The position numbers were made by a program, and so were the translations under genes. DNA of 64,000 nt from positions 682,001-746,000 of the forward strand of contig NZ_FLKP01000002.1 of assembly GCF_900087015.1 (NCBI RefSeq), written 5' to 3'. This document shows positions 1 through 64,000 of this stretch, piece by piece. How positions within the stretch are numbered: position 1 is the stretch's first letter; the number at the start of each line of letters is the position of its first letter. The stretch is from Christensenella timonensis. GTDB taxonomy: Bacteria; Bacillota; Clostridia; Christensenellales; Christensenellaceae. Under the pieces are notes generated by a model that searched no databases, had not been told where the DNA came from, and saw nothing but the letters and a program-made list of their open reading frames with translations.

Positions 1-1
1 C

Positions 2-316
2 GACCCGCTGTGTATGTTTTTGTTCACAGACCGGGCGGCGTATGATTTCGCGAATTTGCTGGACGAGGTGTCCGGCGTGCAATGGGCGCAGCGGCTGCCC
101 AAAGAAAAGCCGTATTTGCTCGTTTCCGGGGAGATGGACCCGGTGGGGAACTACGGGGACGGCGTACGCGAGGTATATGGCTGGATGAAGCAGGCGGGCA
201 TGGGGGATGCGACGATGAAGCTTTATCCGGGGGCGCGGCACGAGATATTGAATGAAATCAACCGCGACGAGGTGAAGCAGGATATCTTTTCCTTTATCTC
301 CGCGCGGGTTTTGTGA
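2..316 (+). CDS. alpha/beta hydrolase, C-terminal part (partial)
   Basis: This is the 3' end of a gene that begins before the window; about 104 residues are visible in a frame open from base 2. The pattern DPVGNYGDGV followed about 35 residues later by GARHEILNE matches the acid (Asp) and His strands of serine-type alpha/beta hydrolases of the lysophospholipase/monoacylglycerol lipase (S33 aminopeptidase) group. The nucleophile elbow would lie upstream and is not seen. The stop at 314-316 is followed after 13 bases by the next gene, so the two are probably cotranscribed. The substrate cannot be told. Confidence 0.75.
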   Translation, partial: DPLCMFLFTDRAAYDFANLLDEVSGVQWAQRLPKEKPYLLVSGEMDPVGNYGDGVREVYGWMKQAGMGDATMKLYPGARHEILNEINRDEVKQDIFSFISARVL

Positions 317-329
317 AAGGGAAAAAGGG

Positions 330-800
330 ATGGGCGAGCAGGAAATCAGAAAGCAGGAAGAAGGGCAGGGCGCGGCGTATGACGATATGCCGCCGGAGGA
401 CTGGCGAAAAGCATTTATGCGGCGCATGGAAGGGATGGAAGCCCTTTTGGTGGAGCAGCGGGAGCACAACAAAAAAGCGCTGCGGTCTTCTCGGGCGCAT
501 ACGGTGATATTGATCGTGTTTGTAATCGTGTTTGCAGCAGGCCTTTTTGCCATGAACGCAACGCTCCAAAGCGCGACGAAGGACCTGCCGGCCATGCTGC
601 AGGCGGTAACGCAGCTTACCGAAACGGCGACGCAGGACTTGGACGAAACGATCGCGCAGATCAACGCGCTCGATTTTGGGGCGCTGAATGATACGATCAA
701 GGGGATCGCAGGGATACCTTTTGACGCTCTTGGGGAAAGTATTTCCGCTTTGCAGGATATCGTCAAGCCGTTTGCAGCGGTGATGGGCGCGCTGGGGTAA
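330..800 (+). CDS. hypothetical single-pass membrane protein
   Basis: A 156-residue protein without a recognised family. An acidic and basic N-terminal half of about 55 residues is followed by one hydrophobic segment (about residues 58-78, VILIVFVIVFAAGLFAM) and a C-terminal part rich in Ala, Thr, Leu and Asp that looks helical, possibly coiled coil (TQLTETATQDLDETIAQINAL). The likely topology is cytoplasmic N-terminus with an outer helical tail. The start is preceded by AAAGGG. It follows the hydrolase closely and ends 15 bases before a terminator hairpin, so it closes that operon. Confidence 0.6.
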   Translation: MGEQEIRKQEEGQGAAYDDMPPEDWRKAFMRRMEGMEALLVEQREHNKKALRSSRAHTVILIVFVIVFAAGLFAMNATLQSATKDLPAMLQAVTQLTETATQDLDETIAQINALDFGALNDTIKGIAGIPFDALGESISALQDIVKPFAAVMGALG

Positions 801-814
801 AGGGAAAACAAAAT

Positions 815-862
815 AACGCAAAAACAGGCAACGTGCATACAAACGTGCCTGTTTTTTGCGTT
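815..862. terminator. intrinsic terminator between convergent operons
   Basis: A long stem pairs AACGCAAAAACAGGCA with TGCCTGTTTTTTGCGTT around a loop of about 15 bases. The A and T tracts lie in opposite arms, so it can end transcription from the left (+) and from the transketolase operon coming from the right (-). Confidence 0.75.
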
Positions 863-884
863 CGTATCAAAGGAAAGTGAATCC

Positions 885-1829
885 CTATTTCCGGGAAACG
901 GCTTTCCGGGCGGCAGCTGCAATGTGTTCTGCGCCCATTTGGAAGGCTTCCAGCAGATAAGGCATTTTTCCGACTTCACTGAAATGGTCTTGGAGACCGA
1001 TATATTCCATGGGAACGGGAAACGCCCGGGAGAGGGCTTCGGCGATCGAGCTGCCGAGACCGCCCTTTACGTTGTGATTTTCACAGGAAACGGCACATTT
1101 TGTTTTCCGTACAGACTGCAAAACCGTCTCCTCATCGAGCGGTTTGATGGTATGGACGTTGATCACCTCTGCCGCAATACCTTCTTGTTTCAGGATATCT
1201 GCCGCCTGCATCGCTTCCTTGACTTCGATGCCGCTGGCAAATAAAGTAACGTCGCTGCCTTCGCGCAGCATGTCCGCTTTGAATAAATCAAATTGGTACC
1301 CGTCGTCCGCAAAAAATGTCTGTGGGGCAGCCTTGCGGAACAAACGCAGGTAGAGCGGGCCCTCGTACGCAAAGATTTGGGGAAGCGCTTTTGCAAGCTG
1401 ATCTGCATCCACCGGCTCGAAGATGACCATAGAGGGGATCGAGCGCATAACGCCGACGTCTTCCACGCTCATGTGCGTACCGCCGTTCAATTCCGCGCAA
1501 ATACCCGGGTCAGTGCCGATGATCTTTACATCCTGCTTTGCATAGGCGATCGAAACTGCGACTTGGTCGCATATCCTGCGCGTCACAAAGGGACAGAAGG
1601 AAAAAATGAACGGTTTGAAGCCATAGCTTGAAAGCCCGGCGGCGATACAGGCCATGTTGGATTCGGCAATGCCGACATCAAGCGCACGCTCGGGAAATTT
1701 CTCCTGCAAAGCCAACGTCCCGCTGGCGCGTGCGAGATCTGCGTCGATCGTGATATAACGTGTATCCTCCGACATCTTTTGTGCGAGGAAGTCTGACATG
1801 ACCATCCGCATTTCCTTTTTTTCATACAT
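885..1829 (-). CDS. transketolase C-terminal subunit
   Basis: A 314-residue protein carrying the pyrimidine-binding and C-terminal domains of transketolase (start DFLAQKMSEDTRYITIDADL; GIAESNMACIAAGLSSYGFKPF; VISVAY-like region; C-terminal CSC-type domain with VINVHTIKPLDEETVLQSV). The GIAE(S/Q)NM motif supplies the glutamate that activates thiamine diphosphate. Together with the upstream N-terminal subunit it forms a split transketolase, common in Clostridia. The start has AAAGGAGG at good spacing, and the gap to the upstream stop is only 4 bases. In this operon it probably handles a ketose phosphate made by the cyclitol or polyol route, but a plain pentose-phosphate role is equally possible. 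Confidence 0.9.
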   Translation of the reverse strand: MYEKKEMRMVMSDFLAQKMSEDTRYITIDADLARASGTLALQEKFPERALDVGIAESNMACIAAGLSSYGFKPFIFSFCPFVTRRICDQVAVSIAYAKQDVKIIGTDPGICAELNGGTHMSVEDVGVMRSIPSMVIFEPVDADQLAKALPQIFAYEGPLYLRLFRKAAPQTFFADDGYQFDLFKADMLREGSDVTLFASGIEVKEAMQAADILKQEGIAAEVINVHTIKPLDEETVLQSVRKTKCAVSCENHNVKGGLGSSIAEALSRAFPVPMEYIGLQDHFSEVGKMPYLLEAFQMGAEHIAAAARKAVSRK

Positions 1830-1833
1830 AGCG

Positions 1834-2661
1834 TTATACCTCCTTTAACTCATCAAGCGCGATGGCGAGTTCTTCTTTGCTGATGGCAACATTGTGGTTA
1901 TTTTTCCATTTTTTCTCCAAAAAGGATACGCCTTTTCCTTTCAGGGTATGCAGAAGGATCATCGACGGTTTCTCTGTGCTGCATTTGGCAAGTTCAACGG
2001 CGGCATCGATGGCCGCGACGTCATGGCCGTCCACTTCGTACACATCCCAACCAAAAGACCGCCACTTATCAGCCAGCGGGGACAGGCCGTTGACCTCTGA
2101 AATTTCCCCGTCAAGCTGCATTTTATTGTAATCGGTAAAGGCGATCAGGCGATTGAGTTTTTTGTGCGCGGCATACATGGCAGCTTCCCAGATGATGCCC
2201 TCGTCCGTTTCGCCGTCGCCGATGATCGTATAGATCGTCGCACGATCCTTTTTCAGTTGGGAACCGATGGCGATCCCTACGGCACAGGAAAAACCCTGCC
2301 CTAAGGAACCGGCGGTCATATCGACACCGGGCGTACGGTTCATGTCTGCATGGCTGGGGAGCAGCGTTTTCGGCTGGTTCAATGTTTCCAGCCACTGGAT
2401 ATCGAAAAAACCTTTGTTGGCGAGGACTGCATAGAGCGCCGGCCCCGCATGGCCCTTGGAAAGAACCAGCCTGTCGCGCCCCTCCATTTTGGGATGGGCC
2501 GGATCAATATTCATCTGCTTTTCATATAATACGACGAGGGCTTCCACGACGGACATGCTGCCCCCCAAATGGCCTACGCCCAGCCGGCCGATTTCCTCCA
2601 TGATCAGATAGCGTACCCTGCGGCAAATGTTATTGAATTGACTGACCTGCATTTTGTCCAT
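1834..2661 (-). CDS. transketolase N-terminal subunit
   Basis: A 275-residue thiamine-diphosphate-binding half of a split transketolase. Visible motifs are GHLGGSMSVVEAL near residue 30, LSKGHAGPALYA near 68, GSLGQGFSCAVG near 118, and the cofactor/Mg motif GDGETDEGIIWEA followed by DYNKMQLDG about 25 residues later. Length and motif order are normal for the family. SD GGAGG lies 9 bases before ATG. It lies between the creatininase-family gene (99 bases upstream) and the C-terminal subunit. It transfers a two-carbon ketol unit between sugar phosphates in the cytoplasm. Confidence 0.9.
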   Translation of the reverse strand: MDKMQVSQFNNICRRVRYLIMEEIGRLGVGHLGGSMSVVEALVVLYEKQMNIDPAHPKMEGRDRLVLSKGHAGPALYAVLANKGFFDIQWLETLNQPKTLLPSHADMNRTPGVDMTAGSLGQGFSCAVGIAIGSQLKKDRATIYTIIGDGETDEGIIWEAAMYAAHKKLNRLIAFTDYNKMQLDGEISEVNGLSPLADKWRSFGWDVYEVDGHDVAAIDAAVELAKCSTEKPSMILLHTLKGKGVSFLEKKWKNNHNVAISKEELAIALDELKEV

Positions 2662-2760
2662 GTTTATAAACCTCCCTGGAATCTGATTCGGTTACGCGGC
2701 GGCAAAGGCCGGGGCGTGTTAGGGGGCGGATACATCCACCCCCCTATACCATGACGTGCT

Positions 2761-3867
2761 TTATTTTTCAAAGATACCGATCTTGGGGAGCTCATGTACA
2801 GATTTCCAGCCCTCCGAAAGCGGCTCTTTTAAGCAGGCGTCGATGTCTTCCTGCTTGTGGTAACTGAACTTATCGCACGGCGGAACCTGTCCCGGAGGGA
2901 AGGCTTCCAGTATTTCGTCGATCATCAGCGTGATATATTTCAGGATCGCTGCGATTGGGCGCTTCGCCTTATCGGGTGTCCCCAGCGACGGCTTGCCCAC
3001 TACCCCTTCGGGTGTGCCGAACCGTTCGATCCAGTTGTGCCCTTCCGCTTCGCTCCAGCGGTGCGGACGGCCAAACGAATCCACCGACGTGTCGTAGTGC
3101 CCTTGCAGCATAAAACTCTTTGGCTGCGCATCCACGCATACCGACATATCCACCATCTCCGGGAACAGGAGGTTGGCGACTGCCGTTTCCGCTTCGTCAG
3201 CATGGATGAAGTGTGTCGACCAGCCGTGCTCCTTGTCCGACGGATAGAAAAATTCCCGTACGGCCCTGTGCCATTCCAAAATCGTGACGAACGCAGGCAA
3301 CTGGTATCTCTTGAAAAATTCCTGCACCGCCGATTCCAGCATCCACAGGTGCCCGTGATTGTTGACAAGGATCATTTTACGGTAGCCGTCGTCCCACAGC
3401 CCAAGCATCGTATAGATCAGGGTCTCGCGTACAACTTCTTCCGGCATGATCACCGTGCCCGGCATACCGATATGGTGATAGGGGTGCCCGCCAAAGTTCA
3501 AAGGAGTAAAAGTCATACCGACCTCGCGGCCCTGTTTGGCGGTATAGCGCCGCACGCCCTCGCAGATCTGCGTTACCATAAAGGTATCGAGTCCTGACGG
3601 ATTGTGGATACCGTGGTTTTCCGTACAGCCAATGGGGATCAAGATCACATCGTTCTTTTTACGCTTCTCGATCGTTTTATACCGCGGCGTATTCTGGATA
3701 TATGTGCCCGCCTTTCCCAGTTCCGGCGCGGACGGGATACCGTATTCTTCCAATATTTGGTCGATTTGCTCGTCCGTCGCTTCCCATACCTGTTTTTTGA
3801 GCCGACCTGTCGTTGTGTTCTCAAAGATCACATCCGGCCGTTCTGTGGTGAACCATTGCTGTTCCAT
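2761..3867 (-). CDS. iolN: creatininase-family hydrolase, probable 3-dehydro-scyllo-inosose hydrolase
   Basis: A 368-residue creatininase-superfamily metal hydrolase. Metal-ligand motifs are in family order: GCTENHG (E83, H85) with D94, NNHGH (H171) and HADEAET (E225). The protein is longer than creatininase itself (about 260 residues), with extra N- and C-terminal arms. From memory, this long form resembles the ring-opening hydrolase IolN of the Thermotoga-type inositol pathway, which cleaves 3-dehydro-scyllo-inosose to 5-dehydro-L-gluconate. An IolM-like dehydrogenase and an IolO-like epimerase about 12-14 kb away support this. The second in-frame ATG was chosen because it sits 8 bases after GGAGG; the upstream ATG (3873) is only 2 bases away. 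Function is inferred. Confidence 0.65.
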   Translation of the reverse strand: MEQQWFTTERPDVIFENTTTGRLKKQVWEATDEQIDQILEEYGIPSAPELGKAGTYIQNTPRYKTIEKRKKNDVILIPIGCTENHGIHNPSGLDTFMVTQICEGVRRYTAKQGREVGMTFTPLNFGGHPYHHIGMPGTVIMPEEVVRETLIYTMLGLWDDGYRKMILVNNHGHLWMLESAVQEFFKRYQLPAFVTILEWHRAVREFFYPSDKEHGWSTHFIHADEAETAVANLLFPEMVDMSVCVDAQPKSFMLQGHYDTSVDSFGRPHRWSEAEGHNWIERFGTPEGVVGKPSLGTPDKAKRPIAAILKYITLMIDEILEAFPPGQVPPCDKFSYHKQEDIDACLKEPLSEGWKSVHELPKIGIFEK

Positions 3868-3924
3868 TTCCATTTCCTCCTTGGATTAAATGATTTGTTT
3901 TGGTAAAGTACATTATCTGAAAAT

Positions 3925-4767
3925 TTAATTTGTGTAACAGAAAAATCCCCTGCCTGTTTTCCGGCCGAGCAGACCGCCGCGCACCATTTTTTTCAGCAAC
4001 GGATGGGGGCGGTATTTGCTGTCGCCCGTTTCCTGCTGCAATACTTCCATGATGGCCAGGCACACATCAAGGCCGATCAGATCACCCAGGGCCAGGGGCC
4101 CCATGGGATGGTTGGCGCCCAAACGCATGGCGGTATCGATATCTTCCGCGCAGGCCATTCCCTCTGCTAAAATACCGACCGCTTCGTTGACGAGGGGGAT
4201 CAGGATCCGGTTGACCACAAACCCCGCCCCCTCCTGTACGAGGATGGGGGTTTTACCGATCCCGGCAGCGGTACGGCGGACAAATTCCACCGCCCTTGGC
4301 TTTGTATTGATCCCTGCGATGACCTCCACGAGTTTCATGACAGGGGCAGGATTAAAAAAGTGCATTCCCACGATATCGTGCTGTAACCCTTGGGCGATCT
4401 GCGTAATGGAAAGGGAAGAGGTATTGGTGGCAAATACGGCATCCGGCCTGCAAATTTTATCGAGCTGGCCGAACAGGTTTTTTTTGATTTCCATCTCTTC
4501 GACCGCTGCCTCGATGACCAGGTTGCAATCCGCCATATCTTTGATCGTACCGGTGCAAATGGAAGCGCTCGCTTTGTCAGCCTGTGCCTGCGTCATTTTG
4601 GAACGGGCAACCATTTTGAGCAGGGCCTTCTGGATCTTCTCTTTTCCTTTTTGCGCAAGTTCGCTGCTGATATCGCCCAAAATGATCTGGTTTTCATTGG
4701 GAGAGGCGGCGAAAGTCTGCGCGATTCCCGCACCCATTGTCCCGGCGCCAATTACACCAATCTCCAT
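3925..4767 (-). CDS. hbd: 3-hydroxybutyryl-CoA dehydrogenase
   Basis: A 280-residue NAD(P)-dependent dehydrogenase interconverting acetoacetyl-CoA and 3-hydroxybutyryl-CoA. The N-terminal Rossmann motif is [11 protein letters not shown] (from about residue 6), the catalytic segment is [15 protein letters not shown], and the C-terminal dimerisation domain is complete ([20 protein letters not shown]). The start [12 protein letters not shown] was chosen because AGGAGG lies just before it; an upstream in-frame ATG (4803) would add 12 residues with no family resemblance. It lies 11 bases after crt and belongs to the thl-crt-hbd run. Confidence 0.95.
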
Positions 4768-4778
4768 AAAAACACCTC

Positions 4779-5558
4779 CTATTTGTTTTGGAATACCGGA
4801 CATTCTTTTTTGTGGATAAATGCGGACATGGCGTTCTGCTGATCCGCCGTTTCAAAGCATGTACTGAAAAGTTGGGCCTCGAGGCTGATGCCGTCGGTGA
4901 TGTCCATATCCAGACCGCAGACGATCGCTTCCTTAGCGGCGCGCACTGCGATGGGCGCATTTTGGGCGATTTTGCGTGCAAGCCCCAAAGCCTGCGGCAT
5001 GAGCTCTTCGCTTGAATACACATGGTTGACAAGCCCCATTTCTTTAGCTTCTGCAGCATCGACCTTTCGGCCGGTGTAGACCATTTCTTTGGCATTGCCG
5101 ACCCCGACGATGCGTGTAAGCCGCTGGGTACCGCCATAACCCGGGATAATGCCCAGGCTGGTTTCAGGCTGGGCAAACACGGCATTTTGTGCAGCCAGCC
5201 GGATATCGCAGCATAAGGCAAGCTCGCATCCGCCGCCCAGCGCAAAACCGTGTATTGCGGCAATGACAGGGACATCCAGCTGCTCGATTCTGCGGAAAAC
5301 AGCGTTGCCTTTTTGGCTGAAGGCAAGGCTTTGTTCCCTTGAAAACGAAAGCATCCCCCTAATATCTGCACCGGCGGCAAAAGCCTTTTTCCCCTCGCCG
5401 GTCAGGATGGCGACCCGGAGGCCGGAGGAAGCGATCTTGTAAAAGACGTCATCCAATTCGTCCAGGACTTCCTCGTTTAGCACATTCAGCACTTGTGCGC
5501 GCGATATGGTAACCAGGGCAATCCCGTTCTCTTTGATTTCATATTTGATATATTTCAT
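4779..5558 (-). CDS. crt: enoyl-CoA hydratase (crotonase)
   Basis: A 259-residue crotonase-fold protein, probably dehydrating 3-hydroxybutyryl-CoA to crotonyl-CoA. It shows the oxyanion-hole segments [10 protein letters not shown] and [12 protein letters not shown], and the acidic catalytic segment [17 protein letters not shown]. The start at MKYIKYE overlaps the stop of thl as ATGA, indicating translational coupling; an upstream ATG inside thl (5615) adds a non-homologous tail and was rejected. No butyryl-CoA dehydrogenase or electron-transfer flavoprotein genes are in the window, so the C4 pathway must be completed elsewhere or run in another sense. Confidence 0.93.
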
Positions 5559-6748
5559 CTGTTTTTCCTGTTGTTTTCGACGATCGTAGTGACCCCCATG
5601 CCGCCGCCCACACATAAGGTAGCAAGGCCGTAACCTGCGTTCCTCCGCTGCATTTCATGCAGCAAGGTAACGAGTATCCTGCAGCCGGACGCACCGACGG
5701 GATGTCCGAGCGCGATGGCGCCGCCGTTCACATTGACGAGCGCGTCGTTCCAGCCAAGTATCCTGCCGACGGCAAGCGACTGCGCGGCAAATGCTTCGTT
5801 GGCCTCGATCAGATCCATATCGTCAAGGGTAAGCCCGGCTTTTTGAAGCGCCTTCTTGGTACTGTAGGCGGGGCCTATCCCCATCAGGGCGGGATCTACC
5901 CCCGCAGAAGCGCCACAGACGAAACGTGCCATGGGTTCAACGCCAAGGGCATGGGCCTTTTCCGAACTCATGACGACCACGGCGGCTGCACCGTCATTGA
6001 TACCGGACGCGTTCCCAGCGGTCACTGTACCTCCTTTCCGGAAGGCGGCTTTTAAGCCTGCGAGTTTTTCCGCGCTGACACCGTCGCGTGGGAATTCATC
6101 TTCCGCGAATAAAAACGCACCTTTCTTGTTTGTGACAGGGACAGAGACGATCTCTGCATCGAACCTGTGCTGGGTACGGGCTGCAGCGCATTTGCTCTGG
6201 CTTTGCGCCGCGAATTCGTCCTGCATGAGACGGGTGATCCCATATTCGCGGGCGACATTTTCGGCGGTGATCCCCATATGGTAATGCCCGAAAGCATCGC
6301 TTAAGGCATCGGTTACCATCGTATCCATGCATACCCCGTCGTTCATGCGGTAACCAAAACGTGCCTGCGGAAGCGCGTAGGGAGACTGGGACATATTTTC
6401 CATACCACCCGCAACGATGATATCAGCTTCTCCGGCAGCGATCATTGCTGCTGCCAGGTTGACGCTTTTTAGCCCGGAACCGCATACGTTATTGAGGGTA
6501 AGGGCAGGAACGCCGTACGGGATACCGCCTGACACAGCGGATTGCCGGGCGACGTTTTGCCCTTGGCCCGCCTGCAGGACGCAGCCCATATAGATTTCGT
6601 CGACCTCGCCCGGAGGGACGTGGCTGCGGGAGAGGGCTTCTTGTATCACGATGCTACCCAATTGGGCCGCGGGAACTGTGGAAAGGGTTCCGCCATATTT
6701 ACCGATAGCAGTCCTGACAGCTCCGGCAATCACAATTTCTTTTGACAT
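5555..6748 (-). CDS. thlA: acetyl-CoA acetyltransferase (thiolase)
   Basis: A 397-residue type II thiolase that condenses two acetyl-CoA to acetoacetyl-CoA (or the reverse). Catalytic residues are visible: Cys89 in [10 protein letters not shown], His349 in [10 protein letters not shown] and Cys379 in CVGGGMG. The length is standard. The start is preceded by TGGAGGATACATAA. First gene of the leftward operon, 87 bases downstream of a TTGACT-17-TATTAT promoter that has a LacI-type operator candidate directly after the start site, so the operon is probably repressed by the divergent regulator. Confidence 0.95.
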
Positions 6749-6812
6749 TTATGTATCCTCCAGTGTATCCGTGGATATTTGAAACAGGAATGCGTGATAA
6801 AAGTGTAAAATA

Positions 6813-6826
6813 TGTAACTTGTTTCT
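6813..6826. promoter_or_regulatory. candidate LacI-family operator, site 1
   Basis: TGTAACTTGTTTCT is an imperfect palindrome of the form TGyAACwwGTTrCA. It lies just downstream of the predicted transcription start of the thl operon, the usual place for a repressor site. Two relatives occur at 6985 and 8378. Confidence 0.5.
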
Positions 6827-6841
6827 AATCGCTTTACCCTT

Positions 6842-6870
6842 ATAATAAGCGGATGATTTTAAAAAGTCAA
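6842..6870 (-). promoter_or_regulatory. promoter of the thl-crt-hbd-iolN-tkt operon
   Basis: On the minus strand TTGACT (6865-6870) and TATTAT (6842-6847) are 17 bases apart, a good sigma-A promoter. The expected start is near 6835, about 87 bases before the thl ATG. Confidence 0.7.
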
Positions 6871-6975
6871 TAATAAATTTAATTTTTTTCATGTTTTTCA
6901 TAATGAAGAATAAGAAAAATACAGAAATTGTAAAACTCCCTTAAGAAAGCACTTTTATTATGTGATTTATGGTGA

Positions 6976-6981
6976 TATACT
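6976..6981 (+). promoter_or_regulatory. extended -10 promoter of the LacI-family regulator
   Basis: TGATATACT gives an extended -10 (TG-n-TATACT) without a good -35. It lies 53 bases before the regulator ATG and directly before operator candidate site 2. Confidence 0.45.
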
Positions 6982-6984
6982 AAT

Positions 6985-6998
6985 GGCAACAAGTTACT
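6985..6998. promoter_or_regulatory. candidate LacI-family operator, site 2
   Basis: GGCAACAAGTTACT contains the AACAAGTT core and lies at the predicted start of the regulator transcript, 36 bases before its ATG. This suggests autoregulation. Its ten-base arm AACAAGTTAC is the exact reverse complement of GTAACTTGTT in site 1. Confidence 0.45.
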
Positions 6999-7034
6999 TG
7001 CTTATAGGAAGCGTTCGGCCAGGAAGGATATATT

Positions 7035-8060
7035 ATGCAGCGGGGAAAAAAAAAGAAGTACATGGGTATACGGGAGATCGCGGATATTGCAGGCGTTTCC
7101 ATTGCAACGGTTTCCAGGGTGCTCAATATGCCGGAGGTCACATCGGCGCGCACGCGTGAAAAGGTTATGGATGTCATCAAAAAGTATGATTACGTTCCGA
7201 ACCAGGCCGCCAAGGACCTGTTCGCAGGAGTATCCAATTCGATTGCGATCTTTATATATGATATGTCAAACCCATTGTATATCAGCATCATACAGCATTT
7301 GAACCGCATCGCATTTGAAAACAATTATATGCTGATTATCTGTGACGCGGAGAACAGCTATGAGCGCGAGACAAAATATTATAACTATTGTAAAAGCATC
7401 CGTACTTTGGGGATCGTTTATACAGCCGGATCGACGAGGGACGATATCGTTTTGGGAAACAACAAGAATACGACGACATCGATCCCGATCGTGTTGTTTG
7501 ACAGAAGCGGCTTTCAGGACGGTGATTATTATATGGTGCGTTCCGACCATAGAAAAGGGATGTCGCTGCTGGTAGATTACCTATATAAGCTGAATCATCG
7601 AAAAATAGGCTATATTACGGGTAATTTGAGCGTATTGTCTGCCTGCGAGCGTTACGAAAGCTTTGTCAGCAGCATGAAGGGACACGAGCTCGAGATACCG
7701 CCGCATTATATCAAAGAGGGTGGCTTTTTTGTGGAGAACGGGATGGAAGCTTTTGATTATTTTTATTCCATGCCGGATGCGCCGACGGCCGTTATTGCAG
7801 CAAACGATTTGTGCGCGCGGGGGTTCATTATGCGCGCAAATGCGCTGGGGGTCAAAATCCCGGAAGAATTCTCAGTATGCGGCTACAACGGTATAGACCT
7901 GGATACGTTTTATCCAATGATCACTTCCATCAGGCAGGATACGAAGCTGATCGCGGAAACGATGTTCCGGCTGATCGTCAATTCGTCTGAGACGCCGCCG
8001 CCGCGTGAGGTGCTGACGGATATCACGCTGGTCGCGGGGGATACCTGCAGGAAAATATAA
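7035..8060 (+). CDS. LacI-family transcriptional regulator
   Basis: A 341-residue repressor. The N-terminal helix-turn-helix reads GIREIADIAGVSIATVSRVLN (about residues 10-30), followed by the hinge region KVMDVIKKYDYVPNQAAKDL and a periplasmic-binding-protein-like effector domain (SIAIFIYDMSNPLYISII; DYLYKLNHRKIGYITG; PTAVIAANDLCARGF; SVCGYNGIDLDTFYPMITSIRQD). It is divergent from the thl operon and precedes the sugar transport genes. It most likely senses a sugar or cyclitol derivative and controls both directions through the palindromes at 6813, 6985 and 8378. A role like that of Thermotoga IolQ is possible but unproven. The SD is AGGAAGGA. Confidence 0.92.
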   Translation: MQRGKKKKYMGIREIADIAGVSIATVSRVLNMPEVTSARTREKVMDVIKKYDYVPNQAAKDLFAGVSNSIAIFIYDMSNPLYISIIQHLNRIAFENNYMLIICDAENSYERETKYYNYCKSIRTLGIVYTAGSTRDDIVLGNNKNTTTSIPIVLFDRSGFQDGDYYMVRSDHRKGMSLLVDYLYKLNHRKIGYITGNLSVLSACERYESFVSSMKGHELEIPPHYIKEGGFFVENGMEAFDYFYSMPDAPTAVIAANDLCARGFIMRANALGVKIPEEFSVCGYNGIDLDTFYPMITSIRQDTKLIAETMFRLIVNSSETPPPREVLTDITLVAGDTCRKI

Positions 8061-8180
8061 GCGTACGGGAACAAAAAACAAAAAGACAAAATGCAGGGCA
8101 TGTTTGTTGCATTTTTTGTTGCATACAGACAGCGGAGAGTCGCTTTTTGCAGGTATAAACAGGTGGGAACTTTCTATAAA

Positions 8181-8194
8181 ATGTAAATTTACAT
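8181..8194. repeat. perfect 14-base palindrome
   Basis: ATGTAAATTTACAT is fully self-complementary and lies about 38 bases upstream of the -35 box at 8232, so it could be an activator or operator site. Confidence 0.5.
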
Positions 8195-8231
8195 AGCAAT
8201 GACATAATTTACAATATTTTTCATAAAACTA

Positions 8232-8260
8232 TTGACAACAGGTTTTTTGCGATGTAGTAT
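8232..8260 (+). promoter_or_regulatory. sigma-A promoter upstream of the zinc dehydrogenase leader
   Basis: TTGACA (8232-8237) and TAGTAT (8255-8260) are separated by 17 bases. The transcript would begin near 8267, giving a leader of more than 430 bases before the gene at 8702. Confidence 0.7.
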
Positions 8261-8377
8261 TAAGCTACAAACAAGGAAATCCAGAATAGAAATTCAGCAC
8301 AAAAATCATTTGAATAAAAGAAAAAAGACGCATAAAAAATTCGTTTTTACGGGAAAGCGTTTTTATATAAAACGAAA

Positions 8378-8391
8378 TGTAACAAGTTGCA
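8378..8391. promoter_or_regulatory. candidate LacI-family operator, site 3
   Basis: TGTAACAAGTTGCA is the best copy of the palindrome: every position pairs except the third and its partner. A possible -10 (TATAAA, 8366-8371) lies just upstream, giving the same geometry as site 2; the site could also act as a roadblock for the 8232 promoter. Confidence 0.5.
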
Positions 8392-8492
8392 ATAAAAAAT
8401 CGGATAGATGCCGGAACAGACCGAATGCACGGAAATGTGTACGTTTTCGATCGCATGATATTGGAGCAAAAGCCTTGACCCGGGCCGCCTTT

Positions 8493-8515
8493 ACAGGCGG
8501 TTTTTTTGTGCGCTT
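8493..8515 (+). terminator. intrinsic terminator inside the leader
   Basis: CCGCC-TTTACA-GGCGG is followed by TTTTTTTG. It stands 187 bases before the next gene, downstream of two possible promoters, so it either ends a small RNA or serves as an attenuator. A nine-base inverted repeat (TGTGTACGT 8436-8444, ACGTACACA 8529-8537) encloses it. Confidence 0.7.
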
Positions 8516-8701
8516 CTGGCGAACAATAACGTACACACAATCTTTCAGGGAAGGCGTTAATGCCTGTGGCCGATTTGGCTGCCGCTGTTAGGAATACCGT
8601 GGAAACAATTTAAAAGAGTCGTTTCCGGAAGGGCCGTATACGGAGGCCCCCGGGGATCGAAATCTTTAAAAAATAACATGATGGAAAAAGGAGAAGGGAA
8701 A

Positions 8702-9757
8702 ATGAAAGCAAGGATAGCATTTATGCACAAACCGTTTGACTTGAGAATCGAAGATGTGGAGCTGCCTGAGATAAAGGCAAACCAGATTCTGGTCAAAGTA
8801 GGCGCATGCGGGATCTGCGGTTCGGATGTGCATTGTTATGAAGGAAAATCGGCTGAAGGACGTTATGATATTGCCCCTTATACACCAGGACACGAATGGG
8901 GAGGAACGATCGTAGAAGCCGGCAAAGACGTCCGGGGCTTAAAGGTAGGAGACAAGGTTACGGGGGACTGCGTTATGGCCTGCGGTGTTTGCGCAAATTG
9001 CAAGGAAGGACTGATGCCTTCCGCATGCCTGAATATGCGCGAAGCGGGCTTCCGTCCGGATTCGCCCGGGGGAATGGGGACATACCTGATTATCGAGGAA
9101 CAGTATGCGCATGCTATCCCTGCGGATTGGCCGGAGGAAATGGGCGCCTGGGTGGAAACCTTCTCGATCGGTTATTTCGGTATATGGGGCAATGGCGGTT
9201 ACATTGATGCATCCGATACCTGCCTGATTTTGGGGGCGGGGCCGGTGGGGGTCTCTGCGGCAATGGTAAGCAAGACGTCGGGTGCCAAGACGATCGTGGC
9301 GGATCCGAACCCGATCAGGCGCGAATGGGCCAAGAAATATGGTGCGGATATCGTGCTGGATTCGACAGCTTCCGATTATAGGGAAAAGCTGAACGAGGCG
9401 ACAGACGGCCGCGGGCCTTCCGTACTGGTGGAATGCAGCGGAAATGATGCGGCGATCGCTTCGATCTTTGATATCGCAGGGCACAGCTGCCGCGTAAACC
9501 TAGTGGGACATTCGATCGGACATAAGATCCCGGTGGAGATCGGCAAGACGATATGGAGCACGTTGAAGATTAAAGGCTCCGGCGGTACAAAGGACTGGGC
9601 GCAAAGAACAATCCGCTTTATGAACGCGATCAAGGATCAATATGATTTTGCAGCGCTGAATACGCACCATATTCCGTTTGAGCAATTGAATGAAGCGATG
9701 GATCTTGCCATGAACCATCCGGAAGAGGCATTTAAAGTGATGCTGACATTCGACTGA
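8702..9757 (+). CDS. zinc-dependent medium-chain dehydrogenase (polyol type)
   Basis: A 351-residue medium-chain alcohol dehydrogenase of the threonine/sorbitol dehydrogenase type. The catalytic zinc region is GACGICGSDVHCYEGK with GHEWGGTI, the structural zinc cysteines are spread over CVMACGVCANCKEG, and the nucleotide-binding fold contains LILGAGPVGVSAAM. The ATG at 8702 has AAGGAGAAGGG just before it, so the upstream ATG (8678) was rejected. The product oxidises a secondary alcohol of a sugar or polyol with NAD; the exact substrate cannot be read. It is the first gene rightwards after the regulator and is followed by a CUT2 transporter. Confidence 0.88.
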   Translation: MKARIAFMHKPFDLRIEDVELPEIKANQILVKVGACGICGSDVHCYEGKSAEGRYDIAPYTPGHEWGGTIVEAGKDVRGLKVGDKVTGDCVMACGVCANCKEGLMPSACLNMREAGFRPDSPGGMGTYLIIEEQYAHAIPADWPEEMGAWVETFSIGYFGIWGNGGYIDASDTCLILGAGPVGVSAAMVSKTSGAKTIVADPNPIRREWAKKYGADIVLDSTASDYREKLNEATDGRGPSVLVECSGNDAAIASIFDIAGHSCRVNLVGHSIGHKIPVEIGKTIWSTLKIKGSGGTKDWAQRTIRFMNAIKDQYDFAALNTHHIPFEQLNEAMDLAMNHPEEAFKVMLTFD

Positions 9758-9779
9758 ACCTTAAAACCGATCATAGTTG

Positions 9780-9852
9780 CGGTGCAGCCTTTTCGCCCAA
9801 GTGCCGACCGGCACGATACCCAAAAACAAGCCAGGGCGAAAGGGTTGCACCG
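9780..9852. repeat. 19-bp-stem structured element with nested hairpin
   Basis: Bases 9780-9798 pair with 9834-9852 (core GGTGCAGCCTTTTCGCCC against GGGCGAAAGGGTTGCACC) with only two G-U pairs. The loop holds a second hairpin GTGCC-GACC-GGCAC (9801-9814). No U-tract follows, so it is not a plain terminator. The loop segment ACCGGCAC (9807-9814) is exactly complementary to GTGCCGGT (9938-9945), which directly precedes a T-tract. Confidence 0.6.
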
Positions 9853-10007
9853 ATAAAAGTATTATCACTACAGTTTCTCTGAACTTTCCATAATTTTAAG
9901 AGTCAATAAAAACGATACCAATGCAATAGACCGATCTGTGCCGGTTTTTTGTTTTACGCAATAACCGGATATACGCAGCATGTAAATCGCATAAAGGAGG
10001 GATGATA

Positions 10008-11510
10008 ATGACGGAAAAGTATATTTTGGAAATGAAAAATATTTCTAAAAGCTTTTTTGGGGTACAGGTGCTGGAAAATGTCAACCTGCAGGTGAGACCG
10101 GGCGAAGTACACGTTTTGCTGGGAGAAAACGGAGCGGGAAAATCTACTTTGATCAAGATATTGTCCAGTGCATACCGTAAAGAATCGGGGACGATCCTGC
10201 TGGACGGAAAGGAACTGGTAGCAAACGACCCCAAAGAAGCGCTGGAACAGGGGATTGGGGTGATCTACCAGGAATTCAACCTGAACCCGTTCGTATCGAT
10301 CTACGAAAATATTTATCTGGGCAAGGAATTTACAAAAGGGGTCGTGATCGATACCGCAAAGGCGATCAAGGATGCCCAAAAATATATGGATATGATCGGC
10401 CTTGATGTCAGCCCAAAAATGTTGGTGGGGGATCTTAGTGTCGCACAAAAGCAGATGGTAGAGATCGCAAAAGCGATATCGGCCAACGTCAAGGTACTGG
10501 TACTGGACGAACCAACGGCCGCGATCACGGATACGGAGACGGAAAGGCTGTTTGAAATCGTAAACAACCTGAAGAAAAAAGGGATTGGCATTATTTATAT
10601 ATCGCACCGTATGCAGGAGCTGTTTGAGATCGGCGACAGGTGCACGGTCATGCGCGACGGCCAGGCAATCAAAACGCTGACTTTGTCGGAGACCAACGTT
10701 GACGACCTGACGACGATGATGGTCGGGCGGCATGTGGAGTTTACCAAGGTGGACAATCCTTATGTCGATAATCGTTACGATGCGCTCAGGGTAGAAAACC
10801 TGTGCTATAAAGATTTTTTGCAGGATATCAATTTCACCCTGAAAAAGGGACAGATACTGGGTTTTGCAGGTCTTGTCGGTTCGGGGCGAACCGAGGTAGC
10901 GAAGTGTATCATGGGGGCCTGCAAAAAGGACGCGGGCAAGATCACGGTGCAGAACGGGACACGTGAATTGAAAGCGGGCAATATAAAGGATGCGATCGAA
11001 CAGGGCGTCGTATATTTGAGCGAGGACAGGAAAGACGAGGGCTTGGTGCTGATGCATTCCGTTGCCGATAACATCGGTCTCCCGAACCTCAATAAATTTG
11101 GGAAGCGCCTCGTAAACAAAAAGTCATTGATCCATTTCGCCAAAGACTATATCCGGAAGCTGAGAATCAAAACCTATTCCCATGAGCAGGAATGTAAGAA
11201 CCTTTCGGGGGGTAACCAGCAGAAAGTCGTGATTGCGAAATGGCTGGGCAGGGACGCCGATGTCTACATTTTCGACGAACCCACCCGCGGGATCGACGTA
11301 GGGGCCCGGAGCGAAATTTATGACATCATGCTTCAAATCGTCAAAGCCGGCGCTTCGATTATCATGATATCTTCCGACCTTGTAGAGGTCATGAAGATGT
11401 GCGACAAAATCGTGATTATGAGAGAGGGAAAGATCGGCGGGATATTGGAAAACAATGAATTATTAACGCAAAAAGATATTATGGATTGTGCATTGACGGA
11501 GGATAAATGA
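10008..11510 (+). CDS. CUT2 sugar ABC transporter ATPase (transporter 1)
   Basis: A 500-residue double-ATPase of the RbsA/MglA type that powers sugar uptake at the cytoplasmic face. N-terminal half: Walker [10 protein letters not shown], degenerate signature LSVAQKQMVEIAKA, Walker B VLVLDEPTAAI. C-terminal half: altered Walker A GLVGSGRTE, signature [14 protein letters not shown], Walker [17 protein letters not shown] 10008 was chosen because it lies 7 bases after AGGAGG; the one at 10002 touches the SD. The order here is ATPase-permease-binding protein, unlike the other two CUT2 sets in the window. Confidence 0.94.
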   Translation: MTEKYILEMKNISKSFFGVQVLENVNLQVRPGEVHVLLGENGAGKSTLIKILSSAYRKESGTILLDGKELVANDPKEALEQGIGVIYQEFNLNPFVSIYENIYLGKEFTKGVVIDTAKAIKDAQKYMDMIGLDVSPKMLVGDLSVAQKQMVEIAKAISANVKVLVLDEPTAAITDTETERLFEIVNNLKKKGIGIIYISHRMQELFEIGDRCTVMRDGQAIKTLTLSETNVDDLTTMMVGRHVEFTKVDNPYVDNRYDALRVENLCYKDFLQDINFTLKKGQILGFAGLVGSGRTEVAKCIMGACKKDAGKITVQNGTRELKAGNIKDAIEQGVVYLSEDRKDEGLVLMHSVADNIGLPNLNKFGKRLVNKKSLIHFAKDYIRKLRIKTYSHEQECKNLSGGNQQKVVIAKWLGRDADVYIFDEPTRGIDVGARSEIYDIMLQIVKAGASIIMISSDLVEVMKMCDKIVIMREGKIGGILENNELLTQKDIMDCALTEDK

Positions 11511-11511
11511 A

Positions 11512-12486
11512 ATGAATACAGCGGAAAACAATAGTTTGAAAAGGAAAAAAATCAAATTATCGAGTTTGACCATTTATATCGGGCTGCTCGCACTGATCGT
11601 CGTTTTTGCAGTCGTTTGCCAGATGAACGGGAAGAACTTCCTGACCTGGAACAATATTTCAAACATCCTAGTACAATCGTCCATCATTGCGATCGTGGCG
11701 ATCGGCGCCTCGCTCGTCATTTTGACAGGGGGGATCGACCTATCGACGGGCGCGGTAGTAGGACTGATCGGCATGGCGAGCGCCCTGATGATCAAAAACG
11801 GTATGAGTATCCCGATGGCATGCATACTGGGCCTGTTGTGCGGCTGCGGATTCGGCCTGATCTCCGGGCTGGGCATCAGCTATGGTAAAGTCCCGCCGTT
11901 CATCATGACACTGGGGATGCAGGGCATCGCTTCCGGGATGACACTGGCTATATCGGGCGGCAAGCCCGTATCCGGCTTCCCGATGGAATTGAGCGATATC
12001 GCAAATACGACAATCGCCGGTATCCCGATCTTTATTGTATATGTGGCGATCCTGTACGTGGTGATGGTCTTTGTCATGAGCAAGACGCGTGCAGGACGTT
12101 ATATCTATGCCATTGGCGGTAACCGCAACGCGGCGCGCCTGTCCGGCGTCAACACCAACGGCATGGAAGCGTTCACTTATATTATCGCGGGTTTGTTTTC
12201 CGCCATTGGCGGTATCCTTTTGCTGTCGCGCCTGAGCTATGCTTCCACGACGGCAGGAAACGGATATGAACTGGACGCGATCGCAGCGGCTGTCATCGGC
12301 GGGATATCCTTGTCGGGCGGCCAGGGCAAGCTCATCAATACCTTGTTCGGCGCGCTGATCATGGGGGTGCTAAAAGCCGGGTTGCAGATTTTGGACGTTT
12401 CAACGTATTTCCAGCAGATCGCGATCGGCGCCATCATCATCATTTGCGTATTTTTGGACAAGTCCAAGGAACGTAAGGCGGAATAA
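11512..12486 (+). CDS. CUT2 sugar ABC transporter permease (transporter 1)
   Basis: A 324-residue RbsC-type permease with about eight to ten hydrophobic segments. Family hallmarks include VILTGGIDLSTGAVVGLIGM, YIYAIGGNRNAARLSGVNT and IAAAVIGGISLSGGQGKLINTLFGALIMGVL. It begins one base after the ATPase stop, with its SD (GGAGG) inside the end of the ATPase gene, so translation is probably coupled. It forms the membrane channel for the sugar delivered by the binding protein encoded at 12581. Confidence 0.94.
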   Translation: MNTAENNSLKRKKIKLSSLTIYIGLLALIVVFAVVCQMNGKNFLTWNNISNILVQSSIIAIVAIGASLVILTGGIDLSTGAVVGLIGMASALMIKNGMSIPMACILGLLCGCGFGLISGLGISYGKVPPFIMTLGMQGIASGMTLAISGGKPVSGFPMELSDIANTTIAGIPIFIVYVAILYVVMVFVMSKTRAGRYIYAIGGNRNAARLSGVNTNGMEAFTYIIAGLFSAIGGILLLSRLSYASTTAGNGYELDAIAAAVIGGISLSGGQGKLINTLFGALIMGVLKAGLQILDVSTYFQQIAIGAIIIICVFLDKSKERKAE

Positions 12487-12517
12487 GGACGTGTAACAGC
12501 GACCGATTTATTGCTGT

Positions 12518-12541
12518 GCGGGAGGCTTGCTTTTATCCCGC
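12518..12541 (+). other. stem-loop between permease and binding-protein genes
   Basis: GCGGGA pairs with TCCCGC around a 12-base loop. No U-tract follows. Such intercistronic stems can change the ratio of messages within an operon. Confidence 0.4.
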
Positions 12542-12580
12542 AAGGCTTTAATAAAAAAAGAAAGGTGAAAGGAAAAGAAG

Positions 12581-13636
12581 ATGAAAAAAAGAGTTGTGAT
12601 GTTTTTTGCGATCGTACTGGTATTGCTATTTGCGGTTACTGCCTGCTCCGTTCCGTCCCAACAGGGTGCGTCGGGCAGTGCGGCGGCCGAAGATGGCGGC
12701 GCGGCAGCGAGCAGCGCAGAAAATACGGGAGATAGTGGAGAGAAAAAAGAGGGAAACTTCAAAGTTGGCATCATCCCGATGACGCTCAACGATAATTTCC
12801 AGGTCATGATGTCCAATGCCGCCAAGGCAAAGGCGGAAGAGCTGGGGATGGAAGCGACGATCCAGGGCAGCACCGAGCACGTGGATGCGGAGGACCAGCT
12901 GCAATATATCGAGACAATGATCGCAAACGGCTACGATGCGATCCTGATCAGCCCGAGCGCTACGGAAGGACTGCTGACCGCGATCAAGAAGTGCCAGGAT
13001 GCGGGGGTTGTGCTCATCAACATGGATGCAAAGCTCAACGCGGAACAACTGGAAGAAAACGGGCTGGAAGCGGTGCCGCATTATGGTTCGGACAACTATG
13101 AAGGTGGAAAAAAAGCAGGGGCTTATGTTGCTGAAAATTTTGAAAAAGGTACAAAAACGGGCATCCTGTTAGGGATCGAAGGGCACGATGCCACACTGAC
13201 ACGGACACAGGGATTCAAGGATGCTGCCGGCGACGTGGTGGATATCGTTTCGGAGCAGACGGCTGATTTTGACGTGGAGAAAGGTTATACGGCCACACAG
13301 AACATGATCACCGCAAATCCTGACATCCAATTGATCTATGCTATCAGCGACGGCATGGGGATCGGCGCGGCAAGGGCGATTGAAGAAGCGGGATTGGCAG
13401 ACCAGATCAAGGTCGTCAGCTTCGACGGTATTCCGGAGAGCCTGCAGCTGGTGCAGGAAGGCAAGATTGAGGCGGACGTGGCCCAAGATGGCCCGGCGAT
13501 GGGCATGCTGTCGATGCAGGCCGCATACGACGCGTTACAGGGCAACGAGATCGAGATGGATGTAGATACCGGTACAAAAACGATTACGAAAGATAAGGTG
13601 GATGAATATCTGGAATACTTAACGCCATTTATGTAA
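12581..13636 (+). CDS. sugar-binding lipoprotein (transporter 1)
   Basis: A 351-residue RbsB-like substrate-binding protein. A lipoprotein signal peptide ends with the lipobox VTAC (Cys22), followed by a Ser/Gly/Ala/Glu-rich linker (about residues 23-52). The binding domain starts FKVGIIPMTLNDNFQVMMSNAAKAKA and contains the usual ANGYDAILISPS and IKVVSFDGIPESLQLVQEGKIEADVAQ blocks. Anchored outside the cell membrane, it delivers the sugar or cyclitol to the permease encoded at 11512. Confidence 0.92.
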   Translation: MKKRVVMFFAIVLVLLFAVTACSVPSQQGASGSAAAEDGGAAASSAENTGDSGEKKEGNFKVGIIPMTLNDNFQVMMSNAAKAKAEELGMEATIQGSTEHVDAEDQLQYIETMIANGYDAILISPSATEGLLTAIKKCQDAGVVLINMDAKLNAEQLEENGLEAVPHYGSDNYEGGKKAGAYVAENFEKGTKTGILLGIEGHDATLTRTQGFKDAAGDVVDIVSEQTADFDVEKGYTATQNMITANPDIQLIYAISDGMGIGAARAIEEAGLADQIKVVSFDGIPESLQLVQEGKIEADVAQDGPAMGMLSMQAAYDALQGNEIEMDVDTGTKTITKDKVDEYLEYLTPFM

Positions 13637-13700
13637 GCACAAAAGCGAAAAAATATACAGGAAAATAAACGTTCCAAACCACATACAAAGTAAAGTAATA

Positions 13701-13757
13701 GGGGGGCTGTTTCCCGTCTCGCGATTCCAACCACAGGAGGCGGGAAGACAGTACCCC
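13701..13757 (+). other. imperfect stem-loop after the binding-protein gene
   Basis: Bases 13701-13720 pair with 13737-13757 (blocks GGGG, CTGT, TCCCG, CTC) with small bulges. There is no T-tract, so it is more likely an mRNA-stabilising or attenuating stem than a full terminator. Confidence 0.5.
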
Positions 13758-13785
13758 AAACAATGAATGAAAGAAGGTAAGCGCA

Positions 13786-14562
13786 ATGAGGTTAAACGGG
13801 AAAGTGATTATGGTAACGGGTGCAGCAGGCGGGATTGGCAAAGCAACTGCCAAGATCTGCGCCGGGTATGGCGCGAAGGTGATCGCTGTTGATATGAAGG
13901 AAGATGGGGTGCGCGCATGCGCGCAGGAGATCATAAACGAAGGAGGCGAAGCGATCGCATTGAGCGCCGACGTCCGGAAACGCGAGACGGTAAAAAAGGC
14001 AGTAGAGGCGGGTATCGCTAAATTTGGAAAGATCGACGGATTGTTTAATAACGCGGGGGTCGTACGCTCATGCCCGTTGGTGGACTGTTCTGACGAAGAA
14101 TACGATTTCACGATGGACATCAATACGAAGGGCTCCTTCATCGTCGCGACGGAAGTTGCCAAGACGATGATCCCTAACAGGAGCGGCAGGATCATCAGCA
14201 CATCATCCATTTCGGCCTTTAAAGAAGAAGCGACCAACGGCACGTATTGCATGTCGAAGGCGGCGATCGCGATGATGATGCGCGTGATGGCACTGGAACT
14301 GGGACAATACAATATCAGCTGCCTGTCCATCGCACCGGGACATATCAACACGGGACTGCTGCGCGGCTCTTTTGAACAACGTGGTGCTGCGGAAGGAAAG
14401 TCGGTGGATGAGTTCTATGAGGAAATGCAGGCGACCATCCCGCTGGGCAGGCTTGCCGAGCCGGAAGAGATCGGCGAGATCGTGGCTTTCTTATTTGATG
14501 ACCGTTCGGCGTACATCGATGGAAACAATATCCTGATGGCCGGCGGGAAAATCATGGGTTGA
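13786..14562 (+). CDS. short-chain dehydrogenase/reductase (SDR)
   Basis: A 258-residue classical SDR: cofactor motif TGAAGGIGKA near residue 10, NNAGVV near 88, catalytic serine in ISTSSISAF and YCMSKAA for Tyr and Lys. The C-terminus (GRLAEPEEIGEIVAFLFDDRSAYIDGNNILMAGG) is typical. It reduces or oxidises a hydroxyl or ketone with NAD(P). No Gfo/Idh/MocA inositol dehydrogenase (IolG) is seen in the window, so this enzyme or the zinc dehydrogenase encoded at 8702 may carry out the first oxidation; that is inference. Confidence 0.9.
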   Translation: MRLNGKVIMVTGAAGGIGKATAKICAGYGAKVIAVDMKEDGVRACAQEIINEGGEAIALSADVRKRETVKKAVEAGIAKFGKIDGLFNNAGVVRSCPLVDCSDEEYDFTMDINTKGSFIVATEVAKTMIPNRSGRIISTSSISAFKEEATNGTYCMSKAAIAMMMRVMALELGQYNISCLSIAPGHINTGLLRGSFEQRGAAEGKSVDEFYEEMQATIPLGRLAEPEEIGEIVAFLFDDRSAYIDGNNILMAGGKIMG

Positions 14563-14585
14563 CAGACAGAACAGGAGGGAAGGAA

Positions 14586-15044
14586 ATGGCAAAAATAATC
14601 GGAATAGGTCATGCAAGCTTTACGGTAATGGATATGGAACGAACCCTTGCGTTTTATGTGGATATGCTGGGCGGCGAGCTTTTAACGGAAACGGTGGACG
14701 AGGGGCCGGAGCTGGGCACCTGTGTCATGGGCAAGGATGCGGAACCTTATGCGGCGCTCAAGGTTGCGATGGTAAAAATCGGAGGGCTGGAAATTGAATT
14801 TTTACAGTACCTGACGCCGCCGACCCGAACGCCGTATCATGGGAACCCGTCTGCCGCGGGTTCGGCACATCTTGCATTCAATGTCGACAACCTCGATGAG
14901 ATGTATGCCAAACTAAAAGCGCGGGGCATCGTCTTCCATTCTGAAGTCAATGACTGTATCAGGGATGGGAAGCTGGTATGGAAGTGGGTCTATATGCGCG
15001 ATCCCGATGGGATATGCTGCGAACTTGTCCAGCTTAGCGTATGA
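14586..15044 (+). CDS. VOC-family (glyoxalase-like) protein
   Basis: A 152-residue vicinal-oxygen-chelate fold protein with two beta-alpha-beta-beta-beta modules. It begins IGHASFTVMDMERTLAFYVDML and ends WVYMRDPDGICCELVQL. Metal-ligand candidates are the His in GHASF, the Glu in IEFLQ, the His in AHLAFNV and the Glu in CELVQ. Family members include methylmalonyl-CoA epimerase, glyoxalase I and ring-cleavage dioxygenases; the one acting here cannot be told, though an epimerase or isomerase step on an oxidised sugar is plausible. ATG 14586 follows GGAGGGAAGG; the upstream ATG overlapping the SDR end was rejected. Confidence 0.8.
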   Translation: MAKIIGIGHASFTVMDMERTLAFYVDMLGGELLTETVDEGPELGTCVMGKDAEPYAALKVAMVKIGGLEIEFLQYLTPPTRTPYHGNPSAAGSAHLAFNVDNLDEMYAKLKARGIVFHSEVNDCIRDGKLVWKWVYMRDPDGICCELVQLSV

Positions 15045-15078
15045 ACAACAGACGCAAAAAGAGAAAGGAAAGCATGCT

Positions 15079-16254
15079 ATGAAATGTTATGTTCTGGAGG
15101 GAGAATGGAGCCCCAAAGAGGGATATTGCCTGAATGAACGGGAAAAGCGCGATCATCGGGCGGCAAGGGGCAACCTTGTCTGGAAAAACCTGCGGGCAGG
15201 GATCGTAACGCGGGAAGACCCGCAGATAAGGGACGATGAAGTCCTGATCCGCGTAGGGGCGTGCGGGGTTTGCGGAAGCGATATGCATGCGGCGGAAATG
15301 GACGACGAAGGCTATACGAAATTTTCCGGACACCTGCGCCTGCCTGTGATCATGGGACACGAATTTGCAGGCGAGGTCGTCGAGGTGGGCAAAGATGTGA
15401 AAGATTACCGCGTAGGAGACCTCATCGCGGCGGAACAAATCCGCTGGTGTGGAAAATGCCCTTCCTGCAGGATCGGAAAATTCAATAACTGCTATGAACT
15501 GGAGGAAATAGGATTGTCGGCTGACGGCGCCTTCAGCGAATATGCGGTCGTCCCGGAAAAATATTGCTGCAATATCAATGGGATCGCGGAACTGCTGGGC
15601 AACAAACAGGCGGCCATGGAAGCGGGCGCATTGTCTGAACCGACCGGGGTAGCGTACAACGGCATGATGATCAACGGGAAAGGCGTTACGCCGGGCAGCC
15701 ATGTGGCAGTGTTCGGCTCCGGCCCGATCGGACTGGCGGCCATCGCGCTGGCGCGTGCTGCCGGTGCGGCCAAAGTATTTGCCTTTGATACGGTCAATGA
15801 AAAATTGGAACTGGCAAAAAAGGTAGGCGCAGACTTTACCTATAACCCTGTGGAACTGGCGAAGCAGGGAAGCAGTGCTGCGGACGCTGTTATGGAGGAC
15901 ACGGCGGGGATCGGGTGCAAAATGATCGTGGAAGCCGCCGGAAACCCGGATCGGACTTATCCTGACATCGTACAGTTGATGTCGATCGGCGCCAATGTCG
16001 TGCAGCTGGGGATGCGGGGCGGGCTTTCCCAGATTGACCTGACCCCGTTTTTGATCAAGGGATGTGCCTTTACGGGTTCGCTGGGCACGGCCGGCAATGC
16101 GATCATCCCGTCGGTGCTGCGGATGATGGAGCAAGGGAATATCGACATGCGCAAGATCATTACCGGACGATACCATTTGGATCTTACGGCAGAGGCTATC
16201 GAGGATGCCAAATCGGGCGTGCACGGAAAAATCCTGGTAAGCCAGAATTATTGA
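15079..16254 (+). CDS. iolM: zinc-binding dehydrogenase, probable scyllo-inosose 3-dehydrogenase
   Basis: A 391-residue medium-chain zinc dehydrogenase with an N-terminal extension of about 50 residues before the usual start of the family (IRDDEVLIRVGACGVCGSDMH). Catalytic zinc region: CGVCGSDMH and GHEFAGEVVEVG. Structural zinc cysteines: WCGKCPSCRIGKFNNC. NAD fold: VFGSGPIGLAAIALARAAG. The length and the MKCYVLEGEW-type start recall IolM of the Thermotoga inositol route, which oxidises scyllo-inosose at C3; the IolN-like hydrolase in the same island would act on its product. ATG 15079 follows GAAAGGAAAG. Assignment is by remembered family features, not by a search. Confidence 0.68.
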   Translation: MKCYVLEGEWSPKEGYCLNEREKRDHRAARGNLVWKNLRAGIVTREDPQIRDDEVLIRVGACGVCGSDMHAAEMDDEGYTKFSGHLRLPVIMGHEFAGEVVEVGKDVKDYRVGDLIAAEQIRWCGKCPSCRIGKFNNCYELEEIGLSADGAFSEYAVVPEKYCCNINGIAELLGNKQAAMEAGALSEPTGVAYNGMMINGKGVTPGSHVAVFGSGPIGLAAIALARAAGAAKVFAFDTVNEKLELAKKVGADFTYNPVELAKQGSSAADAVMEDTAGIGCKMIVEAAGNPDRTYPDIVQLMSIGANVVQLGMRGGLSQIDLTPFLIKGCAFTGSLGTAGNAIIPSVLRMMEQGNIDMRKIITGRYHLDLTAEAIEDAKSGVHGKILVSQNY

Positions 16255-16312
16255 CCGGGGAGGCAGACGGGCATAAGGGAATGAAGAGGATGTGCATGAC
16301 GGAGGGGGAACC

Positions 16313-17149
16313 ATGGAACTGAAATTTGGGATCACGCAATGGAGCTTGCCGGGGAAAGGGATATATGCCGTAAAGTATGCCGCTGAAGCGGGATTGGACG
16401 GATTGCAGATCGAGCTGGGATCGTATGAAGAGGGCTATTATATGGCGCAGCCTAAGATACAGAAGGACTATCTGGAGGATGCGCAGGAATACGGGATCGT
16501 GTTTCCGTCGATCGTACTCAATGATCTTGGGAACCACGGGTTTGTGGGAGATAAAACGTCGAAAGACTATAAAATTGCCGTGGAATCTTTAGAGCTGGCA
16601 CTTTTGACCGCCGAAGCCATGAAACTCGATACGATTATGATCCCGCAATTCTGGAAAAACGAAATCGTGGACGAGCGTACATTTGAAAACGCAGCTGCCG
16701 TATTGATGGAATTATGCCAAAAAGCGAGGAAAAGCGGCATCACCATTTACAGTGAAACGACGCTGCGCGCCGATAGGCAGATCGCACTGATGAAGGCGGT
16801 TGGACAGCCGAACCTGAAAACGTTTTACGATTCGCAAAATTACTATTTTTTTAAGGGATACAGCCAGAGCGACACCATAGAAGAACTTTACCCTTATATA
16901 GGCGACCAGCTCCACGTCAAGGATTGCATCGGACGAGACCGGATGGGCGGCGTTTTGAGCGGTGCGCTGCTGGGAACGGGCGATTCGGATTTCAAGTCAA
17001 CGATCCGCTTCCTGAAAAAAAAGGACTATGCGGGCTGGATTATCCTGGAAAATTATTACTATGTTAAACCGCTTCGGGATCAGGGCAAAGACCAGTTTGC
17101 ACTGATCGAAAGGGATTTGGAATATTTAAAAAGGGTGTTATACGAATAA
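16313..17149 (+). CDS. sugar phosphate isomerase/epimerase family TIM barrel (IolO-like)
   Basis: A 278-residue AP-endonuclease-2/xylose-isomerase-like barrel. Metal-ligand segments are visible: QIELGSY, TIYSETTL, TFYDSQNYYF, HVKDCIG and GWIILENYYY. In the Thermotoga inositol pathway a protein of this family (IolO) epimerises 5-dehydro-L-gluconate, the product of IolN, so its place 58 bases after the IolM-like gene fits. IolE/IolI-type isomerases belong to the same fold and cannot be excluded. The ATG follows GGAGGGGG; an upstream ATG (16292) was rejected. Confidence 0.75.
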   Translation: MELKFGITQWSLPGKGIYAVKYAAEAGLDGLQIELGSYEEGYYMAQPKIQKDYLEDAQEYGIVFPSIVLNDLGNHGFVGDKTSKDYKIAVESLELALLTAEAMKLDTIMIPQFWKNEIVDERTFENAAAVLMELCQKARKSGITIYSETTLRADRQIALMKAVGQPNLKTFYDSQNYYFFKGYSQSDTIEELYPYIGDQLHVKDCIGRDRMGGVLSGALLGTGDSDFKSTIRFLKKKDYAGWIILENYYYVKPLRDQGKDQFALIERDLEYLKRVLYE

Positions 17150-17204
17150 AAATATCAATTTATTCGTAAAAACATGTTCGCGTGAAGCGAAAAAAGGAGG
17201 AAAT

Positions 17205-18374
17205 ATGAAAAAGTCAATTGTTCTGGTATTGGTAGTCCTGATGACGGTATCTATGCTTCTGGCAGGATGCGGAAACGATTCGACAGCGTCGGAAAGCGCG
17301 GCTTCGCAGGAAGCATCAGCTTCGGCGACCGGGGAATCGGCCCCTGCTGCGGACGCATCGGAAGGCGGTACGGGGACGGTCTCCGGCAAGATCGGCATAT
17401 TGATGCCTTCTGTGGTCGTGGCCAGGTGGGCGGACGATGCAAAATCGATGGAAGAGGCTGCAAAAGCCATCGGACTGGAGACAGAAGTACAATTTGCGGA
17501 CGACGCGATCGAAACGCAGGTCATGCAGATTGAGAATATGGTCACAAAGGGGTACAAAGCCCTGATCATATGCCCGGTGAACGCGGAAGCGCTGACGGAG
17601 GTTCTGGGTAAGGCGAAAAAAGCCGGCGTTACGGTCATCTCTTATGACCGCCTGATTCAGGGGACGGAAGATGTGGATTACTATGTGACGTTCGATAACA
17701 TTAAAGTAGGCGAAGTGTGCGGTCAGTACATCGTGGATGCACTCGATCTCGAAACGAACCAAGGGCCGTTCAACCTTGAAATATTCACGGGCGATATTGC
17801 GGACAACAACGCCAAAATGACGTTGGAAGGCGGCATGAACATTTTACAGCCGTATATCGACAACGGCCAGTTGGTGGTAAAGAGCGGACAGACCACGCTG
17901 GAACAAACGGCAACGAAAGGCTGGGCGACGGGGGAAGCGCAGAACCGCATGGACAATATCATGAGTGGGTTTTATACCAGCGATAAGCTGGATGCGATCT
18001 TCAGCACTTACGGCGGCATGAGCCTTGGATGCATCGCCTCGTTGCAGGCTTTGGGATATGGGACGGATGAAAAACCCATGCCTATCATCACAGCACAGGA
18101 CGGCGAGCTGGCGATCGTACAGGCGGTCGCGAACGGAACCTTATCGATGTCGCTGTTCAAAGATACGCGGGCGCTCGCAAAGCAGGCAATCGACCTGACG
18201 GCAGCCTCGCTGAAAGGTGAAACGGTTGAACTGGACGCTTCCAAATTCTACGATAACGGGGCGTTTGAAGTACCGACCGTGCTGCTTGACCCCATCCCGT
18301 TTGACAAGAGCAACCTGGACAAAGTCATGATCGAGGACAGCGGTTATTGGACAAAAGAAGACATCTATGGCTGA
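17205..18374 (+). CDS. multiple-sugar-binding lipoprotein, ChvE type (transporter 2)
   Basis: A 389-residue substrate-binding lipoprotein: lipobox LLAGC (Cys22), an Ala/Ser/Glu-rich linker, then a domain beginning GKIGILMPSVVVARWADDAKSM. The blocks VISYDRLIQGTEDVDYYVTFDNIKVGE and ITAQDGELAIVQAVANGTLSMSLFKDTRALA are characteristic of the ChvE/xylose-binding group, which take up several aldoses. The SD is AAGGAGG. It lies 55 bases after the epimerase gene, so read-through from the island is possible. A strong stem-loop follows the gene. Confidence 0.92.
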   Translation: MKKSIVLVLVVLMTVSMLLAGCGNDSTASESAASQEASASATGESAPAADASEGGTGTVSGKIGILMPSVVVARWADDAKSMEEAAKAIGLETEVQFADDAIETQVMQIENMVTKGYKALIICPVNAEALTEVLGKAKKAGVTVISYDRLIQGTEDVDYYVTFDNIKVGEVCGQYIVDALDLETNQGPFNLEIFTGDIADNNAKMTLEGGMNILQPYIDNGQLVVKSGQTTLEQTATKGWATGEAQNRMDNIMSGFYTSDKLDAIFSTYGGMSLGCIASLQALGYGTDEKPMPIITAQDGELAIVQAVANGTLSMSLFKDTRALAKQAIDLTAASLKGETVELDASKFYDNGAFEVPTVLLDPIPFDKSNLDKVMIEDSGYWTKEDIYG

Positions 18375-18384
18375 CTTTGAACGT

Positions 18385-18420
18385 TATGCAGGTTTGGGCC
18401 GAAAGGCCCAGACCTGCATA
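18385..18420 (+). other. 16-bp stem with GAAA tetraloop after the binding-protein gene
   Basis: TATGCAGGTTTGGGCC (18385-18400), loop GAAA, then GGCCCAGACCTGCATA (18405-18420) with a single G-U pair. No U-tract follows. This fits a processing and stabilising stem of the malE-malF kind, favouring expression of the binding protein over the ATPase and permease. Confidence 0.75.
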
Positions 18421-18476
18421 TATATGGTTATATTGGATGGATTTCCTGTTAAAACAGATGAATTTGGAGAAAAAAT

Positions 18477-19997
18477 ATGTCGGAATATATTTTAGAAATG
18501 CACAATATAACAAAGACGTTCCCGGGTGTAAAAGCGCTCGACAATGTAAATTTGAAAGTGAAAAGAGGCGAGATCCATGCGTTGTGCGGGGAAAACGGCG
18601 CTGGGAAATCTACGCTGATGAATGTCTTGAGCGGCGTCTATCCGTATGGTACGTATACGGGGGATATCACCTACAAAGGAAAGACGGTCCAATTCAAAAA
18701 TATAAAGGACAGCGAAGAGCTCGGCATCGTAATCATCCATCAGGAACTGGCGCTGATCCCCTATTTATCCATTGCGGAAAACATTTTTTTAGGCAATGAG
18801 ATCGCCAAAAGCGGCATCATCAACGGGGATGAGACGATCCTGCGTACACAGGAGCTGCTGAAGGAAGTAGACCTGAATGAGTCGCCGCGTACCCTGATCA
18901 CGAATATCGGGGTGGGAAAGCAGCAACTGACGGAAATCGCCAAAGCGCTGTCCAAAAAAGTGGAACTGCTGATCCTGGATGAACCCACGGCGGCTTTGAA
19001 TGACGAAGAGAGCAACAAGCTTTTGGAGCTGCTGATGGAATTCCGGAAGCGCGGTATTACCTGTGTAATGATCTCGCATAAGCTGAATGAGGTAACAAAG
19101 GTCGCTGATTCCATTACGGTGATCCGGGATGGTGCGACCATCGAAACGATCGACTGTGCCGCAGGGGAGGTTTCGGAAGATCAGATCATCAAAAGCATGG
19201 TCGGGCGGGAGCTGACGGATCGTTTTCCTAGGCGTAACAGCCAGATCGGGAATACGCTTCTGGAAGTAAAGAACTGGACGATGTACCATCCGCTTCACGT
19301 GGAAAGGAAAGTGAGCGATGATATCAATATCAAAGTCAGGAAAGGCGAGGTCGTGGGCATTGCCGGATTGATGGGGGCGGGGCGGACAGAATTCGCGATG
19401 AGCCTCTTTGGACAAAGCTATGGCGCCCATATCACGGGTGATGTTTTTATAGACGGGAGGAAGGTGGACGTTTCGACACCTGAAAAGGCGATCGGGCAGG
19501 GCCTTGCCTATGTCACCGAAGACCGGAAACAATACGGGCTGGTTTTGATCGACAGTATCAAGGACAATATATCCCTTGCATCTTTATCAAAAGTATCCAA
19601 AAAAGGAATCATAGACCAATACCATGAGTATGATATCGCGGAAAACCAGAGGCGATCCCTGAAAATCAAGACCCCCAATGTGATGGAGACCGTGGGCAAC
19701 TTAAGCGGCGGAAACCAGCAAAAAGTGATATTGGGCAAATGGATCTTTTCCGACCCCAAGGTATTGATATTGGATGAACCGACGCGCGGCATCGATGTGG
19801 GCGCAAAGTATGAGGTGTATTCGATCATCAACGCGCTGGCGGAGGCCGGGAAAGGGATCGTGGTGATCTCGTCCGAAATGGCCGAATTGCTTGGGATTTG
19901 CGACAGGCTGTACGTGATGAGCGAAGGCGAGATCAAAGGGGAGCTCAATCGCGGCGAAATGCAGCAGGAAAAGATCATGAAGCTGATCATTCACTAA
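18477..19997 (+). CDS. multiple-sugar ABC transporter ATPase (transporter 2)
   Basis: A 506-residue double-ATPase of the GguA/XylG group. First half: Walker [10 protein letters not shown], altered signature [18 protein letters not shown], Walker [14 protein letters not shown]. Second half: [16 protein letters not shown], signature [14 protein letters not shown], Walker [15 protein letters not shown]. The reading [29 protein letters not shown] is typical. It sits with the ChvE-type binding protein and GguB-type permease in the order binding protein-ATPase-permease. Confidence 0.94.
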
Positions 19998-20031
19998 AAA
20001 TATTTCTGAAAAACAGAGCCGGAGGGAAGTC

Positions 20032-21207
20032 ATGGAAGCTATTAAAAAGATGCTAAAGAAAAATACGAGGCAATATGCGATGCTGATTGCTTTGGTGGCG
20101 GTGCTTGTTATTTTTCAAATCGCTACAAACGGGATCATGCTGATGCCGCTCAACATCACCAACCTGATCTTGCAAAATGCGCACATCATTATTTTGGCGA
20201 TCGGCATGCTCTTTGTCATCGTGGGCGGCGATTTCGACTTGTCGGTAGGATCGTTGGCCGGACTGGTCGGCGCGATCGTCGGGATACTCGCCGTTACCAT
20301 GAAAGTAAACCCCATTCTTGCCATTTGTATCGGTCTGGGAGTCGGTGCGCTTGCCGGCATGTGGCAAGGGATGTGGATCGCTTATTTCAGGGTACCGGCT
20401 TTTGTCGTTACGCTGGGCGGCATGATGATCTTCCGCGGGTTGATGCTCCGCCTGCTGGATTCAAAATCGATCGGGCCGTTTCCGGATATGATACAAAAGT
20501 TGAGCTCAGGATTTATCCCGGACGCGTTTCATTTGGAATCGTTGAAGTTGACGACGTTGATTGTCGGGGTATTTTTAGCAGCTTTGTACATAGGGCTGTC
20601 GGCGCATAAGAGGAACAAGCAGCGACGTTTGCAGCTGGGGACGGAATCCATGAGCAAGACGTTGTTCGTGGTGCAGACGGCGCTGATCGCGGTCGTGATC
20701 ATTGGCCTTTGCCTGGTGCTGGCCGCTTACGACGGGATCCCCAATGTACTCATCGTATTGGCCATCTTGCTGGGGATCTATTCCTTTGTGGCGAACCGCT
20801 CGGTATTCGGCAGGCGCGTATACGCATTAGGCGGCAACGAAAGGGCAACGGCGCTGTCCGGGATTAATACGAAAAAAGTAAAATTCATTATTTTTATCAA
20901 CATGGGGGTTTTGGCGGCGGTCGCCGGTATCATCTATGCGGCAAGGCTCAATTATGCGACACCACAGGGCGGCGACGGATTCGAGCTGGACGCCATCGCG
21001 GCCTGCTATATCGGCGGGGCGTCTTCATCCGGAGGTATCGGTACGATCATGGGTGCGTTGATCGGTGCGCTCGTTATGGGTGTGCTGAACAACGGTATGT
21101 CAATCCTGGGATTTGGCGTGGATATCCAGCAGATCATCAAAGGGCTGGTACTGATCTTTGCCGTATTGTTCGATGTGATGACAAAGTCCAAGGTAGCGAC
21201 TGCATAA
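20032..21207 (+). CDS. multiple-sugar ABC transporter permease (transporter 2)
   Basis: A 391-residue polytopic permease of the GguB/XylH type, longer than RbsC because of an inserted hydrophilic and transmembrane stretch in the middle (about residues 180-235, SAHKRNKQRRLQLGTESMSK). Hallmarks are FVIVGGDFDLSVGSLAGLVGAI, YALGGNERATALSGINTKKV and IAACYIGGASSSGGIGTIMGALIGALVMG. The SD is GGAGGGAAG. It is the last gene before the terminator at 21269. Confidence 0.94.
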   Translation: MEAIKKMLKKNTRQYAMLIALVAVLVIFQIATNGIMLMPLNITNLILQNAHIIILAIGMLFVIVGGDFDLSVGSLAGLVGAIVGILAVTMKVNPILAICIGLGVGALAGMWQGMWIAYFRVPAFVVTLGGMMIFRGLMLRLLDSKSIGPFPDMIQKLSSGFIPDAFHLESLKLTTLIVGVFLAALYIGLSAHKRNKQRRLQLGTESMSKTLFVVQTALIAVVIIGLCLVLAAYDGIPNVLIVLAILLGIYSFVANRSVFGRRVYALGGNERATALSGINTKKVKFIIFINMGVLAAVAGIIYAARLNYATPQGGDGFELDAIAACYIGGASSSGGIGTIMGALIGALVMGVLNNGMSILGFGVDIQQIIKGLVLIFAVLFDVMTKSKVATA

Positions 21208-21268
21208 CATTGGCCAGGTGCAAGGAGAGCCCGATAGTATCCGGTTCCTGAATAGTCCGTCAAAGCAG

Positions 21269-21305
21269 ACAGGTTTGTACTCGTTGAGTGCAGGCCTGTT
21301 TTTTG
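21269..21305 (+). terminator. intrinsic terminator after transporter 2
   Basis: ACAGGTTTGTACTC pairs with GAGTGCAGGCCTGT (three G-U pairs, loop GTT), followed by six T. It separates transporter 2 from the kinase operon. Confidence 0.85.
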
Positions 21306-21391
21306 TATTGGCAGGAAACAGGTTACTGGTTTTGTGAAACGGTGCAAAAAAGTGTAATGAAACAAAGCAAATGAAGCACATTTTAGAAAAA

Positions 21392-21419
21392 TTGCAATAT
21401 TAAAAAAGCCCGCTAAAAT
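21392..21419 (+). promoter_or_regulatory. candidate promoter of the FGGY kinase operon
   Basis: TTGCAA (21392-21397) and TAAAAT (21414-21419) are spaced by 16 bases. The palindrome TATTGTACAATA at 21437-21448 lies just after the expected start site. Confidence 0.45.
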
Positions 21420-21436
21420 AGCAAATAACAGGGCGG

Positions 21437-21448
21437 TATTGTACAATA
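21437..21448. promoter_or_regulatory. perfect palindrome, candidate operator
   Basis: TATTGTACAATA lies immediately downstream of a candidate promoter. The half-site TATTGT recurs as an inverted pair around the promoter at 31361, so both may answer to the SorC-type regulator encoded at 30342. Confidence 0.4.
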
Positions 21449-21645
21449 TCCTTATACACGCTTGAATTTCCATAACAAATTATCAAAAAAGAAATCTGGT
21501 TTTTGCACATTTGAGCAGCGTTGTTCAAAAGGTGGTTTTTTTTGAAAAAATTGCATGGTAGTATGATAAAAACACCATAGAACAAAACATTATTTTTCAG
21601 ATCGGACAATTTACGCGTAATCAATTGAATACAAGGAGAAATGAG

Positions 21646-23193
21646 ATGCCCAAAAAATATGTGATCGGCGTAGATCTGGGGACGACAACGATCAAAGCGG
21701 TTTTTTTGGATACACGCAGCAACAGGATCGTTTCCACGCAGACGGAGGAGATCGTTCCGGCTAAGACCGAAAATGCGGAAGCCATAGAATATGACCCGAA
21801 GGATTGGCTGGCATATACGAAGCGGATATTGGCCCGCGGCTTTGAAGCAGGGATCGACCCGCGCGAGGTGGCGGGAATCTGCTTTGGCGGATGGACGGTG
21901 ATGTCTTTTCTGGTAAAAGAGGATGGAACGCCCGTGACCGATGCGGTGCACTACAACGACATGCGGCACTTGGAGCTTCTTAACGAAGCGGACAAGCGGT
22001 ACGGCAAACTGGCGGTGGAACGCAACGGAAACTATATCGGCATGTACAGCGCCTCGGTAAAGCAGTATTGGTGGAAAATAAAACGACCGGAAGTATTTGA
22101 AACGGCGGATTATGTGGCGACGGAGGTAAGCTATATGAACTTTATGCTTACGGGCCGGTGGGCGTTCAGCCGTGTGGAGGCAGGCTTTTACAGCCAATAC
22201 AATGCCTATACGCGGGAATGGGACGAGGAGATCATTGCTGCGATGGGGTTTGACAGGTCGATGTTTCCAAGGCTGGTGGACGCCTGGGAAGTAGTGGGCG
22301 AGGTGACGCAGGAAGGAGCGGCTTTAAGCGGCCTTGCGCCGGGAACCCTTGTCTTTGGCGGTGTGGACGACGCTTCCCCTGTGGCGCTTGCGACAGGCGC
22401 TTTCCAAAAGGGACAGGGATTTGTTTCGACAGGGTCGGCGGCCAATATCGCGGCAAACACGCAAGGGCCGGTTTCCCATCCGACGGCGATCACCTACCCG
22501 CACTGCGTCCCGGGGCTCACCATGACGATCACGGTCATGTCGTCGACGGGACTTAGCTATAAATGGATGCGCAATACCTTTGGGCAGTTGGAAGCGCAAA
22601 TGGCGCAAATGATGGGTACGGACGCATACGATTACCTGAACGGGCAGGCGAAAAAGGCGAAGCCGGGTGCAAACGGAGTCTTGTTCCTGCCGTATCTGGA
22701 CGGCGATTACACGCCCAACAACGATCCCGATGCGCGCGGGGTATTCCTCGGCATGGGAACGGATACGACCAAGGGAGATATGCTGCGCGCATCGCTCGAG
22801 GGGGTCGCGTTTTCCATGCGCGACAACATGGCGCTTATTCGTGAGATGGGCGGGGAGATCGACAAGATGGTGCTGACGGGCGGGATCGCCAGAAGCCCGC
22901 TGTGGCTGCAGATCATCGCGGATATCACGGGCTGTCCGGTATCCCTGCCCGAGGAAACGGAGGGTGCGCCTTTTGGCAGCGCCATCATCGCAGCGGTAGG
23001 CGCAGGGCTTTACCGGGATTTTGAACAGGGGGTTGAGCGGGCAGTGAGAATCAGGCGGGATGCGTTCATGCCTGATGAAAAGAACCGCATGCTCTATGAG
23101 GAATTGTACCAGGTGTACAAAAGTTTATATCCGGGTTTGAAAGGGGCGTTTGCCCGGATCGCGGATATAAAGGAAAAATATAATCAGGAGTAA
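21646..23193 (+). CDS. FGGY-family carbohydrate kinase
   Basis: A 515-residue sugar kinase. The N-terminal phosphate loop is IGVDLGTTTIKAVFLD; other blocks are GICFGGWTVMSFLVKEDG, GGVDDASPVALATGA, GQGFVSTGSAANIAA and, for adenosine binding, MVLTGGIARSPLWLQIIADITG with APFGSAIIAAVGAG. It phosphorylates a sugar or sugar alcohol with ATP; the group covers xylulose, ribulose, L-fuculose and erythritol kinases, and sequence alone does not decide. It heads an operon with a CUT2 transporter, so its substrate is probably the imported sugar or its ketose. ATG 21646 lies 9 bases after AAGGAG. Confidence 0.9.
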   Translation: MPKKYVIGVDLGTTTIKAVFLDTRSNRIVSTQTEEIVPAKTENAEAIEYDPKDWLAYTKRILARGFEAGIDPREVAGICFGGWTVMSFLVKEDGTPVTDAVHYNDMRHLELLNEADKRYGKLAVERNGNYIGMYSASVKQYWWKIKRPEVFETADYVATEVSYMNFMLTGRWAFSRVEAGFYSQYNAYTREWDEEIIAAMGFDRSMFPRLVDAWEVVGEVTQEGAALSGLAPGTLVFGGVDDASPVALATGAFQKGQGFVSTGSAANIAANTQGPVSHPTAITYPHCVPGLTMTITVMSSTGLSYKWMRNTFGQLEAQMAQMMGTDAYDYLNGQAKKAKPGANGVLFLPYLDGDYTPNNDPDARGVFLGMGTDTTKGDMLRASLEGVAFSMRDNMALIREMGGEIDKMVLTGGIARSPLWLQIIADITGCPVSLPEETEGAPFGSAIIAAVGAGLYRDFEQGVERAVRIRRDAFMPDEKNRMLYEELYQVYKSLYPGLKGAFARIADIKEKYNQE

Positions 23194-23205
23194 GAGGAGG
23201 AAAAA

Positions 23206-24255
23206 ATGAAAAAATTATCGATGGTTTTGGCAGTGGTGCTGGTAGCGGTATTGATGTTTACGGCGTGCACACCGGTGGATCAGCCGGCACAGAGCGCGTC
23301 TGCACAGGCGACGCAGGAAGATGCGCCGGCGGATGAAAGCGCTGCTGCGGACGAATCGGCCGCGCCGGTTGCGGCAGGAGAATTCAAAAAGCTCGGGCTG
23401 GTACACAATATGCAATCGTGGCAGATGTATCAGGTCATGGAAAAAGCGATCAAGGCAAAATGCGACGCGGCAGGCGTGGAGCTGGTGGTCGCGGATGCAA
23501 ACGGCGATGCCAACAAGCAGCTGCAGTTGATCGAAACGATGATGAACTCCGGCGTGAACGGTATCATCGTGGTCACGGTCGACGGCCCGACACTGGAAGA
23601 TGTTGCGAAGCGTTGTACGGAAAACGGCGTGGCGCTGGTGTCGATGTACATCGAACTGGAAAACGCAACGGCGAACGTATTGGTGGATGAATACGAGTAC
23701 GGCTATGCGATCGGAAAACTGGGCGCGCAGTATATGGCGGAGAATTTCCCGGATGAGGAACTGGAGGTAGCGCTACTGAGGATACACGATTACCTGCCGG
23801 GCATCGAACGCGGACGCGGTATGGAAGATGCGGTCAAGGAATACTATCCCACGGCAACGATCGTAAACGACCAGAACTCTGTCGACGTAGAATCGGCGAT
23901 GAAGATGACGGAAGCGATTTTGGCAGGCAATCCGAACACAAGGATGTTCCTGGCGGATTCTGACGATACGGGTGCGATCGGCGCTTATGAGGTGCTGAAA
24001 GCAAAAGTGAAGCCCGAAGACCAGGCGAAATACTGTGTGGTTGGCGCGGACGGCGTACCGCAGGCGTTTGGATATATCCTGGAGGACGGGATGTACCGCG
24101 GTACGGTTGCGCTCGATAACCAAGAGATCGGCAATACGGCATTCCAGATCTGTGCGGATGCACTTGCCGGAAAAGATTTCGAGAAGGTACAATATTGCGC
24201 TTTTGAAGAAGTGACAAAAGAAAACGCGGCAGAGTACCTGAAACAGTACGAATAG
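23206..24255 (+). CDS. sugar-binding lipoprotein (transporter 3)
   Basis: A 349-residue RbsB-like lipoprotein: lipobox FTAC (Cys21), then a long Ala/Ser/Glu/Asp-rich linker to about residue 60. The binding domain starts FKKLGLVHNMQSWQMYQVMEKAIK and holds MMNSGVNGIIVVTVDGPTLEDVAKRC, FLADSDDTGAIGAYEVLKA and VVGADGVPQAFGYILEDGMYRGTVALDN. It starts 12 bases after the kinase stop with GAGGAGG as SD. A GC-rich stem-loop follows it. Confidence 0.92.
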   Translation: MKKLSMVLAVVLVAVLMFTACTPVDQPAQSASAQATQEDAPADESAAADESAAPVAAGEFKKLGLVHNMQSWQMYQVMEKAIKAKCDAAGVELVVADANGDANKQLQLIETMMNSGVNGIIVVTVDGPTLEDVAKRCTENGVALVSMYIELENATANVLVDEYEYGYAIGKLGAQYMAENFPDEELEVALLRIHDYLPGIERGRGMEDAVKEYYPTATIVNDQNSVDVESAMKMTEAILAGNPNTRMFLADSDDTGAIGAYEVLKAKVKPEDQAKYCVVGADGVPQAFGYILEDGMYRGTVALDNQEIGNTAFQICADALAGKDFEKVQYCAFEEVTKENAAEYLKQYE

Positions 24256-24270
24256 GATATTGTCCCATGC

Positions 24271-24296
24271 GGGGAGGGAATAACGGCTCCCTCCCC
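24271..24296 (+). other. 9-bp GC-rich stem-loop after the binding-protein gene
   Basis: GGGGAGGGA pairs perfectly with TCCCTCCCC around an 8-base loop. No U-tract follows. It occupies the same place as the stems after the other two binding-protein genes. Confidence 0.65.
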
Positions 24297-24368
24297 ATGC
24301 ATGGAATTCGTGTATTGGACTTGCGGGCAATTACATAACCATATTGCCGGAAAGGGCCGGAGGCAACT

Positions 24369-25862
24369 ATGCAGGATAATATATTGGAAATGAAAGGGAT
24401 CACCAAGCTGTACCCCGGGGTGGTCGCGCTGGAGGAAGTGGACTTCACCCTCAAAAAAGGCGAGGTACACGCGTTGATCGGCGAGAACGGCGCAGGCAAA
24501 TCGACGCTGATTAAAATACTGGCGGGCGCTGTCAAACGGGACGGCGGGTCGATCGTATTTGACGGGCAGGAATATAAAAATTATACGCCCCATGAGGCCA
24601 TGGATATGGGCATCAGCGTTATTTACCAGGAATTCAACCTGGTGCCCATGATGTCGATCGAGGAAAATTTATTTTTTGGGAAAGAGGTTAAAAAGGGGAT
24701 CTTTTCCGACAAGGCAGAGATGGTCAAGCGTTCCAAAGAAATATTCAAGCAACTGAATATGGATGTCGATCCCGCGACGCCGGTCAGGGAATTAAGCGTC
24801 GCATACCAACAACTGACGGAGATCGCAAAGGCAATTTTAAACAAAGCAAAAATCATTGTGATGGACGAACCGTCCGCAACGCTTACAAACCGTGAGCTGA
24901 AAGCGCTATTTGAACTGATCAGGAGACTGAAGAAGGAAGGCACGGCAATCGTTTACATTTCCCATAGATTGGAAGAGATTTTTGAGATCGCGGACACGGT
25001 GACGGTTTTCAGGGATGGGCAATACATCGACACCAAGCCGGTCAGCGAGATGAACAAGGAAATGCTGATCCGCATGATGGTCGGGCGTGAGCTGACGGGG
25101 ACATATCCGTGCAACCATACTGTTTACGACGATGTTGTGATGGAGGTAAAAGACCTTTACAACGAGCATGTGAAGGGCGCGAGTTTTTCGCTGCGAAAAG
25201 GAGAGATCCTGGGGATCACCGGGCTTGTGGGCGCGGGACGCACAGAGCTTGTGCGCATGATATTCGGTGCGGACAGCTACCTCGGCGATATCTATATCAA
25301 AGGGAAAAAAGCGAAAATCAAATCGCCTACGGACGCGATCCGTTATGGGATATCCCTGCTGCCGGAAGACCGGAAATCGCAGGGGCTGCTGCTCAATATG
25401 GGCATTGACTTCAACCTTTCGATGATCGTATTAAAATCACTTGCCAAAAATGGTTTTATTTCCAGCGATGAGGAAAAAAAGATCGTCGGCGAATATATCA
25501 AAATGATCTCCATCAAAACGCCTTCAAGCAAGCAGCTTGTGCGCAACTTGTCAGGCGGCAACCAACAAAAGGTGGTGCTTGCCAAATGGATGGCGGCAAA
25601 GTCGGATATCATCATTATCGACGAACCGACGCGCGGCATAGACGTAGGGGCAAAGTCGGAGATATATGAACTGATGGACAGGCTGGCCGCGCAGGGGAAA
25701 AGCATTATTATGATCAGCTCGGAGCTGCCTGAATTGATCGGTATGAGCGACCGGGCCATCGTCATGCACGAAGGGGAGATCGTGGGCGAGGTCGCGCGCA
25801 CGGAACTTAATCAGGAAAGGCTTTTGACTATGGCATCATCAAAAAAAGGAGAACTGGCATGA
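24369..25862 (+). CDS. CUT2 sugar ABC transporter ATPase (transporter 3)
   Basis: A 497-residue double-ATPase: Walker [10 protein letters not shown], first signature altered to [14 protein letters not shown], Walker B IIVMDEPSATLTN; second half [30 protein letters not shown] and [14 protein letters not shown]. RbsA type. The stop codon overlaps the permease start as ATGA, so the two are translationally coupled. It energises import of the sugar presumably phosphorylated by the FGGY kinase. Confidence 0.94.
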   Translation: MQDNILEMKGITKLYPGVVALEEVDFTLKKGEVHALIGENGAGKSTLIKILAGAVKRDGGSIVFDGQEYKNYTPHEAMDMGISVIYQEFNLVPMMSIEENLFFGKEVKKGIFSDKAEMVKRSKEIFKQLNMDVDPATPVRELSVAYQQLTEIAKAILNKAKIIVMDEPSATLTNRELKALFELIRRLKKEGTAIVYISHRLEEIFEIADTVTVFRDGQYIDTKPVSEMNKEMLIRMMVGRELTGTYPCNHTVYDDVVMEVKDLYNEHVKGASFSLRKGEILGITGLVGAGRTELVRMIFGADSYLGDIYIKGKKAKIKSPTDAIRYGISLLPEDRKSQGLLLNMGIDFNLSMIVLKSLAKNGFISSDEEKKIVGEYIKMISIKTPSSKQLVRNLSGGNQQKVVLAKWMAAKSDIIIIDEPTRGIDVGAKSEIYELMDRLAAQGKSIIMISSELPELIGMSDRAIVMHEGEIVGEVARTELNQERLLTMASSKKGELA

Positions 25863-26881
25863 AGAGTAAGTTATCGGCAGGGGAATTTTTCAAAAAGTTT
25901 GGTATCGTGATCGTGCTTGTGGCGTTATTCATCGTATTTGCGCTGTTGAATCCGCTTTTTATGGATCCGGGCAATATCATGGAGCTGCTGAAGCAAGTGG
26001 CGTTCATGGGTATTATCGCGGTGGGCATGACGTTTTGTATGCTTACGGGAGGGATCGACCTTTCAGTGGGCTCTAATATGGCGCTTGCTATCGTAGTGGC
26101 AGCGCTCGTAATGGCGCAGGTACCGTTTAATACGCAGGAGGCGAACGCGATCCTCGGTTCGTTGGTAGGGATCGGCGCTGCGACAGCGATAGGATTTGCA
26201 AACGGCTTCTTCGTAAATGAGATCAAAATACCGCCGCTTATCGTTACGCTGGCGATGATGCAGATCGTACGCGGCCTTGTATATATCTTTACGGGGGCGG
26301 TTCCGGTATATGAGAACATACCGGAGGTATTCAGCTTTGTGGGACAGGGCAGCGTTGGCCCGGTTCCGTTCCCGGTCATCGTGATGGGCGCGGTATTCGT
26401 GATCGGCGGCATTATCTTACACAAAACGGTCTATGGACGGCACGTCTATTGCGTGGGCGGCAATGAAGAGGTCGCGCGCCTTTCTGGCATCCATGTGAAA
26501 AAAGTAAAGTATTCCGTGTATATGATCAGCGGATTGCTTACGGGCGTCGCTGGGATCCTGCTGTTCTCGCGCATGAATTCCGGCCAGCCGCGCGCGGGTC
26601 TCGGTTACGAATTTGAAGTGGTGACGGCTTGCGTATTGGGAGGCATCTCCATGGCGGGCGGCTCCGGGAAGCTATGGGGCGTGTTCTTTGGCGTGGTTAT
26701 CATGGGGGTTCTTTCGTATGGATTGGTGTCCGTCGGGCTCAATGAGTTCTGGCAGATGTTCATCAAGGGCGTAGTGCTGCTGGTCGCCGTCGGTATCGAT
26801 TCGATGTCGCAGGCCAAGCAGCAGAACTTAGTGGAGCTGCGCCGCGAGGAAGAGGAACGCAAAAAGGAAGCGGCGGCGTAA
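25859..26881 (+). CDS. CUT2 sugar ABC transporter permease (transporter 3)
   Basis: A 340-residue RbsC-like permease with multiple membrane segments and hallmarks CMLTGGIDLSVGSNMALAIV, YCVGGNEEVARLSGIHVKKVKY and GGISMAGGSGKLWGVFFGVVIMGVL. The C-terminus carries a charged cytoplasmic tail (ELRREEEERKKEAAA), longer than usual. It overlaps the ATPase gene by 4 bases and is followed after 10 bases by lpdA. Confidence 0.94.
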   Translation: MKSKLSAGEFFKKFGIVIVLVALFIVFALLNPLFMDPGNIMELLKQVAFMGIIAVGMTFCMLTGGIDLSVGSNMALAIVVAALVMAQVPFNTQEANAILGSLVGIGAATAIGFANGFFVNEIKIPPLIVTLAMMQIVRGLVYIFTGAVPVYENIPEVFSFVGQGSVGPVPFPVIVMGAVFVIGGIILHKTVYGRHVYCVGGNEEVARLSGIHVKKVKYSVYMISGLLTGVAGILLFSRMNSGQPRAGLGYEFEVVTACVLGGISMAGGSGKLWGVFFGVVIMGVLSYGLVSVGLNEFWQMFIKGVVLLVAVGIDSMSQAKQQNLVELRREEEERKKEAAA

Positions 26882-26891
26882 AGGAGAGAGT

Positions 26892-28277
26892 ATGGATATT
26901 TTAGTGATCGGCGGCGGCCCGGGCGGATATGTGGCGGCGATCGCCGCGGCAAAGCGGGGTGCGAAGGTGACGCTGGTGGAAAAGGATATGCTGGGCGGCA
27001 CGTGCCTGAACCGGGGATGTATCCCCACCAAGGCGATCCTGCATAGCGCAAAACTTTTTCATGAGGCGAAAAGCTTTGCGGAACTGGGTATTGTGACCTC
27101 TGAGCCGCAAGTCGATTATGCGGCGGTCGTACGGCGTAAGGAAGGGATCGTAAAGCAGTTGCGCGGCGGTGTGGAGTTTTTGCTCGGCAAGGCCGGCGCG
27201 GAAGTCATAAAGGGCGGGGCGCGGTTTTTATCACGTGACAAAGTGGCGGTAAAAACAGCGGAAGGCGAGATAGGGCTCGAGGCAAAAAACGTTATCATCG
27301 CGACGGGCAGCGTGCCCTGCAATCTGCCGTTTTTGGAGGCGGACGGCAAAAATATCATCAATTCCGACCATGCGCTTGCGCTGTGTGAGTTACCCAAAAG
27401 CATGGTGGTCATTGGCGGGGGCGTGATCGGCTGTGAGTTCGCGCAGGCATTTGCACGGCTGGGCGTTACGGTCACGATATTGGAGGCGCTCGGCAGCTTA
27501 GTGGCGACGATGGACGGAGACCTGTCCGCATTGATGACGCGCGTACTCAAAAAGGACGGCGTGGACATCCACCTTTCGTGCAGGGTACAGGGCGCACAGG
27601 ACACGGGAGCGGGCGTATGCGTGACATACACAGAGAGCGACGGCACACAAAAAAGTGTGACGGCTGACAAGGTGCTGGTTGCGGCAGGACGGCGCGCAGT
27701 GGCGGACGGCCTTGATGCACACGAAGCGGGCGTCGCTATGGATGAGCGCGGCAATATCCCCGTCGATGGGGGATGCCGCACGAATGTCAGCGGGATCTAT
27801 GCGATCGGCGATGTGACGGGCGGTATACAGCTTGCGCATGTGGCCTCACATCAAGCGGAGATCGCTGTTGGCAACCTGTTTGGAGACAAGCTGGAAATGG
27901 ATGAACGGATCGTTCCATATTGTATTTACACGAGTCCTGAAATGGCGGCGATGGGATATACCGAGCAAAAGGCCTCGGAAGCGGGATATACTGTTAAAAC
28001 AGGGATGTTTGCGGCTTCTGCCAACGGACGCTCTATGATCGAAGGGATGCGCGACGGGTTTTCCAAGGCGGTGCTGGACGCAGGCGATGGTACGGTGTTG
28101 GGGATACACCTGGCAGGGCCGAACGTGACGGAGATGGTCTCGCCGTTTGCGGGCGTGATTAAGTTCGAGGCGACGGGAGAGGACGTAGCACAGATGATTT
28201 TTGCACATCCGACCGTATCTGAGTTTATCCGCGAAAGCATCCTGGACGCCGATAAAAAGGCGATCCATAAAGTATAA
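26892..28277 (+). CDS. lpdA: dihydrolipoyl dehydrogenase (E3)
   Basis: A 461-residue flavoprotein disulfide reductase. FAD motif GGGPGGY (7-13), redox disulfide in GGTCLNRGCIPTKA (Cys38, Cys43), NAD motif VVIGGGVIGCEFAQ, second FAD segment YAIGDVTGGIQLAHVASHQ, and the C-terminal HPTVSE active-site His-Glu pair. It has no N-terminal lipoyl domain. It reoxidises the lipoyl group of a 2-oxoacid or acetoin dehydrogenase complex; the matching E1/E2 genes lie 3-6 kb downstream (31430-34587) behind their own promoter. SD AAGGAGAG. Confidence 0.93.
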   Translation: MDILVIGGGPGGYVAAIAAAKRGAKVTLVEKDMLGGTCLNRGCIPTKAILHSAKLFHEAKSFAELGIVTSEPQVDYAAVVRRKEGIVKQLRGGVEFLLGKAGAEVIKGGARFLSRDKVAVKTAEGEIGLEAKNVIIATGSVPCNLPFLEADGKNIINSDHALALCELPKSMVVIGGGVIGCEFAQAFARLGVTVTILEALGSLVATMDGDLSALMTRVLKKDGVDIHLSCRVQGAQDTGAGVCVTYTESDGTQKSVTADKVLVAAGRRAVADGLDAHEAGVAMDERGNIPVDGGCRTNVSGIYAIGDVTGGIQLAHVASHQAEIAVGNLFGDKLEMDERIVPYCIYTSPEMAAMGYTEQKASEAGYTVKTGMFAASANGRSMIEGMRDGFSKAVLDAGDGTVLGIHLAGPNVTEMVSPFAGVIKFEATGEDVAQMIFAHPTVSEFIRESILDADKKAIHKV

Positions 28278-28297
28278 GTATTCAGGAGGAAAAATTG

Positions 28298-28594
28298 ATG
28301 GCACAGAAATATCCGGTGAAGATAACGGTGTACAGGAAATTTGACTGCGACGAGCTGCCTGATTACAGCGGCGGCTGTCATGCGTTTGACGTGGGGGCGG
28401 CGTTCACGGTCAAGGTAGACGGCAAAATGCCGGAAGGGTTTTGTACATGGGCATGGCACGATCTGTGGCCGGTGGTCATGACGCTGCGTTTTGGCGGAGA
28501 GATGACGTACTGTAAGCAGGGAAACATGATGTATTCCGCCTGCTCGGACGGGCTTTCGCCTGTGGTATTCAAACTGGAAAGAATAGAAGCATAA
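28298..28594 (+). CDS. TIGR04076-family protein
   Basis: A 98-residue protein matching the small TIGR04076 family: a start of the KYPVKITVYRK type, internal GCHAFDVGAAFTV, then FCTWAWHDLWPVVMTLRFGG and a Cys-containing end YSACSDGLSPVVFKLERI. Four cysteines (in FDCDE, GGCHAF, GFCTWA and YCKQ) plus one in SACSDG could bind a metal; no function is established. It lies between lpdA and the aldolase-like gene with close spacing, so it is part of the sugar operon. ATG 28298 lies 8 bases after AGGAGG. Confidence 0.75.
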   Translation: MAQKYPVKITVYRKFDCDELPDYSGGCHAFDVGAAFTVKVDGKMPEGFCTWAWHDLWPVVMTLRFGGEMTYCKQGNMMYSACSDGLSPVVFKLERIEA

Positions 28595-28628
28595 CCAATC
28601 AAAATTTTTCATAAAGGAGAACGGAAAA

Positions 28629-29294
28629 ATGGCAATGTTGAGGGAGTTGAGGGAAAGAGTTTTGGAAGCGGGCAAAAGGCTGCGCGCATACGACCTGATC
28701 GTTATGGCGGGGGGCACCGTGGCGGCACGCGACCCGGAGACGGATTTGTGCGTGATCACACCGAGCGGGATGGAATATGAAGACCTGCGCTGGGACGACA
28801 TGTGTGTGATCGATATCAAGACCTATGAGTTGGTGGATGGATACCGCCGGCCGTCCTGCGCATGCGATATGTTTACGAAGGTGCTGCGGGAGCGCCCGGA
28901 TATCCTGTGCGTCACACATTCGCATTCCCGTTATGCAACGGCGTACGCCGTGTGCAACAGGGAAATCCCGGTTGTGACGACGACGCACGGCAACCTGGTC
29001 GGGGGCGCGGTGCCCTGCACGCACTGGGTGCATCCCGACCCGCACAATGAAGAATATTTACAGGATATCGTGGATACGATGGGCAAAGGATATGCCGTCA
29101 ATATCCGCAACCACGGCCTCGTGGTGGGCGGGCCGACGGTGGAAGAAGCGATCGAAAACATCATTACCTGCGAGGTATCGGCGCAGATCGCATTTATCGC
29201 GGAACAACTGGGGAATCCCTATTACCTGAATGAAGACGAAGCGGACAGGGCGCACAAGTTTGCAAAATCAGTCGTGGGGCAGCACATCAAATAG
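28629..29294 (+). CDS. class II aldolase/adducin-domain protein with altered active site
   Basis: A 221-residue protein of the FucA/AraD fold. Zinc ligands are kept: H97 and H99 in THSHSRYATAYA and H162 in RNHGLVVGG. The position of the catalytic Glu/Asp of FucA and AraD (the PSSE or PSSD motif) reads PSCA (75-78), and the usual GN(V/I)S phosphate-binding motif reads GGTVAA. The AraD Asp in the THADYFYG-like segment is replaced (THGNLVGG). It is therefore probably neither a standard fuculose-phosphate aldolase nor a ribulose-phosphate 4-epimerase; it may act as a decarboxylase, dehydratase or other metal-dependent lyase on a non-standard substrate. SD AAAGGAG. Confidence 0.82.
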   Translation: MAMLRELRERVLEAGKRLRAYDLIVMAGGTVAARDPETDLCVITPSGMEYEDLRWDDMCVIDIKTYELVDGYRRPSCACDMFTKVLRERPDILCVTHSHSRYATAYAVCNREIPVVTTTHGNLVGGAVPCTHWVHPDPHNEEYLQDIVDTMGKGYAVNIRNHGLVVGGPTVEEAIENIITCEVSAQIAFIAEQLGNPYYLNEDEADRAHKFAKSVVGQHIK

Positions 29295-29345
29295 GATAGC
29301 GGAGCGGCGGGCGGCCTGATCCATGACGAAACGGAGGAAAAAGCA

Positions 29346-30293
29346 ATGAGGTATCAAAAACTGGGAAACAGCGGGATCGATGTTTCGGTCATTGCACACG
29401 GTACATGGGCAATGGGAAATGACTTTTTTGGCGAGGTGGATCAAGGCCGCGCGATCAGCGCGATCCATGCTTCGGTGGAGCATGGCGTGAACCTGGTGGA
29501 CACGGCGCGTGCATACGGCGAGGATTGCGCTGCGGAAAAAGTAGTCGGCAAGGCGATCCAGGGCATGCGCGATAAGGTGGTGCTTGCGACCAAGGCCGGC
29601 GTGCTGCGCGCGTATGGCGGCAATTATGTCAAGTGCTCCGACCCGAACGTCATACGCTGCGAGCTGGAAGAATCCCTGCGGAACCTAAAGACGGATTATA
29701 TCGACTTATACCAGATACACTGGCCGGATCACAATACCCCGCTGGAGGTGGCGCTGGAAACGATGCTGCGCTTTAAGGAGGAAGGCAAGATCCGCGCGAT
29801 CGGGGTATCGAACTTCTCTGTCGCGGAACTGCGGTTGGCGGTCGATGTGGCGGATATCGCGAGCGTACAGCCGCCATTAAGCCTTTTAAACCGACAGTCG
29901 TTTGAGGACGGCGTACTCGGCTTTTGTGCGGAAAACGGACTCGGCGTGCTCACGTACGGGTCGCTCGGAGGCGGTATATTGTCCGGTAAAATGGGCAAAA
30001 TCGGCATCGGCGGAAAAGAGTTGAGGGCGTCCTTTTACCCTTACTATGAAGAACCGATGTGGTCGAAATGCCAGCAGCTTTTAAAAACGTTGAAAGAAAT
30101 CGCTGACGCGCGGAACGTTTCTATCGCGCAGGTATCCATCAACTGGGTCCTCTGCCAAAAGGGCGTCACGTGTGCGCTATTGGGTGCGACGAGGCCGCAG
30201 ACAGCGATCGAGAACACAAAAGCCGCAGACTGGGAATTGACAAAAGAAGAGCTTGACGTGATCAATACCGCCTATGGCAGGATCATGGGATGA
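29346..30293 (+). CDS. aldo/keto reductase
   Basis: A 315-residue (beta/alpha)8 NADPH-dependent oxidoreductase. The catalytic tetrad is complete: D52 and Y57 in VDTARAYGE, K83 in LATKAG, H125 in YQIHWPDH. The C-terminal cofactor segment is CALLGATRPQTAIENTKAADWEL. It resembles the YajO/IolS-like general-reductase branch. It may interconvert a sugar aldehyde or ketone with its alcohol in this operon. SD ACGGAGG. The gene ends 48 bases before the SorC-type regulator. Confidence 0.9.
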   Translation: MRYQKLGNSGIDVSVIAHGTWAMGNDFFGEVDQGRAISAIHASVEHGVNLVDTARAYGEDCAAEKVVGKAIQGMRDKVVLATKAGVLRAYGGNYVKCSDPNVIRCELEESLRNLKTDYIDLYQIHWPDHNTPLEVALETMLRFKEEGKIRAIGVSNFSVAELRLAVDVADIASVQPPLSLLNRQSFEDGVLGFCAENGLGVLTYGSLGGGILSGKMGKIGIGGKELRASFYPYYEEPMWSKCQQLLKTLKEIADARNVSIAQVSINWVLCQKGVTCALLGATRPQTAIENTKAADWELTKEELDVINTAYGRIMG

Positions 30294-30341
30294 ATGGGAA
30301 ATGGCACTGCGGATGCGAAAGACGGGAGTGGTGGATAACAG

Positions 30342-31322
30342 ATGAAATTTGACGAAACGCGGGAAACGTATGGAAAAATCGCAACGCTTTACTATATGGG
30401 GGAATTATCGCAGGACGAGATCGCGCAGATATTCAACATTTCCCGTTTTAAGGTGTCGCGTGTCTTAAAGCGCTGCAAGGAGCTCAATATCATAGAATTC
30501 CGCGTCAACAACAAGCCGCATTATTACAAGAGCATGGAAGCCCAGGTCATCAAGGGACTGGATATCAAAAAATGCATCATCGTGAATCCGGGGACGACGG
30601 CGCTCGAATCCAAGACGAACGTGGGAAAAGCGGGCGCAAAATACTTAGCGGAACGCTTAAAGGACGGCATGCTGGTTGGCCTTGACTGGGGCACGACCTT
30701 GCAGACGATGGTGCGGGAATTTTCACCCGAGCAGCAATACCATGACAGCCTGTTTGTGCAGATTTCAGGCAGTACGGCGTCACAGTCTGTTTCCGACAGC
30801 TGGTATATGGATGGGCACGACATCGTCAAAAGCCTTGCAACGAAGGCGGGGGCGCAGTGGTCGCTGTTTCCCGTACCATATATTGTAAAGGATAAAGTGC
30901 TGCGCGACATGCTGCTGGAAGAAAAAACGATCAAAAGCCATATCGATTATTTCAAAAAGCTGGACATCGCATTTTTCGGCCTCAGCTCATGCCAGCCGGA
31001 GGTATATATCCCTTTTTATAAAAATTACCTTTCTGCAAAAGAGTGCAATCTTTTGAGAAAACAAGAGCGTTTTGGCGAAGTGTTCAGCTGCCTGCTCGAT
31101 GAACGGGGCAACGCAATCGATTCCATTTTAAAGGATCGCGTCATGACCATTGAACCGGAGCTTTTGAAAGCCGTTCCTGAAACGGTGGCGCTGGCAGCGG
31201 GCAAGGATAAGGTGAAGTCCATTGTCGCCGCGGCGCGGGGCGGATATTTTACGACCATGATTACGACAGAAGTCGTGGCGCTGTCCGTTCTGGAATTGCT
31301 CGAACGAGAACAGGAAAAATAA
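30342..31322 (+). CDS. SorC/DeoR-type sugar-binding transcriptional regulator
   Basis: A 326-residue regulator: an N-terminal HTH (IATLYYMGELSQDEIAQIFNISRFKVSRVLKRC, about residues 12-45) and a SorC-type sugar-binding domain (GLDWGTTLQTMVREF; VQISGSTASQ; DIAFFGLSSCQPE; C-terminal VKSIVAAARGGYFTTMITTEVVALSVLELLE). Members bind phosphorylated sugars. It is the last gene of the kinase operon, and directly downstream are a 20-base perfect palindrome and the promoter of the E1/E2 operon, its most likely target. Confidence 0.9.
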   Translation: MKFDETRETYGKIATLYYMGELSQDEIAQIFNISRFKVSRVLKRCKELNIIEFRVNNKPHYYKSMEAQVIKGLDIKKCIIVNPGTTALESKTNVGKAGAKYLAERLKDGMLVGLDWGTTLQTMVREFSPEQQYHDSLFVQISGSTASQSVSDSWYMDGHDIVKSLATKAGAQWSLFPVPYIVKDKVLRDMLLEEKTIKSHIDYFKKLDIAFFGLSSCQPEVYIPFYKNYLSAKECNLLRKQERFGEVFSCLLDERGNAIDSILKDRVMTIEPELLKAVPETVALAAGKDKVKSIVAAARGGYFTTMITTEVVALSVLELLEREQEK

Positions 31323-31325
31323 ATC

Positions 31326-31345
31326 GCGTGCACATATGTGCACGC
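31326..31345. promoter_or_regulatory. 20-base perfect palindrome, candidate operator
   Basis: GCGTGCACATATGTGCACGC is fully self-complementary and lies 16 bases upstream of the -35 box of the E1alpha promoter, four bases after the regulator stop codon. It is a strong candidate site for the SorC-type regulator. Confidence 0.6.
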
Positions 31346-31355
31346 AACGGCGCGA

Positions 31356-31390
31356 TATTGTTGACTTTGTGCATACAGAGCGCAACAATA
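31356..31390 (+). promoter_or_regulatory. promoter of the E1/E2 operon, bracketed by an inverted repeat
   Basis: TTGACT (31361-31366) and AACAAT (31384-31389) are spaced by 17 bases. An eight-base inverted repeat TATTGTTG (31356-31363) / CAACAATA (31383-31390) covers both boxes exactly, so a bound regulator would block RNA polymerase. Confidence 0.6.
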
Positions 31391-31429
31391 GGGATAGAAC
31401 CACATTATCAAGAATCACAGGAGGTTATC

Positions 31430-32392
31430 ATGCAGCTTTCCAAGGAACAAAAATTAACGGTTTATGAGACGATGCTGCTCATAAGAGAAACTGAACTGAA
31501 GATGATCGAGCTTTATAAAAAGGGCGAGATCGAAGGGCATATGCTGCCTTGCCTGGGGCAGGAGGCGATCCCGGCAACGCTGGCGCAGGTCTATACGGAT
31601 AAGGACTACCTGGTCACAGGGCACCGCGGCGGCGGACATTACTTTGCACGCGGCTGCGACTATCATGCATTCTGGGGCGAGATGTTCGGGCGTATAACGG
31701 GGGCGACGCGCGGGCGCGGCGGACAGATACACCTGATGGATATCAGCAAAAAAGCGCTGACAGGCAATGCGATCGTAGGCGCGCAGTGGGGGATCGCAGC
31801 GGGAGCGGGCTTTGTAGCCAAACGCGATGGAGCTATGTGCGTATGCGTTGGCGGCGAAGGATCGACCAACCGTGGAACGTTCCACGAAAGCCTGAACCTG
31901 GCGGCGGTGCAGTGCCTGCCGGTGCTGTATGTCGTTGAGTTCAACAACCGCCAGATGTGGAACGACTGCACGCAGACAACGGCAGTCGACCGTATCGCAA
32001 AACGGGCGATGGCCTATGACATCGAGGGGGCGACGGTAGACGGAAACGACCCGGACGCAATTTTTGCAAAGGCTTCCGAATTTGCCGCAAAGATCCGCGC
32101 AGGCGGAAGGCCGTGCCTGCTTGAGTGCGTGACCAATAAGTGGACGGACAGTGTGAATAGCGCGCGCAATACACCGGAAGCGATCGAAGGCTTCAAGCAG
32201 CCGGACGTTGACGCGATCTACCGGTACGAAACGAAGCTCAAAGAACAGGGCGTCCTGACGGACGGGCTTGATGCGCAGATCAAGGAACGCGTCCATAAGA
32301 AAGTGATGGATGGCGTGGAATTTGGCAGGAACAGTGAAAAGCCTGAGGTTACAGAAGGTATGGACCAGGTTTACAGCCAGCCGGTTGTGTGA
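31430..32392 (+). CDS. thiamine-diphosphate-dependent dehydrogenase E1, alpha subunit (acetoin dehydrogenase-like)
   Basis: A 320-residue E1alpha of the acetoin/pyruvate dehydrogenase type: HRGGGHYFARG, GRITGATRGRGGQIHLMD, GNAIVGAQWGIAAGAGFVAK and GTFHESLNLAAVQCLPVLYVVEFNN. The cofactor motif, normally GDG-X(24-27)-NN, reads GEG (142-144) with NN at 172-173, so the Mg-binding Asp is Glu. The rest fits acoA. It pairs with the E1beta encoded 13 bases downstream. Known relatives cleave acetoin to acetyl-CoA plus acetaldehyde; here, in a sugar operon, the substrate may differ. The ATG follows AGGAGG; an upstream in-frame start (31328) is non-homologous. Confidence 0.88.
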   Translation: MQLSKEQKLTVYETMLLIRETELKMIELYKKGEIEGHMLPCLGQEAIPATLAQVYTDKDYLVTGHRGGGHYFARGCDYHAFWGEMFGRITGATRGRGGQIHLMDISKKALTGNAIVGAQWGIAAGAGFVAKRDGAMCVCVGGEGSTNRGTFHESLNLAAVQCLPVLYVVEFNNRQMWNDCTQTTAVDRIAKRAMAYDIEGATVDGNDPDAIFAKASEFAAKIRAGGRPCLLECVTNKWTDSVNSARNTPEAIEGFKQPDVDAIYRYETKLKEQGVLTDGLDAQIKERVHKKVMDGVEFGRNSEKPEVTEGMDQVYSQPVV

Positions 32393-32405
32393 GGAGGGAC
32401 GAACG

Positions 32406-33380
32406 ATGAAAACAATGAGATTTATTGAAGCCCTGCGCGAAGGGCTGGCAGAAGAAATGAGAAGGGATCCGGATGTGTTCCAGATCGGTGAATCGCTTGG
32501 CCGGGAACAGGGCGGGATGTTCAAGGTGACGGATGGGCTGGACAAGGAATTCCCGGGCCGCGTGATCGATTCTCCCATTTCGGAGGCGGCGCTCGGCGGT
32601 GTGGCCGTGGGCGCGGGGATGTTCGGTATGCGCCCGGTGGTAGAGATCATGTTCGGCTCTTTGATGCCGTTACTTTTGGATGAGATACATAACCAGGCGG
32701 GTACGCTGCATTATGTGTCGGGAGGAAAAATCAATTGTTCGATGGTCGTGCGTACGTGTAACTGGATGCGTATTGTATCCGGGCCGCACCACTGCGGGAA
32801 TTTTGATGCGATGTTCGTCAATTCGCCGGGCGTCAAGGTCGTTGTGCCGTCTACCCCTTACGATGTGAAAGGACTGATCAAGGCTTCCATCCGCGACAAC
32901 GATCCTGTCGTATTTATGGAATATTCGCCTTTATACCAGGTAAAAGGTGAGGTGCCGGAGGAAGAATATGTACTGCCCATCGGCAAGGCGGACGTAAAAC
33001 GCGAGGGTACGGACGTTTCCATCATCACGTACGGCGTCGGCGTGCACGATGCGCTTGCGGCGGCGGCAGAGGCGGAGAAATCCGGTATCAGTGTGGAAGT
33101 CGTCGACTTGCGTACGATCCTCCCCTACGATAAGGAAGCGATCCGCAAATCGGTCGCCAAAACGGGCCGCGCGATCGTTTCGTATGAAGGCTTCAAGACA
33201 GGCGGCGCAGGCGCTGAATTCGCGGCGTTCATTGCGGAGGAATGTATCGAAGATTTATCGGCGCCTGTATTGCGTGTGGCGTGTAAAGATGTTCCCAATC
33301 CCTCCAATTCCCGCCTGATCGAAGGCTTGAGCGTGGGGAAAAAGGATGTGCTGGACGCTGTTTTCAAAGTGATGGAATAA
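32406..33380 (+). CDS. thiamine-diphosphate-dependent dehydrogenase E1, beta subunit (acetoin dehydrogenase-like)
   Basis: A 324-residue E1beta: IGESLGREQGGMFKVTDGL, IDSPISEAALGGVAVGAGMFGMRPV (with the Glu that activates the cofactor), VVPSTPYDVKGLIKASIRDNDPVVFMEYSPLY, then the C-terminal domain VVDLRTILPYDKEAI. The usual AGPQHS loop reads SGPHHCGN. It forms an alpha2beta2 tetramer with E1alpha. The ATG follows GGAGG; a frame-extending upstream start inside E1alpha was rejected. Confidence 0.9.
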   Translation: MKTMRFIEALREGLAEEMRRDPDVFQIGESLGREQGGMFKVTDGLDKEFPGRVIDSPISEAALGGVAVGAGMFGMRPVVEIMFGSLMPLLLDEIHNQAGTLHYVSGGKINCSMVVRTCNWMRIVSGPHHCGNFDAMFVNSPGVKVVVPSTPYDVKGLIKASIRDNDPVVFMEYSPLYQVKGEVPEEEYVLPIGKADVKREGTDVSIITYGVGVHDALAAAAEAEKSGISVEVVDLRTILPYDKEAIRKSVAKTGRAIVSYEGFKTGGAGAEFAAFIAEECIEDLSAPVLRVACKDVPNPSNSRLIEGLSVGKKDVLDAVFKVME

Positions 33381-33393
33381 AGGAGAAAAGGCA

Positions 33394-34587
33394 TTGGCAG
33401 AATTTATCGTTTTATCCAAAATGACGCTTACGATGGAAGAAGGCACGCTCGCCAAATGGCTGGTCAAAGAAGGCGATACGGTCAAAGTGGATGATCCGCT
33501 CTGTTCGGTGGAGAATGAAAAAGAGACGGAGGATATGCTTTCCATCTATGAAGGTGTGATACTCAAGCTGATCGCAGAGGAGGGGGAAGCTTACCCGGTC
33601 AATACGCCTATCGCGGTGGTCGGACAGGCGGGAGAGGACATTACCGGCCTGCTGGCAGAGCTTGGGAGCAAGGAGAAAGAGGAAGCGGAGGCGACTGCCG
33701 CCGTGCGGCAGGTGGTTGCGCCAGCAAAAAGCGTACAGGGCAAGATGATGCCCAAGATACGCAAGCTGATCCAGCAGAAGGGCATCGACGCCGACGAGCT
33801 TGCGCGTTTTTGCGGGGGCCGCAAGATCACGGAAGAGGAAATCGAAGCGTTTGAACAGAGCAAGCAGGGCGGCGCACCGGCGGCGATCGAAATCGAAGCA
33901 AACGACCGTATCGCCAAGGCTTCGGCAATGCGTAAAACGGTCGCCAAAAACATGGTGGAAAGTTGCGAGCACACGGCGCGTTTGACCAATTTTATGGAAG
34001 TGGATATGACCGCGGCATTCGACCTGATGAAAAAGCTGAAGGGCGAGGGCAAGCGGATATCCGTGACGGCGCTCATCATCAAAGCGGCGGCATATGCTTT
34101 AAAAGAGTATGAGATCGTAAATTCATCGTACATTGAAAGCAGCGGAGAGATCGTATATCGCGGGGATGTCAATATTTCGTGCGCGGTGGATTTGCCGGAG
34201 GGGCTTGCTGTCCCGGTCGTGATGCATGCGGACGAGCGCGATGTGTTCGATATCACAGGCGACATCGATTTGTTTGCGCAAAAGGGTAAAGAAGGCAGGA
34301 TCACCAACGACGAGATGAAGAAGGGGACGTTTACCGTTTCTAACATCGGAATGCTCGACGTGCTGATTTTTACGCCCATCATAAATTATCCGCAAACGGC
34401 GATCCTGGGCGTGGGAGCGGTGCGCGTACTGCCGCGGTATACGGACGAAACGTGCACGGTGATCGAGCCGCGTAAGATCATGCAGATCGCCGTCACGTAT
34501 GACCATAGGGTGATCGACGGCGCGCCGGCGGGACATTTCCTGCGCAGTGTACGGACGCTGCTTGAGGCGCCGGAAAAATTGGTGTGA
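33394..34587 (+). CDS. dihydrolipoamide acyltransferase (E2)
   Basis: A 397-residue E2 with a TTG start 8 bases after AGGAG. Domains: one lipoyl domain (1-80) with the lipoylated lysine at K43 in VENEKETED; a linker; a peripheral subunit-binding domain (about 110-145, MPKIRKLIQQKGIDADELAR); and the catalytic acyltransferase domain with HRVIDGAPA (His371, Asp375). It transfers the acyl group from E1 to CoA and forms the core of the complex. It follows E1beta directly and is probably reoxidised by the upstream lpdA product. Confidence 0.92.
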   Translation: MAEFIVLSKMTLTMEEGTLAKWLVKEGDTVKVDDPLCSVENEKETEDMLSIYEGVILKLIAEEGEAYPVNTPIAVVGQAGEDITGLLAELGSKEKEEAEATAAVRQVVAPAKSVQGKMMPKIRKLIQQKGIDADELARFCGGRKITEEEIEAFEQSKQGGAPAAIEIEANDRIAKASAMRKTVAKNMVESCEHTARLTNFMEVDMTAAFDLMKKLKGEGKRISVTALIIKAAAYALKEYEIVNSSYIESSGEIVYRGDVNISCAVDLPEGLAVPVVMHADERDVFDITGDIDLFAQKGKEGRITNDEMKKGTFTVSNIGMLDVLIFTPIINYPQTAILGVGAVRVLPRYTDETCTVIEPRKIMQIAVTYDHRVIDGAPAGHFLRSVRTLLEAPEKLV

Positions 34588-34596
34588 GGACAGCAT

Positions 34597-35436
34597 ATGC
34601 GTAAGAAGTTAAAAGACTTGCCCTTTGGACTTTATGAAAAATCGGTATGCACTGCGTGGAGCTGGGAGGACAAGTTTGCGCTGGCGCGCGAAGCGGGATA
34701 CGATTATTTTGAGATCGCCATCGACGCGACGCCGGAGAAGTTAGACAGGCTGCAAAACAAAGAGGAGCAGCTGAAAATCCGCCGGGCTTCCGAGCAAAAA
34801 AATATGCCTCTTTATACCTTTGCCTTTACGGCAAACCGCTTTTATCCGCTGGGCAGCGAGGATGGGCAGGTGCGCAGCGAGGGCGTACGGCTGCTGAAAA
34901 GCGCGATGGATTTTGCGGCCTTTATCGGGGCGAGGGTGATCCAGTTCGCCAGCTATGACGAATACGAAAAACCGCGCAACATGATGACCGAGGGATATTT
35001 TGTGCAGTCCCTGGAGGAATGTGTGGAACACGCGGCGCGCCGGGGAACGGTGCTGGCGCTGGAGACGATGGACAGTGATTTTATGGATACCACGCAAAAG
35101 GCTATGCGCTATGTACGCATGTTTGACACGTGCTATCTGGGGCTGGACGTCGACCCGGGAAACATCGCCGCGATGGGTAATAACCCGGTGAGCGACATGG
35201 CGTTCGGCGCACGGCATATTGCGGAGGTCGAATGGAAGGACGTGGTGTACGGCGATGTGCGCAACACGTTTTTCGGCGAAGGGATCGTGGATTTTGACGC
35301 CTGTTTCAAGGCTTTGCACGACATTGGTTACCAGGGCTTTATGGCGGCGGAAATGTGGGCAAACGACGACCCGTCCACCCATCACAGGATATTTGAAGCG
35401 ATTTCATTTTTAAAGGACAAAATGAAGGATTATTGA
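34597..35436 (+). CDS. UlaE-like sugar phosphate 3-epimerase
   Basis: A 279-residue TIM-barrel protein. The start LPFGLYEKSVCTAWSWEDKFALAREAGYDYFEIAIDATPEKLDRL closely follows the L-xylulose-5-phosphate 3-epimerases UlaE/SgaU. Metal-ligand segments include EIAID, ALETMDSDF, LGLDVDPGNIAA and FMAAEMW. It interconverts ketopentose (or hexulose) phosphates at C3. It starts 9 bases after E2 and closes that operon. With the FGGY kinase it suggests an L-ketopentose phosphate intermediate, though no clear UlaF/AraD epimerase is present. Confidence 0.8.
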   Translation: MRKKLKDLPFGLYEKSVCTAWSWEDKFALAREAGYDYFEIAIDATPEKLDRLQNKEEQLKIRRASEQKNMPLYTFAFTANRFYPLGSEDGQVRSEGVRLLKSAMDFAAFIGARVIQFASYDEYEKPRNMMTEGYFVQSLEECVEHAARRGTVLALETMDSDFMDTTQKAMRYVRMFDTCYLGLDVDPGNIAAMGNNPVSDMAFGARHIAEVEWKDVVYGDVRNTFFGEGIVDFDACFKALHDIGYQGFMAAEMWANDDPSTHHRIFEAISFLKDKMKDY

Positions 35437-35447
35437 TCAAAACAGCA

Positions 35448-35487
35448 TAAAAAAACCGGCTTGCCGATCGGCAAGCCGGTTTTTTTC
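35448..35487. terminator. bidirectional intrinsic terminator
   Basis: ACCGGCTTGCC-GATC-GGCAAGCCGGT, an 11-bp perfect stem flanked by A and T tracts. It ends the E1/E2/epimerase operon from the left and the epimerase gene from the right. Confidence 0.92.
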
Positions 35488-35492
35488 TTTCT

Positions 35493-36473
35493 TTATTTAT
35501 CGTCGCTGAACAGTTTATCGGTACGGCCTTCATACGGCGCTTTGATGAGCAACGGTTTTAAGTATGCGGCGGTTTTTTCCACACCGTCCATACGGCTCAT
35601 CGTCACGTCTTCGTGTTCATAGCTCAAAACGCCTTGGTAACCGACCATCGAAAGCTCGGTGATAACGTCTTTCCAGTGCGTCTGCCCCCAGCCCGGGATG
35701 CGGAAACGGAACGAACGGTCGAGGCGCTTCATATCGCCCTGCATGAGCGCGCCTCCGAGAGGCATATTTTGTTTGACCATCTGCGCGTCTTTGGCGTGCA
35801 CGTGGTAGATACGTTCGCCTAAACGGTCGATCATCAGCTCTACACTGAGGCCCAGGTACATGACGTTTGCCGGGTCCAGGTTGTAGCCGAGCGCGGGATG
35901 GTAGTCAACAAGCTCAAGCGCGCGCAGAGCGGTCAGCGTATCGTATACGAAGCTGTTGGGATGGATCTCGATCGCGAAGCGTACGCCGTATTCCTGGAAC
36001 TTATCGAGGATGGGCGTAAAGCGCTCGGCGAACTGCTGCTCGTATTCTGCCCAGCCTTGTCCGTAGGGGAAGAAGAAGAAACGCCCCCAGTTCTCAACGC
36101 CGGGATAGCCGACGACGGTCGGCGCTTCGAGCGCATTTGCCGCCTGCGCCGTACGAATCAGGCTCTGTGTACCGTGCTTGATTTTTTCTTCCGCTGTTCC
36201 CTGATAAATGAAATCCGTATCCTTACCTGTAGGCCCCATGATGAGGAAGGAGTCGGAATGGTTGCTGAGTGCGCAGATATCCATGCCGTAGCCTGCGACC
36301 ATCTTTTTGATCTGCTGGGCGTTGTCACCTTTAAGGACATCCGCTGTTTCGAGCTGCCCGTTTCCTTCGTACGCAGGGATCTCAAGCGATTCGTAACCAT
36401 AGGGGGCGATCATCTTGATGACTTCCTCCAATGGCTTTTCTGTAAAGTTTGCCGTGAAAAATCCGAGTTTCAT
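35493..36473 (-). CDS. sugar phosphate isomerase/epimerase family protein
   Basis: A 326-residue xylose-isomerase-like TIM barrel. Segments carrying probable metal ligands are SLEIPAY, FAIEIHPNSFVYD, LGYNLDPANVMY, IYHVHAKDAQM and VLSYEHEDVTMS. It is longer than IolE/IolI-type enzymes, with an insert around GGALMQGDMKRLDRSFRFRIPGWG. It stands alone on the minus strand beside the catabolic island, with GGAGG before ATG. It probably isomerises or epimerises a free or phosphorylated sugar; the exact reaction is not readable. Confidence 0.85.
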   Translation of the reverse strand: MKLGFFTANFTEKPLEEVIKMIAPYGYESLEIPAYEGNGQLETADVLKGDNAQQIKKMVAGYGMDICALSNHSDSFLIMGPTGKDTDFIYQGTAEEKIKHGTQSLIRTAQAANALEAPTVVGYPGVENWGRFFFFPYGQGWAEYEQQFAERFTPILDKFQEYGVRFAIEIHPNSFVYDTLTALRALELVDYHPALGYNLDPANVMYLGLSVELMIDRLGERIYHVHAKDAQMVKQNMPLGGALMQGDMKRLDRSFRFRIPGWGQTHWKDVITELSMVGYQGVLSYEHEDVTMSRMDGVEKTAAYLKPLLIKAPYEGRTDKLFSDDK

Positions 36474-36485
36474 GTGTGTTCCTCC

Positions 36486-38102
36486 TTATTTGCGTTTGTT
36501 TTTTTTACTGGATTTGACCATAGATATCACGATACCGAGCACTATGATAATGGAGATGAGCAGGCCCGCGCCCAGCGCGAACGCACTCAAATTATAGATG
36601 TCCGGATCGCTGTTGCCGAAATTGGAATAACCGGCGCTGATGATGACGCCCGCCATCACGATACATACGGCGAGAAGTACGACTGCGAACGAAATGCGGT
36701 TGAACATACGTTCGATGTTTTGCTCCATACGCTCCAGGTGCTGCACTTTAAGCTCCATCGCATAATCGTTTTTGCGCAGCTTGTGCATGAATGTGACAAG
36801 CGAGGAAGGGATGCCTTTTAATACATCCGCCCAATCGAGCGCAAAGGTGCGCATTTCGTTTTTGAAATCATCTGTTTTGATATAGTCGGACAGTATGCCT
36901 TTGACGGTTTTTTCCGCGATGGCAAGGATACTGACATGCGGATCGAGCTGTTCCACAACGCCCTGCGCGGTACCGAGGCATTTGGCGACAAGCGTGAACT
37001 CGCGGGGTATTTTCATTTGATAGGTGCTGGCAAGCTGGAAAACGCTTGTGAAAACGCTGGCGATATTCACTTCGCCGAGCGGAACGTACAGGTATTCGTC
37101 CAGCAGGTTATCTAGGGAGCGCACAAAATCTTCCATATTGACGTCCGCATCTTCCGTATCCATCTCCGAGATGCTTTGCGCGATCTTTAAGGTGTTGCGC
37201 GTGGCAATGCCGAGGACGAGGTCGTTAAGCTGCCTGCGGAAACGGTTGTTGACCGTACCTACCATGCCGAGGTCGATAAATTCCACACACTTCTGGCCGA
37301 CGATGAATACATTGCCGGGATGGGGATCTGCATGGAACACGCCGTTTTCGAGGATCTGCTTGATCAGTGAATTGGTAAATTCGTAAGCGATCTTCGAGGT
37401 GTCGACACCGGCGGCGGTAAGGGCGGCGATGTCGTTGATCTTGATGCCCTCCACGAAATCCATAGTCAGCACCTTTTGCGTCGTATACACCCACTTGATT
37501 TTGGGAACGCAAATATTGGGCTGGGAGGCCACGCTTTCACGGAAGAAGTCGGTATTCTCGCCTTCCTTGGTAAAGTCGATCTCCTGCTGCATCACACGCC
37601 GGAATTCCGCGACCATACCCGTAAAATCGTAAAGCTGGCCGTATTTGGAATATTTATCCACCAGTTTTGCAAGCTTTTCCAGGATATCGAGGTCTGTTTC
37701 AATGCTTTGCCGGATCCCCGGGCGCTGTACCTTGACCGCGACCCTGGGCCCTGAAAGGAGCCGCGCAGCATATACCTGCGACATGGAGGCGGAAGCGACG
37801 GGCGTCGCATTGAACTCCGCAAAAAGATTTTCGATCGAATCCCCCAGCTCCGTTTCGATCACAGCTTTCGCGTCTGCAAACGAAAAAGGCGCAACGGAAT
37901 CCTGCAGTTTTTGCAGCTGCTTCGCCACGTTTTCCGTGACGATATCCGTGCGCGTGGAAAGGATCTGCCCCAGTTTTACAAACGTAGGGCCGAGTTCCTC
38001 GCACATTTTGCGGATACGCTCGCCTACGGAAGGCAGATTATGCTTTTGCTCACTTTCAAAAATCTTCTGCGGGTTTTTGCTGAGCGTCGATTTGACAAAC
38101 AA
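36486..38102 (-). CDS. AarF/ABC1/UbiB-family atypical kinase, start uncertain
   Basis: At least 538 residues. The family motif KLGQ (FVKLGQILSTRTD), the Ala-rich loop region PVASASMSQVYAARL, VAVKVQRPG, FHADPHPGNVFIVG and EFIDLGMVG mark the atypical kinase core; two hydrophobic C-terminal helices (about 480-530) anchor it in the membrane. Members aid quinone or lipid metabolism. The TTG at 38102 is the first recognised start, but family-like sequence (LKRYREILSAFNRNGLGF) continues upstream in frame to about 38156, and the open stretch to 38189 holds no ATG, GTG or TTG. A one-base error in the six-G run (38179-38184) would join it to a TTG at 38188. The gene follows the phasin-like gene. Confidence 0.88.
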   Translation of the reverse strand: MFVKSTLSKNPQKIFESEQKHNLPSVGERIRKMCEELGPTFVKLGQILSTRTDIVTENVAKQLQKLQDSVAPFSFADAKAVIETELGDSIENLFAEFNATPVASASMSQVYAARLLSGPRVAVKVQRPGIRQSIETDLDILEKLAKLVDKYSKYGQLYDFTGMVAEFRRVMQQEIDFTKEGENTDFFRESVASQPNICVPKIKWVYTTQKVLTMDFVEGIKINDIAALTAAGVDTSKIAYEFTNSLIKQILENGVFHADPHPGNVFIVGQKCVEFIDLGMVGTVNNRFRRQLNDLVLGIATRNTLKIAQSISEMDTEDADVNMEDFVRSLDNLLDEYLYVPLGEVNIASVFTSVFQLASTYQMKIPREFTLVAKCLGTAQGVVEQLDPHVSILAIAEKTVKGILSDYIKTDDFKNEMRTFALDWADVLKGIPSSLVTFMHKLRKNDYAMELKVQHLERMEQNIERMFNRISFAVVLLAVCIVMAGVIISAGYSNFGNSDPDIYNLSAFALGAGLLISIIIVLGIVISMVKSSKKNKRK

Positions 38103-38198
38103 AAACCCCAGCCCATTCCGGTTGAAAGCGGAAAGGATTTCCCTGTACCGCTTTAAATTCGTGGACGCGATGGCGCTTCCCCCCTCAAGTCAAGATGA

Positions 38199-38510
38199 CT
38201 ATTTTTCGTCTTTTTTCGCCGCGGCGATCTCTTCGCGGATGATCGCGCGAAGGTCGTCCTTGGTGATGCGCTGGTCGGCGGTGAGGCCGACGTCCTGCAG
38301 CGTATCATGTACCTCGCTGGTGATCATCTGCTTCAATTCTTTTCTCTGCACTTCACCCTTTTTGACGAGGTCGCTGGCAAAGCTCTGTGCGTCTTTTCTT
38401 TGCACTTCGCCCTTTTCCACCATTTTTTCTACCATTTCCTCGATTTTCTCACGGGAGTATGCAAAAAGACCCATTCCAAAATTGATGCCGTCTTCAATGA
38501 TATTTGACAT
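38199..38510 (-). CDS. phasin-like coiled-coil protein
   Basis: A 103-residue, highly charged, helical protein. It begins SNIIEDGINFGMGLFAYSREKIEEMVEKMVEKGEVQRKDAQSFA, with a near-repeat VEKGEVQRKDA / VKKGEVQRKEL (about residues 31-56), and ends in a Lys/Glu-rich tail. The pattern matches the small phasin-related proteins found next to AarF kinases in Firmicutes; it probably assists or scaffolds that membrane kinase. The SD is AAGGAGG. No storage-granule synthase is in the window. Confidence 0.7.
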   Translation of the reverse strand: MSNIIEDGINFGMGLFAYSREKIEEMVEKMVEKGEVQRKDAQSFASDLVKKGEVQRKELKQMITSEVHDTLQDVGLTADQRITKDDLRAIIREEIAAAKKDEK

Positions 38511-38696
38511 AAGAATATCCTCCTTTTTAATCCTTTAACCTTATTATAACGCATAATAAAAATAAGTAAACCGGGCAAAGGACATAAAAGTGGGAATAAC
38601 GTGCACAAAAAGGGTTTATAATGTATAAAGTTGGTTGCAGGGGAAACGGCTACGGATTATAATGTAAAATATCTCAAAAGAATAGGGGAAACGGCT

Positions 38697-39479
38697 ATGG
38701 TTGATTTGAGTAAGCTGCGGGATAAAAAAGGCTTTATATGCGATATGGACGGCGTGATCTATCATGGGAACAGGCTGCTTGAGGGCGTCAAAAGGTTTGT
38801 GGAGTGGCTCATTCGGGAAAACAAACGTTTTTTGTTCCTGACCAATGCGAGCGAGCGGTCGCCAAAGGAGCTGAAGCAGAAGCTGGAGCGTATGGGGCTT
38901 GATATCCCCGAGGAGAATTTTTATACGAGCGCGCTTGCCACAGCCAAATTCTTAAAAAAGCAGACGCAGAAAAACAGCGCCTACGTGATCGGCGAGGCGG
39001 GCCTCACGAACGCGCTTTATGAAGCGGGGATCTCTATCAACGACGTAGATCCGGAATATGTAGTCGTGGGGGAAACGCGCAACTTATCTTATGACAGCTA
39101 CGTGCGCGCGGTGCAGTTTGTACTGGCGGGCAGCAAGCTGATCGGGACGAACCCGGACATCAGCGCGCCAGGGGAAAGCGGTATCGTCCCTGCGTGCGGC
39201 GCGATGATCTCGCCCATCGAGGTGGCAACGGGAAAGAAAGCATATTTTGTGGGGAAACCGAACCCCCTGATGATGCGTACAGGCCTTAAGATGCTGGGGC
39301 TGCACGCGCAGGACGCGGTGATGGTAGGAGACCGGATGGATACGGACATCGTTGCGGGCGTGGAATCCGGCATGGAGACCGTGCTTGTCTTATCGGGCGT
39401 GAGCACGGAAAAGACACCCAATCATTTTCCGTACCGGCCGGGATACATTTTGAACGGGGTAGGGGACATCGCCCCGTAA
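38697..39479 (+). CDS. HAD-IIA family phosphatase (NagD-like)
   Basis: A 260-residue haloacid-dehalogenase hydrolase. The nucleophile motif is CDMDGVIYHG (about residues 13-22), the threonine motif FLTNASERSPKEL, the lysine region VGKPNPLMM, and the acidic motif VGDRMDTDIVAGVESG. It dephosphorylates sugar phosphates or nucleotides. ATG 38697 has AGGGG at good distance; an upstream ATG (38631) adds 22 residues that look non-coding. A 17-base sequence containing the SD (AGGGGAAACGGCTATGG) is duplicated 45 bases upstream. Confidence 0.9.
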   Translation: MVDLSKLRDKKGFICDMDGVIYHGNRLLEGVKRFVEWLIRENKRFLFLTNASERSPKELKQKLERMGLDIPEENFYTSALATAKFLKKQTQKNSAYVIGEAGLTNALYEAGISINDVDPEYVVVGETRNLSYDSYVRAVQFVLAGSKLIGTNPDISAPGESGIVPACGAMISPIEVATGKKAYFVGKPNPLMMRTGLKMLGLHAQDAVMVGDRMDTDIVAGVESGMETVLVLSGVSTEKTPNHFPYRPGYILNGVGDIAP

Positions 39480-39484
39480 GAAGC

Positions 39485-40948
39485 ATGAAGAAAAACGATT
39501 GGGGACAAATTCTGACAGCGATCGCGAGTGGTATTATTTGCGCGCTGTGCTTTGATATCACATGGCTTGCGCCGTTTTTATGGGTGCTTTTGGTTCCCTT
39601 TTTCGTTGTTTTACTCAAAGAAAAGAAGAAAAAGCGTGTGCTCGGCCTTACGGCCGCATTCTGTACCGCGCTTTTTTTATGTTATTACGCTGCTTTTTTT
39701 ACACTGGATATCGCCGGACGGGTAGGCGGTATGGCGGGCGTCTACCTGACGCTCGGATGGCTGGGGGCTTCCGCTTTGCAAGGAGCGATCCTTACAGCTG
39801 CGCTCTTTGCGGGAGTGGCCGCGCCATGCCCGGCGCAGCTGCGTGCGCCGCTGCTGGGGATACTCTGGGCGGGGGCGGAATGGCTGTTTGGCACAGGCGC
39901 ATTGGGCTTGCCGTGCGTGCGGCTGGGCGTGACGCAGTGGCAGTTTTTGCCCGTGGTGCAAAGCGCGCAGCTGGGCGGGATATTGCTGGTAAGCGCGCTG
40001 ATGGTCGCGGTGAACGTGTTATTGGCGCAGGGGATTTTGGCGCGCAGGGAAAACAAATTAAAAACGGGATGGTACTTTATTGCCGCGGTGGCGGTGTTTC
40101 TGGTCAATTTTGTATTTGGCATGGTGCGCATCGCTCAACCGCTGCCGGTACCCGATGTGAGTGTGGCGGCGGTGCAGTACAATGTTTCCTTTGCGAAGAA
40201 CGGGGGACAGGGCCGCTTTGAAAAGGCGATCGGCATGGCGCATGAAGCGGCGGGCGAAAAGCCTGATATCATCCTGCTGCCGGAAAATTCCGTCTATGGC
40301 TCGTTTATGGAGGATGCGGCGCTTAGGAAAGCGTGTGCGGACATCACGCGCGAGTCGGACGGATATTTGTTTTTGGGCGTATACGGTATACACGGCTACG
40401 AGCTGCGTAATTCTGTTTTTATGGTGACGCCGGAAGGCAATGTACCGGACGTATACCACAAACAAAGACTGGCGCCGTTTTTTGAAAATGGCTACGAGAG
40501 GCCGTTTGATTTTTCCGTGGGCGAAAGCCGCGGCGTGTTTGATACCGAATACGGTAAGGTGGGAACGATGGTCTGCTTTGAAAGCCTGTTTTCGGATGTT
40601 GCCGTGGATACGACGGCCAAAGGCGCGCAGCTTTTGTGCGTATTTACCAATGATTCATGGTTTACGGGCGACGTGCCCTTAAACCGCCATTTTGCGCAGT
40701 CTGCCGTGCGCGCGGTGGAAACGGGGCGGTATGTTGTGCAGGCGGGCAACACGGGCGTAAGCGCTATCGTTACCCCGCAGGGGAATGCGACGCAAAGGCT
40801 GCCCGTGGATACGGACGGGATACTCCTGGGCAAAATATCTTTTTTGGACGAAGCGGCGCCCTACGTTTGGGCGGGCGACTGGTGGATCGCTGCCGGGGGC
40901 GCATTGGTCGCGCTTTTGTGGTGGATGCGGCGTAAAAAGAGGATTTGA
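39485..40948 (+). CDS. lnt: apolipoprotein N-acyltransferase
   Basis: A 487-residue membrane enzyme with about six N-terminal membrane segments followed by a nitrilase-like domain and a C-terminal membrane helix (WWIAAGGALVALLWW). The catalytic triad is visible: Glu in ILLPENSVYGSF, Lys in VYHKQRLAPFFENGYERPF, Cys in GTMVCFESLFSD. It adds a third acyl chain to the N-terminal cysteine of lipoproteins, several of which are encoded in this window. Rare in classical low-GC Gram-positives, so worth noting. It starts 5 bases after the HAD gene with only a weak SD. Confidence 0.9.
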   Translation: MKKNDWGQILTAIASGIICALCFDITWLAPFLWVLLVPFFVVLLKEKKKKRVLGLTAAFCTALFLCYYAAFFTLDIAGRVGGMAGVYLTLGWLGASALQGAILTAALFAGVAAPCPAQLRAPLLGILWAGAEWLFGTGALGLPCVRLGVTQWQFLPVVQSAQLGGILLVSALMVAVNVLLAQGILARRENKLKTGWYFIAAVAVFLVNFVFGMVRIAQPLPVPDVSVAAVQYNVSFAKNGGQGRFEKAIGMAHEAAGEKPDIILLPENSVYGSFMEDAALRKACADITRESDGYLFLGVYGIHGYELRNSVFMVTPEGNVPDVYHKQRLAPFFENGYERPFDFSVGESRGVFDTEYGKVGTMVCFESLFSDVAVDTTAKGAQLLCVFTNDSWFTGDVPLNRHFAQSAVRAVETGRYVVQAGNTGVSAIVTPQGNATQRLPVDTDGILLGKISFLDEAAPYVWAGDWWIAAGGALVALLWWMRRKKRI

Positions 40949-41002
40949 AAACAGGCGTGTTTTGGCATATAATAAACGTACGAACGCGATGAAAGGAAAG
41001 AC

Positions 41003-41725
41003 ATGGAAGATTTTGTGATGCTGACCGCGAACGCGGGCGTGCTGATCTCGTACCACGGGAAAAAAATACTGGTGGATGCGATGCACGACAGGTATACAAC
41101 GCTTTTTTCCAGCGTGCCTTCGGATATGCTGACGCAGATCGCGGAGGGTGAGGACGAATTTAAAAAAATCGACCTGATGCTTTACACACACGACCATCCG
41201 GACCATTACAGTGAGCGGTGGACGCGGCGTTTTTTGAAAAACCACCCGGATACTGAGTTTGTATCGCCGATCGCGGATTTTGCGGACAGGAGGAATGTGC
41301 ATGTGCTGGACGCGGAAGAGGAAACGCTTCTTTTGTCCGGCGTGTTTTTACACTGCTGCCGCCTGACGCACGACGGGCCGGAATATGCGGGCATCCCGAA
41401 TTATGGTTTTGTGCTGGAGATCGACGGATACCGCATCGCCCTGTTTGGCGATGCGACCTTTGACAAGGCGGCGATCCGCAATATGCTGGGGGAAAAGCCG
41501 GTCGATCTGGCATTGATGAATTTTCCGTATGTCACGCTGCACCGCGGCAGGGAAATCGTGACGGAGGCGATCAGGCCAAAGCGCATGATCGTGTTCCATT
41601 TGCCGTTTGAGGAAAAAGACAACAGTGACTTTATCCGTTCTACGAAAAATTCGCTGCGCAGGAATGCCATGCTTCCGCGTGCGGATATGCTTTTTGCAGA
41701 ACGGCAGAAGATAGAAATTGATTAA
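41003..41725 (+). CDS. metallo-beta-lactamase-fold hydrolase (UlaG-like)
   Basis: A 240-residue MBL-fold protein. The start LTANAGVLISYHGKKILVDAM is followed by the metal-binding YTHDHPDHYSERW (HxHxDH) near residue 57, RLTHDGPEYAG and FGDATFD, with the last ligand perhaps in IVFHLPFEE. It resembles the UlaG/YycJ-type hydrolases acting on cyclic or phosphoester substrates. The role is unknown. SD AAAGGAAAG. Confidence 0.82.
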   Translation: MEDFVMLTANAGVLISYHGKKILVDAMHDRYTTLFSSVPSDMLTQIAEGEDEFKKIDLMLYTHDHPDHYSERWTRRFLKNHPDTEFVSPIADFADRRNVHVLDAEEETLLLSGVFLHCCRLTHDGPEYAGIPNYGFVLEIDGYRIALFGDATFDKAAIRNMLGEKPVDLALMNFPYVTLHRGREIVTEAIRPKRMIVFHLPFEEKDNSDFIRSTKNSLRRNAMLPRADMLFAERQKIEID

Positions 41726-41752
41726 AACAGGGAAAAACGAGGTATCTATAGT

Positions 41753-42067
41753 ATGATAGAATCCAGATGCGGAAGAATTTGTGCGGACTGCGGGTATTTT
41801 GACAAGTGCGGCGGATGTGTGGGCAGGGATAAGCCTGTCTGGGCGGCGCGCTGCCCGGTCAAAAGCTGTTGTGAGGAAAAGAAGCTCAAGCACTGTGGGC
41901 AGTGTGAGGTCTTCCCCTGCAGGAAGCTCGTGAAGTTTGCCAAAGACAAGGATTACGGAGACGGCGGGCTGCGGCTTGACCAGTGCCGTGAGTGGAAAAA
42001 CACGAACGAGCAGGAAGAAGTGAAGGTTGTTAAAGATGAGGACGAAACTAAACGAAGTGATGCGTGA
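41753..42067 (+). CDS. DUF3795 cysteine-rich protein
   Basis: A 104-residue protein with twelve cysteines in the DUF3795 pattern: CGRICADCGYFDKCGGCVG, RCPVKSCCEEKKLKHCGQCEVFPC, then LDQCREW. The clusters suggest binding of zinc or an iron-sulfur centre; no function is established. Its end overlaps the nitroreductase gene by 32 bases in another frame, suggesting coupled expression. Confidence 0.85.
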   Translation: MIESRCGRICADCGYFDKCGGCVGRDKPVWAARCPVKSCCEEKKLKHCGQCEVFPCRKLVKFAKDKDYGDGGLRLDQCREWKNTNEQEEVKVVKDEDETKRSDA

Positions 42068-42632
42068 CCGCCGTTCGATCCGTGTTTTAGAGCGGGACGA
42101 GAGGATCACGAAGAAAAAAGTGGAAGAGATGCTGCGATTGGCGCTTTATGCGCCCAACGCATTCAATATGCAAAGTTCAAGGGCCGTCGTGCTCTTAGGC
42201 CATGAGCATGAAAAGTTTTGGGATATCACCAAGGAGATCCTGCGCAGGGTCACGCCTGTAAGCGCCTTTGCGCGTACCGAGCATAAGATGGACGGGTTTC
42301 GCGGCGGGAACGGTACGATCCTCTTTTTTGAAGATACGGAGGTCGTAGACCGGTATAAAAAGGATTTTGCGCTTTATGCGGACAAATTCGGACAGTTTTC
42401 ACAGCATAACAACGCGATCCTGCAGTATGCATTGTGGCTTGTGTTTGAAGAAGAGGATATCGCCGCATCCCTGCAGCACTATAATCCGCTGGTGGATGAG
42501 GCGGTATGTGAGGAATGGAACGTCCCGAAAACCTGGGAGCTGGTGGCGCAGATGCCGTTCGGTAAAGCGGCGGAGCGGCCGGAGATACGGGAATTCAAGC
42601 CGTTTGAGGATATTGTGAAGATATACGGGTAA
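42036..42632 (+). CDS. nitroreductase family protein
   Basis: A 198-residue FMN-dependent oxidoreductase. The N-terminal flavin-binding segment is RDRRSIRVLERDERITKKKVEEMLRLALYAPNAFNMQSSRAVVL; the dimer core includes HNNAILQYALWLVFEEEDIAASLQHYNPLVDE, and the C-terminus ELVAQMPFGKAAERPEIREF is typical. It uses NAD(P)H to reduce a nitro, quinone or similar group. ATG 42036 is preferred to a TTG at 42027. A terminator follows directly. Confidence 0.88.
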   Translation: MRTKLNEVMRDRRSIRVLERDERITKKKVEEMLRLALYAPNAFNMQSSRAVVLLGHEHEKFWDITKEILRRVTPVSAFARTEHKMDGFRGGNGTILFFEDTEVVDRYKKDFALYADKFGQFSQHNNAILQYALWLVFEEEDIAASLQHYNPLVDEAVCEEWNVPKTWELVAQMPFGKAAERPEIREFKPFEDIVKIYG

Positions 42633-42639
42633 AGAAACG

Positions 42640-42674
42640 AAAAGCCTCGCATTAGGAGCGAGGCTTTTGTTTTG
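42640..42674 (+). terminator. intrinsic terminator after the nitroreductase gene
   Basis: AAAAGCCTCGC-N7-GCGAGGCTTTT, an 11-bp stem, then GTTTTG. Confidence 0.85.
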
Positions 42675-42974
42675 TGATTATATAATTGCTTGTCTGTCAT
42701 ATCCGCCGATAGGCATTTGCCCTTTAAAAGAAAACTTCCATATATGTATCATCATTGGCGCTTTTCCAGAAGCCCTCTTTTTCATTGCGCAAAGCTTCGG
42801 CGGATGGACAGTATTTTCACCAAGATTGATTTTTATTCTTGCTAACTAGTTGGTAGAGACAGAAGAACGATCATTGTTTTACATAGGCAATTTCTCCTTT
42901 CGCTTAACTTGTTTTCATTATAAAGAGACAATGTGAACGGAGGATGAACCGGAGCGGAAAAAAACCTGAAGACT

Positions 42975-42994
42975 TTCTTAAGATATCTTAAGAA
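42975..42994. repeat. 20-base perfect palindrome
   Basis: TTCTTAAGATATCTTAAGAA is fully self-complementary. Because CTTAAG is itself a palindrome it also reads as two direct CTTAAGA repeats ten bases apart, the layout used by OmpR-type response regulators. Confidence 0.5.
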
Positions 42995-43002
42995 TTAAAA
43001 AA

Positions 43003-43036
43003 CGGAAAAAAGAAACATCCGCCCATCGGGCGGATG
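43003..43036 (-). terminator. intrinsic terminator (minus strand)
   Basis: On the minus strand CATCCGCCC-GAT-GGGCGGATG is followed by TTTCTTTTTT. It can end both the htrA transcript and the possible small RNA starting near 43127. Confidence 0.85.
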
Positions 43037-43127
43037 CTCCTTAGATGATATATATTAATTGTAGGTTCTGTTTGGGTGGGGTTATGTTTCAACTCTTCCT
43101 TCATACCATAGGCACGCCCTCCTCGTT
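43003..43127 (-). ncRNA. candidate small RNA of about 125 nt
   Basis: On the minus strand TTCACA (43158-43163), an 18-base spacer and TATAAT (43134-43139) form a promoter that starts near 43127 and is closed by the terminator at 43003-43036. The stretch has a GAGGAGG followed by ATG-GTA-stop, so no sensible peptide is evident. Support is from signals only. Confidence 0.35.
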
Positions 43128-43197
43128 CGTTTCATTATATTCATAATAGGCATCTAATGTGAAGCCTGCATGAAATAATTATGAACAAACATTGAAC

Positions 43198-44481
43198 TTA
43201 CGCCGGTACATATTCGCTGAGCGTGATCTCTGCGGAACCCGTCCTGCCCGAGCGCTCTACCGTTATTTTGATCGTATCTCCGACGGCGTGGCCGTCTAAG
43301 ATACTGCTTACATCAGATGTGCTCGTGACTTCCTGATCGTCGATCGCTACCAGACGGTCGCCGGATCTCACACCGACCTGCGCCGCTGCCGAGCCCTCCG
43401 TTACAGACGAGACATATACGCCCGTGGAGGAAAGACCGTAGAGCATTGCTTCCTGCTCGGAGGCGACGTCTACGAACGTCATACCGGAATCGATACGGCC
43501 CTTGACGTAACCGTCCTGTATGATACTGTCGATCACGCTGCGCGCGTCGTTGATCGGAATCGCAAAGCCGAGGCCTTCGATGTTGCTGCCGCCGGATTTT
43601 GCTACTACGATACCGATGAGGTTGCCCTGGCCGTCAAATAGTCCGCCGCCCGAGTTGCCGGGGTTGATGGCTGCGTTCGTCTGGATCAGGCTCATCGTCG
43701 TATCACCTAAGTCAAGCTCACGGTTCAAGGCGCTCACGATACCATTGGTGACCGTACCGCCGAGCGTACCGAGCGGGTTGCCGATCGCGACCGTCGTGTC
43801 GCCCACTTCGAGGGTGGAAGAGTCGCCGAACGTTACGGGGCTAAGCCCTGCCGCATCGATCTTAAGGACTGCGAGGTCCATCTGCGGATCGCGTCCGATG
43901 AGCGCTGCATCGTAGCTGTCGCCGCTTTTGAGGCGTACGGTAAACTTGTTTCCGTCTTCTACGACGTGGTTATTCGTCACGATATAGCCGTCTTCCGAAA
44001 TGATGACGCCGCTGCCTGCCGCTTCGCCTGTTACCTGCTGCATGAATTGGTTTGTCTGGGTCACTTCGGTCGTGATTTCCACGATGGAGTCGGCGGATTT
44101 GTCTACGATCTGGGAGACTGTAAGGTCTGAACCAGCATTTAAATCCGCTGCCGTCTGGACGATCCCGCTATCCGCACTGCCGCTTACTGCGGAGCCGGAC
44201 ACACCGTTCAGCCGGCCGGCACTGAAGCCGAGGAATGTCGAGGTCGCGATGCAGGCCGTAAGGACGACCGCCGCTACCTTCTTGGTCAGGAACGGCGATT
44301 TTTCTTTTTTCGGTTTTTTGCTACCTCCGCCCGCCTGGTTTTCGTTGGTGTCAAGACCATGATAGGGAACCGGATGATAGCTGTTATGATATTGATTGTC
44401 CTGCGGGACGTTTGTATTCTGGCTCATAAAACCCGGTACGTCCTGAAGACCGTCATTGTCATTGTTATAATAGTTGTTCAT
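43198..44481 (-). CDS. htrA: HtrA/DegP-type trypsin-like serine protease
   Basis: A 427-residue S1C protease. A long Asn/Gly-rich cytoplasmic N-terminus (about 65 residues) precedes one membrane helix (KKVAAVVLTACIATSTFLGFSAG). The protease domain has the triad His in GYIVTNNHVVEDG, Asp in QMDLAVLKID and Ser in INPGNSGGGLFDGQG; one C-terminal PDZ domain (GVYVSSVTEGSAAAQVGVRSGDRLVAIDDQEV) follows. It degrades misfolded proteins at the outer face of the membrane. A small hairpin (CAATAG / CTATTG) lies just before the SD AAGGAGG. Confidence 0.93.
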   Translation of the reverse strand: MNNYYNNDNDGLQDVPGFMSQNTNVPQDNQYHNSYHPVPYHGLDTNENQAGGGSKKPKKEKSPFLTKKVAAVVLTACIATSTFLGFSAGRLNGVSGSAVSGSADSGIVQTAADLNAGSDLTVSQIVDKSADSIVEITTEVTQTNQFMQQVTGEAAGSGVIISEDGYIVTNNHVVEDGNKFTVRLKSGDSYDAALIGRDPQMDLAVLKIDAAGLSPVTFGDSSTLEVGDTTVAIGNPLGTLGGTVTNGIVSALNRELDLGDTTMSLIQTNAAINPGNSGGGLFDGQGNLIGIVVAKSGGSNIEGLGFAIPINDARSVIDSIIQDGYVKGRIDSGMTFVDVASEQEAMLYGLSSTGVYVSSVTEGSAAAQVGVRSGDRLVAIDDQEVTSTSDVSSILDGHAVGDTIKITVERSGRTGSAEITLSEYVPA

Positions 44482-44629
44482 TGTTTAAGCCTCCTTCAAT
44501 AGCTTTTCTATTGTATGGTAAATTTGTTGCTTTCTTGTTTATAATTTAATGATAAAGCGCGAAAGTGACGGATTTTTGAACTGCGGTTGAACAAATTTTG
44601 AAGGAAAAGTAACAAATTTGTGAATGAAA

Positions 44630-44651
44630 AAAGAGCGTCGCAACGCTCTTT
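44630..44651 (-). terminator. intrinsic terminator of the MFS gene (minus strand)
   Basis: AAAGAGCGT-TGCG-ACGCTCTTT followed on the minus strand by TTT; it lies 30 bases after the MFS stop. Confidence 0.75.
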
Positions 44652-44681
44652 GAAACGTAATCCTACGAGATTTTGGGCAGG

Positions 44682-46118
44682 TCAGGTAGGCTTATTTTGT
44701 TTTTTGTTCTGGAACAGCCGGATCACGGTCAATAAAACGCTGATGGCGAGGATCGCTACGCCGATCGTATATACGGTCTGCATCCCATACACAAAGATAT
44801 CCGGCCGGCCGCTTACATACCCGTCCACATGGTATCCGGCCTTGGTACTCATCAGGGAATATAATAAGGTAGTCAAAAGCGAGATGCCGGTGACGCTGCC
44901 GAAATTGCGCGTAAAAGCGTTGATGCTTCCCGTAATCCCGAGTTTCCCCTGGGGAGCGGTGGACATGATGAGGGAGGTATTCGGCGCGGAGAAAATACCG
45001 GCTCCAAAGCCCACGATACACAGGTAGACCACCAGCTTATAGACCGGTTCGGTCGCCGTCATGGTCGCGAGGAGTGCGAGGCCGACAGTCATGATCACAA
45101 GGCCCACGAGCGTGACTTTTGCGGCTCCGACCTTGTCGGAGATATAGCCGGATATGGGTGACATGATACCCATAACGATGGGCAGGCTCATCATCACAAG
45201 CCCGGTGGAGCCGGGATCTATTTTGAGGACGTCTTCAATGTAGAAGGGCTGGATGATGCTGATGCCGCTCATAGCAAAGAACTGGATGAGTACGCAGATG
45301 ATGCTCAATGTAAACAATGGGTTTTTGAAGAGCGACAAATCGACGATGGGCTGCTGCCGCCTGCGCTCGAAGTATACGAACAGGATAACCAGGCCGGCAG
45401 CGGCAATAAAGGATAATATAATGTAATATTTATCGTAGCCGACGTTTTCACCCGTCAACAGGGCGAAGAAAAAAAGGATAACTGCGACAGCCAGCGTTAC
45501 AGTGCCGCTGTAATCGACCTTTTGCTGCGTCTTTTCGCCGCGCGGTAAAAGCTTCAGCGCGAGAAGGAATGCGATCACGCCAATGGGTACGTTGATCAGG
45601 AAAATATAATTCCAATTCAGATAGGTGACGATCAGCCCGCCCAGAGGAGGCCCGAGCATAGTGCCGAGCGCAACGGCGATACCTGAGATGCCGAGCGCCC
45701 GTCCGCGTTCATTTGCGGGAAAGACCTCGGTGATGATGCCTTGGTTGTTGGCAAGTGCGGCAGCGCCGCCGATCCCCTCGATGACGCGTGAGATGATGAG
45801 CGTATTCAAATCGTGCGAAAGCCCCGCCATCAGCGAACCGATCGTGAACACGACCGTGCCGAACATGAACAGCCTGCCCTTACCCTTGATATCGCCCAGC
45901 CTCCCGAAAAGCAGGATGGAGGCGACGACCGCGATCAGGTAGACGATGACGACCATCTGGACGGATTCCATGTCCGTATGCAGGTCTTTGACCATCACGG
46001 GCAGGGCGACGTTGACGATCGTACCGTCAAGGGTTACCATAAACGGCAGGAAGATCAATACCGCGAGGATAGACCATTTGTGTTTTGCATAATATTCCGG
46101 GCTTGTTCTTTCAGTCAT
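44682..46118 (-). CDS. MFS drug exporter, DHA2 (14-TM, EmrB/QacA) family
   Basis: A 478-residue proton-coupled exporter with about 14 hydrophobic segments. Motif A is LLFGRLGDIKGKGRLFMFG after helix 2; motif C-like sequences are GIAVALGTMLGPPLGGLIV, and the D1 motif is LDGTIVNVALPVM. It probably exports drugs or metabolites. The start MTERTSPEYYAK follows AGGAGAAAG; an open upstream extension was rejected. No regulator is adjacent. Confidence 0.9.
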   Translation of the reverse strand: MTERTSPEYYAKHKWSILAVLIFLPFMVTLDGTIVNVALPVMVKDLHTDMESVQMVVIVYLIAVVASILLFGRLGDIKGKGRLFMFGTVVFTIGSLMAGLSHDLNTLIISRVIEGIGGAAALANNQGIITEVFPANERGRALGISGIAVALGTMLGPPLGGLIVTYLNWNYIFLINVPIGVIAFLLALKLLPRGEKTQQKVDYSGTVTLAVAVILFFFALLTGENVGYDKYYIILSFIAAAGLVILFVYFERRRQQPIVDLSLFKNPLFTLSIICVLIQFFAMSGISIIQPFYIEDVLKIDPGSTGLVMMSLPIVMGIMSPISGYISDKVGAAKVTLVGLVIMTVGLALLATMTATEPVYKLVVYLCIVGFGAGIFSAPNTSLIMSTAPQGKLGITGSINAFTRNFGSVTGISLLTTLLYSLMSTKAGYHVDGYVSGRPDIFVYGMQTVYTIGVAILAISVLLTVIRLFQNKKQNKPT

Positions 46119-46181
46119 TTTCTTTCTCCTGCATTTGGGATGTATTATATATAAACAAGAAGAAAAAAAGAAATCAAAAAA

Positions 46182-46207
46182 AAGCCGCATACGGCGATAT
46201 GCGGCTT
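46182..46207 (-). terminator. intrinsic terminator of the PfkB kinase gene (minus strand)
   Basis: AAGCCGCATA-N6-TATGCGGCTT, a 10-bp stem, followed on the minus strand by a run of T. Confidence 0.85.
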
Positions 46208-46221
46208 GTAAAAGCAACAGA

Positions 46222-47187
46222 TCATTTGAGGACAGCTTCGATTTCCGGCAAACACGGCATTTTGGAAAAGGCTCCTTTACGTCCGATCACGAGGGAGGCA
46301 GCGGCGTTCGCATATGCTGCGATATCCGCGAGATCATCGGCAGCCAGCGGATCAAGGCCGGCCTTGGCGATATAATGCAGGCACGTTCCCATGAACGAAT
46401 CGCCCGCGCCCGTCGTATCCACGATGTTTTCCTGCAGGCAGCCGGGAATGTGCATATGTCCTCCGCTATGGTAAATGAGGCAGCCGCCTGCACCGCAGGT
46501 GACAAAAACAAGCCTGATATCCGGATAAGAGGAACGCAGGGCGGCAGCCGCCTCCTTGAGCTCTTGTTTACCGGTGTAATAGAGGAGCTCGTCGTCGGAT
46601 ATTTTGAGGATATCGCAGTTTTGGAGCCCGTAATGGATCGCATGTTTGAGGGCGGCTTTATCCTCCCACAAAAACATGCGGATGTTCGGATCGAAGGACA
46701 CGAGACAGCCGTTTTTCCTGGCATGCTCGATGCATGCCGCCGTCGCCTGTTTGCAAGGCGCATCGACCAAGGAAAGCGTCCCGAAATGAAGGATGCGCGC
46801 ATGGGCGACTGCATCGAAGTCGATATCGTCGCTGCGCAGCATGATGTCCGCGCCGGGCTTGCGGTAGAACGTAAAATCACGTTCGCCGTTTTCGTCGAGG
46901 CTGACAAGCGCAAGCGTTGTCGGGATATAGGGGTCTGTCAGGATTCCCGCGGGATCGAGCCCGGCCTTCTTTACGGCCGAAAGCAACATACGGCCGAATG
47001 AATCGTCGCCGACCTTGCTCATCAAAAGGCACTTAGAGCCGAGCGATGCGGCCATGGCGAGCGCGTTTGCCACCGCCCCGCCGGGATTGGCCTCGAAAAG
47101 CGGCTGGCCCTCGGGAGACAAGCCGTGCGGCGTCATGTCTATCAAAATTTCACCGATCGAAACGATATCGTATGTTTTGGGTTCCAT
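46222..47187 (-). CDS. PfkB-family carbohydrate kinase (fructokinase-like)
   Basis: A 321-residue ribokinase-fold sugar kinase. The start is IVSIGEILIDMTP; signature 1 lies at NPGGAVANALAMAASLGSKC, and the catalytic anion-hole motif is DTTGAGDSFMGT (PfkB signature 2, Asp base). It phosphorylates a free sugar, most likely fructose or a 2-keto-3-deoxy sugar acid, with ATP. It stands alone with its own terminator, so no pathway neighbour helps to decide. Confidence 0.9.
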   Translation of the reverse strand: MEPKTYDIVSIGEILIDMTPHGLSPEGQPLFEANPGGAVANALAMAASLGSKCLLMSKVGDDSFGRMLLSAVKKAGLDPAGILTDPYIPTTLALVSLDENGERDFTFYRKPGADIMLRSDDIDFDAVAHARILHFGTLSLVDAPCKQATAACIEHARKNGCLVSFDPNIRMFLWEDKAALKHAIHYGLQNCDILKISDDELLYYTGKQELKEAAAALRSSYPDIRLVFVTCGAGGCLIYHSGGHMHIPGCLQENIVDTTGAGDSFMGTCLHYIAKAGLDPLAADDLADIAAYANAAASLVIGRKGAFSKMPCLPEIEAVLK

Positions 47188-47201
47188 AATATTTTACCGT
47201 C

Positions 47202-47957
47202 CTATTTTTCATTTTGGGGCAATAAATTGATCAACAGTATTTCACGCGGGGCAAAGAGGCGGAAAGGGATTACGCTGACTCCCAATCCCATGCTGATGAT
47301 CATCGTCGCCTTCCCGCTGGTATACAGTCCGTCCGAATACTTTGGAAAGGGCCGGTGGTCGCCGGGGGAAATGATGGCCTTGCCGCCCGGGAAGCGGATC
47401 TGCCCGCCGTGCGTATGGCCGCACAGCACGAGATCCGCGCCCGTTTTTATGTAGCCGTATTCAAAGGGAGCGGGATCGTGCGCCAGCAAAAGGCGGAAAC
47501 GGCCGTCATCCGGAAAACGCAATTTACGAAAGCCGCCTGCATCCACGGTAGGGTCTTCCACCCCTCCCACAACGATTTTTGCGCCGTTTGCCTGAAAGGG
47601 TACGAAATTGTTTTCCAGCACAATAACGCCGTTTGCAATAAAGATGTCTTTGACATATTCCGGCCAGATACGCTCGTGGTTGCCCGTCACAAAAAAGGAA
47701 GGGGCGACTCCCGGCGCCCACGCGGCAACGTTTTCGATGTACGCACCGTTGGGCTGTTTTGTATAAGTGTCGTAGACCATATCGCCGGTGATGGCGATCA
47801 TATCCGGCCGCAGGTTTTCGACTGCCTCGAAAAGGTCGCGGTTTTTTTCGCCGAATTCCTTTTCATGCAGGTCGGATATCTGCACGATGCGCAGCGGGGA
47901 ACTGATTTTACCGCTATATATATTGTAGCCTTTTACACGGAACGATGCCTTCTTCAT
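47202..47957 (-). CDS. metallophosphoesterase (YkuE/PgpH-like), paralog A
   Basis: A 251-residue calcineurin-like phosphoesterase: IVQISDLHEKEFG (D-x-H), ITGDMVYD (GD), FVTGNHERI (GNHE), LLAHDPAPF and LCGHTHGGQIRFPGGK (GHTH), all in order. It lacks the N-terminal membrane helix of its neighbour. It is a close paralog of the upstream gene (47972-48799). It has no SD; TTGCCC-17-TATAAT lies so close to the ATG that the message may be leaderless. Confidence 0.88.
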   Translation of the reverse strand: MKKASFRVKGYNIYSGKISSPLRIVQISDLHEKEFGEKNRDLFEAVENLRPDMIAITGDMVYDTYTKQPNGAYIENVAAWAPGVAPSFFVTGNHERIWPEYVKDIFIANGVIVLENNFVPFQANGAKIVVGGVEDPTVDAGGFRKLRFPDDGRFRLLLAHDPAPFEYGYIKTGADLVLCGHTHGGQIRFPGGKAIISPGDHRPFPKYSDGLYTSGKATMIISMGLGVSVIPFRLFAPREILLINLLPQNEK

Positions 47958-47963
47958 GAACTT

Positions 47964-47992
47964 ATTATATGTTATCCGGGCGGTGAGGGCAA
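47964..47992 (-). promoter_or_regulatory. promoter directly before paralog A (possible leaderless start)
   Basis: On the minus strand TTGCCC (47987-47992) and TATAAT (47964-47969) are 17 bases apart, and the ATG follows TATAAT by 6 bases, so transcription would begin at or next to the start codon. Confidence 0.45.
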
Positions 47993-48799
47993 CAGGCGGA
48001 TGAGCGTGATCTCGGGCTGTGCGAACAGGCGGATGGGAATAACGCTCGAACCGAGGCCCATGCTGATGACCATCGTCGTATCGCCGCTCGTATAAAGGCC
48101 GTCGGAATATTTCGGCAGGAAGCCTTCGGGCGTAAAGACCGCCTTGCCCCACGGAAGGCGCACCTGTCCGCCGTGTGTATGGCCGGAAAGGACGAGATCC
48201 GCGTTTTTCCGGTCGTACGTTTCGGCGAAAGGTTCGGGGTCATGCGCTAGCAGGATATTGAAATGCCCGTTATCCGGAAAATGGATACGGTCGATGCTGT
48301 CTTTGTCAAGCGACGGGTCGTCGATACCGCCGATCATCAATTGCGTATCCCCTGCCGTGAAAGGCACGACCGTTTCGTCCAGTACGGTGACGCCGCGGCT
48401 GCAAAAGGCCTCTTTTACAGCCTGCTCGTGATAGCGGTCGTGGTTGCCCGTCACAAAAAAGGAAGGGGCGGTGGCGGCGCACTGGGCGGCGAGGTTTTCC
48501 ATATAGGCAATATCCGGGGATTGCGTGTAGGAATTGAAAATGATATCGCCGGTGATGGCGATCAGGTCAGGATGGAGCGTGCGTACCTGCTCAAACAGGC
48601 GTGCGTTTCCCCTGCCAAAGGATTTTTCGTGCAGGTCTGAAATTTGGACAATGGTAACGGGTTGCGTGACCTTATCGCTGTACAAGTCAAATTCCGCGAC
48701 AGCGATCCGCTCGTTCTGGTCGATGATCCCACCGGCGAAGTTGACGGCAAAAAACGCCAACAAAATGAAAAACAGGATGCTTTTTTTCCGCTTGCCCAT
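47972..48799 (-). CDS. metallophosphoesterase with N-terminal membrane anchor, paralog B
   Basis: A 275-residue calcineurin-like phosphoesterase. One membrane helix (about residues 7-25, ILFFILLAFFAVNFAGGII) is followed by IVQISDLHEKSFG, ITGDIIFN, FVTGNHDRY and LSGHTHGGQVRLPWGK. Substrates of the family include UDP-sugar lipids and cyclic nucleotides; no prediction is made here. ATG 48799 was chosen for its AAGGAG at 6 bases; the ATG at 48817 has none. It is a tandem duplicate of the downstream gene. Confidence 0.88.
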   Translation of the reverse strand: MGKRKKSILFFILLAFFAVNFAGGIIDQNERIAVAEFDLYSDKVTQPVTIVQISDLHEKSFGRGNARLFEQVRTLHPDLIAITGDIIFNSYTQSPDIAYMENLAAQCAATAPSFFVTGNHDRYHEQAVKEAFCSRGVTVLDETVVPFTAGDTQLMIGGIDDPSLDKDSIDRIHFPDNGHFNILLAHDPEPFAETYDRKNADLVLSGHTHGGQVRLPWGKAVFTPEGFLPKYSDGLYTSGDTTMVISMGLGSSVIPIRLFAQPEITLIRLLPSPPG

Positions 48800-48891
48800 C
48801 GTTTGCTCCTTTGCCATTGGTGTTATATGGTATTATACTGGAAAAGGCAGGGAAAAGTGTAAAGAAACTATGAAATTTATCAAAAAAACAG

Positions 48892-48919
48892 TTGCTTTTT
48901 ACGGTTATCGTGCTATAAT
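48892..48919 (+). promoter_or_regulatory. promoter of rpmE
   Basis: TTGCTT (48892-48897) and TATAAT (48914-48919) are spaced by 16 bases and lie 37 bases before the rpmE ATG. Confidence 0.6.
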
Positions 48920-48955
48920 AAATAATGCTACTTTTGGAAAAAGAGGTGAGATGGA

Positions 48956-49156
48956 ATGAAAGAAGGAATTCATCCGAAGTATGGCGAATGCACAGTAACG
49001 TGCGCGTGCGGTGAAACTTTCAAAACCGGTTCTACAAAATCGGAGATGAGGGTCGATATCTGCTCGAAGTGCCATCCGTTCTTCACGGGAAGACAGAAGC
49101 TTGTTGACACAGGCGGTCGTGTGGATAGATTTAAGAAGAGATACGGCATGAAATAA
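48956..49156 (+). CDS. rpmE: 50S ribosomal protein L31, zinc form
   Basis: A 66-residue ribosomal protein. The zinc-binding cysteines of the C+ form are kept ([12 protein letters not shown] and [12 protein letters not shown]), and the end [15 protein letters not shown] is typical. SD AGAGGTGAGATGG. It has its own promoter and terminator. Confidence 0.97.
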
Positions 49157-49192
49157 TGCCGGCTATTTCATGATATTCGCGTGTAAAAAACT

Positions 49193-49230
49193 ACAGGCCG
49201 TCAGAAGGTATTCTTACGGTCTGTTTTTTG
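49193..49230 (+). terminator. intrinsic terminator after rpmE
   Basis: ACAGGCCGTCAGAA pairs with TTCTTACGGTCTGT (one mismatch, one G-U), followed by a T run. Confidence 0.8.
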
Positions 49231-49250
49231 TATCGCAGAAAGAGGAATGA

Positions 49251-50300
49251 ATGAAACGTACAAGTATCGGCGGGCAGGGAGTCCTGGAGGGCGTGATGAT
49301 GCGTTCGCCGGAAACGACAGCCATTGCCGTGAGGCGTGAAAGCGGTGAGATCGTGACGCAAAAGCAGGCGTCGCAGTCGCTTTCCATGAAATACAAAATA
49401 TTGGGCATCCCGATTATCCGCGGGGTGGTGAATTTTGTCGAGATGCTCGTTTCGGGCGTCAAGACCATTACGGATGCGGCAAAGATGTACGATCCGGAGG
49501 ACGACGAAATGGAGCCGTCGAAGGCGGATGAGTTCATTGCCGAAAAGACGGGGAAGAACCCGATGGACGTCGCCATCTTTTTTGCGGTCGTGATCGCGCT
49601 TGTGATCGCGGTGGGGCTGTTCTTTATCCTGCCTAACCTGATCACCGGATGGATTACGCCGTATGTGGACAGCGCGTTCGGCAAGAACCTGATCGACGGA
49701 TTGATCCGCGTGGGCATGTTCCTGGCCTATATGGTAGCGATCTCCAATATGAAAGATATCAAGCGCCTGTTCGGGTATCACGGCGCGGAGCATAAGGTCA
49801 TCAATTGTTTTGAGCACGATATGCCCATGGATGTGGAGCATGCGCGAGAGAACACGAGGCTTCACCCGCGCTGCGGAACGAGCTTCCTTTTGATTGTCAT
49901 GATTATCTCGATCCTGCTCTTTACGCTGCTGGGCTGGAGCGAAAACTGGGCGGTTCGTATCGGGCTGCGTCTGTTGATGCTGCCCATCGTTGCAGGCGTT
50001 TCCTATGAGATTTTAAAGCTGGTGGCGAAATACGACAACAAGTTCACAATGGCTTTGAGGAAGCCGGGTATGGCGCTGCAGTACCTGACGACGCGCGAGC
50101 CGGACGACGGTATGATCGAGGTGGCGCTTGTTTCGTTCCTGGCTGCGGAAGGCGAGAAATCGGACGAGGAATTGGATGAGCTGGCGCGCAAATACAGCCA
50201 TAAGATCGACGGCTCTCCCGCGGATACCAAGGACGCGGCGGCGGACACCGCGCAGGATAAGCCGGCAGGGGTACAGGGCGCGGCGCAGACCAATGAGTAA
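49251..50300 (+). CDS. DUF1385-family membrane protein (YqhQ-like)
   Basis: A 349-residue protein of the DUF1385 family, typical between rpmE and prmC/prfA in Clostridia. The start is IGGQGVLEGVMMRSPETTAIAVRR; motifs include GIPIIRGVVNF and the conserved GYHGAEHKVINCFEHDMPMDVEHARENTRLHPRCGTSFLL. It has four to five membrane segments. A conserved His/Glu/Cys set (YHGAEHK, HPRCGT) hints at metal binding. The Ala/Asp-rich tail is variable. Function unknown. The end overlaps prmC by 8 bases. Confidence 0.93.
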   Translation: MKRTSIGGQGVLEGVMMRSPETTAIAVRRESGEIVTQKQASQSLSMKYKILGIPIIRGVVNFVEMLVSGVKTITDAAKMYDPEDDEMEPSKADEFIAEKTGKNPMDVAIFFAVVIALVIAVGLFFILPNLITGWITPYVDSAFGKNLIDGLIRVGMFLAYMVAISNMKDIKRLFGYHGAEHKVINCFEHDMPMDVEHARENTRLHPRCGTSFLLIVMIISILLFTLLGWSENWAVRIGLRLLMLPIVAGVSYEILKLVAKYDNKFTMALRKPGMALQYLTTREPDDGMIEVALVSFLAAEGEKSDEELDELARKYSHKIDGSPADTKDAAADTAQDKPAGVQGAAQTNE

Positions 50301-51144
50301 TTGGGGCGAAGTATATAAACGTACCAAAAAAACGCTTGCGGAAGCTGGCTTTAGCGAGGCGGAGGCGGAAGCAAAGGTATTATTAGCGCATGTGTACGGC
50401 GGCGATTTTTCGCAGCTGCATGTGCGCTTTTTCGATGAGTGTCCGTGTGAGGAAACGGTGGAAGCGCTGCTGGCAGAGCGGCTGAAAGGGAAGCCTGTCG
50501 CCTATGTGACAGGGGAAAAGTATTTTTACGGGCGGCCTTTTTCGGTAGACAGGCGCGTGCTGATCCCGCGCTTTGACACGGAATGTGTCGTGGAAGAAGC
50601 GCTTCTGCTTGCGTGCGAAAATGGATACCGGACGGCGCTTGATTTATGCTGCGGCAGCGGTATCATCGGTATTACGCTGGCGTGCGAAGGTGCCTTTGCG
50701 AGGGTATACCTGTCGGATATATCGGAAGATGCGCTTGCGGTGGCAAAGCAAAACAAAGAAGCGCTGGCCGCTGGAAAGGACATCCGTTTCTGGCAGGGCG
50801 ACCTGTTTGCGCCGGTGACGGAAAAAACAGACCTGATCGCCTGTAACCCGCCGTATATCAGCGATGGGGATTACCGGGGCCTGGAAGCGCAGGTCAGGGA
50901 ATACGAGCCCAGGCTCGCGCTATGGGCGGACGACGATGGATATGCGTTTTATGGGCGCTTTGCAAGGCAGGCGCCGCAATACCTGAACGCAGGCGGAGCG
51001 GTGGTGTTGGAGATCGGCGATACGCAAGCGGAACGCGTGTGCGCCTTGCTAAAAGAAAATGGATTTGTTAAGATAAAAACTGGTTATGATTTGAGTGGCA
51101 GGCCGCGTTTTGTGAGTGCGGCGATGCCCGTTTTAGAGGGGTAA
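50293..51144 (+). CDS. prmC: release factor glutamine methyltransferase
   Basis: A 283-residue SAM methyltransferase that methylates the GGQ glutamine of release factors. N-terminal helical domain (WGEVYKRTKKTLAEAGFSEAEAEAKVLLAHV), PVAYVTGEKYFYGRPFSVDRRVLIPRFDTE, SAM motif ALDLCCGSGIIGITLA (unusual CCGSG for GTGSG) and the catalytic NPPY in IACNPPYISD. Start MSNWGEV overlaps the DUF1385 gene. It directly precedes its substrate gene prfA. Confidence 0.95.
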   Translation: MSNWGEVYKRTKKTLAEAGFSEAEAEAKVLLAHVYGGDFSQLHVRFFDECPCEETVEALLAERLKGKPVAYVTGEKYFYGRPFSVDRRVLIPRFDTECVVEEALLLACENGYRTALDLCCGSGIIGITLACEGAFARVYLSDISEDALAVAKQNKEALAAGKDIRFWQGDLFAPVTEKTDLIACNPPYISDGDYRGLEAQVREYEPRLALWADDDGYAFYGRFARQAPQYLNAGGAVVLEIGDTQAERVCALLKENGFVKIKTGYDLSGRPRFVSAAMPVLEG

Positions 51145-51147
51145 CGT

Positions 51148-52209
51148 ATGCTGGAAAAACTGAAGACAATCAAGGAACGCTATGACGCGCTCTCGAGGGA
51201 GCTTTCCGACCCGGGGGTGATCGGGAACCAGGAGAAATTCCGCGCGCTGGCGCAGGAGCAGTCTGCTATTGCGGACATTGCCGCCGCCTATGACGAATAC
51301 GCGGTGGTGCTCGACCATATCGCACAGAACAAAGAGATCCTGGAGACAGAAAAGGATGCGGAACTCTTAGAGCTTGCAAGAGAAGAGATCGAGCCGCTTT
51401 TGAAGCAAAAGGATGAGATGGAAACGGAGCTCAAGGTACTGCTCATCCCCAAAGATAAAAACGACGATAAAAACGTTATCCTGGAAATACGCGCAGGTAC
51501 GGGCGGCGACGAGGCCGCGCTTTTCGGCGGAGACTTGCTGCGCATGTACACGCGTTATGCGGAGCGGCACGGCTTTACGCTGGAAACGCTTTCCTCCAAC
51601 GTGACGGAGCTCGGAGGCGTGAAGGAAATCGTGGTCTCCATCGCGGGCAAGGGTGCGTATTCGCGCCTGAAATATGAAAGCGGCGTGCACCGTGTACAGC
51701 GCGTGCCGGATACGGAATCCTCCGGGCGTATCCATACCTCGGCGGCGACGGTGGCGGTACTGCCCGAGGCGGAAGAAGTGGAAGTGAATATTAATCCGAA
51801 CGATTTGCGCATAGATGTGTTCCGCTCCGGCGGACACGGCGGGCAAAGCGTCAACACGACGGACAGCGCGGTGCGTATCACGCATATCCCGTCCGGGCTG
51901 GTAGTTACCTGCCAGGATGAAAAATCGCAGATAAAAAACAAGGCAAAAGCGATGAAGGTACTTGCATCGCGTTTATATGACTTATACAAAGGCGCGGCGG
52001 ACAGCGAAATGTCGGAAAACAGGAAAAGCCAGGTAGGCTCGGGCGACCGGAGCGAGCGGATCCGTACCTATAATTTCCCGCAGGGGAGGGTGACGGATCA
52101 CCGGATCGGCCTTACGCTTTACAGGCTGGAAGCGTTTTTGGACGGCGACATGGACGAAATGATCGACGCGCTGATATTAGACGAAAGGCAGAAAAAACTC
52201 GCGCAGTAA
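51148..52209 (+). CDS. prfA: peptide chain release factor 1
   Basis: A 353-residue class I release factor. The GGQ loop is in [26 protein letters not shown]; the recognition tripeptide region follows the codon-recognition domain ([29 protein letters not shown], with the PxT-type stretch PDTESSGR). The C-terminal [22 protein letters not shown] is diagnostic. It ends translation at UAA and UAG. SD AGAGGGG; 3 bases after prmC. Confidence 0.97.
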
Positions 52210-52216
52210 TTTTCAA

Positions 52217-52978
52217 ATGAATACAATACTTTATGCAACGCTGGTCGGTGCACTCGTGGGCGCGCTCGGAACAGGGATCGGCGCGGTGGCGACATTTTTC
52301 ATCAAGGTAAAAAGCAATCGGATATCCGCCGTACTGATGGGGTTATCCGGGGGGATCATGCTGGCGATCGTATTGTTTGACATGCTGCCTGAATCCCTGG
52401 AGGCGGCGCCGTGGTGGATCACGCTCGTTTTCTTTTTGCTGGGTGCGCTTGCGATGCTCGTCATCAACAAATTACTGCCGCATTACGACGTGCCGTCAGA
52501 GCACGACGACAGCATTATAGAAGGGTTGAAGGAAAAACGGCTGGTGCGTTCGGGATTGCTTTTGGCCCTTGGGATCGGCGTACACAACCTGCCAGAAGGC
52601 TTGGCGCTCGGCAGCGGGCTTACGGTGGCGACCGGCTTTGGCGCGGTGCTTGCGGTACTTTTATTCGTACACAATATCCCGGAAGGGATGGGGCTGGCGA
52701 TCCCCTTAAAGCTGGGGAAAGTACCGTACGGGAAAATATTCCTGATCGCGATATTGGCGGCGCTGCCGATGGCGGTCGGCGCTTTGGTCGGCGCGGCGAT
52801 CGGCGATCTTTCGCCTGTGTTTTTTGCGGGCAGCGTATCGTTTGGCGGCGGCGCGATGCTCTACCTGACGCTGCGCGAACTGATCCCGGAGGCGATCAGC
52901 ATGCATAAGAGCGCGGCGACGTGGATATCCATCGCCGCGGGGGTCTTGTTTGGGTTTGTATTGGTGGTATTGCTATGA
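52217..52978 (+). CDS. ZIP-family metal transporter
   Basis: A 253-residue divalent-metal (zinc or manganese) importer with eight hydrophobic segments. The metal path is marked by HNLPEGLALGSG (helix 4) and HNIPEGMGLAIPLKLG (helix 5). Between helices 3 and 4 is an acidic His-containing loop (LPHYDVPSEHDDS). The stop overlaps the start of the next gene (ATGA). No clear SD, so it may rely on coupling to prfA 7 bases upstream. Confidence 0.92.
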   Translation: MNTILYATLVGALVGALGTGIGAVATFFIKVKSNRISAVLMGLSGGIMLAIVLFDMLPESLEAAPWWITLVFFLLGALAMLVINKLLPHYDVPSEHDDSIIEGLKEKRLVRSGLLLALGIGVHNLPEGLALGSGLTVATGFGAVLAVLLFVHNIPEGMGLAIPLKLGKVPYGKIFLIAILAALPMAVGALVGAAIGDLSPVFFAGSVSFGGGAMLYLTLRELIPEAISMHKSAATWISIAAGVLFGFVLVVLL

Positions 52979-54039
52979 TGAAATGTGCAACAAGGACAGT
53001 GTTTGCAGATAAAGATTTTGACGGTGCGATCCGCGACGGCGCGGATGAACTGAAAAAGGGAGGGCTGGTCGTTTTCCCCACGGAAACAGTTTACGGGCTG
53101 GGGGCGAATGCGTTTTCGCCTGAGGCGGTAAAAAATATTTTTCTGGCGAAGGGCCGTCCGCAGGATAATCCGCTGATCGTGCATATTGCGGAAACGGGGC
53201 AGCTTGACGGGATCGTGGCGGAAGTAACCGATACGGCGCGCGCTTTGATGAAAGCGTTCTGGCCGGGGCCGCTTTCTATTATCATGAAAAAAGCAAAGGC
53301 GATCCCCTTTGAGGTGAGTGCGGGGCTTGAAACGGTCGCGGTACGCATGCCGGATAACGATATCGCGCGCGGGATCATCGCGCTTAGCGCCCTGCCGGTG
53401 GCTGCGCCCAGCGCCAATACCTCTGGCAAGCCCAGCCCGACGTTGGCGATGCATGCATACGAGGACTTGTGCGGGCGTGTGCCGCTGATTATCGACGGCG
53501 GGCCGTGCGCCATAGGCGTAGAATCCACGGTGGTGGATGCGACAGGCGAAGTCCCTGTGGTTTTGCGGCCGGGGGACATCACGCCTGAAATGATCGCGCA
53601 GGCAGCGGGGGACGTGCGCGTGCATCCAAGCGTCTTAGGCGAGATTAAACAAGGCGAAGTCTGTGCGTCGCCGGGCATGAAATATAAGCATTATTCGCCG
53701 GAGGCGAAGGTCACGGTGTTTACAGGGGGCAAAAAAGAGGTTGCGAAAACCGTAAACACCATGTATCATAATGGTAAAGCACAGGGCAGGAAAACAGCGG
53801 TATTGTGCCTTGACGATTGCGCAAACCTTTATCCGGATGTCCGGCATATTGTGTGTCTGGGAAAAGACGCGCGCGAAGCGGAAGCGGCGCTTTTCCGCGT
53901 GCTTCGCGAAATGGACGATCAGAATTTTGAGACAGTGTTTTTTCACGCGCAGGAAGAAAAGATGGGCCTTGCGGTGATGAACAGGATAATCAGAGCGGCG
54001 GGACACGAGATCATTTCCGCCAAGGAGGAAAAAGTTTAA
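52975..54039 (+). CDS. L-threonylcarbamoyladenylate synthase, Sua5 type
   Basis: A 354-residue protein with the YrdC domain (about 12-200: GGLVVFPTETVYGLGANAF, KGRPQDNPLIVHI, PSANTSGKPSPT, GVESTVVDATGEVPVVLRPGDIT) and the C-terminal Sua5 domain joined by SPGMKYKHYSPEAKVTVF. It makes threonylcarbamoyl-AMP for the t6A37 modification of tRNA. The start ATGATG overlaps the ZIP stop; either ATG (52975 or 52978) could be used. Confidence 0.95.
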   Translation: MMKCATRTVFADKDFDGAIRDGADELKKGGLVVFPTETVYGLGANAFSPEAVKNIFLAKGRPQDNPLIVHIAETGQLDGIVAEVTDTARALMKAFWPGPLSIIMKKAKAIPFEVSAGLETVAVRMPDNDIARGIIALSALPVAAPSANTSGKPSPTLAMHAYEDLCGRVPLIIDGGPCAIGVESTVVDATGEVPVVLRPGDITPEMIAQAAGDVRVHPSVLGEIKQGEVCASPGMKYKHYSPEAKVTVFTGGKKEVAKTVNTMYHNGKAQGRKTAVLCLDDCANLYPDVRHIVCLGKDAREAEAALFRVLREMDDQNFETVFFHAQEEKMGLAVMNRIIRAAGHEIISAKEEKV

Positions 54040-54043
54040 AATC

Positions 54044-54526
54044 ATGAATGTATTGTTTGTTTGTACGGGTAATACATGCAGAAGCCCGATTGCAGAAACA
54101 CTGATGGACGATGCGGTAGACCGAAGTAGCATCCTTCACGGCGATGTCAAGACAAAGTCTGCCGGGACATTTGCCTGCGAAGGAGCGGAAGCAACGCAGG
54201 AAGCGGTGCGCGTTGTGGAAGAAATGGGACTGGAACTAAAGCGCCACGAAGCGGAACCTTTTACGCCTGAGCTCGCGGAGTGGGCGGATATCATCCTCGC
54301 CATGAGCAAGGAACAGATGGAGCATATTGAAGTGATCGCGCCGGATGAAGTTTCCAAGGTGCATACGCTGCTGGGATATGCAAAAGGGATCGACGGGGAA
54401 CCGATCGACAATTCCTGCGATATTCTGGATCCTTTTGATGAAGGGATGGAAGAATACCGGCAGAGCGCCGCGCAGATCAAAGAAGCGGTCGAAATGCTGG
54501 TAGGCCGTCTGGAAAAAGAACAATAA
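54044..54526 (+). CDS. low-molecular-weight protein phosphatase (tyrosine/arginine)
   Basis: A 160-residue phosphatase of the LMW-PTP family. The P-loop is VLFVCTGNTCRSPIAE (C-X5-R) at the N-terminus, and the general acid loop is CDILDPFDEG (Asp-Pro). The Thr after the first Gly (CTGNT) is the residue linked in B. subtilis YwlE to arginine-phosphate specificity. The gene follows Sua5, as in many Firmicutes. SD AAGGAGG lies rather far (13 bases) from ATG. Confidence 0.92.
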   Translation: MNVLFVCTGNTCRSPIAETLMDDAVDRSSILHGDVKTKSAGTFACEGAEATQEAVRVVEEMGLELKRHEAEPFTPELAEWADIILAMSKEQMEHIEVIAPDEVSKVHTLLGYAKGIDGEPIDNSCDILDPFDEGMEEYRQSAAQIKEAVEMLVGRLEKEQ

Positions 54527-54535
54527 TTTATTTTG

Positions 54536-54571
54536 AAAAAGGCAATGCCGTTTTGGGGCAATGCCTTTTTT
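54536..54571 (+). terminator. intrinsic terminator of the prmC-prfA operon
   Basis: AAAAAGGCAATGCC and GGCAATGCCTTTTT pair with one A-A mismatch and are followed by T. Confidence 0.8.
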
Positions 54572-54666
54572 GTATACAATTATGCAGATAGGCTGGAATT
54601 TACGGGCGGCATGTTGTATAATTTTCCTGTAAGTTTTTTATTTTCTCAAAAAAGGAGCGTATGGCG

Positions 54667-55119
54667 ATGAAGATTGCGTTTGGATGTGACCACGGCGGTT
54701 TTATACTCAAAAAAGAGGTTCTGGCATACCTTGATAAGAACGGGCATGAAGTCATTGATTTCGGCACGAACGACGAGAAGTCGGTAGATTACCCGACGTA
54801 CGCCCTGGCGGTCGCGGAGTGCGTGAAGGACAAAAAGGCAGACCTTGGCATCCTGATCTGCGGGACGGGGATCGGGATCTCGATTGCGGCAAACAAAGTG
54901 CCGGGCATCCGCTGCGCAGCCGTTGCCGATACGTTCACCGCGCGTGCGACGCGCGAGCACAACAATTCAAACATCCTGGCGATGGGCGGGCGTACGATGG
55001 GGCCGGGCCTTGCGGTGGATATCGTGGATATTTTTGTGAATACGCCTTTTTCAGGCGATGAGCGTCACCAGCGGCGCATCGATATGGTCACGGATATCGA
55101 AAAAAAATACTGCAAATAG
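54667..55119 (+). CDS. rpiB: ribose-5-phosphate isomerase B
   Basis: A 150-residue RpiB/LacAB-family isomerase: [53 protein letters not shown] (catalytic Cys), [16 protein letters not shown]. It interconverts ribose 5-phosphate and ribulose 5-phosphate. ATG 54667 lies 9 bases after AGGAG; the first ATG (54661) is only 3 bases away. A TATAAT at 54619 may be its -10 box, but no clear -35 was found. Confidence 0.94.
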
Positions 55120-55153
55120 GTATATAATAAACGAAGAATGGGGAGGAACAAAG

Positions 55154-55783
55154 ATGGCGACAGCGCACATACTGGATCATCCTTTGCTGCAGCATAAGGT
55201 ATCGATGATCCGCGACAAAAACACGGGGACAAAAGAATTCAGGGAACTGGTCAAGGAGATTGCCATGCTGATGGTGTATGAAGTGACCAGGGATATGCCG
55301 CTTAAGGAAGTGGAAGTGGAAACGCCTATCACGACGGCGAAGACGAAGGTGATCGCCGGGAAAATGGTCGGGATCGTACCCGTGCTGCGCGCGGGACTGG
55401 GCATGGTCGAGGGCGTCCTGAACCTGATCCCCGGCGCAAAGGTAGGGCACATTGGCCTGTATCGCGATCCGGAAACGTTCCAGCCTGTGGAATATTATTG
55501 CAAGCTGCCTATCGATGCGGAAGAACGCGAGCTGCTGATCTTAGACCCGATGCTCGCTACGGGCGGCAGCGCGGCGGATGCGATCTCGCTCATCAAAAAG
55601 CGCGGTTGCAACAACATCAAGCTCGTCAATATCATCGCTTCGCCGGAGGGCATCGAAGCCGTACGCAAAGCGCATCCTGATGTGGACATCTATGTTGCCG
55701 CGGTGGATGAGGGCCTTAACGACCACGCGTACATCGTACCGGGTTTGGGAGATGCGGGCGACCGCCTGTTCGGCACGAAATAG
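55154..55783 (+). CDS. upp: uracil phosphoribosyltransferase
   Basis: A 209-residue enzyme making UMP from uracil and PRPP. Marks: [44 protein letters not shown], the PRPP loop [14 protein letters not shown], and the end [29 protein letters not shown]. It lies 34 bases after rpiB. Confidence 0.97.
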
Positions 55784-55907
55784 GAGATGTGTTTTGTCCG
55801 GCGGGCCGTGCTGGCGTTTACAAGGGCGAGTTTTTGTAAGGCAAAACCCGAGCGGCTTGTGAACGGTCACGGTGGCGGGCGGTAATAAGCATAGATTGAT
55901 AGTAAAT

Positions 55908-55930
55908 AAAAGGGGGCTTTTGCCCCCTTT
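55908..55930 (+). terminator. hairpin after upp
   Basis: AAAGGGGGC-TTTT-GCCCCCTTT, a 9-bp stem, but only a short T run follows. It ends 25 bases before the next gene and may be a partial terminator. Confidence 0.5.
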
Positions 55931-55955
55931 ATGCAATCATAAGAAAAGAGACGAC

Positions 55956-57248
55956 ATGAACAACATACCCGGGGAGCGGGATTGGTACCAGCTGGACACG
56001 GCTGCGAAGATATACCCGTCTATCTCCCAGACACACAACAATACGACGTTCCGGCTGATGCTGGAACTGGGCGAGCAGGTCGACCGCGATAAGCTGCAAG
56101 AAGCGCTTGTCAAGATCATGCCGCGCTTTCCTTCGTTCGCTGTTACGCTCAAACGGGGGATGTTCTGGTATTACCTGGAGCCCAACGACGCGCTGCCCGT
56201 GGTCAAGGAAGAAACGGGATTTCCCTGTAAGCGTTTGAAGGATTTTATCAACAACGGCTTCCTGTTCAATGTGACATATTATAAAAAAAATGTAATTATG
56301 GAATGTTTCCATGGGCTTTCGGACGGCGCGGGCGCGATCGAATTTTTAAAGACGCTGTTATACGAATATTTTAAGCTGTGCGGGTATGACATGGACGCGG
56401 AAGGTATGGTGCTGGACGCGGAGGGAAAGGTGAGCGCGGACGAACTGGAAAACAGCTTCAGCACCTATTATGATGCGAAAGGCGATTTCAATAAGCTAAA
56501 GCAGCCCAAAGCGTATCACATCCTGGGCACGCGCAATGACGACGACGGGATATTTTTGACGCACGGGATCATCGATTTGAAACAGCTGCTTGCGCACGTC
56601 AAAACGAAAGGCGTGACCGTATCGGCTTATATTGCCGCGCTGTTGCTGTTTTGCATCGCCAAGGAACAATTGCTGATCGAAAGGAAAGTCAAAAAACCGA
56701 TCATCGTTTCCGTACCGATGGACCTTCGGAGTATGTTTCCGTCCCATACGCTGCGCAACTTTATCTCTTTTGCCAATGTGGGGATGTCGGTGGAGGGGGA
56801 ATTGGATTTTGATGAAATCCTCGCGGAAATCTCACGGCAGCTAAAAGAGGGGCTCACAAAGGAAAAGATATCTGCCAACATCAACAAAAATGTGAAGTAC
56901 GAACAGAATCCGTTTATCCGGATGACGCCGCTGTTTATGAAAAACATCGTAGTCTCAAACAGTTATAAATCGTATGGGGAAGGGGCGTATACGGTGGTGC
57001 TTTCCAACCTGCGCACCGCGCAGTTCCCTAAAACGATGGAAAAGCACATAAGGCAGGTCTATTATGCGCTGGGGGTGAGCGAAATGAACCCCATGAATTG
57101 TGTGGTGGTCTCGTACAAGGATAAGATGGTGATCACTTTGGCGCGCGGAATCCGTGAAACGGACATCACCCGCAGTTTCTTCGAGCATTTTTCAAAGGAA
57201 CTGAAAATGGATGTGGAAGTGAGGGGCAACGGATGGAACACAAAATGA
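55956..57248 (+). CDS. condensation-domain-like acyltransferase
   Basis: A 430-residue protein of the chloramphenicol-acetyltransferase-like/alcohol acetyltransferase group. The catalytic HxxxDG motif is FHGLSDGAGAIEFLKTL (about residue 117), and a second family segment is SVPMDLRSMFPSHTLRNFISF. It probably transfers an acyl group from CoA or a carrier to an alcohol or amine. It overlaps the DUF6320 gene by 16 bases, a pairing seen in other Firmicutes from memory, which suggests a common membrane-linked task. The start MNNIPGERDW has a weak SD (AGAAAAGAGA). Confidence 0.78.
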   Translation: MNNIPGERDWYQLDTAAKIYPSISQTHNNTTFRLMLELGEQVDRDKLQEALVKIMPRFPSFAVTLKRGMFWYYLEPNDALPVVKEETGFPCKRLKDFINNGFLFNVTYYKKNVIMECFHGLSDGAGAIEFLKTLLYEYFKLCGYDMDAEGMVLDAEGKVSADELENSFSTYYDAKGDFNKLKQPKAYHILGTRNDDDGIFLTHGIIDLKQLLAHVKTKGVTVSAYIAALLLFCIAKEQLLIERKVKKPIIVSVPMDLRSMFPSHTLRNFISFANVGMSVEGELDFDEILAEISRQLKEGLTKEKISANINKNVKYEQNPFIRMTPLFMKNIVVSNSYKSYGEGAYTVVLSNLRTAQFPKTMEKHIRQVYYALGVSEMNPMNCVVVSYKDKMVITLARGIRETDITRSFFEHFSKELKMDVEVRGNGWNTK

Positions 57249-57913
57249 ATTTCTGCGACAAATGCTGCGTTTACGTGGACGATTGCTTTGAAAACTGTCC
57301 GCTGTGCGGGAAGCAACTGACTATATCGCCCTCTGAAAACGAATTGTATCCGCAGGTTTCGCGCAAAAAGTATGTGGATCGCCACAGCCTGGTGATGGAT
57401 TACCTTTTGCTGGCAACGTTCGTGGTGATCACGTTGTGTGTAGCCATCAATATCTTTACATGGAACGGTACGCCGTGGTTTTTGGCCGTGGCTGCGCCCA
57501 CGCTTTACGCATGGGTGCTTGTGAAGGGAACGATCCTTTCCGACTGGTTTGCGGGCGTAAAAGTTTTGCTGCAGATGGTTACGCTCATCGCCATGTTTAT
57601 GGCGTTTGATTTTGTGGGCAGCAGGAGCGGCTGGTCTTACCAATACATGCTGCCGCTCATTTTGGCGATCGGCATCGCGTACATCGACATTTATTCGTAC
57701 AACCACAAATCGCACTGGCGCGGCAACCTGGTCTATGCGATCTTGTTTGTGGCGATGGGCTTTATCCCCTTGATCCTGTATGTATCCGGTGTGAAGCAGG
57801 GCTTTTTCCTGATGGCGCTTTCCACGTTTGCCAGCGGGATAACGATATTAGGGCTGCTGCGCTTTGCGTTTCGGTATTTAAAGCTGGAGATGCAAAAACG
57901 TTTCCATATGTGA
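57233..57913 (+). CDS. DUF6320-family membrane protein
   Basis: A 226-residue protein: N-terminal zinc ribbon (FCDKCCVYVDDCFENCPLCGK; CxxC and CxxC), then about seven hydrophobic segments from residue 57. The domain layout fits DUF6320. It starts inside the end of the acyltransferase gene; ATG 57233 or 57245 could be used. Function is unknown; probably the membrane partner of the acyltransferase. Confidence 0.78.
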   Translation: MEHKMNFCDKCCVYVDDCFENCPLCGKQLTISPSENELYPQVSRKKYVDRHSLVMDYLLLATFVVITLCVAINIFTWNGTPWFLAVAAPTLYAWVLVKGTILSDWFAGVKVLLQMVTLIAMFMAFDFVGSRSGWSYQYMLPLILAIGIAYIDIYSYNHKSHWRGNLVYAILFVAMGFIPLILYVSGVKQGFFLMALSTFASGITILGLLRFAFRYLKLEMQKRFHM

Positions 57914-57927
57914 TTTGTAAGCAAATG

Positions 57928-57960
57928 AAAAAAGGCCGCGGATATCCGCGGCCTTTTTTT
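57928..57960. terminator. bidirectional intrinsic terminator
   Basis: GGCCGCGGATATCCGCGGCC is a perfect 20-base palindrome between an A tract and a T tract; it separates the convergent DUF6320 and lipoprotein genes. Confidence 0.92.
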
Positions 57961-57967
57961 ACTGTAC

Positions 57968-58384
57968 TTATTTTTGCAGGTTGACCGGGCCGAAGCCGTT
58001 GCCGCTCAGGGTAAAATCCTTGACCTGGGCGAAGGCGGCGGGAACTTCAAATACGAGCACGGCCTGTGTCTGGCTGCCGTTCGTTTCAAAGGCGATCTGT
58101 TTACATTCATAGCTTCCCGAACCATCCGCTACGGACGCTTTGGCGCCATCCGTACTGAAAAATGCGTTTTGCGCGTCGTCAAGCTTGTCATCGCCTACGC
58201 TTAACGTCATGACAAACAGGGTATTCCCTGCGGACGGCGTGAGGCTTAGAGCCTGGTCTGCGGTCTCCATTTGGACGATTTCATATTGGGCGCCGGACGT
58301 CTGGAACGTGATGGGCGCGGCGCATGCCATCAGTGTAAGGCAAGCGGTGAGAAGCAGGCAAACGAAGAATAGTCTTTTTTTCAT
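57968..58384 (-). CDS. small hypothetical lipoprotein
   Basis: A 138-residue secreted protein. The signal peptide has two possible lipoprotein cysteines, Cys15 (LLTAC) and Cys21 (LMAC); the latter fits the lipobox better. The mature part is a beta-rich domain of a DUF4352-like kind (VMTLSVGDDKLDDAQNAFFSTDGAK, VFEVPAAFAQVKDFTLSG), though the family call is weak. ATG 58384 follows AAAGGGG. It stands alone. Confidence 0.65.
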   Translation of the reverse strand: MKKRLFFVCLLLTACLTLMACAAPITFQTSGAQYEIVQMETADQALSLTPSAGNTLFVMTLSVGDDKLDDAQNAFFSTDGAKASVADGSGSYECKQIAFETNGSQTQAVLVFEVPAAFAQVKDFTLSGNGFGPVNLQK

Positions 58385-58548
58385 GAGGGCCCCTTTCATC
58401 TGCCGCGTGAATGAATCGGATAAATGCTGCTTTCGGTACGCGCGGCATGCTGTATGTTTTGTCTATTGATATCATATTATTTATGGGGGGAAAATGCAAC
58501 CGCGAATCGGACGGCAGATGGGAAAAAAGCGGTACAGATGAAAAAAAG

Positions 58549-58578
58549 TTGACGGGTATACGCTTTTTTTGTTAAACT
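58549..58578 (+). promoter_or_regulatory. promoter candidate of purA
   Basis: TTGACG (58549-58554) and TAAACT (58573-58578) are spaced by 18 bases, 116 bases before the purA ATG. Bases 58385-58693 hold no other gene; the 58580-58690 leader shows no riboswitch that I recognise. Confidence 0.5.
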
Positions 58579-58693
58579 AAGATAGGATATCGCAAGGGGG
58601 CGTTATGTTCCCGGCGGTATTTTTTTGTTAGAAGGAATGGTATTGCGCGCGAGCGCTGCCGATAAATTTTGAACCAGACAGGAGTGAACTGAA

Positions 58694-59971
58694 ATGGCCG
58701 GTATCGTAGTTTTCGGCGCCCAGTGGGGCGACGAGGGAAAAGGAAGATTCGTTGACTATCTCGCTTCCAAGGCAGACATGGTGGTGCGTTATCAGGGAGG
58801 CAACAACGCGGGACACACCGTTGTTGCGGACGGCGTCACATACAAACTGCGGCTTATCCCGTCGGGTATCCTCTCCAAAGGGAAACCGTGCGTGATCGCC
58901 AACGGCGTGGTAGTTGACTTAGGGGCGCTCAAGACAGAGATCGAATATCTCGAGCAGCGCGGCGTTTCGGTGGATAACCTGTATATCAGCGACAGGGCGC
59001 ACCTGATCATGCCGTACCACAGGGCGCTTGACGAGCTCAACGAGAAAAAGCTCGGCGACTTCAAGATCGGGACGACGGGCAACGGGATCGGGCCGTGCTA
59101 TATGGATAAGACAGGGCGCGTAGGCCTGCGGATGTGCGACCTGATGGACGAGGAAACATTTCCCGTAAAGCTCAAAAAATGCGTGGAAGACAAAAATGAG
59201 ACCATCACCAAGGTCTATGGCGGCGAGCCGTTGCGCTACGAAGATATCCTGGAAGAGTGCCGCGCGCATGCAAGGTATTTCAAGCCGTTTGTGTGCGACA
59301 CCGTTTCGCTGCTGCACGAATACCACGAGGCTGGAAAAACGCTGCTCTTTGAGGGTGCGCAGGGCATGCTTTTGGATATCGACTTTGGGACGTACCCTTA
59401 TGTTACCTCCTCGCACCCCAATACGGGCGGCGTAGGATCTGGCGCCGGCGTGGGCCCGCAGGTCATAACGGAAGTGATCGGCGTGGTCAAGGCCTATACG
59501 ACGCGTGTGGGGGAAGGGCCGTTTGTAACGGAGCTTTTTGACGCGACGGGGGACGAGATCCGCAAAAAAGGCAACGAATTCGGAACGGTGACGGGAAGGC
59601 CGCGCCGCTGCGGATGGCTTGATCTTGTAATCGTTGATTTTGCGGCGAAAACAAGCGGTATCACCGGGTTTGCGCTGTCACGCATGGATACGCTCGGCGG
59701 ATTTCATAAAGTTTTTGTTTGCACTGGGTATGACATTGATGGTAAAATAGTAAATACTTATCCGGCATCGCTTGAGACGCTTGCAAAGGCAAAGCCGGCT
59801 TATAAGGAGTTCGACGGATGGACGTCCGACTTATCGCATATCCGCAGGTATGAAGACCTGCCGGAGGCAGCGAGAAAGTATGTGGAGTTCATCGAGCAGC
59901 ATACCGGCGTACCGGTCAAGATGATCGGCGTGGGCGCCGGCCGCGAGGAATGTATTTTCCGCGGGCTGTAG
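58694..59971 (+). CDS. purA: adenylosuccinate synthetase
   Basis: A 425-residue enzyme joining IMP and aspartate with GTP in AMP synthesis. P-loop GAQWGDEGKGRFVDYLA, NNAGHTVV, GTTGNGIGPCYMDKTGRVGLRM, EGAQGMLLDIDFGTYPYVTSSHPNTGG, and VTGRPRRCGWLDL. The usual KGKIVD reads KGRFVD, otherwise normal. SD CAGGAG. It is followed by the SRP RNA gene. Confidence 0.97.
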   Translation: MAGIVVFGAQWGDEGKGRFVDYLASKADMVVRYQGGNNAGHTVVADGVTYKLRLIPSGILSKGKPCVIANGVVVDLGALKTEIEYLEQRGVSVDNLYISDRAHLIMPYHRALDELNEKKLGDFKIGTTGNGIGPCYMDKTGRVGLRMCDLMDEETFPVKLKKCVEDKNETITKVYGGEPLRYEDILEECRAHARYFKPFVCDTVSLLHEYHEAGKTLLFEGAQGMLLDIDFGTYPYVTSSHPNTGGVGSGAGVGPQVITEVIGVVKAYTTRVGEGPFVTELFDATGDEIRKKGNEFGTVTGRPRRCGWLDLVIVDFAAKTSGITGFALSRMDTLGGFHKVFVCTGYDIDGKIVNTYPASLETLAKAKPAYKEFDGWTSDLSHIRRYEDLPEAARKYVEFIEQHTGVPVKMIGVGAGREECIFRGL

Positions 59972-59991
59972 TGTAAATTGTTATCAAGTTT

Positions 59992-60260
59992 GCCGTACTA
60001 GACGGGGAGTTAGCGGTGTCCTGTAACCCGCAAGCCGCTATAGCGGGGTTGAATTCCGCGCCGAGGGTTTCTCTCGTAAGGTATGGAGCACATCGCTTGA
60101 TGTTGATGGATGGGTCCTGTGCAACGCTGCGTTGTGAACCCTGTCAGGTCCTGACGGAAGCAGCAGTAAGCAAATTGCCGCGTGTGCCGCAGGCGTGCCT
60201 GTTCTGAGTCAACGATGTGATTTCCTCTCATGAGAGCAAATTCGGAGCGTGGTGTACGGC
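59992..60260 (+). ncRNA. ffs: signal recognition particle RNA, large bacterial type
   Basis: The conserved helix-8 (domain IV) core is visible at about 60115-60175: GGTCCTGTGCAACGC, GTGAACCCTGTCAGGTCC and GGAAGCAGCAGTAAGCA. The ends GCCGTAC (59992-59998) and GTACGGC (60254-60260) pair, closing a molecule of about 269 bases, the size of the Bacillus-type RNA with an Alu domain rather than the short 4.5S form. A terminator follows. It works with Ffh in membrane targeting. Confidence 0.92.
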
Positions 60261-60265
60261 TTCTC

Positions 60266-60300
60266 ATTTAAAAAAGACGAGGCATATGCCTCGTCTTTTT
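60266..60300. terminator. bidirectional intrinsic terminator after the SRP RNA
   Basis: AAAAAGACGAGGCAT pairs perfectly with ATGCCTCGTCTTTTT. It also serves the convergent methyltransferase gene. Confidence 0.92.
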
Positions 60301-60306
60301 TATCAT

Positions 60307-61041
60307 CTATCTTTTTTCTGCTGAAACGAGCAGCATCATCGGCCGGCGCAGCTCGTCTTTCATCCCGGGCACGGTATCGAGCATGTCCGCACTGGGCTGC
60401 GGCTCGATGAGGCCGGTAATCACAAAGCCCGATGTGAGCAGCGCCTGCAGGTATGTGGTCAGCGTCTTATGGTATTTGACGACGTGTTCGCCTAAAAACA
60501 GGGAATCCCGCCTGCCCTCCGTGAAATAGCGGTCAACCGGCCAATGGAGGATGTTGCCGTCCTCGTCGTAATACCAGTCTTCGCTGCCGTAGGCGGTGAA
60601 AACTGGATGTTCCACCGAAAAAACAAAAGCGCCGCCCGGGGAAAGATAGGAAGAAATTTTCGTGCAGATCTCTTCAAAGGATTCCAGATAGTGGAACGCA
60701 AGCGAACTGATCACGACGTCAAAATATCCACAGGGAAAATCCACATCTTCGATCGGCGCACAGATATACTCGATTTTATTGGAGCCGTTGCGCTTGCGCG
60801 CCTGTTCCAGCATGCTTTTGGAAATATCCACGCCGACGGCGGATTTTGCACCATGGTCGATCGCGTACTGGCAATGCCAGCCGAACCCGCACCCCAAATC
60901 GAGCACGCGTTTGCCTTTGAAGCGGGGCAGCATCGTTTTCAGGATATGCCATTCCCCCGCGCCTGCAAGGCCTTTTTGGGAACGATCCATCTGGCAGTAT
61001 TTTTCAAAAAAGGTTTGGTCGTCATATTTGTTTTCTTTCAT
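60307..61041 (-). CDS. class I SAM-dependent methyltransferase
   Basis: A 244-residue methyltransferase. Motif I is VLDLGCGFGWHCQYA (about 45-59), motif II VGVDISKSMLEQAR, and post-motif FDVVISSLAFHYLESFEEI. The C-terminal part (LEPQPSADMLDTVPGMKDELRRPMMLLVSAEK) resembles small-molecule methyltransferases of the UbiE/BioC type. The substrate is unknown. SD CGGAGG. Confidence 0.9.
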   Translation of the reverse strand: MKENKYDDQTFFEKYCQMDRSQKGLAGAGEWHILKTMLPRFKGKRVLDLGCGFGWHCQYAIDHGAKSAVGVDISKSMLEQARKRNGSNKIEYICAPIEDVDFPCGYFDVVISSLAFHYLESFEEICTKISSYLSPGGAFVFSVEHPVFTAYGSEDWYYDEDGNILHWPVDRYFTEGRRDSLFLGEHVVKYHKTLTTYLQALLTSGFVITGLIEPQPSADMLDTVPGMKDELRRPMMLLVSAEKR

Positions 61042-61123
61042 GGTTGCCTCCGTTTCGGCGCCCTGCGGCCGGGCTGTCTTATTTCAGTATATCCCGGATT
61101 GGATGCAGGGGAAAGATAAAAGA

Positions 61124-61636
61124 TCAATTGCTGCCCTTGCCACAGGGAGGCAATTGTTTGGGATTGAACAAAAAACGGTTGATGGGCAGGGCAATCAGCA
61201 CCCCGACGACTGTTTCTGCGGTACGCGTCAGGACATAAGGGAGAGTATCGAGCGTGGTGCCCGAATGCAGGAGCACGATCGCCGTGAAGATCACGCAGCT
61301 TGGCCCGACGGAATCCTTGATACCGAGGATGTTGCACAGGAAAATAAGCACCAGGATGAGCGCGGGCAGGATGAAGAGGAATAAATAATCGGCATAATGC
61401 GGGAGTACGGCGGCAAGTTCCAAAGGGATAAAGCTGAACAGGGAACCGATGATCGTTCCTAAAATCCGGTGCAGTCCCGTGTGTTTTGATTTATCATAGG
61501 TTGGCTGGATGCACAGGATGGCGGCGATGACCGCAAAAGCTGCCGTACGATTGAGAAGGTAACCGAGCAGCAGGCAGGCAAAGACGGCGATCGCCGTTTT
61601 GACCGCACGATACCCAAGACGGTAACTCAGATCCAT
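61124..61636 (-). CDS. aromatic acid exporter/FUSC-family membrane protein
   Basis: A 170-residue membrane protein with about four to five helices: RLGYRAVKTAIAVFACLLLGYLL, then AFAVIAAILCIQPTYDKSKHTGLHRILGTIIGSLFSF, a motif typical of the ArAE_1/FUSC domain. It corresponds to the membrane half only; the cytoplasmic domain of longer members is absent. SD GAGGAGG. It lies 55 bases downstream of the MFS gene and may be cotranscribed. Confidence 0.8.
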   Translation of the reverse strand: MDLSYRLGYRAVKTAIAVFACLLLGYLLNRTAAFAVIAAILCIQPTYDKSKHTGLHRILGTIIGSLFSFIPLELAAVLPHYADYLFLFILPALILVLIFLCNILGIKDSVGPSCVIFTAIVLLHSGTTLDTLPYVLTRTAETVVGVLIALPINRFLFNPKQLPPCGKGSN

Positions 61637-61690
61637 GGAAAATCGCCTCCTCTTTGCCTAAAAGCTTTCCCATATTTTTAAACAGGAAGA

Positions 61691-62947
61691 TTATTCGGTA
61701 ATCAGCCCATGCTTGAAGTGTTTGTTGAAGAACACCAATATTCCGACCGCCGCGCCGCATATTCCTGTTATGACCATCAGGGCCTCAATGCGTACCTGGT
61801 CGGCGAGCGGCCCGAAAAAGGCCATGCCGATGGGCATCATGGCCGTCATAACGATCTGTGTGAGGCTGAATACGCGTCCCTGCATGTTTGGGTCGACCTG
61901 TTCTTGCAGCAAGACCATGGAGGGCGTCGTGAACAGCGGGACAGTGCTCCCCGTGAGAAACATCAGGACAAGGAACGCGATGAACCCGGGAACGATACCG
62001 ACAAGGGCGGTGAAGATACCAAACAGGATGCAGCAAAGCGCGATGGAATGCATGCGGTTTTTAAAGCCGCCCCACACAGAGATGATGATGCCGCCGACAA
62101 CGCCGCCCGCAGAAAAAATGATTTCCGTAGCGGAGAGCCGCCAGTATTCGTCGCCAAAAGTGCGCGACACCATCAGCGGCGTCAGCTGCGCGGCGGGGAC
62201 GATCAAAATGAAGAACAGGGCATAGAAAATGAAGTATGCACGGAAGAATCCGCTTCCCCAAACATATTTCAGCCCGGCCTTGAGATCGTCGAAATAGCCG
62301 CCCTTCTGCTTAAACAGCGCTTTTTCATGCGCGGGAACCTTTAAAAAGAACATGATGGCGATCGCAATGGCGGCAGTACCGACATCGATGAAAAACGTAT
62401 ACTCCAGCTCCGTAAAAGAAAGCAGTGCGCCCGCCGCCGCAGGCGACAGGATGAACATGACGGATTGCAGGCTGCCGTTGATCCCGCCGATGCGCGTCAG
62501 TTTTTCCTGCGGAACGATCTGGGGCAGGAAAGCGTTGACCGCCGGCGTTTGGATCCCCGCACCGACGGAACGTACCGCGGAGACCAGGAAGATCATCCAG
62601 AGGTCGTCGTGGCCGGTCAGGAAAAAAGCCGCCAGGATAAAGGTGGCGGCCGCGGTCATTGCGTCCGCGCCGATGATCAGGAAACGGCGGTTATACCGGT
62701 CGGCCCACACGCCGGAAAAGAGCGAGATCACTACCTGCGGCGCAAAAGCACAGATGGAAGAGATCGTCATGATGGCGCCTGATTGCGTGGTAAGCGTGAT
62801 GTACCAGACGATGGCAAATTGCACGAGCGAAGAACCGAAAAGCGAAACGGTCTGTCCGGACAGGAACATGACGACTTTCCGCCTCCAGCCATGAAACTTC
62901 GGATCGAGCGACTGGACACCCTCTGTTGCCTTGGATAATTCAGGCAT
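61691..62947 (-). CDS. MFS transporter (MFS_3/macrolide-efflux-like)
   Basis: A 418-residue, 12-helix transporter. The loop after helix 2 reads LFSGVWADRYNRRFLIIGADAMTA (motif A), and the end of the second half FSLTQIVMTAMMPIGMAFFGPLADQ is typical of the efflux group that includes Mef-like and enterobactin exporters. It is divergent from the PadR regulator, which may control it. SD AAGGAGG; promoter at 63012. Confidence 0.88.
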   Translation of the reverse strand: MPELSKATEGVQSLDPKFHGWRRKVVMFLSGQTVSLFGSSLVQFAIVWYITLTTQSGAIMTISSICAFAPQVVISLFSGVWADRYNRRFLIIGADAMTAAATFILAAFFLTGHDDLWMIFLVSAVRSVGAGIQTPAVNAFLPQIVPQEKLTRIGGINGSLQSVMFILSPAAAGALLSFTELEYTFFIDVGTAAIAIAIMFFLKVPAHEKALFKQKGGYFDDLKAGLKYVWGSGFFRAYFIFYALFFILIVPAAQLTPLMVSRTFGDEYWRLSATEIIFSAGGVVGGIIISVWGGFKNRMHSIALCCILFGIFTALVGIVPGFIAFLVLMFLTGSTVPLFTTPSMVLLQEQVDPNMQGRVFSLTQIVMTAMMPIGMAFFGPLADQVRIEALMVITGICGAAVGILVFFNKHFKHGLITE

Positions 62948-63011
62948 AAATGGTTTACCTCCTTTTTGCTTTGTGCCGCGGTAACCTTACCAAAAATAGG
63001 TCTGAATTGAT

Positions 63012-63040
63012 ATGTTAATATAGGAAAAAATAATTGTCAA
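63012..63040 (-). promoter_or_regulatory. promoter of the MFS gene
   Basis: Minus strand TTGACA (63035-63040), 17 bases, TAACAT (63012-63017). Confidence 0.7.
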
Positions 63041-63072
63041 GGGAGATAAGATATATTTTTTTGAAATATACA

Positions 63073-63101
63073 TTGACAGGCGAGGTATATGTAATTATAA
63101 T
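63073..63101 (+). promoter_or_regulatory. perfect consensus promoter of the PadR gene
   Basis: TTGACA (63073-63078), a 17-base spacer and TATAAT (63096-63101): both boxes match consensus exactly. An inverted pair TACAT (63069-63073) / ATGTA (63089-63093) overlaps the -35 and spacer and may be the PadR operator. Confidence 0.8.
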
Positions 63102-63147
63102 GTAAATTGAAAAGTGAGATATTTGATGCGAAGGGAGGCGATATCCT

Positions 63148-63468
63148 ATGTCCTTGACGTCGGATTTGATCCGTGGGCACACGGAGACGATCATATTGGC
63201 GCAGCTGCTGAAAAAAGACAGTTATGGATATGAGATCAACAAGTCGATACAGCAGACGACGCTGGGTGAGTACGAATTGAAGGAAGCGACGCTTTATTCC
63301 GCATTTCGCAGGCTGGAAAATGCGGGAATGATCGAATCTTATTGGGGGGACGAGACCACAGGGGCGCGCAGGCGGTATTACCGCGTGACGCCGCTCGGCA
63401 GGGCTCTTTATGAAACCAACAAGGGAGACTGGGAAAAGACGAAAAAACTGATCGACAGCCTGATATAA
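63148..63468 (+). CDS. PadR-family transcriptional regulator
   Basis: A 106-residue winged-helix repressor: TIILAQLLKKDSYGYEINKSI, LKEATLYSAFRRLENAGMIESYWGDETTGARRRYYRVTPLGRALYE, ending in the dimerisation helix. Length and motifs are those of the short PadR-s1 type. Its partner downstream is a HAAS-type membrane protein, a common pairing in Firmicutes. Probably represses its own strong promoter and perhaps the divergent MFS gene. SD GGGAGG. Confidence 0.93.
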   Translation: MSLTSDLIRGHTETIILAQLLKKDSYGYEINKSIQQTTLGEYELKEATLYSAFRRLENAGMIESYWGDETTGARRRYYRVTPLGRALYETNKGDWEKTKKLIDSLI

Positions 63469-63508
63469 CAAAAAAGTTACGGAAGGAACCATAACGGAGG
63501 GTTAAAGA

Positions 63509-64000
63509 ATGGAAGAGAATTTACGCCAATATGTGGAAAACCTGTTTGCGGACGCACCCAAGTCAAAAAAGATGATCGAGCTGCGCCAGGAAATCCTCAT
63601 GAACCTGAAGGAAAAATATTATGACCTGATCGAGTCGGGCGCGACGGAAGCGGAAGCGTTTGAAGTCGTGAAAAGCAGCGTGGGGGATGTGGATGAGCTG
63701 ATCGCCAGTGCGAGCGATTATGGCACGGTTGACCAAGTCAAGGCGGAGGCGGAGCGCAGGAGGTCGGCAAAGCTTGTGGCCATCGCTGTAGCGCTTTATA
63801 TCCTCTCGCCGGTGACGATCATCATTTTGGGAACGTCCGGGCAGCCGGTCATTGGGCTGACACTGATGTTTGCATTGATCGCAGTCGCTACGGGACTTTT
63901 GGTTTACAATAGCTCCATCAAACCCAAATATGAGAAGATGGACGATACGATGGTGGAGGAATTCAAGCAGTGGCAGGTGGAAACCAAGAAGAAAAACGAC
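63509..64000 (+). CDS. HAAS/DUF1700-type membrane protein (partial)
   Basis: The first 164 residues of a gene running past the right edge; no stop is reached. The N-terminal 80 residues form the helical HAAS-like (permease prefix) domain: YVENLFADAPKSKKMIELRQEILMNLKEKYYDLIESGATEAEAF. Two hydrophobic segments follow (about 92-112 and 114-134), then a charged stretch. Such proteins accompany PadR regulators and are thought to signal envelope conditions. The ATG has GGAGGG 7 bases upstream; 40 bases after padR. Confidence 0.78.
   Translation, partial: MEENLRQYVENLFADAPKSKKMIELRQEILMNLKEKYYDLIESGATEAEAFEVVKSSVGDVDELIASASDYGTVDQVKAEAERRRSAKLVAIAVALYILSPVTIIILGTSGQPVIGLTLMFALIAVATGLLVYNSSIKPKYEKMDDTMVEEFKQWQVETKKKND

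Follow-up and report, generated by a model that had tools for sequence, protein, structure and literature searches.

An E1alpha clade with glutamate at the GDG metal-ligand position, encoded among sugar genes in Christensenella timonensis and two other bacteria

Introduction

Among the closest described systems to the locus studied here are the alpha2beta2 E1 components of human and Geobacillus pyruvate dehydrogenase (PDH). In human E1, Mg is ligated by Asp167, Asn196 and Tyr198 of the alpha chain, and the cofactor thiamine diphosphate (ThDP) is activated by Glu59 (PMC6168537). This computational study also reports hydrogen bonds from His63 and His263 to pyruvate. For the Geobacillus enzyme, PMC2663715 proposes that His271alpha helps in acetyl transfer to the lipoyl domain; a dual catalytic role is proposed for H128beta, and mutants of this residue are described. 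We infer that Geobacillus His271alpha corresponds to human His263.

Here we analyse a 64,000-nucleotide stretch of Christensenella timonensis DNA (hereafter the window), in which an earlier note had pointed to an E1alpha reading GEG in place of GDG. Human residue numbering was transferred through the phmmer alignment with human PDH E1alpha (1ni4).

Results

Glutamate at the metal-ligand position of E1alpha

The E1alpha gene carries AGGAGG just 5' of its ATG. The gene and the sites discussed below are:

31430..32392, plus strand: E1alpha with GEG, 320 aa (translation; PF00676, Dehydrogenase E1 component, 160.1 bits against a cut-off of 22)
31856..31858, plus strand: codon GAA for Glu143, at the place of the Mg-ligand Asp, human Asp167 (alignment to human E1alpha)
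31943..31945, plus strand: codon AAC for Asn172, at the place of the ligand Asn196, with Phe171 before it replacing Asn195 (alignment)
32138..32170, plus strand: residues 237-247, KWTDSVNSARN, in place of the family R-x-x-G-H loop and the subsequent YR (alignment; pLDDT below 50 at 239-247)

Translation of 31430-32392 gives GEG at residues 142-144, as had been noticed, and NN at 172-173. In the phmmer alignment, E143 falls on the Asp of the human GDG, and F171 and N172 take the places of the first and second Asn of ENN, respectively. The earlier note had also described the NN pair as kept at family spacing. This is true of the ligand itself: N172 lies 29 residues past E143, and the metal-ligand Asn (human Asn196) is kept at this spacing in 3/3 clade members and 82/82 other sequences. 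The pair, however, is shifted by one, and the residue preceding the ligand Asn is Phe or Tyr in the clade, where the family has Asn.

Two orthologues were found: one in a Clostridiaceae metagenome-assembled genome (MAG; genome G768, locus L039; 67% identical) and one in a Eubacteriales MAG (genome G103, loci L036/L038/L040; 58%). In a quick tree, these and the window's protein form one clade with an SH-aLRT of 100; it is known from three sequences, two of them out of metagenome-assembled genomes. The GDG Asp is absent from the clade as a metal ligand. Whether Glu is constant among close homologues, the check proposed earlier, can be answered from the aligned genes: Glu is fixed at this position in all three members, each time with the codon GAA, and the third member (G103) reads GEA rather than GEG. 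Among 82 other aligned E1alpha sequences, the same column holds Asp in 81 and Glu in one.

A clade-wide change of the E1alpha pocket

The comparison comprises 85 aligned sequences, the three clade members and the 82 others. Of 97 phmmer hits, these are the distinct E1alpha cores that span at least about 220 residues. Having been collected by similarity to the query or to PF00676, mostly within the window's class and phylum, they form a biased sample. In the 82 others, 64 columns are at least 85% conserved, and 22 of these 64 differ in all three clade members. The His63 equivalent (His in 80/82 others) is Leu or Ile in 3/3 members, and the His263 equivalent (His in 82/82) is Ser or Thr in 3/3. 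Arg259, present in all 82, has become Lys. The equivalents of His92 (conserved in 77/82), Asn195 (76/82) and Tyr198 (77/82) are likewise replaced, and that of Arg90 is kept. At residues 236-247 the family loop Y-R-x-x-G-H has been rebuilt as N/A/S-K-W-x-D-S/T. Of the conserved columns, four of the six that hold contact residues named in PMC6168537 are changed, against 18 of the remaining 58, an enrichment that is not significant (one-sided Fisher p of about 0.10).

The GDG change is thus one part of a clade-wide pocket change, broader than the earlier note describes. The suggestion that it may tune cofactor binding or substrate range gains from the fixation of Glu and from the loss of His63 and His263 alongside it. 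The genome G103, which holds one of the orthologues, also encodes a second E1alpha with GEG (CFFGEGASNEG; L049, on contig G103:C129; 278 residues as found). This protein keeps the His63 and His263 equivalents, ENN and YRWSGH, and has Leu at the His92 position. Its pocket is mostly ordinary; Glu is therefore found apart from most of the other changes, and by itself need not mean new chemistry. In the quick tree this protein branches outside the clade of three, from the same unresolved fork and with a long terminal branch, so that a shared origin of Glu in L049 and the clade is possible.

An AlphaFold model of E1alpha, built from a five-row alignment, has a mean pLDDT of 76.7 and a pTM of 0.81, with pLDDT below 50 at 91-109, 176-186, 239-247 and 308-320. 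The model is a monomer, and cofactor geometry lies beyond its reach. By Foldseek and VIA-align its best matches are PDH and BCKDH E1alpha, with a TM of about 0.83, Z up to 33.8 and an rmsd of 2.7 over 312 residues.

Partner components and family models

The remaining components of the complex are encoded nearby:

26892..28277, plus strand: E3, dihydrolipoyl dehydrogenase (TIGR01350, 527.2 bits against a cut-off of 408.8)
32406..33380, plus strand: E1beta, with Glu60 and His129 kept and the loop SGPHHC at 125-130 (alignment)
33394..34587, plus strand: E2 with lipoyl lysine (ENEKE) and HRVIDG motif (motifs, comparison of loci)

Aligned to Geobacillus E1beta, the catalytic Glu60 and His129 (Glu59beta and His128beta) are present in 3/3 clade members and 87/87 others. 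To this extent E1beta is intact, as had been supposed; nevertheless, 15 of its 77 well-conserved columns differ in all three members. Among the changed columns are the Phe85 equivalent, which is Leu, and most positions of the SGPHHC loop, whose His is retained. This loop, correctly read earlier as standing in for AGPQHS, is identical in all three clade E1beta. E2 keeps its lipoyl lysine in all three loci, and its acyltransferase motif is HRVIDG in two of them and HRVVNG in L038 (10323-11498). E3 keeps the redox motif CLNRGC.

The top-scoring model for E1alpha is a PDH model, TIGR03182, at 228 bits against an equivalog cut-off of 393.85, and the PDH model TIGR03181 gives 162.7 against 411.35. 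E1beta falls narrowly under the cut-off of the PDH E1beta subfamily (NF006667, 307.2 against 321), and E2 scores far below the acetoin dehydrogenase model (NF011457, 60.4 against 307 bits). It had been anticipated that homologues with Glu might prove to be ordinary acetoin dehydrogenases. By name models alone this is not borne out, as no listed PDH or acetoin model passes for E1alpha, E1beta or E2, that of E1beta being a near miss.

Distribution and constraint

The clade is rare in the genomes searched. These were 18 genomes of the window's family, 396 of its order, 391 of its class and 398 of its phylum, together with five of G103's family, 33 of G768's order and 391 of G768's class; the samples overlap, and most were taken from larger groups. 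At E below 1e-100 nothing matched apart from the window itself, G103 and G768. No close relative turned up in the family's other 17 genomes, where the best non-self match is 38% identical (E 2.4e-55), and the class search added one weaker match at 37%. In the phylum search, 24 sequences from 23 other genomes reached E 1e-70 or better, and all 24 read GDG. A contig scan returned four loci, two of them the orthologues; it can have missed members, because only two short peptide patterns were used. No match was obtained in a viral scan. Among 72,556 plasmid records, 30 match at E 1e-40, and the best 20 of these 30 are at most 37.9% identical. A literature search, largely of journals outside subscription, returned no paper on a GEG-type or sugar-linked E1 among the matches listed.

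Across the clade, dN/dS is 0.080 and 0.082 in the two pairs with a finite value, dS being at or near saturation in all pairs. A decaying gene is ruled out by the open frames and the low dN/dS. The clade stem measures 1.66 changes per column for E1alpha and 0.755 for E1beta, lengths that come from trees with different rows and are not strictly like for like, because the E1alpha tree (84 of the 85 rows) still includes 11 fused E1 proteins. For E1beta, three split transketolases were removed from 93 rows, and the tree was built from 73 rows after 17 fused proteins had also been dropped.

An operon with sugar genes

The E1 genes of the clade sit with sugar genes. In the window these are, together with their neighbours:

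21625..23193, plus strand: FGGY sugar kinase (best model XylB, 293 bits, below the cut-off of 380.25)
23206..26881, plus strand: sugar ABC transporter, with binding protein, ATPase and permease (assigned by inspection of the translations: binding protein, RbsA-like, RbsC-like; binding-protein model below cut-off)
28295..28594, plus strand: TIGR04076 family protein, beside E3 in the window and in L038 (6340-6639)
28629..29294, plus strand: class II aldolase / AraD-like protein
29346..30293, plus strand: aldo-keto reductase
30342..31322, plus strand: SorC/DeoR-type sugar-binding regulator
34597..35436, plus strand: UlaE-like sugar-phosphate epimerase (NF009689, 229.5 bits against a cut-off of 200)

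Counting the window as one of three loci, SorC, E1alpha, E1beta and E2 are present at 3/3. The AraD-like protein, epimerase and kinase are present at 2/3, as are E3 and the TIGR04076 protein, of which a second copy lies elsewhere in the window's genome. Beyond the common genes, the window has the sugar ABC transporter and the aldo-keto reductase; a close counterpart of the latter is absent from the L039 and L038 loci. Kinase, epimerase and AraD-like protein have no match in the 12,979-base contig of L038, which is perhaps cut: it stops shortly past SorC. G768, the genome of L039, gave a single match to the operon E3 at E 1e-60 or better; it shares 39% identity and sits on the contig that carries a fused E1. 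A search for TIGR04076 in this genome gave no match.

The family names of SorC, kinase and epimerase suggest phosphorylated sugar intermediates; of the three, only the epimerase passes its cut-off. The AraD-like protein, 82% identical between the window (28629-29294) and L039 (9117-9773), keeps the metal His when aligned to E. coli AraD and reads PSCA for PSSD and TTHGN for TTHAD. It lacks the equivalents of E. coli Asp76 and Asp120, and on this alignment is probably not an ordinary L-ribulose-5-phosphate 4-epimerase. Because of these missing residues, the sugar route may be unusual.

Several other genes were seen around the three loci. Adjoining the operon in L039 (4692-7851) is a glycyl radical enzyme of PFL2/glycerol-dehydratase type, below every listed cut-off, with an activase that passes TIGR02494. 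Near the operon in L038 lie a nickel-pincer-cofactor isomerase of group 22 (3241-4512; 512.4 bits, above the cut-off of 400) and a fuconolactonase-like protein that falls short of its cut-off (2373-3197). The minus strand of the window at 885-3873 holds a split transketolase pair, by our own reading, and a gene resembling that of the 3-dehydro-scyllo-inosose hydrolase IolN (300.4 bits, above the cut-off of 245).

Discussion

The account that we favour, to which we give roughly an even chance, is that the protein serves as E1 in a dedicated, sugar-regulated complex resembling the 2-oxoacid dehydrogenases: a working enzyme, probably ThDP-dependent, with changed metal ligation and a changed substrate. 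Here, the ThDP metal would be held by Glu143, by Asn172 and by main-chain atoms around residue 174, and Glu60 of E1beta would activate the cofactor. The donor would be a carbonyl compound derived from an imported, phosphorylated sugar. Pyruvate and acetoin are probably not the donor, since both histidines with which human E1alpha binds pyruvate have been exchanged. The acyl unit would then pass to the lipoyl arm of E2 and on to CoA, and E3 would hand the electrons back to NAD. That the pocket is changed alike in three bacteria suggests that the enzyme acts on something other than the usual acids. Several observations weigh against this account: the mostly ordinary pocket of L049 despite its GEG, the non-significant enrichment of changes at known contacts, the small number of sequences, the E3 and TIGR04076 results in G768, the sugar genes missing from the L038 contig, HRVVNG in the L038 E2, and the near miss of E1beta to a PDH model.

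Alternatively, the complex may be an ordinary pyruvate- or acetoin-type dehydrogenase that tolerates a near-neutral exchange of Asp for Glu and retains the usual substrate and mechanism. L049 speaks for this reading, as its GEG goes along with ENN, YRxxGH and the equivalents of both His63 and His263 (though with Leu for His92), and so do the top-scoring PDH model of E1alpha, the near miss of E1beta, the predicted likeness to PDH and BCKDH E1alpha, and the intact E1beta catalytic residues, E2 lipoyl lysine and E3. We nevertheless consider it unlikely. The equivalents of His63, His92 and His263 and the YRxxGH loop are changed in 3/3 members, E1alpha and E2 stay well below the PDH and acetoin cut-offs, and the genome already has three other E1alpha, all with GDG and YRxxGH. 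The changes can also be taken further, to mean that the E1alpha half-site is no longer functional with ThDP, and that E1 is inactive or structural or the lipoyl arm is loaded by other chemistry. The altered equivalents of Asp167, His63, His263, Asn195 and Arg259 (to Lys) would fit such a loss, as would the long E1alpha stem, bearing in mind the different rows of the two trees. Against it stand the kept Arg90 and Asn196 equivalents, Glu60 and His129 of E1beta, purifying constraint across the clade, and the retained lipoyl lysine and CLNRGC motif; this, too, is an improbable explanation. A sequencing or assembly error at one codon is ruled out: three genomes, whose proteins are 58-67% identical to that of the window, agree on the same GAA codon within a common altered context, and the chance of an error is negligible.

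A further reading is conceivable, although we regard it as rather doubtful. A ThDP-dependent E1 complex with a Glu metal ligand, and with the usual E1alpha histidines absent, might convert a ketose phosphate or aldehyde derived from the sugar straight into an acyl-CoA. If true, such a complex would be an oxidative, CoA-linked counterpart of transketolase or phosphoketolase.

As the GDG Asp is almost constant in E1alpha (81 of the 82 others in this sample), the clade offers a natural test of the limits of the ThDP site in this enzyme class. It has fixed Glu and altered the surrounding pocket, yet E1beta keeps its catalytic residues and the E2 and E3 components are retained. The clade also points to an unassigned sugar route that would supply acyl-CoA.

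The three other E1alpha of the same genome (L001, L002 and L003), which we take to be acetoin-dehydrogenase-like, belong to the same E1alpha family and are 30-33% identical to the window's protein. They keep GDG and YRxxGH, with ENN in L001 and L002 and INN in L003. L049 has the Glu for the Mg-ligand Asp in common with the clade but, unlike the clade, keeps the His63 and His263 equivalents, ENN and YRWSGH. As for the setting among sugar genes, the plasmid pCC511_1 of Rhizobium sophoriradicis (L110) offers a parallel, with an annotated sugar-binding regulator, a sugar ABC transporter and a class II fructose-bisphosphate aldolase beside E1alpha-E1beta-E2-E3. In contrast to the clade, its E1alpha is ordinary (GDG, ENN, YRYRGH), and a kinase or AraD-like gene is unannotated in the stretch shown. 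Around a second rhizobial match, in Aminobacter (L111), the annotation lists neither a sugar transporter nor a sugar-binding regulator.

Compared with the human and Geobacillus PDH E1, the clade has the same predicted fold, the same catalytic Glu and His in E1beta, the ligand Asn at +29 and the gene set E1alpha-E1beta-E2-E3. It differs in its Glu for the Mg-ligand Asp, in the loss of the His63 and His263 equivalents and in the rebuilt loop at 236-247, and the window's E1alpha, about 28-30% identical to human E1alpha, stays below the NCBIfam PDH cut-offs.
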